The notes under the pieces: model-generated
Databases searched by the model: none
Seen by the model: the letters and a program-made list of their open reading frames with translations, nothing else
Told to the model about the DNA's origin: nothing
NCBI GenBank assembly: GCA_038049695.1
Contig: CP142452.1
Span: forward strand, 67,771,501 to 67,835,500
Direction of reading: 5' to 3'
DNA from: Cinnamomum chago
Lineage: Eukaryota > Streptophyta > Magnoliopsida > Laurales > Lauraceae
Length of the DNA stretch: 64,000 nt
Translations under genes and position numbers: made by a program
In this document: piece by piece, positions 1 through 64,000 of the stretch
How positions within the stretch are numbered: the stretch's first letter is position 1
Layout of the letters: each line of letters opens with the position of its first letter

Positions 1-690
1 GATATCTCTTCATTGTCCGGTACCGGTGCCTCTTTATGAGCTTCCAAAGTCTCATTAGGGACTTCCATTATTCTAGAGAAAACGGATTTTACCATAACCT
101 CTTTAAGAGCGTTATGTGCCTCTTCGGGAAGGAACCTCTTCAGGAGCGTTGCATGCCTCTTTGGGAGGACATAATGATGATTGTTCATTTCTCCTTTTCC
201 GCGGAGCTAAATCCTTTGAACCTATAGGTCTGCCACGCTTCTGGCGTATCACAGATTCTTTTGCTGTCGTATTTTGACTTCATCCTACAGGGACATTAAT
301 CCTGGCAGGTGCATTCATAGCTGGCACATGTGACTTCGTCACCTTTGTTGCATCGTTAAATGCATCTGGTAATCTGTTTGCAATTTCTTGCAAGTGCACA
401 ATTCTCCGTACTTCATTCTCACATTGTGAAGTTCGTAGATCCAGATGAGACAGAGTGGAAGTATTCTATGTTAATTCTCGTCGTTCTTCAGGAACTGGTT
501 GTTCTACAGGAACAATACGTTCTTCAGGAACTATCTAATCTCCCCCTAACGGTGGGAATATTGTCTCATCGAATTGACAATCTGGAAACCGAGCAGTGAA
601 AACATCTCCTGTCATTGGTTCTAAATATCGAATAATCGAGGAAGAGTCATAACCTACATAGATTCCTAATCAACATTGAAGAATGTTGCA
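1..690 (-). pseudogene. Ty1/copia pol fragment, copy 1
   Basis: Minus strand, homologous to 48540-49311: the integrase C-terminus to reverse transcriptase linker of copia (FFDCQFDETIFPPLGG-like, LPDAF..ATKVTKSH-like). Stops and indels break it. Truncated by the window start. Confidence 0.75.
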
Positions 691-793
691 CTATTTTTCC
701 CTTCGCTTTGGGTTTTTTTTTCCCATTGGGTTTTTCCTTAGCAAGGTTTTTAATGAGGCAACTACCTTTGAATGGTGGTCATCCAAGGGGGAG

Positions 794-983
794 TGTTATA
801 AGATATGGATCTTGGGTGGATGCCCACTTGAGATTAGTTAGGGTTAGAATTAGGGTTCCTCTCTTGTGGAATTACTTTGCCTATAAATAGGCCTCTCTGA
901 TGTCATAATATCCCAATTCCAGCCTTACAGATCATTTGTCTCTGCTGAATGAACAGAAGCCTTGTATACTTTATATTGTTCCA
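794..983 (+). mobile_element. Copia-type LTR, copy 1 (end approximate)
   Basis: A polypurine tract (ccaaggggga) precedes TGTTATAAGATATGGATC at 794, the usual junction at the 3' LTR of copia elements. A TATA box cctataaatagg lies at 879-890. The right edge is a guess at tattgttcca. It is in the opposite orientation to the pol fragment beside it. Confidence 0.55.
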
Positions 984-1239
984 CCATTTCTTTTGGTTCA
1001 TGGCAAGTGCATGACCAATGCCCACTTCTTCCACATGGCACGTGTCAGAGATCTGTTGCACGTGTTAATAAAAATGAATTTTATTAACATATACTAGTTT
1101 AATTTATATATATATATATAAGTGAGAGGGCCAGGCCAGGCCTGGTAATGTCCAACCGCAGCCCTCAAATTGGCAAGCATTAACAAGTATTGTCCAAGCC
1201 CTGCCCTTACATTTCTGGGATCAGGTCTTATATTAGGAT

Positions 1240-1503
1240 GTCTGGTGCTTTTTCACTGGGACTGGTTCATGTTTGTATATCCTTATTCCATATTCCATCT
1301 AACTCCTATTTTGTAGCTGCTGCACAGCTCCTAATGTTTTAATCATATTTGCTATGATGTTCATGAATGATTCAGAATATCATTCAGAATATTACAACGA
1401 TTTCTATCTTTGGACTGTTGGGGATGGGGTCACTTCACTGGTATATACAAGTATTCTTTTTTCACTAATTACTACTATCTCGGATATGTCGCGGTACAGG
1501 ATT
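1240..1503 (+). pseudogene. ndhG: Chloroplast ndhG fragment in the nucleus, copy 1
   Basis: Matches the middle of chloroplast ndhG (NADH dehydrogenase-like subunit 6): [40 protein letters not shown] and FSLITTISD. It lacks about 19 bases present in copy 2 (atttacgtaggagct region) and has a small duplication of tcattcagaatat. No neighbouring plastid genes, so a short NUPT. Confidence 0.85.
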
Positions 1504-2163
1504 AATGATGCTTATTTTGAAAGAAAAAAAAAATCATTTTGCGGTCTCCTTTGAGTTTCTAGCCGGGACCGAGTACCCTCATAGGAGGGCCCAATTCACA
1601 GCCCCATGTGTGTAGAGGCATCAAACGTGTCATGTCATGCCAAAGTGGCACCCCTGACAACAAAACACGGCATGCCCGTGTCGTGCCTGAAGCATGCCTA
1701 GGATTTGTCATTAGTGCCACGCCTCCGTATTTTGGGCTTCTAATGTATTGTGCTTCCATTTGTAAGATTTCAGACTTTAAAAGTTTATACACATAAAGAA
1801 GAGTATCACACAGATATGACCAATTTTATAGACTTTAAAAAAAAAATTAAAATAACCTCCAATTCCCCTAATATGACCATTTTATGGCTGTTTGATGTAC
1901 ATTACATGCCAGAAAATGGGCCACACCTGTATACTACCACCATAGTGGCAGAGAGGGCCTGACGATGATATAACTCAGTAAAAATACAAGTGGATACATT
2001 CATAAAATGTTATAAACACTGAAACTACAAGCAATGACGCACAAACAAATGCAGAGTAAACCGGACTTCTGAGGATGGATATAAGATCTGTCACATTGAC
2101 ATGGGAAACAACTCAGATCTCCAAATAGAAGATGCGACCTCTGCCACCAAGAAATCTCACTTC

Positions 2164-2265
2164 TCAAATTCCCAGCTCTTTTGCAATGTCTCTGGTCAGG
2201 CTGAATTGCAATGTATTATGCCATGGGAATAGTGTTCGAGTGACGGGAAGTTTCCTTCGAAGGTC
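2164..2265 (-). pseudogene. CPA: CPA last exon, copy 1
   Basis: 102 bp from acceptor GCATCAG to stop TGA 2166-2164. Reads DLRRKLPVTRTLFPWHNTLQ then FSLTRDIAKELGI, the very conserved CPA C-terminus. The frame is intact in this exon. Confidence 0.9.
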
Positions 2266-3237
2266 CTGATGCACAAGCAAAACCACGTATTATTCCACGC
2301 TTTTTCACAGGACTTGTTGCCACCTATGGTGGGGCCCATAATAGATCATCAATTTCCAATTTTTTGAGATATTAAATAAACCAATTGCAGTTTCTTTTCA
2401 GATGTCTCATTTCTTTATCGGCTGCTCCTGGAAGTCGAGACTATTATATTAAAATAATTTTGGGAGCAAAAGAACATCTATACAGTACCTTGAAAGCGCA
2501 TCCTTATTAATAAGAGTATACCCCCTTTCACACTAGTAAAATATATAAAAAGAATATAAAAGGCTTAGATAAGAAGTAATAAAACTAGAAGAAAGGGATC
2601 GGAAGCAACCATATAACACTTATTAGTTATTACTTATGCATTTAGTATAATATATATTTTAAATAATTAAATAGAGATGAAATGAAACAAGTGTCTACGT
2701 GTATGGGGTTTTAAGGCATTTTGTAATGGGTATGGGGTATGAAATTTTAGAGTGATTTGGGATGCCAACCAATCTATAGAGATAGTTTGTACGTGCATGG
2801 TGCTTGGAGGGTATGGGTTGATCCAAATATCATTTTAATTCAATAATTTTTTTAAACTCTAAACTAATAGTGATCTTTAATTGCATTTATTTTTGTGAGT
2901 GAAATCCGACAATGCTTAATAGTCAGATTAATGTTAAATTAAAAATGTGCCAATTCATAAAAAGTAGGTGAATGTTAATGGTTTAAATTTCTCAAAGATA
3001 AGACTCTGCTAGAATAATTTGATATATGGAAAATCATGTGGAAAGTGTGAGATATAACAGACTCACTACCCCTTTTCTTTCTTTGACAAAATAAATAAAA
3101 AAATTTCTGTCCAGAACCCAAGTCAACAAAACACATAAGACACTGTCCATAAAATAAATTTTTTAGTGATAGTGTGTGTTCTCCAAATATTTTTTTCTTA
3201 GTGGTCCATTCGCAAGAGAGGTTTCTTGTTTTGAGGC

Positions 3238-3399
3238 CCTAGGCCCGCCCTGGCCCTCGAGGGTAAGGGTAAGGGTAAGGGTAAGGGCCTAGGTAATGCA
3301 GGCCCTCCAAGGGTTTTGGCCCACTTGGGCCCAGCCTTGCATATATTGAGGGTTGGGTAAGGACAGCCCCGGGCCGGGCCCAGCCCATTGACAGCCCTA
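3238..3399. mobile_element. Small GC-rich element with GGGTAA repeats, copy 1
   Basis: Runs from aggccctaggcccg to cccattgacagccct. The minus-strand start AGGGCTGTCAATGGGC matches the start of the larger element at 62996. It contains four GGGTAA units at about 3260-3285; copy 2 has three. Confidence 0.5.
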
Positions 3400-3479
3400 C
3401 ATAGGACCAGAAGCAAGACATGTTGAGCCCAATAGTAAGGTTCACGCTGCCGCAGAAAATGACTATAGCTAACAGGCCT

Positions 3480-3560
3480 GCCAATACAAGCGTAGGTCAA
3501 GAACATGGACCATAGAGAAGCCAAAAGGATCTCACCTGGAGTAGGCCATGATGGCTTGGC
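3480..3560 (-). pseudogene. CPA: Possible ruined CPA exon 8-equivalent
   Basis: The minus strand here reads GQAIMAY and, in another frame, GEILLASLWSMF. These fall where the family has an AIxxIIRHHETEYLASL-type stretch between exon 7 and the last exon. The match needs a frameshift and is followed by a GC-rich transposon (3238-3399). Weak, based on position and a short similarity. Confidence 0.3.
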
Positions 3561-3642
3561 CAACTTTCAGCATGAATCCAACACTTAAATTTCAAGAAAA
3601 TAAAGATGATTTTTGCAATGCAGTTGTAAGACTGATGCTAAC

Positions 3643-3725
3643 CTGGAAGATAGTATTGTCTTTGCATTCATGGTTTAATTTGCATCTAGCTGCACATTTC
3701 CTTCCTCAAAATAGTGGGCATCTAC
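3643..3725 (-). pseudogene. CPA: CPA exon 7-equivalent, copy 1 (frameshifted)
   Basis: 83 bp. VDAHYFEEGNVQLDAN is followed at once by TAA because of 5 extra bases that the other copy (59017-59094) lacks. Splice sites (GTCAG and GTTAGC) are kept. Confidence 0.88.
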
Positions 3726-4732
3726 CTGACATAAAACAATTAGCCTATATCTTTATTTTTAAATATCATCCAATAGGACATGTCTCCTGGAAATTGCCAT
3801 CATTTTGCAACCTATGTTGCCCAGATAATTCAGAATATGCAATGTATCAATGTATCAGATCATATCACATCACATCTGATACATCATTTTTTAAGTAGAA
3901 CTCCCAGGCATATCCATGGCATGTCTCTACCATGTTCAGGCGTCAAATTTTGCAACTAACATTTCACTACAGAACTGAGGAGATTTTATTCATTCCCAGA
4001 GGCCTGGGAAAGGAGGATAAAAAAACCAACAATGGCATGTAATGATAACGAGGAAACAAATGCAAAAATGAAAATGACTTTTTGTGCAAACAAGTTCCGA
4101 TGAATTGTCCCTGCATGATCTCATCAAAGTGGAAGTCTATCTCATGTAACCCCAAAAAAATCAGGTAGAGGCTAATTAGACAAAGTGAACAATTGGATCG
4201 ATCAACACCATAATTGGCTGAATCCAATGGATCCAGATCTTTTTTAAATTTTCAAATTCTAAGTTTATGATCCAAAGATGATCAACAGGTCAGGCTAATT
4301 TTTGGTGAATCAATCATTCACACGCTTAGAACTCCCACGCACACATGAGCGCACAATAAATAAATAAGCATTCAATTATGCTTGACTCAAGGTGGGCCCA
4401 AATTAGTTACATAGAGAGCCGCACGTTTTTCTTGAACTAGGGAATCTGGTAGGTGTGTTTGTCATCCTGTAAGATGGAAATTGTGGCCCACTTATGATTT
4501 CTGATATATGGTGCTGATGGGAAGTATAGGAAGAATGTGGATATTCCAGTAGAGTTCGACTTGGTCCAACTTGGCCAAGTCCTATGCAACTCATTCAGTG
4601 AACTCAACTCATGGGTGACCACTCGAATCCAATTCTTAAAACCAGATATGATTGCCGTCTCAATAATGCTGATACTATGCATTTATTCAATTGCACATGC
4701 TGAAATAACAATGACCAACTTAAAAGAAATAC

Positions 4733-4811
4733 CTGCAACTTGCCTCTTAATTCTACTACTTGCAAGTCATCCTTAAATTCAATGTTCCAAATTGATCGCC
4801 AACTGCCATTG
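4733..4811 (-). pseudogene. CPA: CPA exon 6-equivalent, copy 1 (open)
   Basis: 79 bp between TTGTTCAG and GTATTTC. Encodes NGSWRSIWNIEFKDDLQ and VVELRGKLQ in one open frame. The copy at 60100-60179 has one extra base. Confidence 0.88.
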
Positions 4812-5419
4812 CTGAACAAAGGAGAAAAAAGGAAGTTACAGGAAGAAAGAGATTAGCAAACGAGAATCATGATCAAAGATCATTAAGTTTGAAACAGTGA
4901 ACCTCTGGCCAGAAGCTTTAGGGTTTGTCTTTTTTATATCTTTAAGATGAATTAAAGATCATTTATCATTTGCATTTTACAATTTTAGAATAAGTTTTTC
5001 ACATTCATCAATATTCCACTTGATGGAGTAAATCTGGATTCAACTGCATACCAATAAAATGAAGCTACTGATGGGTCTTTGATCCACTGACCTTAAAGCA
5101 ACTCATCTATCATTCATACATACCTGCTTTTTTTTGGATTAGATCATTCAGATATTTATGTGAACCAGTATCCAGCGACAGGTTTTACACATGCACATCA
5201 ATCCACATGATATGTGCAAAAGTTCACACATTTGAGACGTAATTACTAGGTTTGACATTGTTTATGTCAATACTATCAATGCACATTTCATCTTTTATTA
5301 CTTAAAGGAAGCATAGTCCGTATTCTACCTAATTAGGACTTGGGATTCTCTTCGCAAAAGGAGGTTTTCGAAAAATGTCAGGAGCAAAAAAATATATATA
5401 TATATATATTTTGCTTGCA

Positions 5420-8400
5420 GAGATTCATACTTTAGATATGAAAGAAGACGGTGGCCAGATCCTGCTGAGAGGAATAATTGAGTTATGTTTCAAGAGCAGC
5501 TTCGGAGGTTGATTCTTCATGATGAAATTAAATGGAAGCAATGCTCAAGGAATAAATGGTTGAAAGAAGGTTATCGTAATTCGTAACACTAGTTTTTTCC
5601 ATGCTACAGCTAGTGCTCGGAGGCGAGTCAATCGGATTTTTGCCATTGAATCTAGAGGAAGACATTGAGAGTCTAAATCAAAAACTGAGGAAATTGTTTA
5701 CTTTTTTAAACGGCTTAGTACTTGTGAAAAGCAAGTTCGGCCAAGCTTGGATGATATTCCTTTTAAAAATCTATCTTCTGCAAGTGCGTCTTCTATTGAA
5801 GCCCCTTACTCTACAGATGAGATTAAATCTGCAGTGTTTAGTGTCACGCCCCCAAAAGTGAAACCGGGGTTATGCGTGAGATTGTGGCCAATTAAAACTT
5901 TTTTCCAACATTAATCAAATATAACTTGCCCTAATCATGTCCCATAGGATCGTAAGTCCGCGGTGAGGTATAAATGTTTCCTCGATAACCATGAAACACA
6001 GCGGAACATCATAATTAAACAGATGGTACAATATAACATTTCAGAGTATGCACATCTTTCTTTTCTATAGTTCCAGTTTAGCAAAAGATAACAAAAGTAT
6101 ATTAATTAATGGCCTCTAACAAAACCTAAGCCAAAAGAGAATAAATATAAACCGAAGTATGAAGGCACTCGAGTGCTGGTCATGACGACAATACCGTCGA
6201 CACACAACTCGTACTCACCATCAGGCTAAACTGCCTGAAGCGACGCCTCCACTTTCCCAAAGGTAAATGTATCCAGTACCTATGCACCAAGTGCAGCATC
6301 AGACACGACGGTCGGCAGGCAGATATAAATATAAAACATCAATAGATATGCAGAACGAATCAGAGTAAACGATAGACAAGATCATAAGACATGCATAGCA
6401 TCCTGATCGTAAGAAGTGCATAGCATTCGAATCAATATCAATCTAATTTAAACATCTAGCAAGATAGGCGGTCCACATATGCTAATTACCACGGGATAGT
6501 GTCATTGCCCTCCCTACTCCCATTGAGTTGTGGTGGAGATATCAAGGCACTGGATATACCAGGCAGCAAGGCACAGGATTAAAGCCTGGCAACAAGGCAC
6601 GAGTAGTAACTCGGCAACAAGGCACGAGTAGTAACTCGGCAACAAGGCACGGTAATGACCCGGCAAACAAGCAAGATCCATCAATAAGTAAAAGGTCGTA
6701 CTGCGCAGACGTTCATCAAGGTCCTCACACAGATGGTGCCCCATCTGTGTTGGGCGATATACAGCTGAGTGGTGCCTGACACAAGGATCTCTAGACAAAC
6801 AATAGTGATGGGCTAGGCTTTCTTACGTGAACAAGATTTATCATCAAAAGAGAGACTACTTTCCATTATCAAGTCAAGATCAATCAAGCAAGCTTCTTCA
6901 AATGTCAATATCATAAGTAGTCCTCATCAAGCTTTTACAATCAAAGCCACCTAGCCTCAACACCTCTATCAATCGTCAAAACAAGTGGAACATCAAAAGG
7001 GATCCTAAGTTCAACACCTAGATTCATCAAGTAATCCAAAAACAAAGCAAAGCAAACGAAGCTAAGGAACATGAACATAGCATGTAGAAAAGTACCAGAT
7101 GGTACAATCTGGAATCAGAAGCGATAAACAATCCAATCCTAGGTATAACGTTAAACCCGAGGCATCGTACAACCATACTCAATCAACGAAGGGAATTAGG
7201 GTTCACGATACCCAAACAAACAGTCTTCGTGCATAGATATAAAAGGGGGTATCCCGTTGTCCCGTACCGTTCAAGATTGCGATAGGTTGTAACCGATGTA
7301 ACCGGATTAACCGTAAAAGACGTCGGCTCAAAACATCTTTACATATAGTCAAATGAGTCCAAAAAGGTAGCCAAGGTTCCACCTAAGTCCAACTAAAAGA
7401 GTGTCAAAAGGGCCCTTCAAAAGGTATCCATCAGTGGGCCCGGTCCACATCCCACACAAAGTACCCGGTCAACCCGACCCAGTCCGGTCGATCGGAAGTT
7501 GTAAACAAAAGGAGTGCACAGTGATTTCCATCAGGCTCCAGAAAGCCTCATTTCATTGTGTGTGGCCGGTCGACTCGGTCCCCTTGGTCGGTCAACCACA
7601 TACACTACAGTTACAGAACCTCAGTTCTGCAACTGAAGTGAAATAGGTGGAAACCCCTTTCCAAAATCCCAGAACATGTAATCAGTCAATATGAAGGGCC
7701 TAATCCTTCCATTCTAATCCTGCAAACAAAGAAAATAGGGCATTGCCCTCTCCACATACATCCATACCCCCTCTCATCAAGTCCATCCAACCAACATCTA
7801 TCTCAATCCAACCATTCCATTTATATTATCATGTTTTCCACATTTAAAGTATCAATGAGCATATGTGGTCATCTAAATCATCATCAATCATCAAATCAAA
7901 GAAAAGACAAACATATCCAAGCATATATATAAACTTCTACTTGCCTTTGGTTGAAAATGCAAAATCCATAAATCCTAGCTCCATAGCCCAACAAACCAAA
8001 CCTAAGGGATAAACAACAAAATAAAACTAAATTAAATATAAAATTACTAGAGGGGAAGCTCTAAGCTACCAAATACATTTCTACACCCAAAGTGTATTAA
8101 CCCAAACCTAAGGGGAATGAGAGCTTACCAAACAAATGGGTGAATGGAGTGGTGGCTTGCAAATTGGAGATGATTGAGCTTGTGGGGTCCGCGCGGAGAT
8201 GATAATGGTCATCGGAGATTATGGGGCCCACTTGAACAGTGGCCCACTAATTAGTGGTGATGTAGCTCTTGGTGGTCCATTGACAAGAAGGAGAATGAAG
8301 ATAGAAAGAAATAAAGAATGGAGAAAGAATGAGAGATAAAGAAACAAATACTGAATTAGAGAGAGAGAGTGTGGAATGGTGAGATGGGTGAGGGTAGAAA

Positions 8401-10900
8401 GTCAACCCATGTTGACATTGACTGTAGGGAGAATTGAAATGGTGGAGTGGGTTAGTCATGTTGGCAGCCAAGGGAGAAAATAAAAACAATTAAAGAAAGA
8501 GAGGGAGAAATGGTGGAATGGGGTGAGGTGAGTGAGCTATCTCACGTTGGCAGCAAGGGAGTGAGAGAGAAAGAAAGTAAGAGAGAGAAACAAAGAAAGA
8601 AAGGGAAACAGAGAATGAAAGAGAGAAACAGAGAATGAAAGGAATGAACAGTGAAGGGGAAAAATGGGAAAACAAAGAGAGATGAAGTGGGCTGGTTCGC
8701 CGGAGATGGGGAGCTCGGCGACGATGCAGGTGGGTCCGGCGGCGACGGTGATGGCGCCGGGACAGTGGGCAGCATGGCTGGGTGAGATGAGGGAGAAGAG
8801 AAAAGGGGCTGTGAGCTGGGAAGAGGGAGAGATAAGTGAGAGATGAGATGAGATGAGAAGAGATGGGAGAAGGAGAGGAATCCGTCAGAGATGAGGGTGA
8901 CCGGTGGCGGCGTGCTCGTTGTCCGGCGAGGAGAGTGAGATGGAGAGAACGGGAGAGATGAGAGAAACAGAGGGGGAGGGCGGCTGTTGTGAAGTGAATG
9001 AGAAGAGGAGGGAAATGAAGATAAGGGAGAGGAAAGGAAAGAATAAAGAAAGAGAGGGGGGAGGCAGCTGTCCATGCACGTGGAGTGAGGGGAGAGGAGA
9101 AAATGAGTGAGGAGAGAGAGAGAAATGAAGAGAGAGAAAGGAAAGTTTAATGGGTTTGGGCCCGGTCACGTTTTGGGTCGAGTTCGAGGGTCCGAATCAA
9201 GGTGCAACAAAAGGATAAAGTCCGAGAAATTAGGTAATCTACCCGATGGTGTCAAAATCTCAAAAAGCGGAAAACTACTAAAAAGCCCTCGGAACTTTTC
9301 GAAAATAACGACACACACCCCTACTGTACCCAAACGGGTTCGGATCTCAACCCAATTTCGCACGCGCAACCCTAAAGATAAATCGGACATGTTTGGCTTA
9401 TAAACGAGCTTAATTAGCTAAAAACACAATTAACTAAACTAATTACAACCTTGGAATTTCGGGATGTTACATTTAGTATGGGTGGTGATTGTGCTCCTGG
9501 TCCACATGGTTTTAATACGAATTTTTTCAACATTTTTGGAATTTATTGAAGGATGACTTGCTTGTGTTCTTTAATGAATTTCATTCTAACGGCGTCATTG
9601 CAAAGAAGTTGGGTTCCTCGTTTATAGCTTTGATCACAAAGAAAGGAGGTGCTCTCTCTCTCTAAGAGATTTTAGACCAATCAGCTTGGTTGGTAGTCTT
9701 TATAAGATTTTGGCCAAAGTTTTGGCTAATTATCTTCGGAGAGTGCTCCCGGAAGTTATTTCTGATGTCCAAGGGACTTTTGTTGATGGTCATAAGATTT
9801 AAGATAGTGTGCTTATAGCCCATGAACGTGTGGATTCAAGGGTCAAGCAACATCACCATGGATTAGTTAGCAAGCTGATTTTGAGAAGGTTTATGATATG
9901 GTGGATTGGGGAGTTTTGTAATATGTGTCGGGCCGTATGGGTTTTGGGAAAAAGTTGTGTTTCTGCTACCTATTTTTCTATCTTGATTATTGGTTCTCCT
10001 AAAGGTTATTTTAAGAACTCTCGAGGTTTGAGACAAGTCCTCTATCTCCTATGCTTTTTGTCGTTGTCACCCAAGCTTTCAATGTTTTAATGGAGAGAGC
10101 TAAGCTATGCGTGTTGATCACAGGTTTTTCTACTAGTAATTCTTTCCATGAGGTAAACCATTTGCAATGTGCGGATGATACGATTACTTTATGTGATGTG
10201 TCATTGGAACAGGTTGATGCTTTGAAGAATATTTTGGGATGGTTCCGGATGTTATCCGGTTTAAAAATTAATTATGGCAAGTGTAAGCTAATTGGCAATT
10301 GTCTAGAGGACAATTATGTTCAGTTGCTAGCTGATGTTTTTGGGTGTAGGGTTGGTCAGCTTCCAACAAAGTATTTGGGCTTGCATTTGTGTTTGGAATT
10401 ACCAAAGAAAATTTTATGCGATCTGGTGGTGAAGAGACTTGAGAAAAGACTCTTCATGGAAGGGGAGGTATTTATAAATGGGAGGTTCATGAAAAAGACT
10501 TGAGAAAAGTATCTCTTCGTGTTCAGTTACTTTAATCAAGTCTGTTCTTTCTAGCATTTTGATTTATTTCTTGTCTTGTTTCATGTCCTAAAAGTGTAGT
10601 TCAGAGATTAGAGAAGATCCAACACGATTTTCTTTGGAATGATACCATTGATAAGAAAAAATTCCATTTGGCTAGATGGGGGCCTGTTTGTAATCCTCTA
10701 GTTCTCAGTGGATTGGGAATTCGATCTATTGAGAAAATGAATAAGGCACTGGTCAGTAAATGGCTTTGGAGGCTGTGTAACTTAGATCACGGTTTATGAA
10801 GACAGATTATTGTGGCTAAGTATAAGGTGCATAGGGAGGGGTGGTTTGTTCTGGATATTCATTATAGGTCTTTGGGTATGTAGAAGTGTGTGCTTTCTGT
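5420..10900 (+). pseudogene. L1-type LINE ORF2, split by a nested LTR
   Basis: Left part (5420-5841) reads, across frameshifts, KWKQCSRNKWLKEG, ASARRRVNRIFAIES and YSTDEIKSAVFS. After the nested element the text resumes with SMGGDCAPGPHGFNTNFF, then RDFRPISLVGSLYKI and LAKVLANYLRRVLPEV. Then come CADDTITLCDVS (the FADD-like catalytic box), MLSGLKINYGKCKLIG and LPTKYLGLHL, then HDFLWNDTIDKKKFHLARW. Many stops. 5' truncated (no endonuclease). Lies antisense in the large CPA intron. Confidence 0.85.
5842..9471. mobile_element. Solo LTR-like insertion of 3.6 kb inside the LINE
   Basis: Begins TGTCACGCCCC and ends GGGATGTTACA (TG...CA), with a perfect 5-bp duplication TTTAG at 5837-5841 and 9472-9476. 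Removing it and one TTTAG restores the LINE frame AVFS|MGGDCAPG. Inside are 25-bp tandem repeats of ggcaacaaggcacgagtag type (about 6588-6665), a GA-rich stretch at 8280-9140 and no pol genes. Size and ends suit a long gypsy (Tat-like) LTR left by LTR recombination. Confidence 0.8.
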
Positions 10901-10904
10901 CAAG

Positions 10905-11920
10905 GCCAAATTTTGATCGAGGATATGATTGATTTTCGAACATTCCCGAAATGCTCTCTTCTTGGATGTAATGGAGTTCTCTAAATGTCCTCCTAGGTCA
11001 AAGATCCATCGTACGAACTTCTAAATTGTCGGTTGAACTTCAGCCTCTGTATATGGCTTAAAAACTTTATGCAATCTTTTCATCCAACTTGACGTAGGCT
11101 TGACACATCGCTTCTTTTGAGGTATGGACTTCGTTAGGATGCACGATAGAACTTTTGGGCTCTTCATGTGTAAAGGTTTTAGCATCTAATTGCAATCATC
11201 GAGTGTCCATCATTGATCCCCGAAGACAAAATCAATGTGGGGGGACTTCAACAATTGGTTCTTCTTTCCTTGCTGGTTGCATCTTTTGATCATCATTGCA
11301 CATGGAAGGGAATTTTGGTCCCACCTTCTTCTAATTTTGAAAAAGTTTCATTCATCTGAGAAATACTACATCTTGTTTCATTTGTATTTGCAAGGATATC
11401 CTTCCTTGATCTTGTTGTTCAATGTCATTTTTTATTTCTCCTTTCACGGTTTGTAGGTCCATGTCTTTTGTTTCTTCTTTTTGCTCACTCTTTGGCTGTT
11501 CAAAATAAGGCGATGATGTAGACAAAGATGTAGTCGCCTATTGTAATGGAAGGAAATGCAACCCGTCATCCTTTCCACTAGAAGAAATATGTATTCTTGT
11601 CTTTGTCATGGTGCACTTCTCAATCAAATAGTCATGGTCATCCTAGAAGAATAGAAGAATATGAGTGATATTCATAAGGATCATCACAGCACCCAAAATT
11701 TCGTCCTCATAACTGCCAATCTTAAAAGATACCAAACATTTATTAGTCACAAGAATGACAAAATCATTAGCCCATGTGACTTTGTAAGGCTTCTGGAGCT
11801 TCTTAGTTGGCCAAGGAAGTTTATCAATAACTTTTCAGGCAACAAAACTTATCGTACTGCGATTGTCAATAACCAAATTAACTAGCTTTTCTTCGATTGT
11901 TACTCATGTTCGAAAACTCT
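10905..11920 (-). pseudogene. Ty3/gypsy gag-protease fragment
   Basis: On the minus strand from about 11880: LVNLVIDNRSTISFVA, a stop, then KVIDKLPWPTKKLQKPYKV, TNKCLVSFKIGSYEDEILG and MNITHILL. These follow the aspartic-protease region of plant gypsy elements, with DNR in place of the catalytic DSG/DGG. The 10905-11480 part resembles the interior of the element at 15376-16964 (both have a gtacgatggatctt-like stretch near the 3' end). Confidence 0.6.
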
Positions 11921-11922
11921 TA

Positions 11923-12448
11923 GGGCATGTTTGTGTACACACCCTTTTTGTGGAAAGAGGAAATTGTCACGTCAGCAAATTCCATAGAAATGAAAACCTC
12001 GGAAAAGGATTTCCGTAGAATTTAGAAATTTATGTTTGGTGCAAAAAGAATTTCCTCATTGAATTGGTGCAGATGTTGTTTGGTGCGGCTGTGAATTCCT
12101 TATAGAAAATGAAAATTTCTTATTTGGTGATATAATTTTTTGAAGAAAAATAACATAACATGTATATTATTTATTTAACATTAAATAATAATTTATATAA
12201 AGAAATAAAAAATGAAAGAGTTATAGAGTTTTTGGGTTGAAATGGACAAGAGTGAGGAAAAGAGGGAGAAGTTTTCCGCAGAAATCGATTTCCCATACCC
12301 CCCCCCCCCCCCCCCCCCAATGGGAAACCCATTTCCACAATTATCAAGGAAAATGCTGACGAGGCGGGAAAGCATTTCCGTGGAATTGTTCCGCACCAAA
12401 TGCCGGAAAAATACGTTTTCCGCGGAAAAGTGTTACACAAACATGCCC
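11923..12448. mobile_element. PIF/Harbinger-type MITE
   Basis: 526 bp with inverted ends GGGCATGTTTGTGTA on both sides, flanked by TTA at 11920-11922 and 12449-12451, the 3-bp target duplication of PIF/Harbinger. It contains a 21-base C run (12298-12318). Second inverted words (tttccgcgga / tccgcagaaa) lie inside. No transposase. Confidence 0.85.
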
Positions 12449-14397
12449 TTAGTCTATCTCTACTCTTGTTCTTCATCCTCATTTGAAGTGAGAAATTTGC
12501 ATATGACGCGTGTGCTCTCCAGCAAGTATGATTTGATACTATGGGCTGTTGCTCTTTGCTCTTTGCTGATATTTTCTATCTTCACTGCTCATATTGATTT
12601 AGATGCAAGGATGTAAAAATATAATGCTTTTTGAAGGATGGACTAACTTGATGTGTAGATCTTGTCACTACGAGCGCATAGGCAAAAGTGGTGCTGAAAT
12701 CCAACTCCAGATGACTTTGATATCACAAAAATAAGTCGGGGCCCTTAATCTAATCAATCCTACTTTTACTATGCCCTGCTGATGTCAGCCCTTATCTTGT
12801 TGGGCTGCAGTTCTGAACAGCTGGGCCTAATCATTTCAACCAGTGCTTGATGAAGCAGCGCAGGGAAGGGAGGATAGCCAACGGGCTAAACTCCTCGCCA
12901 AAAGGCTTAGGGATGGGGATCCATAGGATCAAACCTGTCTTGGTCACACACCACAGACACACAACCAAGAGAAAACTCAATAGAAAACTTTATTAATCAA
13001 TGCATTGTCCCTAAAGAGGGATTACAATCCTTTATATAGATTTATACTCTAACCTATTCTTGGAAACAACTCTAGTTAAAATAAGCACTAAATCGATTAA
13101 GAGAAACTTTCTAATTAATCTCTCAATTATTCCTAAAATCCAGCAAATACTAAAATTAAAACTCTTACATGATTTGAAGATCTTTTTATGGGCATGGCCC
13201 ATTGGGCTGCCGGACCAAGGATCTGGCCTGCATCACTTGACCTATTTTGAATTAAACCCGAGCTCAGGCCCACCAATCAAGCCCAACACGTGTCACATAA
13301 AAAATCATGTGCAAGGGCCTCCCTGTTTTCCTCTTTCGTTTCTCCCTTGGGCTATGTGCAGTGACAAAAGTAAAAAAAAGTTAAAAGTTAAAAGTTAAAA
13401 GGGTTCAAACCTCTTCTCCTTGTCCTGTTTGCTGAGGGGGAAAGAAGAGGGTGGCACTGCTCCTCTTTGATGTTTGAGGTCAATGGCAGTGGCAGTGTCC
13501 GACATCGATGGTGATGGCTGCAATGGGGCTTGGCGACGCTGGAGGGTGTTACGAATCTTACGATGGCGTTGATCAGAGAAGACAATGCTGCTGTTGCGGG
13601 GTTTTGGTGCACGGTATTCTCTCTCTCTCTCTCTCAAACTTTCCCTAAAACCACAATTTGCTGATCACAATTTGCTGAGACTGATTATTTATTTGGCCAT
13701 CACAAAAAACACACCTAACACAAGGTCTCTATCTTCTTGTGAGTATCCTAAATCTGGGATCTTTGGGTATGATTTTATCATGAAAGGATGCAATTTGTGT
13801 GAATACATCAATCTACATACCTATTTGCCAATTTGGATAAAGAAATTCCTTATATTCAGAATATCATTTTTTGCCGGTTGTGTTCTCTTGCCAGCCACCA
13901 AAATCGTTGATGCAGTTTACTTCTCTCCAGGTGAATAGGTTTGCACCTTACCACTGAAAACCAAATATGGCTGTGCCTTTCAAAAAAAAATTGATGTCAT
14001 CTTTGGTAAGTGGTCCTAGGTTCTTTTGAATTATCTCTCAAACCAAAGATAGTAGGAAAAATCAGTGCGGCAGAGCTATAGGTTTATCTCAAAAGATGGT
14101 TTACTTCCATAATGGTGCATGAGGCTAGGACAAAACCAAAATGATTTAAATGAAAACCTTCATGCATGGCCTGTAAGGTTTCCAGGGTACCTTTTGTGTA
14201 ACTTTGGCTTATTACAAAGATGATATTTCACTAAATAGATGAGATTATCATGGAATAAACTAACAATGAAGTAAGAGACCCTTTGTACAAAGGAAAGATA
14301 AATTTCTGCTACCAGCCAATCAATACAGTAAAATTATTGTAGTAGTAGAAATGAGGAAAATTATGTGCTACCGGCTATACTGAAACAATACACGAAC
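12449..14397. other. CPA intron sequence, possible LTR remnant
   Basis: No coding exon seen. On the minus strand 13050-12950 shows TATATAAAGG, AATAAAG and gttgtgtgtctgtggtg, the layout of an LTR promoter/polyA region, so an LTR remnant is likely but unbounded. Short ORFs at 13388-13640 look like chance. Confidence 0.3.
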
Positions 14398-14538
14398 CAG
14401 AAATTTTGAGGGCTGTGCCTAGCAGCAGAGATCACCGCCACCAACTCAAAGTCCGCACCCGGTCCTTCCGCATCTTTTCCACTGATGCAATAAACAGAAC
14501 AGGATCCCTTTGGATAAGTTTCAGCATCCAGTGCTCCT
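14398..14538 (-). pseudogene. CPA: CPA exon 5-equivalent with in-frame deletion
   Basis: 141 bp. Reads GALDAE directly joined to TYPKG, then SGKDAEGPGADFELVAVISA and ARHSPQNF. The family normally has an IQRYV-type stretch of about eight residues between LDAE and YPKG, which is missing here. It ends TG, completed by C from exon 6 to give Cys, as in the family. Confidence 0.85.
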
Positions 14539-15098
14539 CTATTATGAGTCCAAGAAAAAAAATTACCAAATTATTATTATTATCAATATCATATCATGAT
14601 AATAATAAAAGAAGCCCCTAAAATCTGCCATACTCTTCAAATACAAAGTATTAAACCAATTTGAACTTTGAAGTTTGAAATGATACATGTCAAAGGACTC
14701 TAAATCATTGTCAAAGCCATTGTCCCATCTATCTACGGTGGGTTACAAGGCCCTAATACAGGACATGTATATGTAGTCTAAAGTCCAGATGTCAGACATC
14801 ATTTACAATAATAAATTTTAATAAGTACTTAAATTAAGAAAAAAAAAATGATAAACAGGTTTTCATGTGGACCAAAAAAAATCTAGCATTGGAGACCACT
14901 GTAAACCCATTCATGCTCTTCAAGAAAAAGACGAGTTGGACTCTTGCAACAAGAGGACAATATGCTTCAGCATACCTAGAAAATAGTAAAGTGGCATTGA
15001 TAAACATATAGCTTTTGCTCAGCCAAAGCAACAACAGGGATTCAATTTTTGTATGTAATCATAACAGTAGATACTACTGTTACAGTCATTTGACCTAC

Positions 15099-15163
15099 CG
15101 AAATTCCTCGATATAAGATGTTGGAAGCTCTCCTTCAGTAGCAGGTCTCACATTTGTTCAAAC
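15099..15163 (-). pseudogene. CPA: CPA exon 4-equivalent with TGA
   Basis: 65 bp between CCTTTAG and GTAGGTC. The second codon is TGA where the family has a Cys; the rest reads TNVRPATEGELPTSYIEEF and ends with two bases of an Arg codon. One base change would account for the stop. Confidence 0.85.
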
Positions 15164-15375
15164 CTAAAGGAATTTATAGCATCAAAACATAAACTATGAA
15201 TAAATTCTTTGATAATTAATTCATAACAGAGAATACAAGTAATGGTATGACTCGGCTCAGAGTTTGGGATGAAGTCAATGACCAAGGAAACAAAAGAAAG
15301 GCATTGATGTATGTTGATGTTATAACCTCTCGAAAAGAAATATACAGGGCCGTCTTGATGATGTATATGTGTGTG

Positions 15376-16964
15376 TGATGCAGGATGGACCTGCAGCCTA
15401 TGATGCACGGATACTTCAGAATGGGCAACGTATCGTGTCGTATCGTATCCGATACGTCAGTTTTTATGTGTAAAATCCATGTCCCTACTGTGTCCATCAC
15501 GTGTCCTTGCCGTATCCATGCCGTATCCGGGTATCATAGCCTGCAGCCCACACATGGGGCCAAGATAGTTTAGGACTTATTTTATTTCCCTAATTATTTG
15601 TCATTATTTTTCAATTTTATTTAATGAGTTGTCATTAGGATAGTTTATGATTTTATTTGCTTTCCTAGTTTGACCAGGTGACTAAGCACATAAGTTTTCC
15701 TTTTCTTTTCTTTTTTTCTTTTTTTTATAACTAAGTTTTCCTTTTCTTATTTATATGCATATTGTAGAGATGGAATTCAGAGTTGAAGATGAATAGAATT
15801 TGTGGGTTTTATCCCTTGGAGGTGCGTCCTCATGTGTGGAAGACTCTGTGGAAACCATTATCGTGCTTTGGCACTTTTCCAATGCAAACCCTAACCCTCA
15901 AATGTAAAAGATTATTTATATGCTCAATTATCCAAATCACTCAATCAAATCCAAGTAGTGGTCAATCAAGTCCAAGCAACTCTTGCAAGGATGGAATCTA
16001 ATTTGATCAATTTAGAAAATGATCGGTGTGCATATAATTATCACAATGATGGAGTTCATTATTATATCAAACATTTAATACAGAACATTGAAAAGCAATG
16101 TGAAGAAATAGAAGAGTTCAAGATAGAATTAGATGCAACTGCCTTCAAACAAGAGGACAACGTCGATTGAAAACTAGAAGATGCAAAGGAAAAAGAGGGG
16201 AAAACGGACATTGAGGACATGGATCTAACGAATGTTCCAAAAGAGGCATGTAGATCATCAAAAGAAAATTATATTGTTCCAGTGGATTCAAGTAAAGAAC
16301 CAGTCATTGAAATTCCCTATAATAATTTTGTCTGGGGGGATCAGCAATGGAAACTCTAAGAGTGCATTAAGATATGGAAGATTCTTCAATTGAAGCATCC
16401 AAAGGTTCGATTGCGCATCAACACAATATCTGACTATCGAAGGAAGCGATATGTCAATCCTACTTCAAACCAAAAAAAAAAAAAAAGAGATTAAATTAAG
16501 CTTTCAAGCCATGCATAGAAAATGAAGAACACCCAATGCATCAAAAGTTCATACGGTGGATCTTCAATCAAGGGAGACATCTACAGAACTTGAGGTCAAA
16601 TTCTCTCCAAGCTAAGGAGAATGATGCAAGACGGACATGCAGGCCCACACATGGGGCCAAGATAGTTTAGGAATTATTTTATTTCCCTAATTATTCGTCA
16701 CTATTTTCCAATTTTATTTAATGAGTTGTCATTAAGATAGTGTTTGATTTTATTTGCTTTCCTACCTTGATTAGGTGACTTAGCCCCTAAGTTTTCCTTT
16801 CCTTATGCAGATGCATATTGTAGAGATGGATTTCAGAGTTGAAGATGAATAGAATTGTGGGTTTTATCCCTTGAGGTGCGTCCTCGTGTATGAAAGTCTT
16901 TGTAGAGACTATTATCGAGCTTTGGCACATTTCCACGCAAGCCCCAACCCTAGAGCCTACATCA
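15376..16964 (+). mobile_element. Short gypsy-like LTR element with both LTRs
   Basis: 3' LTR 16622-16964 (TGATGCA...CATCA) and a 5' LTR from 15376 to about 15900 share most of their sequence (cccacacatggggccaagat, tatcccttgaggtgcgtcct). 5-bp flanks are GTGTG and GTATG. Before the 3' LTR is the purine-rich taaggagaa. The ~720-bp interior keeps only a gag-like coiled piece (QVQATLARMESNLINLEN and a later stretch) and no PBS, pol or integrase. The 5' LTR carries a MITE. Confidence 0.75.
15398..15539. mobile_element. ~142-bp MITE inside the 5' LTR
   Basis: The 3' LTR has an empty site here. Inverted ends CTATGATGCACGGATAC and CTATGATACCCGGATAC are flanked by cctgcagc (15390-15397 and 15540-15547). 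An 8-9 bp duplication fits hAT or Mutator; the CCGTATCC words inside are repeated several times. Confidence 0.8.
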
Positions 16965-17653
16965 GTATGAAGTAACGGTCACATTTGGTCACCAAATCCT
17001 AAGGAAAAGATTTCTACTTTCCATAAAGTCGTGGAAAACCCATGTTTGGCAATTGTAAATCCCTTTGAGGAAAGGATTTGGAAATAGATTTGTGCATTTA
17101 AACCAACTCTTCTCAGCAATTTGCATTAATATGCACTAATATCGACGTAAAATCCTCAGCCATAAAAATCCTTAGCAAGGAATCCCTGTTTCAGAGGTAC
17201 TGAAGTTACCAAACGTGCTCTAAAGCATAATAGAACAACTTAACAGGCTTTACTATAAGTAAGTAGCCCAGTATAGTAATAGAGACATAGTTCTGACTTC
17301 TACTGGCATCTCTACTGGCATGGTGAGGATAACACCTCTTCTGAACTGCCAGCCCTTTTACAAATAACTGATTGAGTGTAAAAAAGAAAATGTTCAAACC
17401 CCAACAAAATACATATCAGCTATTTATGAACAATGACAACTACAATTAATACTATTCTGAAAGCAATGGTCACAAATGAAGCACCAACTACGAACCAAGA
17501 GATCCAAACCCTACTGTTGTGGAGTTAAATTGTAGGTTATGGAGTAAGTCAGGGTATCAACTGGAATCCAACAACCTTAATTATATGAATAGATGTCAAG
17601 GAATGAAAAGGCAATCGAATGTTCCTGACAATTCAGTCAATGAAGGGGCAGGG

Positions 17654-17657
<4 letters not shown>
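16965..17657. other. CPA intron, no exon seen
   Basis: A ~240-bp stretch from about 16990 (tcacatttggtcaccaaatcc) to 17220 (ttaccaaacgtgct) has loosely inverted ends and repeated ggatttgg/ccaaatcc-like words. It may be a worn MITE. Nothing else recognised. Confidence 0.3.

Positions 17658-17719
<62 letters not shown>
17658..17719. repeat. Compound microsatellite (GT)n(GA)n
   Basis: About 16 GT units run directly into about 15 GA units within a CPA intron. Confidence 0.95.
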
Positions 17720-17724
<5 letters not shown>

Positions 17725-18221
17725 GATGCAAGGAAAATCCTTGGTCTAACTACAACAAAAATACTAGGTCCAACTACCCAGTGCATGGAAGGACTTTACT
17801 GCCACACCAAAGCAGATAGACAACAGAGGTGAGGTTGATTGAGCAGTTCTCTTTAACAAAGTGTAATTCAGGATGGAAACTGCACAAACATCATTTACAG
17901 TTACTCGACTGTGAATTGTGAAATTATTTCAAAAGTTACAGTAGACAAGTTGAATCAATAGGAAGAGAAGCATTCACAGCCATAGGGTAGAGCGGTTCAA
18001 TAAGATGAGGTTTCTAAAGCTACTCATAGTTAGACTATGTTTTTTTGATCGGTTATGGTAAATTATATTAAAAAGAAGAGGGGTTACAATGAAACAACAT
18101 TGGAGATAGATATAATGCAACATCTCTCAAAGTGTTATTCTGAGATTTCCTTTCCGGTCTATTTGCATCCTAATATAACTAAAACCAAAAGTAAGATTGT
18201 TGGAAGAATAAAGAAAATTAC

Positions 18222-18311
18222 TTGTTTGACATGGTTGACAGTAGCAACCTGGCAAGTCCTTGGATCAAGATACTCAATCTCATCAATTTCCCCAAATGTC
18301 GTAATGAGCAC
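18222..18311 (-). pseudogene. CPA: CPA exon 3-equivalent
   Basis: 90 bp, 30 whole codons. It begins VLITTFGEID and includes YLDPRTCQVATVNHVKQ, which is the well-conserved block before the VRPA segment in CPA. Flanked by TTTTCAG and GTAATT. This is the most 5' exon that can be found. Confidence 0.85.
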
Positions 18312-19780
18312 CTGAAAACACATGGTGTAATAAATGTAAGTGATGCATGTGCACAGAGACAATCTAGGCCCCATGAGGAACAAGATATCACCTGAAAAGT
18401 TATGCCAAAAGAAAATGATCCACAAAAAAATTTAGGAGCATACAAGTGCTATTTATCCAACATTGACCACACATTAAGAGAACAGAAAAATCTGGGCCAT
18501 CCTAGATACTACTAGCAAAGCGTAGTAATACAAAATCATCTGTCAGTTTTAAATTACAACAAGCTGAAGGCATAGCTTGGTTTGATTCCACAAGTCAAAA
18601 TGGCGACTCAGCCACGATGGCCAGTCCCACCAAGGTTGGGACGAATTCATTCGCACAACTTGGGTATGTACTTGAAAAGTGAGCCCCAGAGACTGCCAGT
18701 TTTGCAGAGTGATAAACTAACACTACATATCACAAGGAAGCTATTCGATTCAATTTTGACTAAGTTAAAATCTAATTGATAATTTTATTATTTTCCATCT
18801 CCAATCCCACTCCACTTCAAAATCTCTCTCACCCCTCACATAACTTGCCCCGTAATATCTCTCCAACGATTCTCTCCCATTTCTTAATTCTTTATTTTTT
18901 TTCTTTCCATCTTTCCTCATCTCAACCAACCATCTTTCTTTCCTTATTTCCCTCATATATCCACACCACCTAAATTCTCTCCTCTCTCTAACCTAACTCT
19001 CCACTATAAAGAACCTATCCCATATTCAACGCCAGATGACCTTCTCCACCACACGTTTTCTCTCTTCCCCATTTTTTTTTCTCTACTTTTCTTTGCAAGT
19101 TTCTTTTATGGCCCTGCGTGGCTAAAGCTTTGTAATTGGTCGAAGAAGACGGAAGCCTCGGAATCAATAAACTGTGAGATCTAATTTAATTTTTATTATT
19201 CAATTTATTCTTTGAGTATGGGTTGTTCTTCTATTCTTATTTTCACGATTGTCTCGTTTAATTGCTAGGAGGCCTACTAGTTTATTATTCGTTGCAACTT
19301 ACTGCTAAGTTAGATATCAAATCCGTAATTGTTTGATCCCTCTAATTTGTGAAGCAACTAATATTTAATAATTTGCTGCTTTGAAAATTATTAGATATTA
19401 GGAAGAACACTCCACTAAATTAAACGGAACCACTTGTGCTTGTGTTGTTTAGTTTCATCGATCTCTCTAAGTCTTAATGCTGTTACTAGATTAAATCTTT
19501 GGCGCTTGTCTTGGGCTCTTTAGTAATTAGGGTTAATTGGAATGTGTGTTTTCTACTTAACTGAATAAGGAGATAGGCAATTAATTCCAACGATGAATAT
19601 TCAAAGTATAAATTGATATATATATATTTGCATCTATAATCAGTTATAAAATTCCGATGGTGGAAGTTGATTTTGACCAATGCTTGCTCTTTTGATTAAT
19701 TCCTTTATCTTAATTTGAATTGCTCTTTATTTGTTTTTTTTTTCTCTTGAAATTGCAATCAAAACTTCAACCCCCAACCC

Positions 19781-19815
<35 letters not shown>

Positions 19816-19925
19816 CCTTTATCACATAGCATAAACTTGGCTAGACACTCTCCGTGGGAATGATCCTTACTCTCACTACTACATATATTTTTTAGAGTAA
19901 AGGTTTTAATATTTTTGGGTGCCTG
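18312..19925. other. Region upstream of CPA exon 3, no gene seen
   Basis: I looked here for the missing N-terminal CPA exons and found none. It holds pyrimidine-rich DNA (18780-19090) and a 31-base C run at 19782-19812. The stretch after it (taaggatcattcccacgga complement) resembles gypsy element ends. Confidence 0.35.
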
Positions 19926-21060
19926 CGACAGCACGCCACACTACAAATCTTCTAAAAATTAAGCTTTAAACAACTAAGTAGATCATTCAAATGAAAACAC
20001 ATTTTTCAAATCAAACTATATAAACATAAGTAGAATTCAAACACATGCATTCCAAACATTTCATTCACTTGCCTCTACCCCAAACAGGTCCTAGAAGTCC
20101 TCCCAGAAATCTCCTCTCTCAGCACAACTCCAAGCTACAAAAACCCATGGAAAAACCATCTCAAAAGAAATCCAGACTTTTGAAATAAAAGGGATTCTTC
20201 AAGAACCACTTTGCATGAATGTTAAAAAGCTTCTCTAGGGTCTAGAGAACCCATTGCTAGAAGGAAAAGATCAGGTCTTACCTGAAAGTGTAAAAATCCA
20301 CAAGAAGAGCTTGGTGAGGAAGAAGAATCCAGCAGAATTCTTTCACAAATGGTATGGTTGGAAAGCTTGATGGGAGAGGAAGAGGAAAATGAGATCAAAA
20401 ATTCCTTTTTGGGCTGATTTCTTTGACATGCAAGATGAGAGAGAGTAGCTAGAAGAAGAGAATGAGACTCTCTTGACACAACAGAAATTTGAAATGAAAG
20501 AGTGGGGAAGGAGAACCAATGTGGGTTCTTAGCTTAAGTCAAGTGGTTGTGGGCCCCAATGGCCTCAATTCTTCTAATGGCTGGAACTACCATCTATGAG
20601 TCCCGGATGAGATCGACGAAAGAGGCAAAATTGATCGTAAAAAAATCTAGTTTCCCAGTAGTATATTTTCCTCATGATTTGCAAATTTCGAAACTCATGC
20701 ACAGATTTGTTATGAAAAGTCATCTTTTGCCTTTTTTCTTGAAAAATGTGATTTCTGAATTTCAAATTTGGACGGATGTAACACAAAGTTTGTTGAGGTA
20801 AATGAAACAAATCGAAAAGTGTATAAATCGGGATTTTTTTAAATGAAACACAAATTCCCACACGAACATAAATCACACGGGTCACCCCGGACCGGGTCAA
20901 ACCAAACTCAACGACTCTCAAAATTCTCCAAAGCTATGGAAAATCTAACCAAACTAAAATATAAGCTAAACATCAAGCTAATCGTCCCCTCATCCCACTT
21001 AGAGACTAATCACAGTTAAAAAAATAATTAAACATACTAAACCTGGGTCGGGGTCTGACA
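19926..21060 (-). mobile_element. Possible LTR
   Basis: The minus strand starts TGTCAGACCCCGACCC at 21060, like gypsy LTRs that begin TGTCA..CCC, and ends near TGTCGCA at 19926. No target duplication is found and no partner LTR, so the limits are uncertain. Confidence 0.35.
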
Positions 21061-22225
21061 ATGAGTCTATCCAAAAAATAGTGAAGATACCAAATAAGGC
21101 CACACCTACTACTCAATATGGTAGTTGTCTTCCTCTCGGAAAAGAATAAAAGAAAAAAGAAAATAAGATGAATAAATAGAAAGTAAAATAGAGAGAATTG
21201 AGGGCTTGGACTATGAACGAAACAAGTGGCCGAAAGGATAAGGAAGAAGTGGTTCCTTTGTTAGAGTTTTATGCTAGACATCTGGTGATATCGCCGGATA
21301 AGGCGAACATCCGATGAAATCAAAGGATAAATGCAAAATGTCAAGAAAAAAAAAAAAGAAGGAAAAGACCAAAGATAGACCCTCACATGTTAATATTAAT
21401 TTTTTTTGTCCTCCCGCTGTTGCATGCAAGTGTAAGGGATTTTTTTCCTGTAAAAATCCACTAGAAAAATCTAAGATTGGAATGCTAATTGGCTGATCCT
21501 GTTGCACAGGGGATGTTGCTTTGCTTCTCCTTCTACCTTATTATGCATTGGATTGGATGTATAGTATTTTTGCGGTAGCCAAGCTAAAGGGATTCTATTT
21601 TTTTACTATGGTCTCCTAATGCCAATTGTATCACAACATTGTAACAACTTATTTGGTTGCATTTTGAATGACCTCAATATTTTTTCCAAACTTAGTTTAG
21701 GTATGAGAGTTAAACCCATATTAGAAGTGATCTATGCTGTGATGTCAATATTACTATCATTCTTGTCAATGAGTAGATAAGTTATATACATTGAAGCGAC
21801 ATTAATTTAATGTTGTCAATTTTGTTCTTACCAACTTTATTACAGGAGATGAATTGCGACAGCCATGACTCCGTATAGAATGCCAGATAAGGCTAGATGA
21901 CTGAAGTCATTAATGATGTTGATAGAGACAATGATGTCTTGATTAGTGTGTTCTCAATGATGTTGAGCGTACCAATGAGATGGTTCTACCAAAAAGAAAA
22001 GAAACAAGGCTGAGTGTATATTTGCATTCTTCCTAACTATTTTATTAATAATCTACGTAGACATCAAATGGATGCAAGCATTATGGGAGTGAGGAGTAAT
22101 TATGGATGTTTGTCAGATTCAGCAACATTTATGAAAATTTTCTCATTTCTCGCTCTCATATGCCAAACAAATTCAATTTCAAAGGAAGTGAAAGATGCTT
22201 ATGTTACCCACAGTGCTTCATTGGC

Positions 22226-22229
<4 letters not shown>

Positions 22230-22277
<48 letters not shown>
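22230..22277. repeat. (TA)n microsatellite
   Basis: An uninterrupted AT/TA run of about 47 bases directly beside a MITE. Confidence 0.95.
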
Positions 22278-22280
<3 letters not shown>

Positions 22281-22430
22281 GAGGTACTCTTGTGAGAGAC
22301 TCTCACCTTACTATAAGAGATAAGGTGGGGACCCTCACATCCATATCCAATGTCAACAACTTAAATTTGAGGCCCCCCACCATTATCTCCCATAATAAGG
22401 TAAAAGTGTCTCTCACAAGAGCACCTCCCA
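22278..22430. mobile_element. MITE with TGGGAGGT ends
   Basis: 153 bp, inverted ends TGGGAGGTACTCTTGTGAGA and TGGGAGGTGCTCTTGTGAGA, almost fully self-complementary (ccatatccaatg / acttaaatttg centre). Related to 46892-47197. The target duplication cannot be read because it sits in TA repeats. Confidence 0.75.
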
Positions 22431-23190
22431 TATACACACGCGCGCGCATGATAACTTTTGCTGAGCATGGATATAGCCAACATTACAATTTAAATATTCA
22501 TGCACTAAAAGAATTTATAGACTTAAGAAAGAAATTTAAAAAAAATAACACGGGTACAAGAGTACTAGTTTATATAATCCCAAAGCTAGAGCTAGTGGTG
22601 TGGAAAGAGGAGAATTTAAATAGAAAGGGAGTGGTAGAGTTTGGATTGAAATGAAGTTTTTGCAGTAAAGGAGAAGTGTGGGTTGTTAAGAATGGTTTTG
22701 TAAATGGATAAAGTAGGTAGTTGCATAACTGATGAAAACTCTGAAGTTACTTCATATCACTGGCCACCATGGCCTGCTAGAAATGAAAGGTCGACTGTCC
22801 TTACAATGGCAAGATTTGCAGCCGGTTGATTTGTTTTTCATGAAAGGAGCAAAAGGAAAGTGGGGTTCAAATTATGAATAAAGTTAACGAGTAGGGGTTA
22901 AAGTTTAAAAAAAAAAAACACTAGGGGCCTCTTCGTGCAGACTTCATGGCTGTGGCAATGTAATTCCGATCTATTAAATAGGAAAACGATAACCCCACCG
23001 CTGCAAAACGAAAAAAAAAATCTTTTAGCCCTTTTCGTCGCTGAGAAAGATTGCATCAAATGACCCAAATCCACTCCGCTTCCAAGAAAATGGGGCTTGC
23101 ACAAACGCACCCTAAAAGATAAAAAGTTCACTTCTCGAGAAGTTATTACACTTGGTTGAAGTGAGAAAAAATAAATAGCCAAACCGGAGT

Positions 23191-23907
23191 AAAAGGCATT
23201 AGTGGTGTCGCATCAAAGTCTACTTTCCACTCCCCTCGCATTTTTTCATCCAAACAACATTGAACAAAAAAAATCACATCACCACTTTAATTCTTTAAGG
23301 GAAATTTTCAAATAAGGCATTGGGTTTTTGCCTTAGTTCAAAAAAGGACATAAGTTTTAAAATTTTTCAAATTAGTCCTATGTTTTTCAATAAAACTTCA
23401 ATTAAGGCCATATGGTCATTTAAATTTATTTTTATGGAATTTTCTGTCAATTTTTTAAAAATACCCAGAGTACCTTCATTTAAAGTTATGACATGGTTCT
23501 GGCAGCAACTACATTTAGCCGATCTATGTGGAAATGCTAGTTTTTCTCGATCACTATAAGGCTGTCAGTGAAAAAAAGGAAAAGATTATAGAGGAAGTGA
23601 AAGAGGGTTTTATTTCATTCAAAGATAGTTTGGGTAGTTTAAAAAAATTGAAGAAAAAAGTTGCCGAAAAATAGCTTTAAATGGATAAATGTCCTTAATT
23701 GAAAATGTCAAGGAAACTTTGGGGACTAATTTGAAAAGTTTTAAAACTTGTGTCCTTTGAAATAAGGTAAAAATCCAATGCCTTATTTGAAAATTTCCCT
23801 TAAAGAATTAAAGTGGTGATGTGATTTTTTCTGTTCAATGTTGTTTGGATGAAAAAATGCGAGGGGAGCGGAAAGTAAACTTTGATGCGACACCACTAAT
23901 GCCTTTT
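23191..23907. mobile_element. 717-bp foldback element
   Basis: Arms of about 235 bp (23191-23424 and 23676-23907), ends AAAAGGCATTAGTGGTGTCG, high complementarity (ggaaattttcaaataaggca on the left, tgccttatttgaaaatttcc on the right). Unpaired centre of about 250 bp. No transposase. Confidence 0.75.
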
Positions 23908-24619
23908 TGAAATAAGTCATGTCCACTTATTGCATTTAGTGGAGGCATCATGTGTCCCCATCCCTTCAAATCAGAGGGACCCTACCCTTATTTTATGTCA
24001 AAACCATTTCATTTTGATTTAGGGACTCCTTCCCTTGTAGGCTGGAATTCAAACAGACTATTCAGACAAGCCTCTTTGGACTCTGAAGAGAAAAATTAAA
24101 ACTACTTGACCTAGTTAATTTAATAAATCCTCAATTTAGATTCTCACATCCTCAATTCCAAGATTATAATTTGTCAATTGGAGAACTTGTACCTAATATA
24201 TATCATTTGGAGAAACATAGTTCACATGGACAATGATTATATCTGAAAAGGAAATAATTAACATACATTGATTGCCACTCTAGTAAACTCTAACCCCTAC
24301 TAAACTTCCATGCTATGCTTGGAGTTAGGCAATACACTGTAGAAGTGACCATACGAAAATCTTCAACCAAGGGCTGAAATGATATATATATATATATATA
24401 TGTGTGTGTGGAAATTATCATATGCACACCTCATGCATAGTGTGCATATTGTGCACCTAGTAGGGGCCCACCTGATGGTCAATATGAGTGGAACAAAAAA
24501 CCCCACATCCCTATAGTACACACACCCTTTGGATTTTCGCCCATTCGAATGGTTGGGACCTTTGGATCCACTGAATGTACCCATCCAAATTGATTGGACT
24601 TATGGGCCTTAGACTATTG

Positions 24620-24870
24620 GATGAGGCTGATTTTTTTTATACAAGAGGCCCTCGAGCATGATTTTTTTATACAAGAGGCCCTCGACCATATCTTCAAATG
24701 CCCCTAATCCAATCCCAAAGTAGGCTAGCACATGGGCCCCACAATGAGATACACATGGAAAGCTCCATGCCCACCTCGCATATGAAATGACCATACAACA
24801 GAACTAAGACTTAAAACCTATTGCAGTAACACCCTTGTCCTCTTAACCAACTGAACTACATTGCCATGTA
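24620..24870 (-). mobile_element. tRNA-derived SINE-like sequence
   Basis: The minus strand has TGTAGTTCAGTTGGTTAAGA (about 24858-24839), close to a tRNA A box, and a weak B box (GGTTTTAAGTC) about 40 nt later. A ~30-bp tandem repeat (atacaagaggccctcga) follows at 24636-24692. It cannot fold as a full tRNA. Probably a decayed SINE head. Confidence 0.4.
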
Positions 24871-25457
24871 GCCCAACAATGCCCCAACCACTTATGGGTG
24901 TAACAACCCACACTAACTCAGAAAAGGTGTTTTCTCTCTTTCTTTTTTCTCATTTGTTTCTTATTGAATGGAGAAACGGAAACCTCTTTATTCCTGTTTT
25001 ATTTGTCTCTCAAACCACTCTCTTCTCCATGGTTATATAAGGAGAAACTGGGGAAAGAAAAAAAAAAAAAAGAAACATACAAGAAACCAAAGTCGTCTTC
25101 TTTCCCTTTTGATCTTTGGTTAGCCCAAGTATTCTAAGGGAAGAGAAAAAAACCTACAATCTATCCACATATATGTTTATTCATCAGGCATCAATCTTTA
25201 AGACTCTGAACTATAATAGGGAGTGATTTGAGTGTGAGAGATTTCTAATAAATCTCCTCTAGCCTCTTGAGAATACACTATCTCATCCTTCGCTTGTATG
25301 GATCTCTTGACTTGTAGCGAACTTGTTACATTGTTCCAAAGCTTCAGCGGTGATCTCGGACCTACACTTCCACCACCATATGTTGCTATTTAAAATGATT
25401 GTACACACTACTCCCCTCAAGAAACAACCACAGAAGCCTCTAATACCATACAAAACT

Positions 25458-25461
<4 letters not shown>

Positions 25462-25501
<40 letters not shown>
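25462..25501. repeat. (TC)n microsatellite downstream of TPS1
   Basis: Twenty TC units about 240 bp past the TPS stop. A (GA)n run lies at the matching position downstream of TPS2. Confidence 0.95.
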
Positions 25502-25504
<3 letters not shown>

Positions 25505-25740
25505 ACACACATATAGCGAGATATGCATACAAGCGTGCACACAACAGATTTTATAAAATCGATTTTTTTTAATCAAAGTTTCTCACCGCTCAATTTCAGA
25601 TATGTGATATATAGTTTTACATGATTTTTCCGCCAATAACCAAGCGGTAATACGTTCCTTTATAAGTATACTAGATTGATATGTAAACATTTGAAATGCT
25701 ATCCTGCCCTAAACTAAAGGGCATGATATTGTAGTGTTTT

Positions 25741-26034
25741 TCACAAAGGGATAGGGTCAACGAACAATGATTTAATCTTCTCTTTTATCTCACGCGAAGA
25801 GTCAGTGTATCCATCTCCATGCAAGTAGATGACTTCGATCATGCGTGTGAGGTTGACCACTCGTGTAAGTAGAGACAATGGGAAGAGGGTTGGTTTAAGG
25901 CAGAACTTGTTCATGTCCTTCCATGCTGATGTAACCATTTCCCGAATCTTTTCGCATGCCACTGGCCGTGATACACCATGCTCCTTCATGTAGCTCTCAA
26001 TAACAGAAGCAGCATGTGGTCTCTTTTGCTCAAA
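25741..26034 (-). CDS. TPS exon 7 (C-terminus)
   Basis: 294 bp including the stop. It encodes FEQKRPHAASVIESYMKEHG, the NAWKD-equivalent SAWKDMNKFCLKP, LTRVVNLTRMIEVIYLHGDG and the usual acidic/hydrophobic ending FVDPIPL. The first FE completes the NSE/DTE motif. The downstream flank (25563-25740) resembles the flank of the second TPS at 62590-62746, so the two genes are paralogues. Confidence 0.95.
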   Translation of the reverse strand, partial: FEQKRPHAASVIESYMKEHGVSRPVACEKIREMVTSAWKDMNKFCLKPTLFPLSLLTRVVNLTRMIEVIYLHGDGYTDSSREIKEKIKSLFVDPIPL

Positions 26035-26526
26035 CTTCAAAACAGAAGGTTATTCCACTTATGTGTAGCATGATTAATGTTTGTGAAGAATGTGCAGGTA
26101 CAAGGGCTCCACGGGTCCTCCTATTGTCCATGTGAGTTTCAGGACCAATCTTGGTTTATCTAATGACTAGGATTTGAAACCTTTTTTCTGATAAGTGGTT
26201 TTGAACAATTTTGAAGTACTACAAAGTACCTCCCTTGATTGAATGGTTCCCAATTTTCACACATAGGTAGGACGTTGAGAGACTTGTCAAGCCTCCAACA
26301 TTCCTGATCTTCATCCCCATAAATGTTTTGCTACTGGTGTGCTCCACAGGTTGGACTGTTCCTAAAATTTCGGATACAATATATATATATATAGAGAGAG
26401 AGAGACTTGAAGACTTAAATCTTGACTTGGACTCAAAGCACCATCACAAAAAAGTTAAACCGAGTTCAACAAAGCTCCATCAAACTCACCTAAGTTACTT
26501 ATCTCGATGCTCTTCCAAGCGACTTG

Positions 26527-27688
26527 TGTTGGAAATACTCAAAATAGTAAAGAACCATTTAGACCTTATTTCTAGCATCTTACTTTGGATATGACGGAAA
26601 ATAAAATGTCATTTATTTATGCTTCTTAGTGTAACTCTAATGAGTTGATTTGGAAGGGCATGGACCTGGACTTGGAGCTATATGAATCATTAAGGAGACC
26701 TGTCTTTTGCCAATTATTGAGCCTAACCTGGGTTGAGTCGATATCCATTTGAGTTGGGCTGGTTCGGGCATAACTTAGATTGGCCGAGATCCAATTTGGT
26801 TTGGGTTGGCTCACTTCTGGGTTCGGAATGGATAGTGGGTCAGGCAACCAATGCGGGCTTGAGAGTTGGCATGGTAGTTATTATCTTAACCACCATGGTA
26901 GTTATGTTCAAATAACCCTCGTCCAAATGGATGTATTTCTTCGGAAACAACTTTTACCAAAGGTTGGTGTTTGCAATTGTGTTACTTGCGAGTTTGCCTC
27001 CAAGATAAAACAAGCATATGTTGGACTGTGGTCTGCAGTACCCAGACCAACCCTTGAACACCAATGGTCCAACGTAAAGCATGTAATTGATGGCTAAGAT
27101 ATGATTAATCATCTCTATCTATAGAAATTAATTGGATGCAATTGTAGGGATGACTGCTAGAGATTTGAAATGACCTTTGGGGGTTTGAATCGGCAACCTT
27201 TAGTTAGAGTTGTTGCCGAAGGAATACATCCATTTAGATAAGAGGTATTTGGACATAACTACCATGGTGGTTAAATACAATAACTACCTACCATGTTGAT
27301 TTAAATACAATAACTACAATAGTGGTTAAAATAATATATACAATGCCAACTCCCAAGCCCACATTGGTTACTTGGCCCATTATCGATTCTAAACCCAGAA
27401 GCAAGCCAACCCAAACCAAATTGGATCTTGGCCAATAATTTATGCCCAAACTAGCCCAACTCAAATGGATATCGAGTCAACCCAAGTTAGTGTCAATAAA
27501 TGGCAAAAGATAGGTCTCCTTAATGATTCATATAGCTCCAAGTCCAAGCCCATGCCTTTCCAAATCAACTCAATAGAGTTACACTAGGAAGCATACATAA
27601 ATGATATTTTATTTTCCATCATATCCGATGTAGGATCCTATGAATAAGGTCTAAATGGTTCTTTACTATTTTGAAAATTTCCAACATT
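26527..27688. mobile_element. Foldback element in TPS intron 6
   Basis: Two long inverted arms, about 26527-26935 and 27235-27688, run from TGTTGGAAAT to ATTTCCAACA around a ~300-bp centre. Arm identity is high over more than 350 bp (for example the leucine-like 'ttgatttggaagggcatgg' and its complement near 27555). No reading frame encodes a transposase. No clear target duplication is seen. Confidence 0.7.
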
Positions 27689-27946
27689 GGTCTCACTCAA
27701 GTCTACTACCTATGATAAAGAGCCCTTGGTGATAAAAAGAGTGGGTTCACTTGATCCCCAAATGTTACCAATTCCCATGGGTTTGCACCAATCCAAATTG
27801 ACCGGATAAATCAATGGGTTAGGATAATTTGGCAGGGCAAGAAATTTTATAGAGATCATAGGAGCCATAAAGGTCTTTCAATCCTCGGCCCCCACCATCT
27901 TCTTTACATATTGGTGGGGCCCTAGGAGAGCAAATCATTACTTAGA

Positions 27947-28442
27947 TAGGGCTGTACACGGATCAGATTGGTGCGGATTAGGTCAAATCCGATACCAAAC
28001 CTTACCTACGGATTGATGGATTTAGAATCCGGCACCAAGCCGTGGCTGTTAAAAACCGATCCGATCCGATCCTTGGAGGACCGGATCGGATTGGTTAAAT
28101 CCGGTTAATCTGTTGAATCTAATGTTAAAGAAAATCTGAAGAGCATGCTTTCAAGGTTAGGGTGAAATTTGGTCTAGGGTTTCATTTGTTATACTTATAT
28201 ATATATATATATAAGTGAATTACATTTTGACCTCTTAAGTTTTTCTTTTATTTATATTTAATGTCAACGGATCAGATCGGATTGAATCCGCGGATGAAAT
28301 CCGTCACCGATCCATTGCTAACAGATTACAAAATTTTCAATATGTCACCAATCCGTTTACCTTTGGTTTAGTTAAAAATCCGCGGATCGGATCGGATCGG
28401 ATCGGTTTTACAGATTGGTGGATTTTTTGTGCACCCCCACAA
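27947..28442. mobile_element. hAT-like element beside TPS exon 6
   Basis: Starts TAGGGCTGTACACGGATC and ends GTGCACCCCCACAA. The ends are roughly inverted, flanked by TACTTAGA on the left and TACTTATG on the right (6 of 8 bases identical). The body is built of ATCGG/ATCCG words, including four tandem cggat units near 28385-28405. Boundaries are approximate because the duplication is imperfect. Confidence 0.5.
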
Positions 28443-28473
28443 TACTTATGATAAAGATACACATTGATTTTAC

Positions 28474-28722
28474 CTCATTTGATTCGATATCATTAACGAG
28501 CCGAGTGATTAAAGATGAATCCATGAGAAACTTAGGACGAGTCTTTATCCAATCCAATGCTTCTTTAGTCACCTCTTCTCCCATACCAACAAAGGAAGCT
28601 GCCGTCAAAAATAGATATCCGGCTGAGAGTAATGAGACTTTAAGATGCTCTTCTAGTGTAGGCACATAACCATTGTTACACCACTGAGCTTCTTCGAGGT
28701 AGGCTTGAATTAAAACTTTCGT
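28474..28722 (-). CDS. TPS exon 6 (start of NSE/DTE motif)
   Basis: 249 bp, the canonical size, 83 whole codons. It encodes QAYLEEAQWCNNGYVPT, EEHLKVSLLSAGY, ASFVGMGEEVTKEALDW and SSLITRLVNDIESNE. NDIES is the first half of the second metal-binding motif. Acceptor AG is at 28724-28723 and donor GT at 28473-28472. A hAT-like element ends only about 30 nt beyond the donor. Confidence 0.95.
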
Positions 28723-29227
28723 CTAATCAACACAATCCAACCACCACATCGTTAGACATTTAAACTAGCAGTATGATTCCTTTTCATAGGAAAAAAAAAA
28801 GAGAAGGAAAACACAACAATACCCTCAAATTAAGGAACAAGATAATAAGGAGCAGCAGCAGATGGAAAAGATTGATTAGGAAGGTTATGGTTGGTAGTTA
28901 TGTATAGGATCTCTTTTTGATATATTAGGGTATTATAATTAATTGTGATTAGGTTAGACTATAATATAATCTCTCACTACTATATATAGTTAGATTAAAT
29001 TGGTGTTATGATGTGGTTAAGTTTTCTGATTTATCTCATTGTATTCTATAAATAGATGGTGTAATTCTTAATAGACTTAATGATTCATAAGTAATCTTTG
29101 AAGTTTTTCATGGTTAGCTTCAATCATACAATTAGGCCGCCATGGCCTTAGCTCCTTCATGAAAGATATTATGTAATGAACATTTATAAGCCACTAAAAG
29201 AACTTGAGTTGCATATGTATCGCATAC

Positions 29228-29366
29228 TTCATGTTTCAAGAGGTCTGTACGGAAGAACTTTTCTCCAGGCAACAACTCATTCTCTATTTCATTGATAGTA
29301 CTTAGAACTGCATGATAAATAGGCCTCATATATTCTGGCAGTTGATCCATGGCACTGAGATCCCAC
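29228..29366 (-). CDS. TPS exon 5
   Basis: 139 bp, exactly the class-III size. It begins with the shared Arg codon followed by WDLSAMDQLPEYMR and YHAVLSTINEIENEL, the helix after the DDxxD exon. Acceptor AG is at 29368-29367 and donor GT at 29227-29226. Confidence 0.95.
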
Positions 29367-32047
29367 CTGTAAAACCAAGTGTTTATTCACAACCATTTTC
29401 TCTTGAAAACAAGCTTCTTAAGAGTATACAAAGCAAATACATGGAGTATACAAAGAAAAAGAACCGGCAGAGGCTTCAAAACGGTGAGGTGAAGAACACG
29501 ACCGTGGATTCTAGCGACCCACAATTGTCTCTGCTATTTGGTTCACTACATTGGAGAGATGCATCTATTCATAAATTACTGTATAACACTCTTCCCTGAG
29601 TAACTAGTAACTTCTTCTAACCACCCTTTGTCCTAATAACTATCCATTCAAATATGTTCGGTTTCTTTTCTTCTCTTTTGAGGGGATATTTTGAGAAAGG
29701 CTGCACTCTCACTTCCATAAGTATGTGCATGCATGATTGTTATCTAATGTTGCCTTTGGGACTACATTTTTTCTAAACCATATGAGCAAATAGATTGTGT
29801 TTAGTTTGTTTGCCAAGACCATACTTAATGGTCTAATAGTGAGTCTTGCCAACTTTTCTACTCATGTATATAAAACATTTTCTGCTTTTGTATATGTGAT
29901 TTTTGACTCGTGTGATATGTTGGTTCATATATCTCTTTGAGATTAGCCAATTGATATATTGTAAAATAATTTTGTGATTTATGAATAAAATGTTGGATTA
30001 TCAATCTTATGTACTTATGTACTACTTGAGGCTAACCTATATATGTGTTGAATTATTAATTGGAAAATGAAATAATGATGTTTTTTTGTGTTAGTATTAA
30101 TTTCTTTTAAAGATGCAGAGTAGGTATCTATGATTGGATGATATTTTTGCATTGTGGATAGTGCATCATCAACATCATCCATCAGATCAAATAAGCGGAC
30201 ATGATATCGTCGATCAGATCACAAAATCATGGATATTGCATCATCATCCATTGGATCTGAGTATAGATCATGGATATGAATGGAAAAAGAAAGAATGTGA
30301 CAACCAATCGAGGTACTTCTTTCATTAACAAGTATCAATGATGGACACAGGTAAAATTGAGGTAAATGGAGTACAAGATTGTGGTGAATGTCCCATAATT
30401 TCTCAATGTGATTTTATATTACTATGATTGAATCTAAACTTCGAGGGAGATGGGTTTACCGACATAGAGGGATTTTCCTGACCGTATCCTACTCTTAACT
30501 TCTACGTTGGAGTTCAAAGGAAATTGAGTCAGATGTACTGTCCACCAGAGGGTATATTGAGATATTCCTCGCAGTGCACCTTTATTTTGGAACTAGTGGG
30601 GGAAATTGATGAGATCCAAATTTGCCCATCTCTGCGGTTCGTGCATTGTTTAGCTTTCGCCTATGTTAGGCTGGACTTTTAGTCCTTAATAGACTCATGG
30701 CTTAGTGCGGAGTGAGCGAAAGCACTCCAGATGAGATTGCCTTTGCTAATGTGGAGGTCATCGGCCGCCTCTCATGGGTCTTGTCGGTAAGACTTTAGAG
30801 CATTCATTAAGACCGGGACTAGCACATGGCCTATGAAATAGCGTGGCGTGGAGAATATGGATGCCCGACCATATTGTATAATGTGAATATCTATCATGAA
30901 CTCCACTTAGGTCACTCACTTTCACACTAAGGTTTTATGATACATATTCTACCTTCAGGTTCAAGGGACATTCACCTATGAGGGATGCATTATACAGTTT
31001 TTAGTTATTTTATATTATTATTAATTATTTTTTAAAAAAAAGTATTTTTAGAAAATAGTGGGGGATAGTTGGATATTTTCTAAAATCCAATAATTAAAAA
31101 AATAAATTCCAAGAGACATTTGAATGTGTCCTTTCAAAAAAGTGTTTTGTTCCCTTTGGATGAGATGTGTCTCTTGGGCCCATTTGAATGCATGTGACCC
31201 AATTCTAAGGGATGCTTTCAACATTATAAATTGAGGTGATTTAAAGTTTTCCAAAGTATTCAAGAAGATCCAAATGAGTATTTTATTCTCTTTTATTTTT
31301 ACTTTGATTTTAAGAGCAATTCCATGTTTCTGATTCTGGTGTGCAGACTTCGAATCAGAGTTGGGCATTGCATCCTAGGGACAAAATCTCATCAAAACCA
31401 CCTACATGTGGGAAATTGTTGTCTTTAAAAAAGCATCTTAATTGGTGTGCGTTGCCCATTTTTCTTTTGCTTGCTTATTCAATTTCTCACATTCACTATC
31501 ATTTACATTATTCACTAATTATTTATAGTAATTGTTTATTTGATTTTATGATTGCACATTCTTCGTAAGTAATTTCCCCAACACATGTGACTCATTTGAT
31601 TTGGTGATCACAAATCGAGTTGACTTGCCCTGACTCGGGCAAATAAAAATCGATTTTAGAACTATGATTGTAACAAATAGCTCATTCGGGGAACTTCCCT
31701 TTTTTTAATGCACTGGTACATCTCACACCTAGACATAGACCATCAGAACTACAATCAAGGATTGATGCCACCGAAACTCCCAGTGGATTATTTTGCATTT
31801 GTGCAAACTGAATGCGTCATATATAAAGAAAATGATCATATGCATATATAGACCATGCAGCATCAGTAATAGCTCTTTGGCCACTTTCCATCCCTTACTG
31901 AGATTATAGGTTGTACTTTATATCTTGGACGTCTTAGATATCGTTCTTTCATTAAAATTATAGTCCATAAATTACACAGTGCGTGATTTCATCTACTTAA
32001 TTCGTTTCTGGGAAAAGCATGATAAAGGAAATGTAATATATCATTAC

Positions 32048-32266
32048 CTCTGGAATGCATCTGTAAATACTTTGAGATCCTCAAATTTACCATCGACGTC
32101 AAAAGTGTCATCAATGATTGATAACAGTTTAAACATTTTGACAGCCATGTTTCTAGCTCGAGCATATTGGGGTTCAACATATATAGTCAATATCCACAAG
32201 TAGCCTTCTACCAATCGATCTCTAGCATAAGGATACTTAGCCATAAGGCCAATATCCTTCCACCAC
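32048..32266 (-). CDS. TPS exon 4 (DDxxD exon)
   Basis: 219 bp, the canonical size. It starts WWKDIG and contains YARDRLVEGYLWIL (RxR motif), the EPQYARAR stretch and the Mg-binding site SIIDDTFD. It ends FTDAFQR with the last Arg codon split two bases to one across intron 4. Acceptor AG is at 32268-32267 and donor GT at 32047-32046. Confidence 0.95.
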
Positions 32267-35200
32267 CTATAAGAGCAGCAACGTAACCCGCATTAGTATG
32301 GGAATGAGCAATTTGTGTGGTGTGCAAATAATCACAACAGCTGGAACAATCATTGTCAAATCAACGGAAAACAAAGGCTACTTATAAAAATTCTCTCATA
32401 TCTAAATGCACCCCTCCTATTTTATTTTAGGGTTTTGATTTTTATTTCAGTGAAGTGGCTACCAAGGAGTCGCTGATTTAGAGCATAAGAATGCAGCGAG
32501 TGGTTTCTCCAGCGAACTCGCTCTAGATCAGGTCTCATCCGAGTTGTCAAGTAGGACCATTTCTTTAATCGCTCTTTCTCTGTATACCTCTTTAATCATT
32601 ATTATATTTGTAATGGGTTTTGGGTTTGCTCATGAATAGGACATCTGTCTACCAAGTGCATGTTTGTGTTAGGATCCCATTGGCAAAGAATGAGGAAATC
32701 AAATAAATATATAAATTTGAAAGAATGCTGAGATGGTTTGGTATTGGTTTCATGAAATAATTTTAGTTCTTTGGATTGATGGAGGTTTGACTTTTTTTAA
32801 CAGAAAATAATGAATATTATTAAAATAAGCATAAAAAGCTTGAGTGGTTCAGTCTTTCAAGGCTGTAGACTACAAAGGAAAATGAATTGCTTACTTGCTT
32901 TTCTAATGGAAATATCATTTTAGGCCACCACTGCTTTTGCTCAAGTTTGAAATGGATGTGAACTGAAAAGATGAATTTATTTGGGGTTCTATAGAAATGA
33001 AAAAAAAAGAAGTATGCTGCCTTCGACCTTTTGAAATGGACATCTTCCTGTCAAAGTAGAAAATCATTAAAACAAACTATATACATAGGAAAGATTATGG
33101 AAATGGAGAGAAATTAACTTTTTTTTTTTTTTTGGTAAGGTAATCACCCACACAATCACACAATTCCCTCACAATTAACGCTATAGTGGGGGATTGATCC
33201 TGGCAGTTTCTATAGAAGGGAGTGTCTCACCAACATATTTACCGGTGGATTGAAATCAAAGATAAACTCTTTTGTCAACTTCGAGGATGGAAAAAGCAGT
33301 GGGCCTTTTTTATTTTATTTTTTCTATTTTTTAAAAGTAACAAATGGTAATTCTATTAAACTAACTGTAAATGAACAAAATCAAATTAGTCCCAATCAAG
33401 CATTGGACTGCTAACAATGAAACATGGATTTATGGATTTACACAGATAATGGAACACATGTAATCCACTCGTGCCATTGTGGGAATATTTGGTATGCATT
33501 CCATTCACTAGGAGTTTGAATTAAAGAGACATCAATAATTCCAATCTTGGATAGCAGAAGGCAGATTTGCTTTACAACATCCCTTACTTTTTGGGTGTTT
33601 TTTTTATTTTTTATCTTAGACTATCCCTTACTTTTCAAGAGAGGTGCCTCTTAATTTGATTTTTCAAAAGCACCAACTAGATTCAACCCTCATTGAAAAT
33701 AAAGGAAAAGAAATGAACGCAGAATCGTTTTTAAGTATTCTAAATTTTAGCATATTTTACTGGTTTATTACTTCTTTTACTATCATGAATAGAAGTTCGT
33801 TATGTTATCTAAAACAACCGTTGTTTTTGTATCTAGAACTCCCATAAATGTCTGTCAAGTCATTTGAATCATATACCCTAATGTGGATTAATAGTAAATT
33901 ACGCATGAGTTAAACATCTCTGTCATTCAGTGACTTGACCTTGCAAAGTAGATGATTAACCTTCAAGATTACTTGACCCTCACATTACCTTCATATATTT
34001 CTACATTGGGGTTTTAGAATACCTGATGTAATCATTATTTTAGTATTGATCTACTTAAGAAGGATTAAGGCCGGAATCAGAACATTTTCCGTGCTTTCCC
34101 TGTTATCATCAGTGCTATGCAAGATTACTTATTTAGTTTATTGGAATTTAGCTAGCTTTCTTGTTTTTGAGTTTTGACTATATTGAATAACAATGTTTCA
34201 ATGATTCATATACAAGTTATATATCAAGCTTAGTGCACAAGTGTGAAAGTGGGAATATTAAAATTTTAAGAAGGCCATGCATAGCCTAATTGTGGACTTT
34301 CTATCAATGTGTGAATGCTACCAAGTTCAAAAACATTTGATAGTGTGTTGTAAGTCAAGCTTTGACATGTTGAATATTACCTTGAAATCTTTATTTTTAT
34401 CCTCAGTCCAATATACTTCACTCCGATTTGCACAAATATGAGACAGAGACTTTCAAACAAACTAAAAGCAGTTTGTTCATGGTCTATTCATGAAAAAAAC
34501 TAAATTATGAAATTTGATGTCATATACCTAATTGGGTTGTAATCCCCTTCTTAGCTTGCAAACATATCCCGACTTTGGAAATGCTAATATGCAAGTTTGT
34601 CTTCTCTTAGCTCCCTTTCGGATATTATTTTTGTATTTATCATTGATATTGCCATTTTAGTGTTCCTAACTTTAACTCTGCAACAGGTGGACATGACCAT
34701 CGGCTTGACACAACCGGAAGATTAGGTGAATACACTGGTCATGTGGAATGCTATATGACCATCTAACTTGGACCATAAAAAACAAACATACACCTTTCTT
34801 ACTAATCAATAGTCAAATATATGAGTGGATTTGTAGGTAAGGATATAACCCTATGGGTGTTGTAGTTTCTAACCAAAGGTTTCTTCACTCACGTGTGTCT
34901 TTGTATTTTTATGATTAATCACATATAAAAATTATTCTAGGTATGTTGTATTGGAAATTTGATTTTTACTGTTACATGTGATAATATCAATGTAGACAAT
35001 TGACTGTAGAGGCTAGATGTGTAACTTGAACTTTCTTTTAGAATATCATGTGAAGTTAATAAATAACTCATTTACTTTCTAACTAAGGATACGCTCTAGA
35101 CTATTTATGTTGGTTTCATATTTTAGGCCTTTGAATTATAAATACCACGAATATTTTAGACTACTCATTAAATTTTTTTATAATATTATCAATTACATTC

Positions 35201-35417
35201 TTTTTGCTAGTCACACTTGAACCCGTGTCCAAAAAAATAAAAAATAAAAAAATACATATAAATAAAATTTCAATTTTATTTTGAGTTCACAGTCACTCGT
35301 CTAGGTGGGTCTAACAATTAAAGCTTGAATGTTATATTGTTGTTGGAATCATCATTATCACTGCTATTCATAAACAATAAACTAAATTAATTAAATGATG
35401 TTAACATTAACGCTTGC

Positions 35418-35790
35418 CTTGTTAGCTCTTTTAGCTCCATTCGATACATTGACTATGCCAAATTGAAATCCAACTTTGCAAGCTCTAGGAAAATCTCATT
35501 CGGCTGCTTATGTTGTTCGAAGAGTGAGATAACAAATCGGGCATCTAGCCTTGCAATACGCTTGTGCATAGGTAGCTCAAGAGCATGGCCAACTTGTGCC
35601 CCAAGAGGACCATCAAGATGGGTTATTAGAGACGAAAGATGTGCTTTTGTAAAAGAGATGGCTTCATCCAATATTTCTTCTCCATCAGTGCCATAAGATG
35701 CCGCTTCATTTAGACTTAACAGTCCCCCCACATCACTACTTAAACCTTTCTTGAAGTTGCCTTCTTTGTCTTTAAACTTGTTCAATACAT
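35418..35790 (-). CDS. TPS exon 3 with in-frame TAG
   Basis: 373 bp encoding VLNKFKDKEGNFK, SDVGGLLSLNEAASYG, EILDEAISFTKAHL, LPMHKRIARLDARF and LAKLDFNLA. A TAG at 35455-35453 follows, and the frame then continues SMYRMELKELTR into exon 4. The stop replaces a position that is normally Gln, so a single C-to-T change (CAG to TAG) explains it. The 3' splice donor is GC (AAG|GCAAGC), not GT. Confidence 0.9.
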
Positions 35791-36496
35791 CTGGTTCATG
35801 ATCAAATAATTCATGATTTCAGTTACCTAAAACGGTCAAGCCAAAATTCGACATTCATCCAACGATGTCACATTTGGTTATTCAAATGAAGACAACAACT
35901 CAAATAGAAAGTTATATTAGATTGGAAAGGGCCATTTGGGGGGTCGAGTAGTGGAGATCTAAATCAAATGAAGGACAAAAGAAAGAATAATCCCTTCGGG
36001 CCTAGGAGGAGCCGAGTAAATTCCCTATGGCTCCAGTGTGGGTAGTGCAGTTTCGAACCCACAACCAAATACCCAATTGAACTTGTTAGACCATAATTTA
36101 ACAACTTAGAAGCTTGGCTCAACTTGGTAGGTCATTGGGCCAAGAAGGTCGAGCTTAGTCTACTTAGATACCCTATCAACTCAACTCAATGGAGTCGAGT
36201 CAAGGCCATACCATACGAGTTTTGAAATTATGATTTGGACTCCTCCCTACTAATCGGACTGGGTGACTCATATTTGAGTCGATTCGGTTTGCACAGAAGA
36301 ATCAAACTAGTGAAAAGTTATGATCTTTAAAAGTTCCTTCTTCCTCAACAACTTATTTAAGTGCTAAAGTCGCCTTTAGAATTGCAAAATGAGCATTGAT
36401 TAGAAAGGAATCCTCCAACTTTTCCTTAGATGATATTATCTCTAATTGGGGATCTTGTATGGGATGTGGCCCTGTTAAGGAGAGGACTTCTATTCC

Positions 36497-36900
36497 TTGG
36501 TGCCCTCCCCCTCATGGGAGTTACGAAGTTTAATGTGGATGGTGTTTCAAGGGGTAAGTCGGGTCCAAAAAAAAAATAGAGGAGTGCTGCGCAGTAGTAG
36601 AGGTGAAGTGCTTCTTATGTTTTCCCATCATGTTGGTGTCTGTGATTCTAATGAAGCAGAGGTGCTAGTTATTCTGGAAGGTCTCAAGGTTTTTTCAAGA
36701 AGATTCATTGGGTCTCTCGTTATGGAAAGCGACTCCTCTAATGCGATTGCATGGGTATCCAATCCAAAGTCTAATCCTTGAAAATCTCAATTCCACTTTA
36801 ATGAAATTAGGGAGCTATTGGCTACTACCAATGTCACCTTCCATCATTAGGTTAGATTTGCCAATTCCATGGCAAATGCATTAGCCAAGTAGGAGATTGA
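36497..36900 (+). pseudogene. RNase H domain fragment of a LINE
   Basis: The translation shows KFNVDGVSRGKSGP, GVLRSSRGEVLLMFSHHVG, SNEAEVLVILEGL and VMESDSSNAIAWVSN, then after a stop FHFNEIRELLA and FANSMANALAK. This is the RNase H-like domain found at the 3' end of plant non-LTR retrotransposons, with its acidic residues in order. A frameshift in the poly-A stretch near 36570 and stops make it dead. It lies antisense within TPS intron 2. Confidence 0.75.
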
Positions 36901-37107
36901 TAGGTAGGCTGTGTCCTTGGGTAGTGTGATCATACAATTTGAGTTGGAGATGGTGCATCTCTTTTTCACCTTCTCAATATCTTTTTTTTTTTTTTTTTTT
37001 TTTTGTATTGTGAGCTTTGGTATTCTTCTCCCTTATAATGAATTCTATCGTTACCACTAAAAATAAATAAATAGTGAAAAGCAAGTCACTCAGTGGAGAA
37101 AGTTCAC

Positions 37108-37363
37108 CGGAGGAGACATTATAGCCCTCTTCTCTTAGTAATCGGAATCGAAGAGCAACAATCTTTAGATCTTCATAATCAACATTGGCATCATTTATAT
37201 GTTCCAACGCATCGTTGATCTCCTTCTCAAAGTGATAGGCCACTCCAAGTCGTTGGATCTCATCAATCATGATCATTTCTTCAACTAAGCCCTTGGCCCT
37301 GATAAGCATCTTCTTCACTTCCTCCTTCAACTCTCCAACCCTTCTAGTCCATGCATCTATTTT
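37108..37363 (-). CDS. TPS exon 2
   Basis: 256 bp from acceptor AG (37365-37364) to donor GT (37107-37106). It encodes KIDAWTRRVGELKEEVKK, then IDEIQRLGVAYHFEKEI and ALRFRLLREEGYNVSS, the conserved N-terminal alpha-helical domain of TPS-a. It ends one base into the Asp codon completed by exon 3. Confidence 0.9.
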
Positions 37364-37529
37364 CTGTTCATATATATCCCATTGTAGATTATAAGAAATC
37401 AGTTAGTAAAAAAACTAATTCTAGATTACATAGATAAGAAAAATAATGACGTGAAAACATGTGGCTGTAGGGCTTATTGTGGGGCCCACTAAATGCCACG
37501 TTCTATCATGATTTTAGGTGGGATATTGG

Positions 37530-37922
37530 TAGGGATGTAAATGGGTCCCCGATTCTCCGATTACCTTGAGGTTCCGACCCGCTAAAAATCGGGTTTGGGT
37601 CCTTATTTAGGTCCTGATAAATAAATGGTTCCGGGTTCGGTTCAACCTTGGTTCGTCGGACCAGTGTACCCGATACCCGACATATTACTTCAATTTTTGA
37701 AAATTTCTCCTAAAAATCATGTTTTTTTTTTAATATCATTTTCTATCTTGACCTAGACCCGGATCTGGACCTGTCTCATATATGGTTCTGGTTTCGGATC
37801 CAGAGCCAAATAACTGGTTCCGAAACGATTCTGAGTCCGGATCCGGTTCCACCTTCTCCTTAATGGTTCCAGTTTCGGGTCCACCATGGACCCGGACCGG
37901 AACCGACCCATTTACAACCTTA
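37530..37922. mobile_element. hAT-type MITE in TPS intron 1
   Basis: A 393-bp element with imperfect inverted ends TAGGGATGTAAATGGGTC and TAAGGTTGTAAATGGGTC, flanked by a perfect 8-bp direct repeat GATATTGG (37522-37529 and 37923-37930). The interior is rich in repeated tcggttcc/ccggatc words. No coding capacity. The 8-bp duplication and TAGGG ends are typical of hAT elements. Confidence 0.88.
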
Positions 37923-38496
37923 GATATTGGGAATATCTCATCCTAGATAGTGGTTAACATTTTGAATAAGAACTTGTCGGTATGATGATAGCAGGTGTAA
38001 AGTGTTTTTATTTTATTTTAATAACAGTGTAATGTTAAGATGGTTAAATCCAAGGGTGAATACTTAAAAGAAAGGATATGATTCAGTTACATCAAGATAT
38101 GGATCATAGGATTTTAATCTCCTGCGTTCAATTCTTATCAGAACCATGCATCTGGACAGTTGTAGAGGTGGGACCACACTAGAAAATCACTTGCTGCAGA
38201 TGCGGATATATGGTTCTCATTAATTAGAACCATGCGCGAGAGAATCATTTCTATGCATCATAACCAAATAATTCACTTTCATATGTAAAGTTCTAGGGTG
38301 GGTGTGTGCAACCCCAAATTCCAAAGCGGAAACACACTTTCCGTTCTGTATGCCATAATAGAAAAAAATATTGGAAGTGAGGATTGTATTTCATTGTGAG
38401 ATAGGAAAACAGAGTCGGACGAGCTCCCCTAAAATTCATTCTGTAGAAGAGAAAATGGTGGCATTATACAAACAAACCATTTATTTACATATATAT

Positions 38497-38770
38497 AGCT
38501 ATAGTTCAACCGGTAAGAGGCGTGAGTATGTAAGTTAAAAGTGCTTGAGCTCGAGATCCCAATGCAGAAACAAAATGATGGACCCTTAATATATGAGTTT
38601 AAATTGGCTTCACCCTGCATTCTATAACTTGCCATGTGAAAGTCAAATGCGGTGGGCCTGATCAGCTTTATTAAACTCATCAAGCTTGAGAGTGAGAGAT
38701 CCTGCATTTCTATAACTTGCCATGCAAAAGTCAATTTATCTGGGACCGTATCAGCTTTATTAATTATACA
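38497..38770 (+). mobile_element. SINE-like sequence in TPS intron 1
   Basis: tagttcaaccggtaagaggc resembles an A box and gctcgagatcc, about 40 nt later, a B box. Downstream, a ~60-bp unit (ctataacttgccatg...cagctttatta) is present twice (38620-38680 and 38703-38763). Confidence 0.4.
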
Positions 38771-40107
38771 GACCTTCTTCCCATGGGGTCATAATCATAT
38801 GCCAAATGATAATCTCATTTGTTATAGTACTTTGCCCTATTAATAATAGTAGCAACATTATGTACGCCCATTTTGTATTATCCCACTCGTTACATGAATG
38901 GATCATTTTTTATCCCCTTGAAAATGAAATCTACTTCTAACTCAATCGAGAATGGTTAGCAAGTGAACGGAACTGCCCTCTTATGCTTTTACCTTCGCCG
39001 CATATGGATATGGCCGTAAAATCAAAGCTTTTGGATGTGGTATGATGCAAATGCTTTTCTTATTTAAAAACATTTGAATATTAAAAAAAATATTTTTTTA
39101 AGATTCTCTTTGAAAGATTCCCTCGAACTTTGTAAAAAAAAAAACTCAAATTTTAATATTCATTCTTGATCCCATCTCAAATGATGATAGATGCTAGCAT
39201 TAAGCGTACGTGCCTCCAAATGAGGTCCCCACTTCCATAGATTTGCATAAAAGCATTATCTTTCTTATCTATTTTATCTAATAAATATTTTTTGCTAACT
39301 AACCTTTTTTTTATTGGCAATGTGATGTGAATAGAAAATAGATGCATGGACAGAAAATTCCGTCCATCTTTTTCAAGAAAAAGTAAAAAAACAACTTCCT
39401 TTCTCTACTAAAAGACAAAAAAACTTTATTTTTATATACAAAAGTAAAAAAGATTTCATACCAAACAACTAAAAATAAAATATCATCATAACCCTATTAT
39501 ATTTTATTCTCTCTTGATTTAATGCTTCATTGCACTTTATTTTACATGTAAAATTACCAAACGGGCCCTAGGATCTGTTTGGGAACTTTCCATGTAGAGT
39601 GGAGCGAAGTAAAGCTTCAAATAGTGAAATAATAAATTATAAGTGAGTTATGTGATGATTCCATGCACCTTTCCTTGATTCCTGACACTAATTTCCCACG
39701 GTGCCTAGGTACTTGCCCCAATTTTTTTAATTAGAGTGATATAAATCGTTGAATTGGTCAAACAGTAGAAAAAATGTGAAACTAAATAAAGTTAGAGTCC
39801 GGATCTAGTGAGGTTTTATCCCATGGTGACGTGGTGGACCATGGTTGGTCCACCATAGTTGCCGTGGGTAAACCCTCTCATAGGATCTCGATTCATAAAG
39901 TTAAAGCACTCTTTTGTTTTACATTAATCATAATAATTGTGTATTAATTCTAATAGAATAGAAGTTGGAAGCTATATCTTCACTATAAGGTCTACGATAT
40001 GAATGGCATGGATCAAATAAAGATGAACATCACCATATTTGACTTGACATGGAAGAGATTGTGATCGTGAGATCATTCTTCCTAACGAAGGATATGTGTG
40101 TTTTTAC

Positions 40108-40251
40108 CTTGTGATCTTCACTGTAAGAAATGAAGAAATCTCCCCAAACAGAAGGATGAAACGGTGATGGACGGTCAGCACCATTTTTTTCTCTATTTAG
40201 AGGTGGGGGATGGACAGCAGAAGAAAGAGGAGAGGAACTTAGGGAAGCCAT
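40108..40251 (-). CDS. TPS exon 1 (N-terminus)
   Basis: 48 codons from ATG 40251-40249 to a GT donor at 40107-40106. It encodes a short Ser/Pro-rich leader and then the conserved block HPSVWGDFF, ending SEDHK. The start is the only ATG in frame before this block and lies 72-80 bp downstream of a good TATA box. The short leader without a basic transit peptide fits a cytosolic sesquiterpene synthase. Confidence 0.9.
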
Positions 40252-40322
40252 ACTCCTTGAAAGTCTTGTCTAAGAAAAAATTTGTTTTACAGTGTGTAGG
40301 AATCTAGGCATTGCACTAATGG

Positions 40323-40331
40323 CTATTTATA
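40323..40331 (-). promoter_or_regulatory. TATA box of the TPS gene
   Basis: TATAAATAG on the minus strand, 72-80 bp upstream of the exon 1 ATG. Spacing is right for a short 5' UTR of about 45 nt. A Helitron begins about 1.9 kb further upstream. Confidence 0.6.
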
Positions 40332-42245
40332 AGGCATGTGGAAGTCGCCCTGAAAGGAATGTTTTCGCCGGGAACAGACATGTGGCTTATATATATTGTA
40401 CTTAATACTGTCATTGCTGTGTGCTTAAAATGTATTTACAAGAGTTTTGCTCCCTTGATTCATGTATCATACACATCAATGCCCACTTTCTTCTAGGGAG
40501 GGGAAAAAATGGTTTAACACGCATGTATAATATATTGTACTATGCAATTAACACGCAGGTTTAACATATTGTACTACGTTTATAGTGAAACATAACTTCG
40601 GATATTTGGGTTCCAGGAAATTTGTCTTATAGAGGGGTGGCTATATAGAAAGAAATTCTATGGGGGCAATATAGAAAAAAATAAAAAAAAAAATAAACTA
40701 AAATTTTCTATAACATTTGGGAGGCCTCTATAAAAATGATTTTGAATTTTGAACTCACTGGACCAGATCTGTCGCGATTCTTCTAGAAGCTTCGATCTTG
40801 CAATTTTGATTAACTAAATTTTGATGAAGATGATGAGATCGTAGGACTTAAATGGATGGATAAGAGAGGATGTTCAACTTTTTTTTTATTAAAATAGAGA
40901 AATTGATGCTGATAATCGCAGAAGCAGGCCCAAGCTCTGATAAGTGATACCATATAGAGTAATCAAGACATTCCCATAAAATCATCATAAATTCCATTAA
41001 ATGAAAAGATCTACATTTATAATCAAATAGTGAACCAACCTTATTCTAATCTACTAACATCACTAACATCCTAAGAAACTTATTAACAAATCACCCACCC
41101 CTACCAAATACCCATTTATTCTCCATTTATCTCAAGAGTATCGTTCTCCTTTTCTTCTCATTTTTCTCCGAGAGTGAGTTTTATTATCACTTTTTCTTCA
41201 AGAGTGTCATTCTTCTTTTCTTCTCATTTTTCTCCAAAAGCTTCTCTCTACCCTCTACCAATAGTGAGAATTGGAATTCTACAATTGGTCTTGCCTATAA
41301 ACGATATTTTTCCTCGTTTATGGGATTTGTCAAATTTTATTGTAAGTAATAAGGAAACCCACATAAGATTGGTCTTTTATAAAATATAAATAAGATATCA
41401 AAATGATTCATGTATTTTGCACATCAAGGCCCACTCTCTTGCACTTGTAATTGGAGTCTAGTCCATTATAATCCAAACTGTTAAAAATCGATGAGCTTAA
41501 ATTTTTAGAGGCACTGCTTGATGTGTACAAAAGGTTCGTCCTTTTAAAAAACAAGTTTCTTTTACACTTATCAATTGAAGAAAATATGTGAATAGTATAA
41601 TTATATTCAAACTCAAGATTTTTTCAACTACAAGCCAATTCTCTTATAATACAGACTTCAGTTTTATTTAGATCACATAATTCAAATTAGAGGTCTTGAT
41701 ATTTCACGTGTTTTATTCATGCCAGACCAACCACTCCAGCCTAATCTCATATTGAAATTTGACTTTTACTAACAGTCAAGCCTGAATTTTGTTCAAAAGT
41801 ATATAACCCAAATTAAAATGCTTCTGATTCTCTCAATCATCTTAGTTTCACATGTTTATAATTACTGAGTATTTATTCTTCTATCTAAGCTAAATATTTG
41901 TTCTTCTATCTAAACAACACATGTTTAAAATACATATAGAGAGAAAGTTTAAATTGCCCGATTATTCGTTGATTTAAAATATCTAGAATTTAAAAACTGA
42001 GAAAGTCATTTCCATGCTTAGTATTTTGACCCAGTTTAATTTGATTATGTGATTTGTAATAATACTATGCTTGAATCTGAGTGGAAACAAGATTTCTTTC
42101 TCAATAAGAATTGGGTTTGCGTATTAGGTCGGGTTTGTGCATATAGAAGGTGCCCAATAAAACTACTCAAAAAATGGAAATCGTGGTTTACCAACTTGTG
42201 TTTGGTAAATATGTTTACCAAACATCTATTATTTACTATCTACTA
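40332..42245. other. TPS upstream region, nothing recognised
   Basis: AT-rich sequence with no coding similarity. gctctgataagtgatacca at about 40934-40952 is like a damaged primer-binding-site complement, possibly an LTR relic. Confidence 0.4.
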
Positions 42246-43090
42246 TCTACTACTATTATAAAAGAGAGCAAGATGCACAACTTTTTACTTTTTTTTTCAC
42301 TACACACTTGCCCAATCAAATGCTAGATGTGGGCCCCACTTAAGATAATAATAATAATATACTACTATTATAAAAGAGAGCAAGATGCACAACTTTTTAC
42401 TTTTTTTTCACTACACACTTGCCCAATCAAATGCTAGATGTGGGCCCCACTTAGATAATAATAATATAATCTATATATTATTATTACCCTTCCAAAAGAG
42501 AAGAACTTGGACCCCACTTATATAATAATAATAAGATTATAAAAGAGAAGAACTTGTGTGGGCCCCACCTATATAATAATAATATAATCTATACATTATT
42601 ATTATTATTACTATTTCTCTATCTCTATCTCTATATCTATATCTACCTATATCTATACATCTATACCCTTATATAAAATAGAGTAAAGTATAATACTTTT
42701 TCACCACACACCTATCCAATAAAATGCAAGATGTGGGCCCACTCAGTATTCTCTATCTCTCTATCTCTATCTATCTATCTATCTATCTATTTATACTCTT
42801 ATAAAAGAGAACAAAATGACAATGCTTTTCACTACACACCATGGCCCACTTATAATTTTCACTAAAGTGTAGTACTTTTTCACCACACACCTGTCCAATA
42901 AAATGCAAGATGTGGGCCCCACTTAGTATGATTATTTTTTACTACAAACATGCCCGATAAAATGCAAGATGTGGGCCCCACTTAGTATTATTATAGATAT
43001 ATATATATAGATATTCCCAATAAACTGCACGATGTGAGCCCCTCTAAGTATTATTATTTTTCACTATACACCTGCCCAACAAAATGCAAG
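42246..43090 (+). repeat. ~110-bp tandem repeats at the Helitron 5' end
   Basis: Units share tataaaagagagcaagatgc, cactacacacttgcccaat and gcaagatgtgggccccactt. The first two are nearly identical (42246 and 42356), and later ones diverge and shorten. A (tatc)n run lies near 42740-42790. Confidence 0.85.
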
Positions 43091-45561
43091 AAAACTAATC
43101 AAGTGTATTTTACTTACTACCTTTTTGGTGCTCAATACTTATAATTTTGTGGGCACTTTTAAATACTTCGCCATCAGCTTAAAAATCAGTTTAAAAGTCG
43201 CGACAAAAGGTATTAGCTAGCTTGCTACTTTTGTTATTGTTGCTGGTGGCCAATTGGTGGTTGTGTTATAATTCAAATATCAAATTGACTACACACGAGA
43301 GAATTAACATTCTCTTTTTTTTTTACCTGAAACAATGCTAATTGTGCAAATAGTTTCTATTTATTTTTATTTTTTTATTTTTTTGTGGAAGTAAAAGATA
43401 CTTGAGTGGTATTTGTATTTGAAATTTGAGAGTTAAGAACATCAGAGAGCTCCGGGAGGTTTCCAGAAGATATGAGATTATTTTCTTTGTACGGATGTAA
43501 CCCTTTGTTATTATTTTTTAAATATTAACCCTTTAATCTTTTGTGCACTAACCTTAAATATTTGTAATTTGATGTTCCTTCAGTTGTATATTATTTATTA
43601 TGACATTTGAAAAAGGTATAGGGACCTCCAAAACTTATAAGCAAATCCCATATATACAAGTACTACGTTTGCATTTTTGCTTTATGTTTAGTTTTTTCTT
43701 TTTCTTTTTTAAGAAAAAAGCAGCAACTGACAAAATATCATAAATAAGAAAGTGAAATATACAAACTTAAACTCATTTTATGTCCGCCCTGTTTTTTTCT
43801 CTCTTTTAATGAAAGTTACCATGAAAAAAAATTCAATATTCTTTTTCCTTTTGCTTCATGTGTTTGTATTTTATTTAGTTAGAATAATTGAGTTTTTAAT
43901 CTGACATAATAGTTGTATTGATCTTGATTTATACCCCTATTAGAAGAATAATCACAAGTTGGATAATGTGATAACTACTACTAAATATTGGTTCTCTTCT
44001 AATATTAATGATTGCTAAAGATAATTCCATAAAATTATTGCTGTTCTATACAATTTTTTAGTTTCTTAATATATAACTTTTGTGAATTTTTTTATTATAA
44101 AAGGGTATTTCAAGGGCATGAATATATTTATTTATTATTGCTCTTACTCATGAGGTTTAAATTGAAAAACTTTGATAATTTTCTAACACATTTATTTCTT
44201 TCATCATTGCAAGCTTCTTCTTCTCGTTGTTTTTCTTCTTCTTTTCATATATTTCAATGAAGCGTCATGCATTTCCTTAAAGGAAAAGCGAGGATCTCAT
44301 AGAAACTGCTTGCTATGCTAGCTTTACAACTAACTTCAGAGTCAAAGAATGAAGTGATCGTTTTAAGTGTAAACAACTAAAATAAGTATTTGATGCTGAA
44401 CTGCAACAAATTCAGTTTGTCTTTGTTCATTTCGAATTTTTCTTACTTTGATCAGCACTCCCATCCTCTATACAGAACAGAGCAGAATAGTTGATCTAGA
44501 ATACCTAGGTTATATTCTTATGCATTTCTTAAGAGGAATGTCCAATTCTTTTGCCAGATTTGTATTTGTAGTTTTTTATTTTTTTTTGTATTTTTTCCCT
44601 ATGGATATCTCTATTTGTGAGCTTCCATTTAACTAAACTTCTATGATTACTTTGTATTATTCTTTTCTTACTGGGTATAAAATATAGCACTTTATATCAA
44701 GTAAAAAGAAGATGCTAACTTTTGGAGAGGTATTGCCTCTTTTTACCTGATAGTGGTCCGTCTTATAAAATAAAACAACGCACATGTTAAATACTAATAT
44801 TTATCAATAGGTGCTCTACAAATCTTACTCGTCAGAGTTCATATAATAGTTCCACCATTGTTGATTCATGTCGCTTGAGGACAAGTCGGATTACTTCATT
44901 ATTTTTTACGATCTGTGTGAGATGTTATTCTTCATTGTAAGTTAAAACTAAAACCACCATCTCAGTTTTTTTATTTTGATGTCCTTAGGTAGGATATAAT
45001 TATTTTTTTTCCCTTAATAGAATTTGATTTTGTAGTGAACATATAATGTTCATGGTAATTGGTTAAAACAGTAAGCTCATCTGGTTCTTAGTTTTTATTT
45101 TTATTTTTTATAAAACTGCAAGTTATCAATTTGACTATGCTTTTGACTGGACTCCAACTTTAGCAGGTCAAGTCTACCAAGAAACTGATAAGTCGACCTG
45201 ATAGATTAAAATAAAGTAAATTTAAATTTCTTAGTACACATTCACGATAAAATATCTAGAAATATGTGATTTATATCCTCAAAAAGTTATATAAATTCCA
45301 TATCGATGGTCTTTTGAGATCTCATTTTTCTCACTATATCATCGTTTTATTGTTTTCAAATGTATATGAAAAAAGTATTGTCAGCTGTATTTGGACATTG
45401 CACGGGCCTTGCAATTTACAATCACTCATTTTCTGTTGAAAGTTGATTTTTAAATGTATTTCAGCTTCTACTAAAATTTTTAAAAGCTTTATTTTTTAAA
45501 AATTTTCTTAGTAAAACTATGTGTTCGGTGCACGTGCATTGCATGTGTAGGGCTCCACTAG
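42246..45561 (+). mobile_element. Non-autonomous Helitron
   Basis: 5' end TCTACTACTATTATAAAAG after an A, 3' end CTAG followed by T, as required for insertion between A and T. Ten bases before CTAG is a hairpin CACGTGC-att-GCATGTG. The first ~850 bp are degenerate ~110-bp tandem repeats. No Rep/helicase frame and no recognisable captured gene. It sits 1.9 kb upstream of the TPS promoter. Confidence 0.75.
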
Positions 45562-45902
45562 TGTTTAAATAAAAGTTGAGTAATAGATCAGTTGATTACT
45601 TTTCTCAGGTGGAATCCGGTTTCTCTCAACACTCCCCCAAGATTGGAATCCGGTCAGCACAATTTTTGTGACACACTTTTTTTTCTAGTGTTGAACCATT
45701 CTTTCTGGGTTACAAACTTGCAACCAATTGACTCTAAGGCAACATAAATGCTTTTCAACACTCCTACTCAAATTGAACCCACTTCTGAATTTGGACGTCA
45801 ACTATCCAAGGTAAACTGACGAGGAAGCCCACAAAAAAAATAGACTTACATAAACCTACCAACACCAAGATCAATTGTTCAACCAAACAAATGGATGATA
45901 CT

Positions 45903-46615
45903 ATAATGACCCGAGCCTATTGTTCACATGATGTTGTCCGCTTTAGCTCATTGATTCAAACTCAATCTTGCCTCACAGTTTTAAAAGGCCTCATGCAGAG
46001 TTAAGGGCCAGGTCACACTCATATACCCAAGATCAGGACTAGCATGTTTCCGATTTGGGACTCATGCACTACTACATGCTCAGTCCTTGTCGGACCCAAC
46101 GCCCTTCTCCAAGGGAGCCATAGGCGTGACATACTACTCCATTGATAAATAGAGATGTCCTCGGCTCGAATGCCATTTGTAACTACCCAAGCTCGTTGTC
46201 CACATGATATTGTCCATTTTGGCTCATGGGATTTCAACCCAATCTTGCCGCACGGTTTTAAAAGGCCTCATGCAAGGTAAGTGATGCATGGTATTAGAGC
46301 TGACTCTCGACTAGTTCGAGTGTGGGTCCCTGCGCGCCGTGGTCTGGTGCAAGTGGGCGGGTTTCCATCTGGGCGGGCCAAGAGGGCTGGTAGGCTACTG
46401 CACATGGACGTACAACCCTAACATGGGTGGATTGTGACACCAAGGAGTCCCACATCGACTATAGAGAGAAAAGTGCATGAGATTATATGTAGAACTTGCA
46501 CCCTTACCTTGCATGAGGCCTTTTGGTAAGTTGAGGCATACTAAAAATAAAACCGTGAGGCCCGTGGGTCAAAGCGGACAATATCATGCATGCATGTGTG
46601 GTGGGATGTTACAGC
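45903..46615. repeat. Triplicated ~100-bp unit, one copy inverted
   Basis: ttgtccgctttagctcattg...aaaaggcctcatgca at 45903-46003 is repeated at 46170-46276 and inverted at 46505-46615. The last two may be ends of one element. A primer-site-like tggtattagagct is at 46289. No coding match. Confidence 0.6.
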
Positions 46616-46891
46616 ACTCTTTTGATTTTTTGTAAGTAATGACGGAAAAGAGCCTTCTAAATGTCATCAATCGATCATCAATTAATGGTCACAGCGGTTC
46701 CATTATCAAATTATCAGAACAATAATTTGACTCATTTTCTATGATCAACTATTTATGGAAGGAGTCTAATATTTTGGGTTAGAATCTTGTATTCTGGCTT
46801 ATTCAATCTTCTAGGTTAGCCGGAATCCAATTTTAGGGTTCAATGGTATTTTGGTCTTCATATCAGATTTTTAGGATTTTATATATATATA

Positions 46892-47197
46892 GGGAGATGC
46901 TTATATGAGAGATATCTCTCACCTTATATGAGAGATATGGGTGGGGACCCTCACATTTAAGTTGTTGGCATTGGATATGGATGTGAGAGCCCCCACCTTA
47001 TCTCTTATAGTAATGTGAGAGATGCTCTCATAGGCCCTCATACTATATGAGAGATGCTCCTATGAGAGCATCTCTCACATTACTATGAGAGATAAGGTGA
47101 GGGTCATCACATCTATATCCAATGCCAATAACTTAAATGTGAGGGACCCCACCCATATCTCTCATAGAAGGTGAGAGATATCTCTTATAGGAGCATT
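46892..47197. mobile_element. Head-to-head pair of MITEs
   Basis: A ~306-bp near-perfect palindrome made of two inverse copies of a ~150-bp MITE related to 22278-22430 (tctctcacctta, ccatatccaatg). Flanked by AT runs. Confidence 0.7.
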
Positions 47198-47449
47198 ATA
47201 TATATATGACATAAGTTATAAAGACCCACAAGTTGATAAGTCAATGATTGAGGAAGTTGACAAGCTGCCCAACGCACATCGGCACACAAAGCACAATCTG
47301 ATTCACCATAAGCAGGGTACAGACTGGACGTCCTGTGCAAAATCAGATTTGCCAAGCTGGACACGCTATAAGAAAAATCAGAATGGAGACTATATAAGAG
47401 TTGGCCTGGGCTAGTGTAGATATGATTTTTGTATATGCTGAAAGTTTTG

Positions 47450-48209
47450 CAGGCTTACCAGAATGGATACTAGTTCTAATTAACCAATCAACACGTAGCG
47501 GACAAAACCAAATAAACAATATAGAATTATCAATTTACCAATCACGCACCATAAGAAGGTAGACACAATATTTAGCGTAGAAACCCTATCCAGGGAGAAA
47601 AACCATGAACCAGAAATCAAGAACTCACGAATAGTCACAAGATATGCTCACAACTCCTTTACCTCAGTCTGTACCTCGACCTAATGACTGTAGTTATTCT
47701 TGCACAGAATCCACTGCTATGACATCCACCGTGCACCATTCTCCTTACTTGATTTCCTCGCACCTTGTCAGTCAAGATGAACTATCTTCTACAAAAGAGT
47801 AGAAGCAACCATAACCTTCTAGAGCAGTCCTTCAGAACGATCTCTCAATAGCTCTAGTGAATAATTCTCTCTCTAAGATATTTCTTACTTAGATTGATGA
47901 GAGAGGTGGTGTTTTGTTTGGAGCAATTGGAGAGCTGGGAGACACTAGAAGGTTTGAAGAGGAGGCAATTGAGCAGGTAAAGAGCATTTTAAATGGGAGA
48001 CTGTAAATATTTTATGGTCCGCGATCTCTAGATTCGTCTAATCAAACAATCAACCAAATAGTGTGCAAAAATAAACAATATGCAGCGGAAATAAAATAAA
48101 TAAGCACACACCACAAGGACACCAAATTTAAGGTGGAAAACCATAACCGGGTGAAAACGCCACCGATCCAAACTGGATCAAATCAAACACTATGAATCTC
48201 GCAAGTACA
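47450..48209 (-). mobile_element. Remains of copia-like LTR tails
   Basis: Two stretches (about 47480-47640 and 48060-48200) read on the minus strand like LTR U5 ends with ggttttccaccttaaat and ctggatagggtttctacg. No boundaries found. Probably the start of the copia remnant that continues to the right. Confidence 0.3.
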
Positions 48210-49311
48210 ATAAACAACTAAACTTATTAAATATCTGAATGTCATTATACCATGCAGGGGAGTATGTTTCCTCATAATTAATCTCAGGTTTCTGCAAGAA
48301 ACCTTGTGCCATTAATCGTACCTTATATCTGGTAATTTCATTCAGCTCATTCATTTTTCTTACAAAAAGCCACTTGTAACCTATAGGGTTAACATCTTTT
48401 GGGTTTGTACTATAGGTCCGAACACACCACGTTTATTGAGAGACTCTAACTCTGTTTTGATAACACTTTCTCATTTTGGCCATTCCTTTCTTTGACGACA
48501 TTCATTTATAAAACGTGGTTTTGTGTCCTAATCATCTTCATCATTTTCCTTTGATATTTGTGGAGGTCCCGCATATTCAAATGTGTCATCGATGACAATA
48601 TCATTTCTATTCCATCTCTCTCTTGAATAATTATAAAGTATAGATATCTCTTCATTATTCGGTACCAGTGCCTCTTTAGGGGCTTTCAAAGTCTCATTAG
48701 GGACTTCCATTATTCTAGAGAAAACGGATTTTACCATAACCTCTTCAAGAGCGTTATGTGCCTCTTCGGGAAGGAACCTCTTCAGGAGCGTTGCGTGCCT
48801 CTTTGGGAGGAGAAGATGATGATTGTTCATTTCTCCTTTTCCGCGGAGTTAAATCATTTGAACCTATAGGTCTGCCACGCTTCTGGCGTATCGTAGATTC
48901 TTTTGCTGCCGTATTTTGACTTCGTCCTATAGGGACATTAATCCTGGCAGGTGCATTCATAGCTGGCACATGTGACTTTGTCATATTTGTTGCATCATTA
49001 AATGCATCAGGTAATCTGTTTGCAATTTCTTGCAAGTGCACAATTCTCCGTACTTCATTCTCACATTATGAAGTTTGTGGATCCAGATGAGACAGAGTGG
49101 AAGTATTCCATGTTAATTTTCGCTGTTCTTCAGGAATGGGTTGTTCTATAGGAACAATTTGTTCTTCAGGAACTATCTTATCTCCCCCTAACGGTGGGAA
49201 TATTGTCTCATCGAATTGACAATCGAAAAATCGATCAGTGAAAACATCTCCTGTCATTAGTTCTAGATATCGAATAATCGAGGAAGAGTCAGAACCTACA
49301 TAGATTCCCAA
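48210..49311 (-). pseudogene. Ty1/copia pol fragment, copy 2
   Basis: Reading the minus strand from 49311: YVGSDSSSIIRYLELMTGDV, FDCQFDETIFPPLGG, TLSHLDPQTS, then HLQEIANRLPDAFNDATNM, then PARINVPIGR and KRGRPIGSNDLTPRKRR. It ends in the start of the reverse transcriptase (ECRQRKEWPK, ELESLNKRGVFGPIV, then frame-shifted YSP..ITFRYLISL). This is the integrase-to-RT part of copia polyprotein. Multiple stops; dead. Confidence 0.85.
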
Positions 49312-49435
49312 TCGACGTTGAAGAATGTTGCACTTTTTTTCCCTTCACTTTGGGCTTTTTTTTCCCATTGGGTTTTTCCTTAGCAAGGTTTTTAATTAGG
49401 CAAGTACCTTTGAATGATGGTCATCCAAGGAGGAG

Positions 49436-49618
49436 TATTATAAGATATGGATCTTGGGTGGATGCCCACTTGAGATTAGTTAGAGTTAGAATTAGGGTTC
49501 CTCTGTTGTGGAGTTTGCCTATAAATAGGCATCTCTGATGTCATAATATCTGAATAGTCTTCCAGATCATTTGTCTCTGCTGAATGAACAGAGGCCTTTT
49601 ATACTTTATATTGTTCCA
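49436..49618 (+). mobile_element. Copia-type LTR, copy 2
   Basis: Copy of 794-983. The first bases are mutated from TGTTA to TATTA, and a few bases around cctataaatagg differ. Confidence 0.5.
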
Positions 49619-49933
49619 CCATTTCTTTTGGTGCATGGCAAGTGCGTGACCAATGCCCACTTCTTCCACATCCGTGGCACGTGTTAGAGATCAGTTGCAC
49701 GTGTTAATAAAAATGCATTTTATTAACATTTACTAGTAGTTTAATTTATATATATATATATATATATATGGGGGGGGGGTATTCAAGTGAGGGATTCTAT
49801 ATATAAGAAAAGTGAGAGGGTCAGGCCAGGCCTGGTAATGTCCAACCGCAACCCTCAAATTGACAAGCATTAACAAGTATTGTCCAAGCCCTGCCCTAAC
49901 ATTTCTGGGATCAAGTCTTATATTAGGATGTCT

Positions 49934-50200
49934 AGTGCTTTTTCACTGGGATTGGTTCTTGTTTGCATATCCTTATTCCATATTCCATCTAACTCCTATT
50001 TTGTAGCTGCTGCACAACTCCTTATTTACGTAGGAGCTGTATATGTTTTAATCATATTTGCTATGATGTTCATGAATAGTTCATAATATTACAACGATTT
50101 TAATCTTTGGACCGTTGGGGATGGGGCCACTTCACCAGTATGTACAAGTATTCTTTTTTCACTAATTACTACTATCTCGGATACGTTGCGGTACAGGATT
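49934..50200 (+). pseudogene. ndhG: Chloroplast ndhG fragment in the nucleus, copy 2
   Basis: Less damaged copy: [37 protein letters not shown] and IIFAMMFMN, then a stop within the SEYYND stretch and continued similarity through WTVGDG. Shared with copy 1, so the plastid insertion came before the segmental duplication. Confidence 0.87.
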
Positions 50201-50856
50201 GATGCTTATTTTGAAAAAAAAAACTCATTTTGCGGTCTCCTTTGAGGTTCTAGCCGGGACCAAGTACCCTCATAGGAGGGCCCAATATTTCACAGCCCCA
50301 TGTGTGTAAAGGTGTCAACATGTCATCTCATGCCATGTCGGCACGCCTGACAACACAACACGGCATGCTGGCGCGGCACAACTTGTATCGTGCCTGAATC
50401 ATGCCTGGGCTTTGTCATTCGTGCCATGCCTCCATGTTTCGGGCTTCTAATATATATGTTGTAAAAAGTTTATACACATAAAGAAGAGTAACACACAGAT
50501 ATGACCATTTTATAGACTTTAAAAAAAAATCAACATAACCTGTAATGCCCCCAATATGACAATTTTATGGCTGTTTGATGTACATTCCATGCCAGAAAAT
50601 GGGCCAGACCTGTATACTACCACCATAGTGGCAGAGAAGGCCTGACGATGATATAACTCAGTAAAAATACAAGTGGATACATTCATAAAATGTTATATAA
50701 ACACTGAAAGTACAAGCAATGATGCACAAACAAACGTAGAGTAAACCGGACTTCTGAGGATGGATACAAGATCTGTCACATTGACATGGCCACATGGGAA
50801 ACAACTCAGATCTCCAAATAGAAGATGCGACCTCTGCCATCAAGAAATCTCACTTC

Positions 50857-50958
50857 TCAAATTCCCAGCCCTTTTGCAATGTCTCTGGTCAGGCTGAATT
50901 GCAATGTATTATGCCATGGGAATAGCGTTCGAGAGACGGGAAGTTTCCTTCGAAGGTC
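50857..50958 (-). pseudogene. CPA: CPA last exon, copy 2
   Basis: 102 bp copy of 2164-2265, open, reading DLRRKLPVSRTLFPWHNTLQ then FSLTRDIAKGLGI and TGA. It differs by Ser for Thr and Gly for Glu. It is now separated from copy-2 exon 7 by more than 8 kb of inserted DNA. Confidence 0.9.
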
Positions 50959-51190
50959 CTGATGCACAAGCAAAACAACGTATTATTCCACGCTTTTTCA
51001 CATGACCTTTTGCCACCTATGGTGGGGCCCATAATAGAATATCAATTTCCAATTTTTTGCAATATTAAATAAATCAATTGCAGTTTCTTTTCAGATGTCT
51101 CATTTCTTTTATCGGCTGCTCATGGAAGTTAAGGCTATTATATTAAAATAATTTTGGGAGCAAAAGAACATCTATACAGTACCTTGAAAG

Positions 51191-51640
51191 TGGTGTCCGG
51201 CAAATTTGTGTGTGAGGCCTACAAAGAAATACAAACATTAGAAAAAATTGATATATATATAGAGAGAGAGAATCAATTGGTGATAGGAAATAGCACAACA
51301 ATAGTTTTATGGTGAGGGCGAGGGCTCGACCACAATTATGACAGCTCAGGAGCGAGGGTGGACGTTGACCTCAACAATCCCTCCCTCAACGGCACACTCG
51401 CCGCGACTCCTACTGCGAACTCGCAAAACGCATGTCCCGTGACTCGAACATCCGACCTACTAGGCTCTGATACCACTTGTAAGATCTTATACACCCTATT
51501 GAGCTACCACTTATCCCAAAACCAATTGGTGATAGGAAATGGCACAACAATAGTTTTATGGTGAGGGCGAGGGCTTGACCACAATTATGACAGCTCATGA
51601 GCGATGATAGATGTTGACCTCAACACAAATCATACTTGTT
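51191..51640 (-). mobile_element. LTR fragment with methionine-tRNA primer site
   Basis: ggctctgatacca at 51463-51475 is the complement of TGGTATCAGAGCC, a common primer binding site, next to TGTAAGATC at 51478. A ~105-bp unit (attggtgataggaaat...gttgacctcaaca) occurs at 51271-51375 and 51520-51625, on both sides. Part of the DNA that splits copy 2. Confidence 0.6.
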
Positions 51641-52320
51641 ATAGATACCGCACAATCTTCAGGGGAGTGAAAAGGCAATATGATACAGATATCCATGCAT
51701 ACCAAAATCAGTTCCACGTCCGACATCGACACATTTAAGCTTCAATTATGAGCAAACGTCCAGAAAGATCAGAGCGAAACGCTACTAACAAGAAAGTCCT
51801 GTGAGGGAATAAAAGACAAAGTGCACGGAAATATAAAGAGGAATTTACAGGCTGGGGGCTACCTTATTTGTTTAGTGCCCACCCTAATATAAAGCCGCCA
51901 GGCGAATCCACTCATCAAAATGATGGACCACACAAGGAATTTCTAGGTAAACCGTCGACCAACTTTTTAACTATCCTAGTTGCGGGGTCAAGTATCACAA
52001 ATGAAAATCAGCACTACCAAGGTCTTCATCTGGAACAGGCTGGAGTAGCGGATGTCAGTCATTGTGTCTTTTTCATTTTGATAAATTCCTTCTGTATTCT
52101 TATTCATATTTAATAGTTTCTAGAATAAAATCTCAGTCATTATCTTTACAAAACCAAGTTATATCATTCAGTTATCCGACCTAATTTTCAGGCTCTGTCA
52201 AGCCCATAGGACTAGGTCTATCAATTCGGCCGAGACCTCAAAAGGCCCTTAAAATGAGAGCTTTTGTTTCTAACACTAATGTCGGTTTTGGACGGTACCA
52301 GGCCGGGCCCCTGGCCCAGG
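51641..52320. other. Inserted DNA left of the CACTA element
   Basis: No gene recognised. The end is GC-rich (ggccgggcccctggcccagg) and similar sequence (ctaggctctggctct) resumes after the CACTA element. Confidence 0.4.
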
Positions 52321-53828
52321 CACTACTAGAAAAAAGGGTTTTTATATCGGCTAAAAATCGATATAAAAGACCTATTATATCAGTTTTTCAGTAAACTTTA
52401 AACCGATATAAGTACCCCCGATATAATAAACAACTATAACCGATATAATATGTGTAATATTTCATATCGGTTTTTGGACAACTGATGTCTTTTGAACCTG
52501 AAATTATAACACATATTACTGTAAAACCGATATAAAAAAAAAAGTAAAACCGATATAAAAAATATTTATAATATCGATTTTCGGTAAACTGATGTGTTTT
52601 GAAACTGAAATTATAGCATACATTACTGTAAAACCGATATAAAAAAGAGTGAAACCGATATAAAAATTATTTATAATATCGGTTTTCGGAGAACTGATGT
52701 GTTTTGAAACTAAAATTATAGCATACATTACTGTAAAACTAATATAAAAAAGAGTGAAACCGATATAAAAATTATTTATAATATCGGTTATAAAGGGCTT
52801 TGTTATATCGGTTTTTTGGGATTGTATTATATCGTTTGTTCTGTAACCGATTTAATATTATATATGCATTTTTTTTATCAAAAGAATTTGCATTGCTGCA
52901 GTACCTATAAAACCTGCAGTACCATTGCAGTACACTGTACACCAATAAAACTTTGCACTATATATACAAAATAATAAAATGATCATATATATATAACTAA
53001 TTAATAATTAACATAAAGCTTGACTAGACAAATCTCTATGGAAATATTGTGTGTGTGTGTGTGTCTATATATATATATATATAGTATCTACATTGTCTTC
53101 CATGGGATGTACAAAAAGTTGGAACTATATATAAACAAAAAAACCAAAAGATAAATAATCATAATTTACCTCCAAAGCTTCAACAACCATCTTTTGGCTC
53201 CCCTTGAAGGCAAGACCCGGCCAACTCCTTTTTTACCGGCGCTATGATCAGTTTCTGAAAAAATTTACATTGCATGAATCATCTGTGAAATTGCACTCAA
53301 TGGAACCATCAACTAAATTGCTATACCTCTTATGTCTATAGACATGCATGCAGATGCTGCCCATCCACACATTGATAAATGTGCTAGTATGGCATGGTTG
53401 GAAGGCGATCATTGTTGCAATCATAAGGTAGCAGGTTCAACTGTGCCACCATTCAAAAAAATTAATAAATTAATAAAAATGATTGGTTCATCAGATTGAT
53501 GTATTCGTTTGTGAGGGTCACGCATAAAAAGAATCTGCATGGTCGAGAGAGATAGATACCTCCACCTCCCTGGGTTCTGAAAACTTTTCATGTGCAATAA
53601 GAGGGACACCACTCTTTTCCTGTTATACAGTATTGCCAAATTCATTAGCTATATTCAGGCAACTGACTAAGGTTATAATACCAAATTCATAAGATTTTCA
53701 TTGCAAAGAAGAAAATTTCAGAGTTATCAAACAGCTAAAGCCATTTAAAGTTAGATTTCTAATGAACAATATTATGCACTGTAGCACATCTATAGGAGCC
53801 TTGTAGGAATGAAAGGAGAAAACCATAC

Positions 53829-54374
53829 CTGCGTTGTACAGCGAGCAACTCCATCCCACTTATTGTATGTGCGCCTATAATTCTCCGTCCACTCCCCATA
53901 ATCCATCATACAATTAATCAAGCTCGTGTAAAGAGCACGATCAAATAGACAAGCTAAAACACATGCAGATATAACAAAAATAGAATAAAATATGAAGTCA
54001 AACCATACCCAACAACAAAAAATGCATATCCATCCATGTGGTAACTCTGGATAGTTGTATCATTGTTCTGGAATATGACTTCCATAAATCCCTTATATGT
54101 ACCATTGATTATAGACGTTCCAATGCGTGGTGATCCAATAAGTGGCCTAGTGGGAAAATCAAGTTCGTAAATTCCTGTCAAATTGAATTGATCAGCTAGC
54201 CTCAAAGGTGTCTTAGGAGCAGAGTATGAGATTCCACTGAGTGTGGTTCGACGCTTTCCATTAATAACCACAGGAGGCTTGTTTTTTAAAACATATACAT
54301 CAGTCACATTGATCTGTCTATATTTGAAAGATCCTTGAGGATTAGGACGCGCTGCACCAGCCGACACATTCCAC
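53829..54374 (-). pseudogene. Captured SKU5-similar multicopper oxidase exons
   Basis: Exon A 54374-54009 reads WNVSAGAARPNPQGSFKYR, TTLSGISYSAPKTPLRLADQ, FNLTGIYELDFPTRPL, INGTYKGFMEVIFQNNDTT and SYHMDGYAFFVVG. Exon B 53907-53829 reads MDYGEWTENYRRTYNKWDGV then ARCTTQ. These are adjacent blocks of the C-terminal cupredoxin domain of SKU5/SKS proteins, which are secreted or GPI-anchored wall proteins. Both exons are open and in phase. The intron between them is kept, but its 3' end is TAT instead of AG. Flanking exons are absent, so this is a fragment. Confidence 0.88.
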
Positions 54375-56249
54375 CTGACAATTTCACAAATAGAACTCAC
54401 GGTCAAACAGAGGAATCAGGAAAAGATGTAACTAAATGAGTTTCTTTTCCTTTTTTCTTTTTCTTTTTTAATAAGATCCATCAATCACGTTTTTTTGGTA
54501 GTAGTTACTAAGAGAGTTAACTAGTAGCCAGTTCTCAAATCAGAACAGAGAGGAAAGAGGAAAGAAAAGAAAGTCTCAATCATAATGTCCCCTCATTACT
54601 GACACTAATAAATCACCATTTACTTGATTTTAACAGAATGACCAATTGTTGCAGAACTTGAAGGTGCACAATAAATAGAGATTAGAAACCAACAGAAAAT
54701 AGAAAGTGGAATATCAAATGTAGGAATTATTAGTGAAGGTATAGACTATAAATTATCAATTATCTTATACTTATGGTGCATTATAACATACCTTCTCATC
54801 ATTATAGTCATACAATTCAGCATCTGCTGAACACACCAGATGATCATGACAAAAAAAAAAAAAAAAAAGAGGGTAAAGTCAAAATCTTCATCTCAGTGTT
54901 GTAACAAGCCACAAAAAAACCACAAGATGAATTGAAGAAGACAATGGAGAAAGCTAACAATTTAATTGTTGACATTTTGAAGAAAAAACCACAATTGGCC
55001 TCTGATTGTAAATAAGAGAACCTAGATAATATCAATACATGTCTATTTTAATGAATGATGGATGTAAAAAAAAAAAGGTAGCAACTCACGGTACCAATGT
55101 ATAAGTCCATGTGATTCCTATGCATTGAATTACATGAAAAAACTGTCCCTAAATACAAGACCAATCCCAGATGAACTGGGCTAAGATTCAATGATGATTA
55201 CCCAGTCCACTTTATATAAAGACCTAAGAGAGGATGAGATTTAATGGTTTGACTTAACAATTGGACTCCCTGGGTCAGATTTCAAGGGAAAAACAGAAAT
55301 TGTGATGCCTCCACATCCAGCAGTCTACAAGAGCACTCCAATTATTTCAGCCAATGGATGGGAGGTGTATGCACAGGCAATATGCACACCATTAAGGATC
55401 GCCCAAATGATGAAGGGTCCCATCAGCCCAAATTATTGTAAATGAAGCTTAGGCTCTCAAACTGTGCAAAGGCAAGCACTGTATAACAGGCATGCTAATT
55501 GAAATCAGCAATAGAATATATCAACATGAGAAAAGAAAAATGATTGGCACTTCCCTTTTCAAAGGAATCATACTTCATTCTGGAAACAACAGCTAGAAAA
55601 TCTTGAGAAGAATAAAAGATCAAAAGAAGACAGTGGAAATCCTTGAACTCGGCAGCAGCAAGGGACATGCTTCTTAGCTGTACATCCCATGTTTATGTCA
55701 GATCAACTATTGGGTGGTCCACTACACAATTAAAATGTTAGAACTGAAGAGATGCATAAATATAACACAAGGATATCAAATTCCATGTTCCGCAACATCT
55801 TTGCCAAAAAGCTAAAGAAATTTGCCACCCCAACAAGGTTAGTAAGAAATTTGTCAGCCATCAGGCAAAATAAGATGGCGCCACTGTGATTTTTGGGCCA
55901 TAATCTATCCAAAATCACATAACACAGGTATATGCTACTTACACTGAAATGAAAATTTAATTAAAGAAGAAATTTTGTGCAACAAGCAATAATGATGACG
56001 AAACAATATGATGATGACAGATTAATATAGAAGAATTGAGTTGAGAAAGCAGGTATTCCCAACATTAGCCAAACCAGCTCCCTGTCAAGCAATCACATTA
56101 CACCTTAGAAACCCAAATACTCAACCCTAAATCAAATCTTAAATCCAGACTTTTAATCAAAACATTAACAAAACCCAACACAGAAACCCCAAAAAAACCC
56201 ATCAGATTTAAGAACCACAAAGCAAATCAACGAAAACCCTAAGAACACA

Positions 56250-56400
56250 CTCACAATCCTCCGAAACGTGATCTCAAATCTGAGCTCTGGATCCAACCCA
56301 TATTCAAGGATGTCACCCCCACCGTCCGATTTCTTCCCCGCAGAACCAGCTGGGCCGCAGCCGCCGTTGCTCGTGCAGGGCTATTGCCGATCGAGAGAGA
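56250..56400 (-). other. GC-rich exon-like stretch in the CACTA element
   Basis: The minus strand has an open frame GPAGSAGKKSDGGGDILEYG then LDPELRFEITFRR, followed by a possible donor, and preceded by a GA/CT-rich 5'-UTR-like region (56390-56560). Its base composition stands out from the neighbourhood. Possibly a captured first exon of another gene; family not recognised. Confidence 0.35.
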
Positions 56401-56603
56401 GAGCAGAGAGAAAGAGAACGAGAGTGAGCGAGAGAGACAGGGAGAGCAGAGAGAGAGAGTAGAGAAAGCGAGAGTGAGAGAAGAGCAGAGAGAGCGAGGG
56501 TGAGGAGAGAAGAGAGTGAGAGTGAGGGAAAGAGGGGTTTTTGGAGGGAGAGAGGCGCTAGGACCGAAAAGAGGGTTTTGGAGGCGGGAGAGGGGGGGGG
56601 GAA

Positions 56604-57257
56604 ATTGGAGCTTTACCAACGTTTTTTTTCGTCGGCAAAAGTATAAAATAAAAATAAAAAACATAAAATACTTTTACCGACGTTTCCTTTTCGTCGGCAA
56701 AATAAGAAAGAAAATAAATATAAAATATAAAAGTAATTTTACCGACGTGTTTTTCGTCGGTAAAATAAAAATAAAAAATATATATAAAATACTTTTACCG
56801 ACTTTTTGTTTCGTCGGCAAAATAAGAAATAAAATAAAAATATATAAAAAGACTTTTACCGACGTTTTTTTTCGTCGGTAAAATAAAAAATAAAGAAAAA
56901 ATAAAATACTTTTACCGACGGTTTTTTTTCGTCGGCAAAAGGATAAAAAAATAAAAATACTTTTACCGACGTTTTTTTTCGTCGTTAAAAGGAAATAAAA
57001 AATATAATATATTTACCGACGTTTTATAATTCGTCGGTAATAATCTCCGATTTTTACTTTTCCTAGAAAAATAAATTAATTCTATGATCTAACTTTACCG
57101 ACGTTTTATACAAAACGTCGGTAAAAATCTAGAAAACGTCGGTAAAAGTCTGATTTTTACCGATGAAATTATATACGTCGGTAAAATCCAATCTTTACCG
57201 ACGAATTTTTTAAAGCGTCGGCAAAAAACGTCGCTAAAAGTGCAGTTTGTTGTAGTG
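56604..57257 (-). mobile_element. Terminus of a second CACTA element
   Basis: The minus strand begins CACTACAACAAACTGC at 57257, followed by an array of about 18 TTTACCGACG/CGTCGGTAAA words down to 56610. No matching opposite end. It is nested in GA-rich DNA inside the larger CACTA element. Confidence 0.75.
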
Positions 57258-57400
57258 AATGGAGAAAGAAAGAGAAGGGAGCTGGGAAGGAAAAAAAAGG
57301 AGGGAAAGAAGGAATGATGGAGAAAGAAAGAGAAGGGAGGGAAGGACAAAAAAAGGAGGGAAAGAAGGAGTGAGCCCGCGCGGGGAGCAGCATATTAAGG
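57258..57400. repeat. GA-rich ~66-bp tandem duplication
   Basis: ggagaaagaaagagaaggga followed by aaaaggagggaaagaagga occurs twice in a row between the two CACTA arrays. Confidence 0.8.
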
Positions 57401-57836
57401 GATTTTAAAACCGATGTAAAATCATTGTGTATATAATATCGGTTTCATAATAACCGATATAAAATATGTATATATAATATTGGTTTCATAATAACCGATA
57501 TAAAATATAGAAATTAATATCATATATTTTCTAACCGATATTATATATAGAGATTATTATGTCGGTTCCTGTGTAACCGATATAAAAAAAATTGACCGAT
57601 ATAAAAAAATACTAACCGATATAAAAAACCTTGACTGAAGATATTATATCGGTTATATGGAAAACCGATATAGGGCAATTTTTGTAATCGATATAAAAAC
57701 CCTTTTTTCTAGTAGTGCTAGGCTCTGGCTCTCTTACCTTTCTTTATTTTATATAATATAAATTTATATATGTAAATATATACTAAAATGCCCTTGCAAC
57801 AACCACTTAGCATGAATAAAATGAGGATCCGATATG

Positions 57837-58087
57837 AAGGAAATTTCATACCCCATACCCATTACAAAATGCCTTAGAACCCCATACACGTAGAAACTTG
57901 TTTCATTTCATCTCTATTTAATTATTAAAATATATATATTATACTTAATGCATAAGTAATAACTAATAAGTGTAATATGGTTGCTTCCGATCCCTTTCCT
58001 CTAGTTTTATTGCTTCTTATCTAAGCCTTTTATATTCTTTTTATATATTTTACTAGTGCGAAAGGGGGTGTACTCTTATTAATAAGG
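57837..58087 (-). repeat. 250-bp block inverted relative to copy 1
   Basis: Reads as the reverse complement of 2497-2750: gaaatttcataccccatacc here against ggtatggggtatgaaattt there, through to ataaggatgcgc against gcgcatccttat. The outer flanks stay collinear. Confidence 0.85.
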
Positions 58088-58617
58088 ATGCGCTTTTTCT
58101 TTTGTAGAGTGATTTGGGATGCCAACCAATCTATAGAGATAGTTTGTACGTGCATGGTGCTTCGAGGGTATGGGATGATCCAAATATCATTTTAATTCAA
58201 TAATTTTTTTAAACTCTAAACTAATAGTGATATTTAATTGCATTTATTTTTGTTACTGAGATCCGACAATGCTTAATAGTCAGATTAATGTTAAATTAAA
58301 AATGTGTCAATTCATAAAAGGTAGGTGAATGTTAATGGTTTAAATTTCTCAAAGATAAGACTCTGCCAGAATAATTTGGTACATGGAAAATCCTGTGGAA
58401 AGTGTGAGATATAACAGACTCACTATCCCTTTTCTTTCTTTGACAAAAAAAAAAAAAAATTCTGTCTAGAACCCAAGTCAACAAAACACATAAGACACTG
58501 TCCATAAAATAAAGTTTTTAGTGATAGTGTGTGTTCTCCAAATATTTTTTTCTTAGTGGTCCCTTCGCAAGAGAGAAGAGACAAAAAAATTAACTAATAA
58601 TTTTCTTGTTTTGAGGC

Positions 58618-58777
58618 CCTAGGCCCGCCCTGGCCCTCGAGGGTAAGGGTAAGGGTAAGGGCCTTGGCAATGCAGGCCCTCCAACGGTTTTGGCCCACTT
58701 GGGCCCAGCCTTGTATATATTGAGGGTTGGGTAAGGACAGCCCCGGGCCGGGCCCAGCCCATTGACAGCCCTACATA
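58618..58777. mobile_element. Small GC-rich element with GGGTAA repeats, copy 2
   Basis: Copy of 3238-3399 with three GGGTAA units (58641-58660). Confidence 0.5.
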
Positions 58778-59016
58778 GGACCAGAAGCAAGACATGTTGA
58801 GCCCAATAGTAAGGTTCACGCTGCCGGAGAAAATGACTATAGCTAACAGGCCTGCCAATACAAGCGTAGGTCAAGAACATGGACCATAGAGAAGCCAAAA
58901 GGATCTCACCTGGAGTAGGCCATGATGGCTTGGCCAACTTTCAGCATGAATCCAACACTTAAATTTCAAGAAAATAAAGATGATTTTTGCAATGCAGTTG
59001 TAAGACTGATGCTAAC

Positions 59017-59094
59017 CTGGAAGATAATATTGTCTTTGCATTCATGGTTTGCATCTAGCTGCACATTTCCTTCCTCAAAATAGTGGGCATCTAC
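59017..59094 (-). pseudogene. CPA: CPA exon 7-equivalent, copy 2 (open)
   Basis: 78 bp, 26 codons, VDAHYFEEGNVQLDANHECK then DNIIFQ. It shows the undamaged form of the exon that is frameshifted at 3643-3725. Confidence 0.88.
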
Positions 59095-60099
59095 CTGACA
59101 TAAAACAATTAGCCTATATCTTTATTTTTAAATATCATCCAATAGGACATGTCTCCTGGAAATTGCCATCATTTTGCAACCTATGTTGCCCAGATAATTC
59201 AGAATATGCAATGTATCAATGTATCAGATCATATCACATCACATCTGATACATCATTTTTTAAGTAGAACTCCCAGGCATATCCATGGCATGTCTCTACC
59301 ATGTTCAGGCGTCAAATTTTGCAACTAACATTTCACTACAGAACTGAGGAGATTTTATTCATTCCCAGAGGCCTGGGAAAGGAGGATAAAAAAACCAACA
59401 ATGGCATGTAATGATAACGAGGAAACAAATGCAAAAATGAAAATGACTTTTTGTGCAAAAAAGTTCCGATGAATTGTCCCTGCATGATCTCATCAAAGTG
59501 GAAGTCTATCATGTAACCCCAAAAAAATCAGGTAGAGGCTAATTAGACAAAGTGAACAATTGGATCGATCAACACCATAATTTGCTGAATCCAATGGATC
59601 CAGATCTTTTTTAAATTTTCAAATTCTAAGTTTATGATCCAAAGATGATCAACAGGTCAGGCTAATTTTTGGTGAATCAATCATTCACACGCTTAGAACT
59701 CCCACGCACACATGAGCGCACAATAAATAAATAAGCATTCAATTATGCTTGACTCAAGGTGGGCCCAAATTAGTTACATAGAGAGCCGCACGTTTTTCTT
59801 GAACTAGGGAATCTGGTAGGTGTGTTTGTCATCCTGTAAGATGGAAATTGTGGCCCACTTATGATTTCTGATATATGGTGCTGATGGGAAGTATAGGAAG
59901 AATGTGGATATTCCAGTAGAGTTTGACTTGGTCCAACTTGGCCAAGTCCTATGCAACTCATTCAGTGAACTCGACTCATGGGTGACCACTCGAATCCAAT
60001 TCTTAAAACCAGATATGATTGCCGTCTCAATAATGCTGATACTATGCATTTATTCAATTGCACATGTCGAAATAACAATGACCAACTTAAAAGAACTAC

Positions 60100-60179
60100 C
60101 TGCAACTTGCCTCTTAATTCTACTAATTGCAAGTCATCCTTAAATTCAATGTTTCCAAATTGATCGCCAACTGCCATTG
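60100..60179 (-). pseudogene. CPA: CPA exon 6-equivalent, copy 2 (1-bp insertion)
   Basis: 80 bp. Same as 4733-4811 but with one extra A in the TTTGGAAAC stretch, which shifts the frame to a stop after SIWKH. Downstream it reads NIEFKDDLQLVELRGKLQ in the shifted frame. Confidence 0.88.
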
Positions 60180-60310
60180 CTGAACAAAGGAGAAAAAAGG
60201 AAGTTGCAGGAAGAAAGAGATTAGCAAACGAGAATCATGATCAAAGATCATTAAGTTTGAAACAGTGAACCTCTGGCCAGGACCTTTAGAGTTTGTATTT
60301 TTTATATCTT

Positions 60311-62520
60311 CAGAGTCAAATGTAATTTAGACTCACGTCATTTTTGAAATACATCACAAAATATGTTCTATATTTATAGATGCTTACAATCTCCGATTTT
60401 TGTTTTCATGAATTCAAAACTTCAATTTCCATCCTTGAGATCACATGGAAAATGAAAAATCAATCCACCAGGTCCGTTCTTACACTTTCTTTAGACCCAC
60501 CGTTATATGACTATAACCTTTGTATCCGATCCACTAAGTTGTCTATCCCATCATATTCACACGTCCCCTTAACTTAAATAAATTAATGTTATTTCTTGCC
60601 TCAAATTTCATTGAAATTTAAATATTTGAGAGGCTTGAGACTTAAGAGATACACCCCCACTGAAGTGGAAGACCATGACAATAGACATAGAATTCGAACA
60701 CATTGATCAATTAGTTTTCCCATCGTGGTCAATACTTTATTAGTGATCCGATCAACTTAGCTGTCAATCACGCATCCACCAAGAAATCAATAGTACATGC
60801 ATGCATCATAGATGATTTTCATCAGAGATCTAATAGTTTTATTAAATTTTAAACCACTAACCATAGATCATGTCCTTATGTGCCGTTGGATTGTGCTCAC
60901 ATACTTTCGATCAAATCCTCGACCCCAAGATTCACAGATTAAAAATTTAGCGAATCAATTATTCTACCCCCACTGCACAAGGTAATGCCCAAATTAAATA
61001 ATACTGCAATGGTCGTCAAGGGTTCATAAAAAGAAAATACAAGTTGAATCTTATCACAACAAATAAATGCACAATTCTAGAAAAAGGTACCCATCCAATA
61101 TCTCCACACGAGTGTGTTCTTGTCATTGAAGATATCACTGTCGAGTAGGTCATACAGAATAGATCCATATAAGACATATCTAACAAATATATAAAAGGAA
61201 AAATCAAGTTAGATTGATCGTGATCGTTGACCAAGAGCTCTTCTAATTATTGGATCATCAATCTCTCATTGCCTCTACATAGATGTTGTTGCCAGAATTC
61301 CGCAGCCGCAAACGGATCGTCCATCAAAGCTCAGATGACCCAAATATCGCGCGACAAAATTTAAAAGTCAAAGGAGACTGAAAAGGTCCAAAAAATTTAT
61401 GACCGTTGGATTCCAAATCTGTCAATGCCACTGGATTGTGCTTGTCACCACGAATCCGTAGAACCAAATCGGTTGTCCATCCGAATCCGGATGAAAAAGT
61501 TAGGAAATGTCAAAGTTGTTGTTTGACCATTATCCGAGCTTGCTGACACAGTCGATATATGAGCCTGTACCAGCGCTTTTCAGTGCCATGGGTTTCTACT
61601 ACATGGGTCAGGCTGACCCGACCTAGACCTGGGCCTGACGTGTCCAGAAAAGGCCCCCTTCCTTGGCGCTGGGATCAGAAGACAAAAGTCCTTGTAACAC
61701 GATTTCCGAGGCAAAGAACCAACAGTCATTAGTTACGTGTGCTTCATTGTCTCGGTTTCTGTGTGCACGAAGAGAATTCGAAGTTCTCCCTCCTTCCCTC
61801 TATTGCATGGAATGGAATGGAACCCCGGATAAAGAAAAACAAAAACTCGATGAACAAGTCCTAGTTCCCGGAGATCCACAGCCTTATCGAAAAACCCCAA
61901 TCGTCAAACGCATAAAGATCTGGCTCTGATACCAATTAAAAGTACTTAATGGGCCCAAATTGGTGTCGGATCTGAACTCACCGAGAACCTTGTGCGTTTT
62001 GGGGTGATAGACCTGCGAACTCACTGCGAATGCTCTCAGATCTGTTGGATAATCAAGGGTTTCCATCTCCCTTATATAAAGCAATCCCCAAGAGTCATGA
62101 CTACTATGGACTCTACCCCTCCTGGAATCCCACATCTCCTGACCAGCGTGGGAATTCTGCCAACCGAGGGTCTGAACTTTATCCAAACTCTACCACCAAG
62201 TGTTTGATCCTTATCTGACTCAACAAGATCAAGACATGTTGGGAGTTCATCTGCGGCATATCACAAGTGTTTGAAGGTTTTTTAGTTTTATTTTTTTATG
62301 TACTTTACACCTCCTCTAACTCAAGGAAGCACACAATAGAGCTCATTTAAGGTTTTAATTATTTTCACTTTTAATAGCAGTTGTCATAGAAAATTGAAAG
62401 GATATTCAACACGTTTAACTCATGAACTCTACTCAACCACCATGTTTTCATTTTTTTTTCCTTCTTTCCCCAAAACAAATATGCATTTCTAACCTATTCC
62501 AGAGAGAGAGAGAGACATTG
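60311..62520. other. Spacer between CPA copy 2 and TPS2
   Basis: No host exon recognised. ggctctgatacca at 61922-61934 is a primer-site complement, and cttatataaagc at 62071 sits in what could be the adjoining LTR, so a minus-strand LTR element is likely but its edges were not found. Confidence 0.4.
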
Positions 62521-62521
62521 T

Positions 62522-62524
<3 letters not shown>

Positions 62525-62576
<52 letters not shown>
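62525..62576. repeat. (GA)n microsatellite downstream of TPS2
   Basis: 26 GA units between two copies of gagagacattgtagg, about 170 bp past the TPS2 stop. Confidence 0.95.
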
Positions 62577-62579
<3 letters not shown>

Positions 62580-62746
62580 TGTAGGAAAAGTGAAAAATCA
62601 TTAATCAAAGCTTTTTACCACCTAGTTTCAGATATGTGATAGTTTTACATGATTTTTGCATCAATAATCAAGTGGTAAAATGCTCCCCTATAGTAATAGA
62701 ACATTGATATGAAAACATATAATCATAGTGGTTATGAGAGTATTTT

Positions 62747-62995
62747 TCACATCGGAATATGATTTACAAGCATTGCACTGATCATCTCTTTTGTTTCACC
62801 CAAGGAATCACTGTATCCATCTCCATGTAGGTAGATTACTTCTATCACACGTGTAAGGTTAACCACGCGCAAAAGTAGAGACAATGGAAAGGGGATTGGT
62901 TTAAGGCAGAACTTGTTAATGTCCTTCCATGCTGATGTAACCATTTCTCGAATCTTTTGGCAAGCCTCAGGACTCGATACACGATGCTCCTTCAT
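62747..62995 (-). pseudogene. Second terpene synthase, last exon, cut by a transposon
   Basis: Reads MKEHRVSSPEACQKIREM, SAWKDINKFCLKP, LLRVVNLTRVIEVIYLHGDG and ends MLVNHIPM with stop TGA at 62749-62747. It is the paralogue of TPS exon 7 at 25741, and the 3' flanks are also alike. The first ~15 codons of the exon are missing: right after the Met codon of the MKEH block (62993-62995) a GC-rich element begins and runs to the window end. Upstream exons, if present, lie beyond 64000. The fragment itself has no stop or frameshift. Confidence 0.88.
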
Positions 62996-64000
62996 TAGGC
63001 CTGTCAATGGGACAGGCCGGGCCTGGGCTTGGGTTGTCCAATCCCGTCCCAAAAATAGGACGGGCCTGCCAGGTGTTGTCCAATCCCGACCCTAAATTGA
63101 ACGGGCTTACATCTAATCTCGTTCCGTACGGGCCCGGGCTGGGACAGGGCCGGGCCTGGGCTAAGCCCGATCCTGGAGATAAGCAAAATATTCTTTAATT
63201 ATTCTTACTGTCACCAGACACCGATGTGAACATGACTTTAAACCCTCCTCTTTTTTCTAGGCTTGGGACCGGCAATGCAATGCAACAAGCAATATGAAAA
63301 GAAAAAACTTTTTTTTTTTTTGCTAGTGACAGTAGGAAATCAGAAAATCAATAGAAATGAATGAGTATACTATAGGCTATATGGGTCAAGTAATGCAGGA
63401 ATGATTAAAACCTTTTTTTTTCCAGTAAGAGTAGAAAATCAGAAAATCAATAGAAATGAATGAGAATAAGTATCCTATATGAGTCAAGTTAAAGTAATGT
63501 AGCATCAATAAAAAACTTTTTTTTTTTAAGTAGAAAATCAGAAAATCAATAAAATGAATGAGAATGAGTATCCTATATGGGTCAAGTAATATAAAAAAGA
63601 AATCAACAGAAATTAATTTTCTTTTAATATGTCTAAAACATCAATTAGTGCATTCCCATCATTATCTAAATCACCATCACTAGTTGGGTCATGACTAAAC
63701 CAATCTTGGGCAGAAGAGGTAGTGAGCAGAAGAGGCAGAAGAGCGATTGAGTGTGGGATATTTTTAGGGCTTGCAACGTCTTATAAAAGAGATGGACTGA
63801 TGGAGGGCACAGTTACAAGAATGCCCCTCCTAACTAGCCGTTTTTTGACTATTAGTGACGGGCAGTTTAGGTAATATAAATTTTTTATCAAAATTAACTT
63901 AGAGCGGGCCGGGCCGGGCCTGAACGGGCTGGGCATCCTCTGCCCAGTCCCAGTCCCATTTTGGCCGGGCTTTAAAATTATTGACCAAGCCCTAACCCAC
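62996..64000. mobile_element. GC-rich hAT-like element in TPS2 exon 7 (runs off window)
   Basis: Begins TAGGCCTGTCAATGGG, followed by repeated GGGCCGGGCC-type words. A second GC-rich block of complementary character starts near 63903 and continues to the window edge. In between are three ~110-bp tandem repeats (about 63310-63600), each with a poly-T/A run and the word gaaaatcaatagaaatgaat. The start matches the end of the smaller element at 3238-3399. The far terminus is outside the window, so class is inferred. Confidence 0.55.

Follow-up and report, generated by a model that had tools for sequence, protein, structure and literature searches.

CACTA elements of several plants carry pieces of host genes. 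In soybean, Tgm-Express1 is described as having captured exons together with their introns, which are spliced into chimeric transcripts (PMC1947982); captured exons with introns and chimeric transcripts are also described for Tpn1 of Ipomoea nil (morning glory) (PMC5105172). CACTA elements with host gene fragments are known from grapevine (PMC2528002) and Chenopodium (PMC8978399) as well. For Pack-CACTA elements, a review gives a proposed hybrid mechanism in which neighbouring elements merge and suffer terminal deletions (PMC13317346). Because gene capture by CACTA elements is already well documented, the locus described here is a new example and not a new phenomenon.

We analyzed a window of 64,000 nucleotides of Cinnamomum chago DNA, in which a Pack-type CACTA element with SKU5-like exons had been predicted. 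The interval 52321–57717 is, with high probability, a defective nonautonomous Pack-CACTA (En/Spm) element that carries a two-exon fragment of an SKU5/SKS-type gene for a multicopper-oxidase-like cell-wall protein, together with an end region from a second CACTA family. The surrounding genome is, judged from its gene content, a plant nuclear one. The ends and subterminal repeats of one family (family 1) enclose both the SKS fragment and the end of the other (family 2). The Pack-type reading drew support from matched ends, family-specific repeats, a host gene fragment, and a scan that found no transposase domain; it had to be amended for a broken splice acceptor and for the second end, which had been overlooked.

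Element Ends and Target-Site Flanks

The 18-bp sequence CACTACTAGAAAAAAGGG lies at 52321–52338 on the plus strand and at 57700–57717 on the minus strand, forming perfect terminal inverted repeats inside arms of 38 nt that are 92% complementary (52320–52357 and 57681–57718); the matching CACTA ends of the original prediction were thereby confirmed. Allowing up to three mismatches, CACTACTAGAAAAAAGGG had two matches in the window, both of them the element ends (in 100 shuffled controls, the mean was 0.11 matches, and two matches were reached once). Two pairs of 18-mers starting with CACTA and having an exact downstream inverted partner occur in the window: the element ends themselves and a pair located where part of a duplicated flank is inverted. 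A 29-mer from the element end gave no matches in the viral_contigs and genome_contigs collections, which hold prokaryote and virus sequences, so such nulls are uninformative on plant copies, and the end sequence, sought as letters, occurs in none of the papers searched.

Subterminal repeats are also present at both ends, as in CACTA (En/Spm) elements. All 20 ACCGATAT motifs of the window, counted on both strands, fall within the two element ends, 11 in 52321–52860 and 9 in 57401–57717, with none in the element interior or outside the element; 50 Markov control sequences averaged 1.18 motifs per whole window, with a maximum of 4. The left subterminal region (52339–52860) additionally contains 105-bp tandem units (tandem repeat at 52464–52789), and the right one spans 57401–57699. 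Next to the latter lies a purine-rich 56-bp tandem array (57259–57373) with a GC-rich stretch (57258–57400 altogether, GC 0.48), which is probably what remains of the inward-facing part of the right family-1 end.

We compared the flanks at the exact ends over lengths of 3, 4, 5, 6, and 8 bp. The 3-bp flanks, AGG and CTA, agree at none of three positions, and there is no exact target duplication of 3 bp, the length usual for CACTA elements. The best of the five lengths was 5 bp, where CCAGG (52316–52320) and CTAGG (57718–57722) agree at four of five positions, making them a candidate target-site duplication (chance 0.016 as a single test with uniform bases). Our first reading from the 3-bp flanks, that no target duplication existed whatever, was revised after other lengths and offsets had been tried; if the ends are shifted, AGG occurs as an exact pair 2 bases to the right. 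Lettuce CACTA elements have 3-bp target-site duplications. Duplications of 3 bp are also reported for some grapevine CACTA families (PMC2528002) and for Ipomoea (PMC5105172), and duplications of 5 nt for rice and maize CACTA (PMC8903248).

The surrounding region is rearranged, with duplicated flanks and one inverted piece. A related flank at 1–4942 lacks the whole stretch 51192–57840; since this is more than the element, it provides no clean empty site. Together with the missing exact 3-bp duplication, these rearrangements could suggest that no capture took place and that two unrelated CACTA ends flank a local SKS pseudogene remnant by chance. We consider this unlikely: the two ends have the same 18-bp sequence and the same subterminal motifs, four of the five positions agree between the 5-bp flanks, and within 47.5–62.4 kb SKS sequence was detected only inside the element, although short exons could escape detection. 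The original prediction would have been overturned by SKS exons continuing as a normal gene beyond the CACTA ends, and none were seen, either in a six-frame Pfam scan of 47501–62401 or by tblastn across the window.

That Pfam scan (E 0.05) detected no transposase domain in 47501–62401, as expected of a Pack-CACTA element with no transposase of its own, although remnants decayed beyond detection could escape it. In the same interval, it found Cu-oxidase_2 at the reported exon only and no other Cu-oxidase domain; because exon 2 alone falls below the cut-off, short SKS exons elsewhere could be missed. The tblastn search of both exons against the window returned self-matches only, the next having E of 1.8 or worse. 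No RNA families or tRNA genes were found in the window, and a further fragment is, on its Pfam match, presumably ndhG-like.

SKS-Like Exons and Their Intron Within the Element

The host protein-coding fragment that the element carries lies on the minus strand. Exon 1 (54009–54374, 366 bp) is open, with acceptor CAG/G and donor GG/GTATGG. It is followed by an intron (53908–54008) and by exon 2 (MDYGEWTENYRRTYNKWDGVARCTTQ, 53829–53907), which is also open, is compatible in phase, and ends in a strong donor, CAG/GTATGG (99.7 percentile). Splice-site percentiles here and below come from a rough matrix and serve as an approximate ranking only. Joined, the two exons match Pfam Cu-oxidase_2 with E 1.5e-16 over profile positions 2–94 of 137; exon 1 alone scores 2.3e-8 and exon 2 alone 0.15. 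Profile coordinates run continuously across the joint, which we placed by these coordinates and not from a printed Pfam alignment: exon 1 ends at 67 and exon 2 resumes at 70, with G and M between. Exon 1 has one extra residue relative to the profile within the match.

A search of solved structures returned one laccase, with E 1.7e-4 over the full sequence and 0.0028 for its best stretch alone, whose alignment is gap-free at the exon joint; two further matches, with E of 0.45 and 0.93, were dismissed as chance. Pattern searches with the joined fragment gave 38 stretches in genome_contigs and 7 in viral_contigs, none of them confirmed in these prokaryote and virus collections. Where the laccase has the copper motif MHLHG, the fragment reads YHMDG. 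Judged from the residues, HMDG in place of HLHG is what would be expected for an SKS protein and not for a laccase, and the ligand is thus lost at the single site that can be judged on the fragment. We therefore take the fragment to be SKS-like, presumably, on its Pfam family, the lost ligand, and its resemblance to known SKS sequences. Loss of copper ligands is described for SKU5/SKS proteins in one study (PMC10315306), and all 88 soybean SKS proteins have three Cu-oxidase domains according to another (PMC13026732). Here, only part of Cu-oxidase_2 was found, which makes this a fragment of an SKS-like gene and not an SKS gene.

The intron retains a normal donor, GG/GTATGG. Its native acceptor is lost: the site demanded by the continuous Pfam coordinates reads TGTAT/GATGG, not AG, and the exon pair cannot splice normally there. 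Thus, the predicted pair of phase-compatible SKU5-like exons held, with a clear Cu-oxidase_2 match, and the accompanying intron proved to be broken at its acceptor. With part of one of three domains left and the internal acceptor gone, the SKS part is most likely nonfunctional cargo.

A Second CACTA Family End and a Possible Chimeric Frame

Within the element, 56612–57257 on the minus strand is an end of a second CACTA family, absent from the original prediction, which comprises CACTACAACAAACTGC and 14 ACCGACG repeats. Its terminus, CACTACAACAAACTGCAC, lies at 57257 and points right, directly adjoining the family-1 tandem array, and is followed by the repeats, which are all 14 of the ACCGACG motifs of the window. 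No second copy of this terminus was found in the window, the next best match having 5 mismatches in 20. An end of family 2 that lacks a counterpart in the window makes the element a hybrid or a nested mosaic.

Inward of the family-2 repeats lies a pyrimidine-rich stretch (56255–56611, minus strand) that may be a leader; it has an ATG at 56301 (MGWIQSSDLRSRFGG) and, at 56254, the donor GTGAGT (81.9 percentile among window GTs). At the far side of the SKS exons, 53180–53254 on the minus strand could serve as a terminal exon: it follows the acceptor TTTTTTCAG (97.7 percentile among window AGs), begins AAACTG in phase 0, and reads KLIIAPVKKELAGSCLQGEPKDGC up to a stop, and it has no Pfam match at E 1. 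The original prediction had mentioned another exon-like stretch without specifying it; what we saw were these two candidates.

The putative leader occupies the position in which a CACTA element would be expected to have its 5′ leader, at the inner side of the subterminal repeats. Along with the direct abutment of terminus 57257 on the family-1 array, it raises a variant of our preferred reading in which a family-2 Pack-CACTA with the SKS exons and leader inserted into a family-1 element and later lost its other end to deletion; family 2, not family 1, would then be the captor. This order of events is a real possibility, which we nonetheless hold to be somewhat less probable than its negation: the window holds no left end of family 2, so that an added deletion is needed, and a single copy would fit capture by either family.

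The pieces could also be read as a working chimeric gene under selection, running from ATG 56301 through the SKS exons and a cryptic acceptor at 53922 into the exon 53254–53180, for 193 residues. All four pieces share one reading frame, and the 319 bases before the ATG (56302–56620) contain no other ATG on the minus strand. However, a further ATG lies upstream at 56664; phase agreement at two new joints has a chance of 1 in 9; the cryptic acceptor is a weak one, at the 27.8 percentile among window AGs, and a stronger AG at 53953 (88.1 percentile) leads to an early stop. Moreover, the cryptic site adds five residues where the Pfam coordinates run continuous, and further strong sites lie in the long leader intron (acceptor 56081, donor 54791). 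A functional gene of this kind is therefore very improbable.

Under the preferred reading of a defective Pack-CACTA element, abortive excision between adjacent elements, the origin proposed for Arabidopsis Pack-CACTA, may have supplied the cargo, and a family-1 transposase provided in trans, recognizing the terminal and subterminal repeats, could move the block as a whole. Leftward transcription from the family-2 leader would yield RNA in which the intron, retained or mis-spliced, mostly introduces a stop; at most, this RNA would give chimeric transcripts or small RNAs directed at the family of the donor gene. A bolder idea, to which we give little credence, is that two unrelated CACTA families merged into one mobile unit, family 2 contributing promoter and start codon and family 1 the stop with its terminal exon, and that the captured SKS exons are thereby expressed as a new spliced fusion peptide or as SKS-regulating small RNAs. 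The broken acceptor and the second CACTA end give the captured piece the look of cargo decaying within a mosaic.

Comparison with Known Systems

The element is a clean, readable case of exon capture by CACTA, and the remaining end of the second family preserves a partial record of the mosaic's construction. One such copy, its splice site broken, alters no current view; if copies exist, they would offer a direct test of capture by merging neighbours of different families. The combination had been suggested to be new. This can stand only for which gene was captured, as two reports already describe CACTA elements that took up exons along with introns (PMC1947982, PMC5105172); capture of SKS sequence by a CACTA element appears in no title among the literature matches listed, and we do not claim it as unpublished.

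Like the SKU5/SKS proteins covered by two studies (PMC10315306, PMC13026732), the cargo has a C-terminal Cu-oxidase_2 segment in which a copper ligand is lost; unlike them, it comprises two exons only, covering 2–94 of the 137 profile positions in one of three domains. With Tpn1 it shares conserved terminal regions and captured host sequence that replaces the interior. Duplications of 3 bp flank all but one of 339 Tpn1 elements, 14 of them with a mismatch (PMC5105172), whereas no exact 3-bp duplication is present here. As in Tgm-Express1, a 5.7-kb CACTA element, host exons and introns are kept inside; that element lies in F3H intron 2, holds five host gene fragments, and has proven chimeric transcripts (PMC1947982), whereas the present one holds a single recognizable gene fragment and is known from DNA sequence alone. 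It resembles the Pack-CACTA elements of Arabidopsis and other plants as described in the literature (PMC13317346, PMC8903248) in having CACTA ends, no detected transposase domain, and a host coding fragment, and their proposed origin from merged neighbours with terminal deletions would apply to it as well. What distinguishes it from these elements, as they are described there, is an inner end that comes from a visibly different CACTA family.

Ends and Mosaic Structure of the Element

The window (GC content 0.37), which its gene content suggests to be plant nuclear DNA, carries a putative nonautonomous CACTA element at 52321–57717. Its ends consist of the terminal inverted repeat CACTACTAGAAAAAAGGG at 52321–52338 and an inverted copy at 57700–57717. 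At up to three mismatches, this repeat had only two matches in 64 kb (0.11 expected), a count also reached in 1 of 100 shuffles. The inverted arms extend over 38 nt with 92% complementarity. Moreover, the window contains 20 copies of the motif ACCGATAT, of which 11 fall in 52321–52860, 9 in 57401–57717, and none elsewhere (mean of 1.18 per window in a first-order Markov control). These three features bear out the matching CACTA ends of the original prediction; judged from sequence, the ends and subterminal motif have the layout of a CACTA transposon. The element itself is real.

The 3-bp flanks, AGG vs. CTA, mismatch at 3/3 positions. At 5 bp, the best of five lengths tried, CCAGG and CTAGG match at 4/5 positions with a single C/T mismatch (chance 0.016 for one test alone, with bases taken as uniform). 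Published accounts of CACTA elements disagree about the size of the target duplication: it is 3 bp in lettuce (PMC8195511), in several families from grapevine (PMC2528002), and, with one exception, in 339 elements of Ipomoea, 14 with a mismatch (PMC5105172), and 5 nt in rice and maize (PMC8903248).

A second CACTA terminus, CACTACAACAAACTGCAC, lies at 57257 and points right, with repeats inward of it filling 56612–57257 (minus strand); 14/14 window copies of ACCGACG fall in this region. Within the window this terminus has no partner: its second-best match carries 5/20 mismatches, as does the closest chance match to the outer ends. The element is therefore a mosaic of two CACTA families. Its structure is compatible with two routes, nesting followed by deletion or merger of neighboring elements; merger of this kind has been proposed for Pack-CACTA (review PMC13317346).

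SKS-Like Exons and Their Intron

Two exons of a multicopper-oxidase-like fragment lie on the minus strand. Exon 1 (54374–54009; 366 bp) is open, with acceptor CAG|G and donor GG|GTATGG, and exon 2 (53907–53829) ends in a strong donor. Against Pfam Cu-oxidase_2, exon 1 alone gave E 2.3e-8 and exon 2 alone only 0.15; joined, they gave 1.5e-16 over profile positions 2–94 of 137. This match, HMDG in place of the laccase copper motif HLHG, and the ligand loss of SKU5 indicate an SKS-like fragment. SKU5 is described as lacking the ligands of types I and III (PMC10315306).

Profile coordinates show that no residue was lost or gained at the exon joint, since exon 1 stops at position 67, the exon 2 match starts at 70, and the interval is filled by two residues, G and M. 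Aligned to a laccase whose structure is known (E 1.7e-4), the fragment likewise has no gap there. An acceptor is therefore required immediately 5′ of GATGGATTATGG, and this site reads TTGTAT|GATGG, with no AG. Two upstream AGs were ranked with a rough matrix against the AGs of the window: 53922 stands at the 27.8 percentile and keeps the frame while adding five residues, and 53953 stands at the 88.1 percentile and leads into a stop. The intron is thus damaged. Thus, the predicted SKU5-like exon pair holds as to its open exons and joined domain match, but its intron does not hold as to the exon 2 acceptor.

Inward of the second CACTA end, a pyrimidine-rich leader (56255–56611, minus strand) carries an ATG at 56301; its donor, GTGAGT at 56254, stands at the 81.9 percentile of window GTs by the rough matrix. 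The 319 bases preceding 56301 contain no ATG, and one lies farther upstream at 56664. A possible terminal exon (53180–53254, minus strand), TTTTTTCAG|AAACTG, encodes 24 residues before its stop codon. A single 193-residue frame runs through leader, exon 1, exon 2 with the cryptic acceptor, and terminal exon; two joints being new, phase agreement has a chance of 1 in 9. The leader intron contains further strong sites (acceptor 56081, donor 54791). A working product from this chimeric frame is unlikely.

Surrounding Sequence

The original prediction named an SKS gene continuing past the CACTA ends as evidence against it, and none appeared within reach of our searches. A six-frame Pfam scan of 47501–62401 (E 0.05), which short exons such as exon 2 would escape, found no transposase and no Cu-oxidase domain other than the SKS fragment; it matched Oxidored_q3, copia-type reverse-transcriptase, and F-actin-capping fragments. 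tblastn of the SKS exons against the whole window gave self-matches only (all else E 1.8 or worse). Prokaryote and viral sequence collections gave no confirmed relatives of the element sequences, as expected for plant sequence.

By BLAST, 1–2496 matches 48643–51190 (88% identity) and 2745–4942 matches 58102–60310 (96%). Between the two duplicated flank parts, a 255-bp piece matches in inverted orientation (2493–2747 vs. 57841–58096); a few bases are shared at one of the junctions. The copy at the window start lacks 51192–57840 entirely (∼6.65 kb, element and near flanks) and therefore offers no clean empty site. A 106-bp direct repeat (51271–51376 and 51520–51625; 92% identical) sits left of the element in this missing stretch.

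Terpene-synthase N-terminal exons lie at 35456–35818 and 36977–37402 (minus strand; Pfam 3.7e-19 and 8.5e-26), and C-terminal exon-like stretches lie at 62750–62974 and 25744–25965 (minus strand; 74% identity over 74 residues), the former with a weak Pfam match (0.0014, under the curated cut-off). Because these exons fall at 25.7, 35–37, and 62.7 kb, the duplicated flanks may be part of a terpene-synthase cluster. Both flanks carry a plastid ndhG-like fragment (49964–50185, plus strand, Oxidored_q3 6.4e-12, containing stops; second copy 1274–1485), probably organelle DNA copied into the nucleus, and an exon-like fragment of F-actin capping protein alpha subunit (59017–59097, minus strand, 2.7e-8; copy near 3643–3728), possibly another captured gene piece. 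Reverse-transcriptase fragments lie at 10015–10500 (plus strand; RVT_1 type, 4.4e-6, just under the curated cut-off) and 48250–48408 (minus strand; copia-type RVT_2, 1e-10).

Comparison with Known Elements

Capture of the SKS exons by a CACTA element is the most likely reading. The suggestion that a Pack-type CACTA with SKU5-like exons may be a new combination keeps its element and its likely capture, but gene-carrying CACTA elements of this sort are already known: both Tgm-Express1 (PMC1947982) and Tpn1 (PMC5105172) show the same as the Cinnamomum element, and more.
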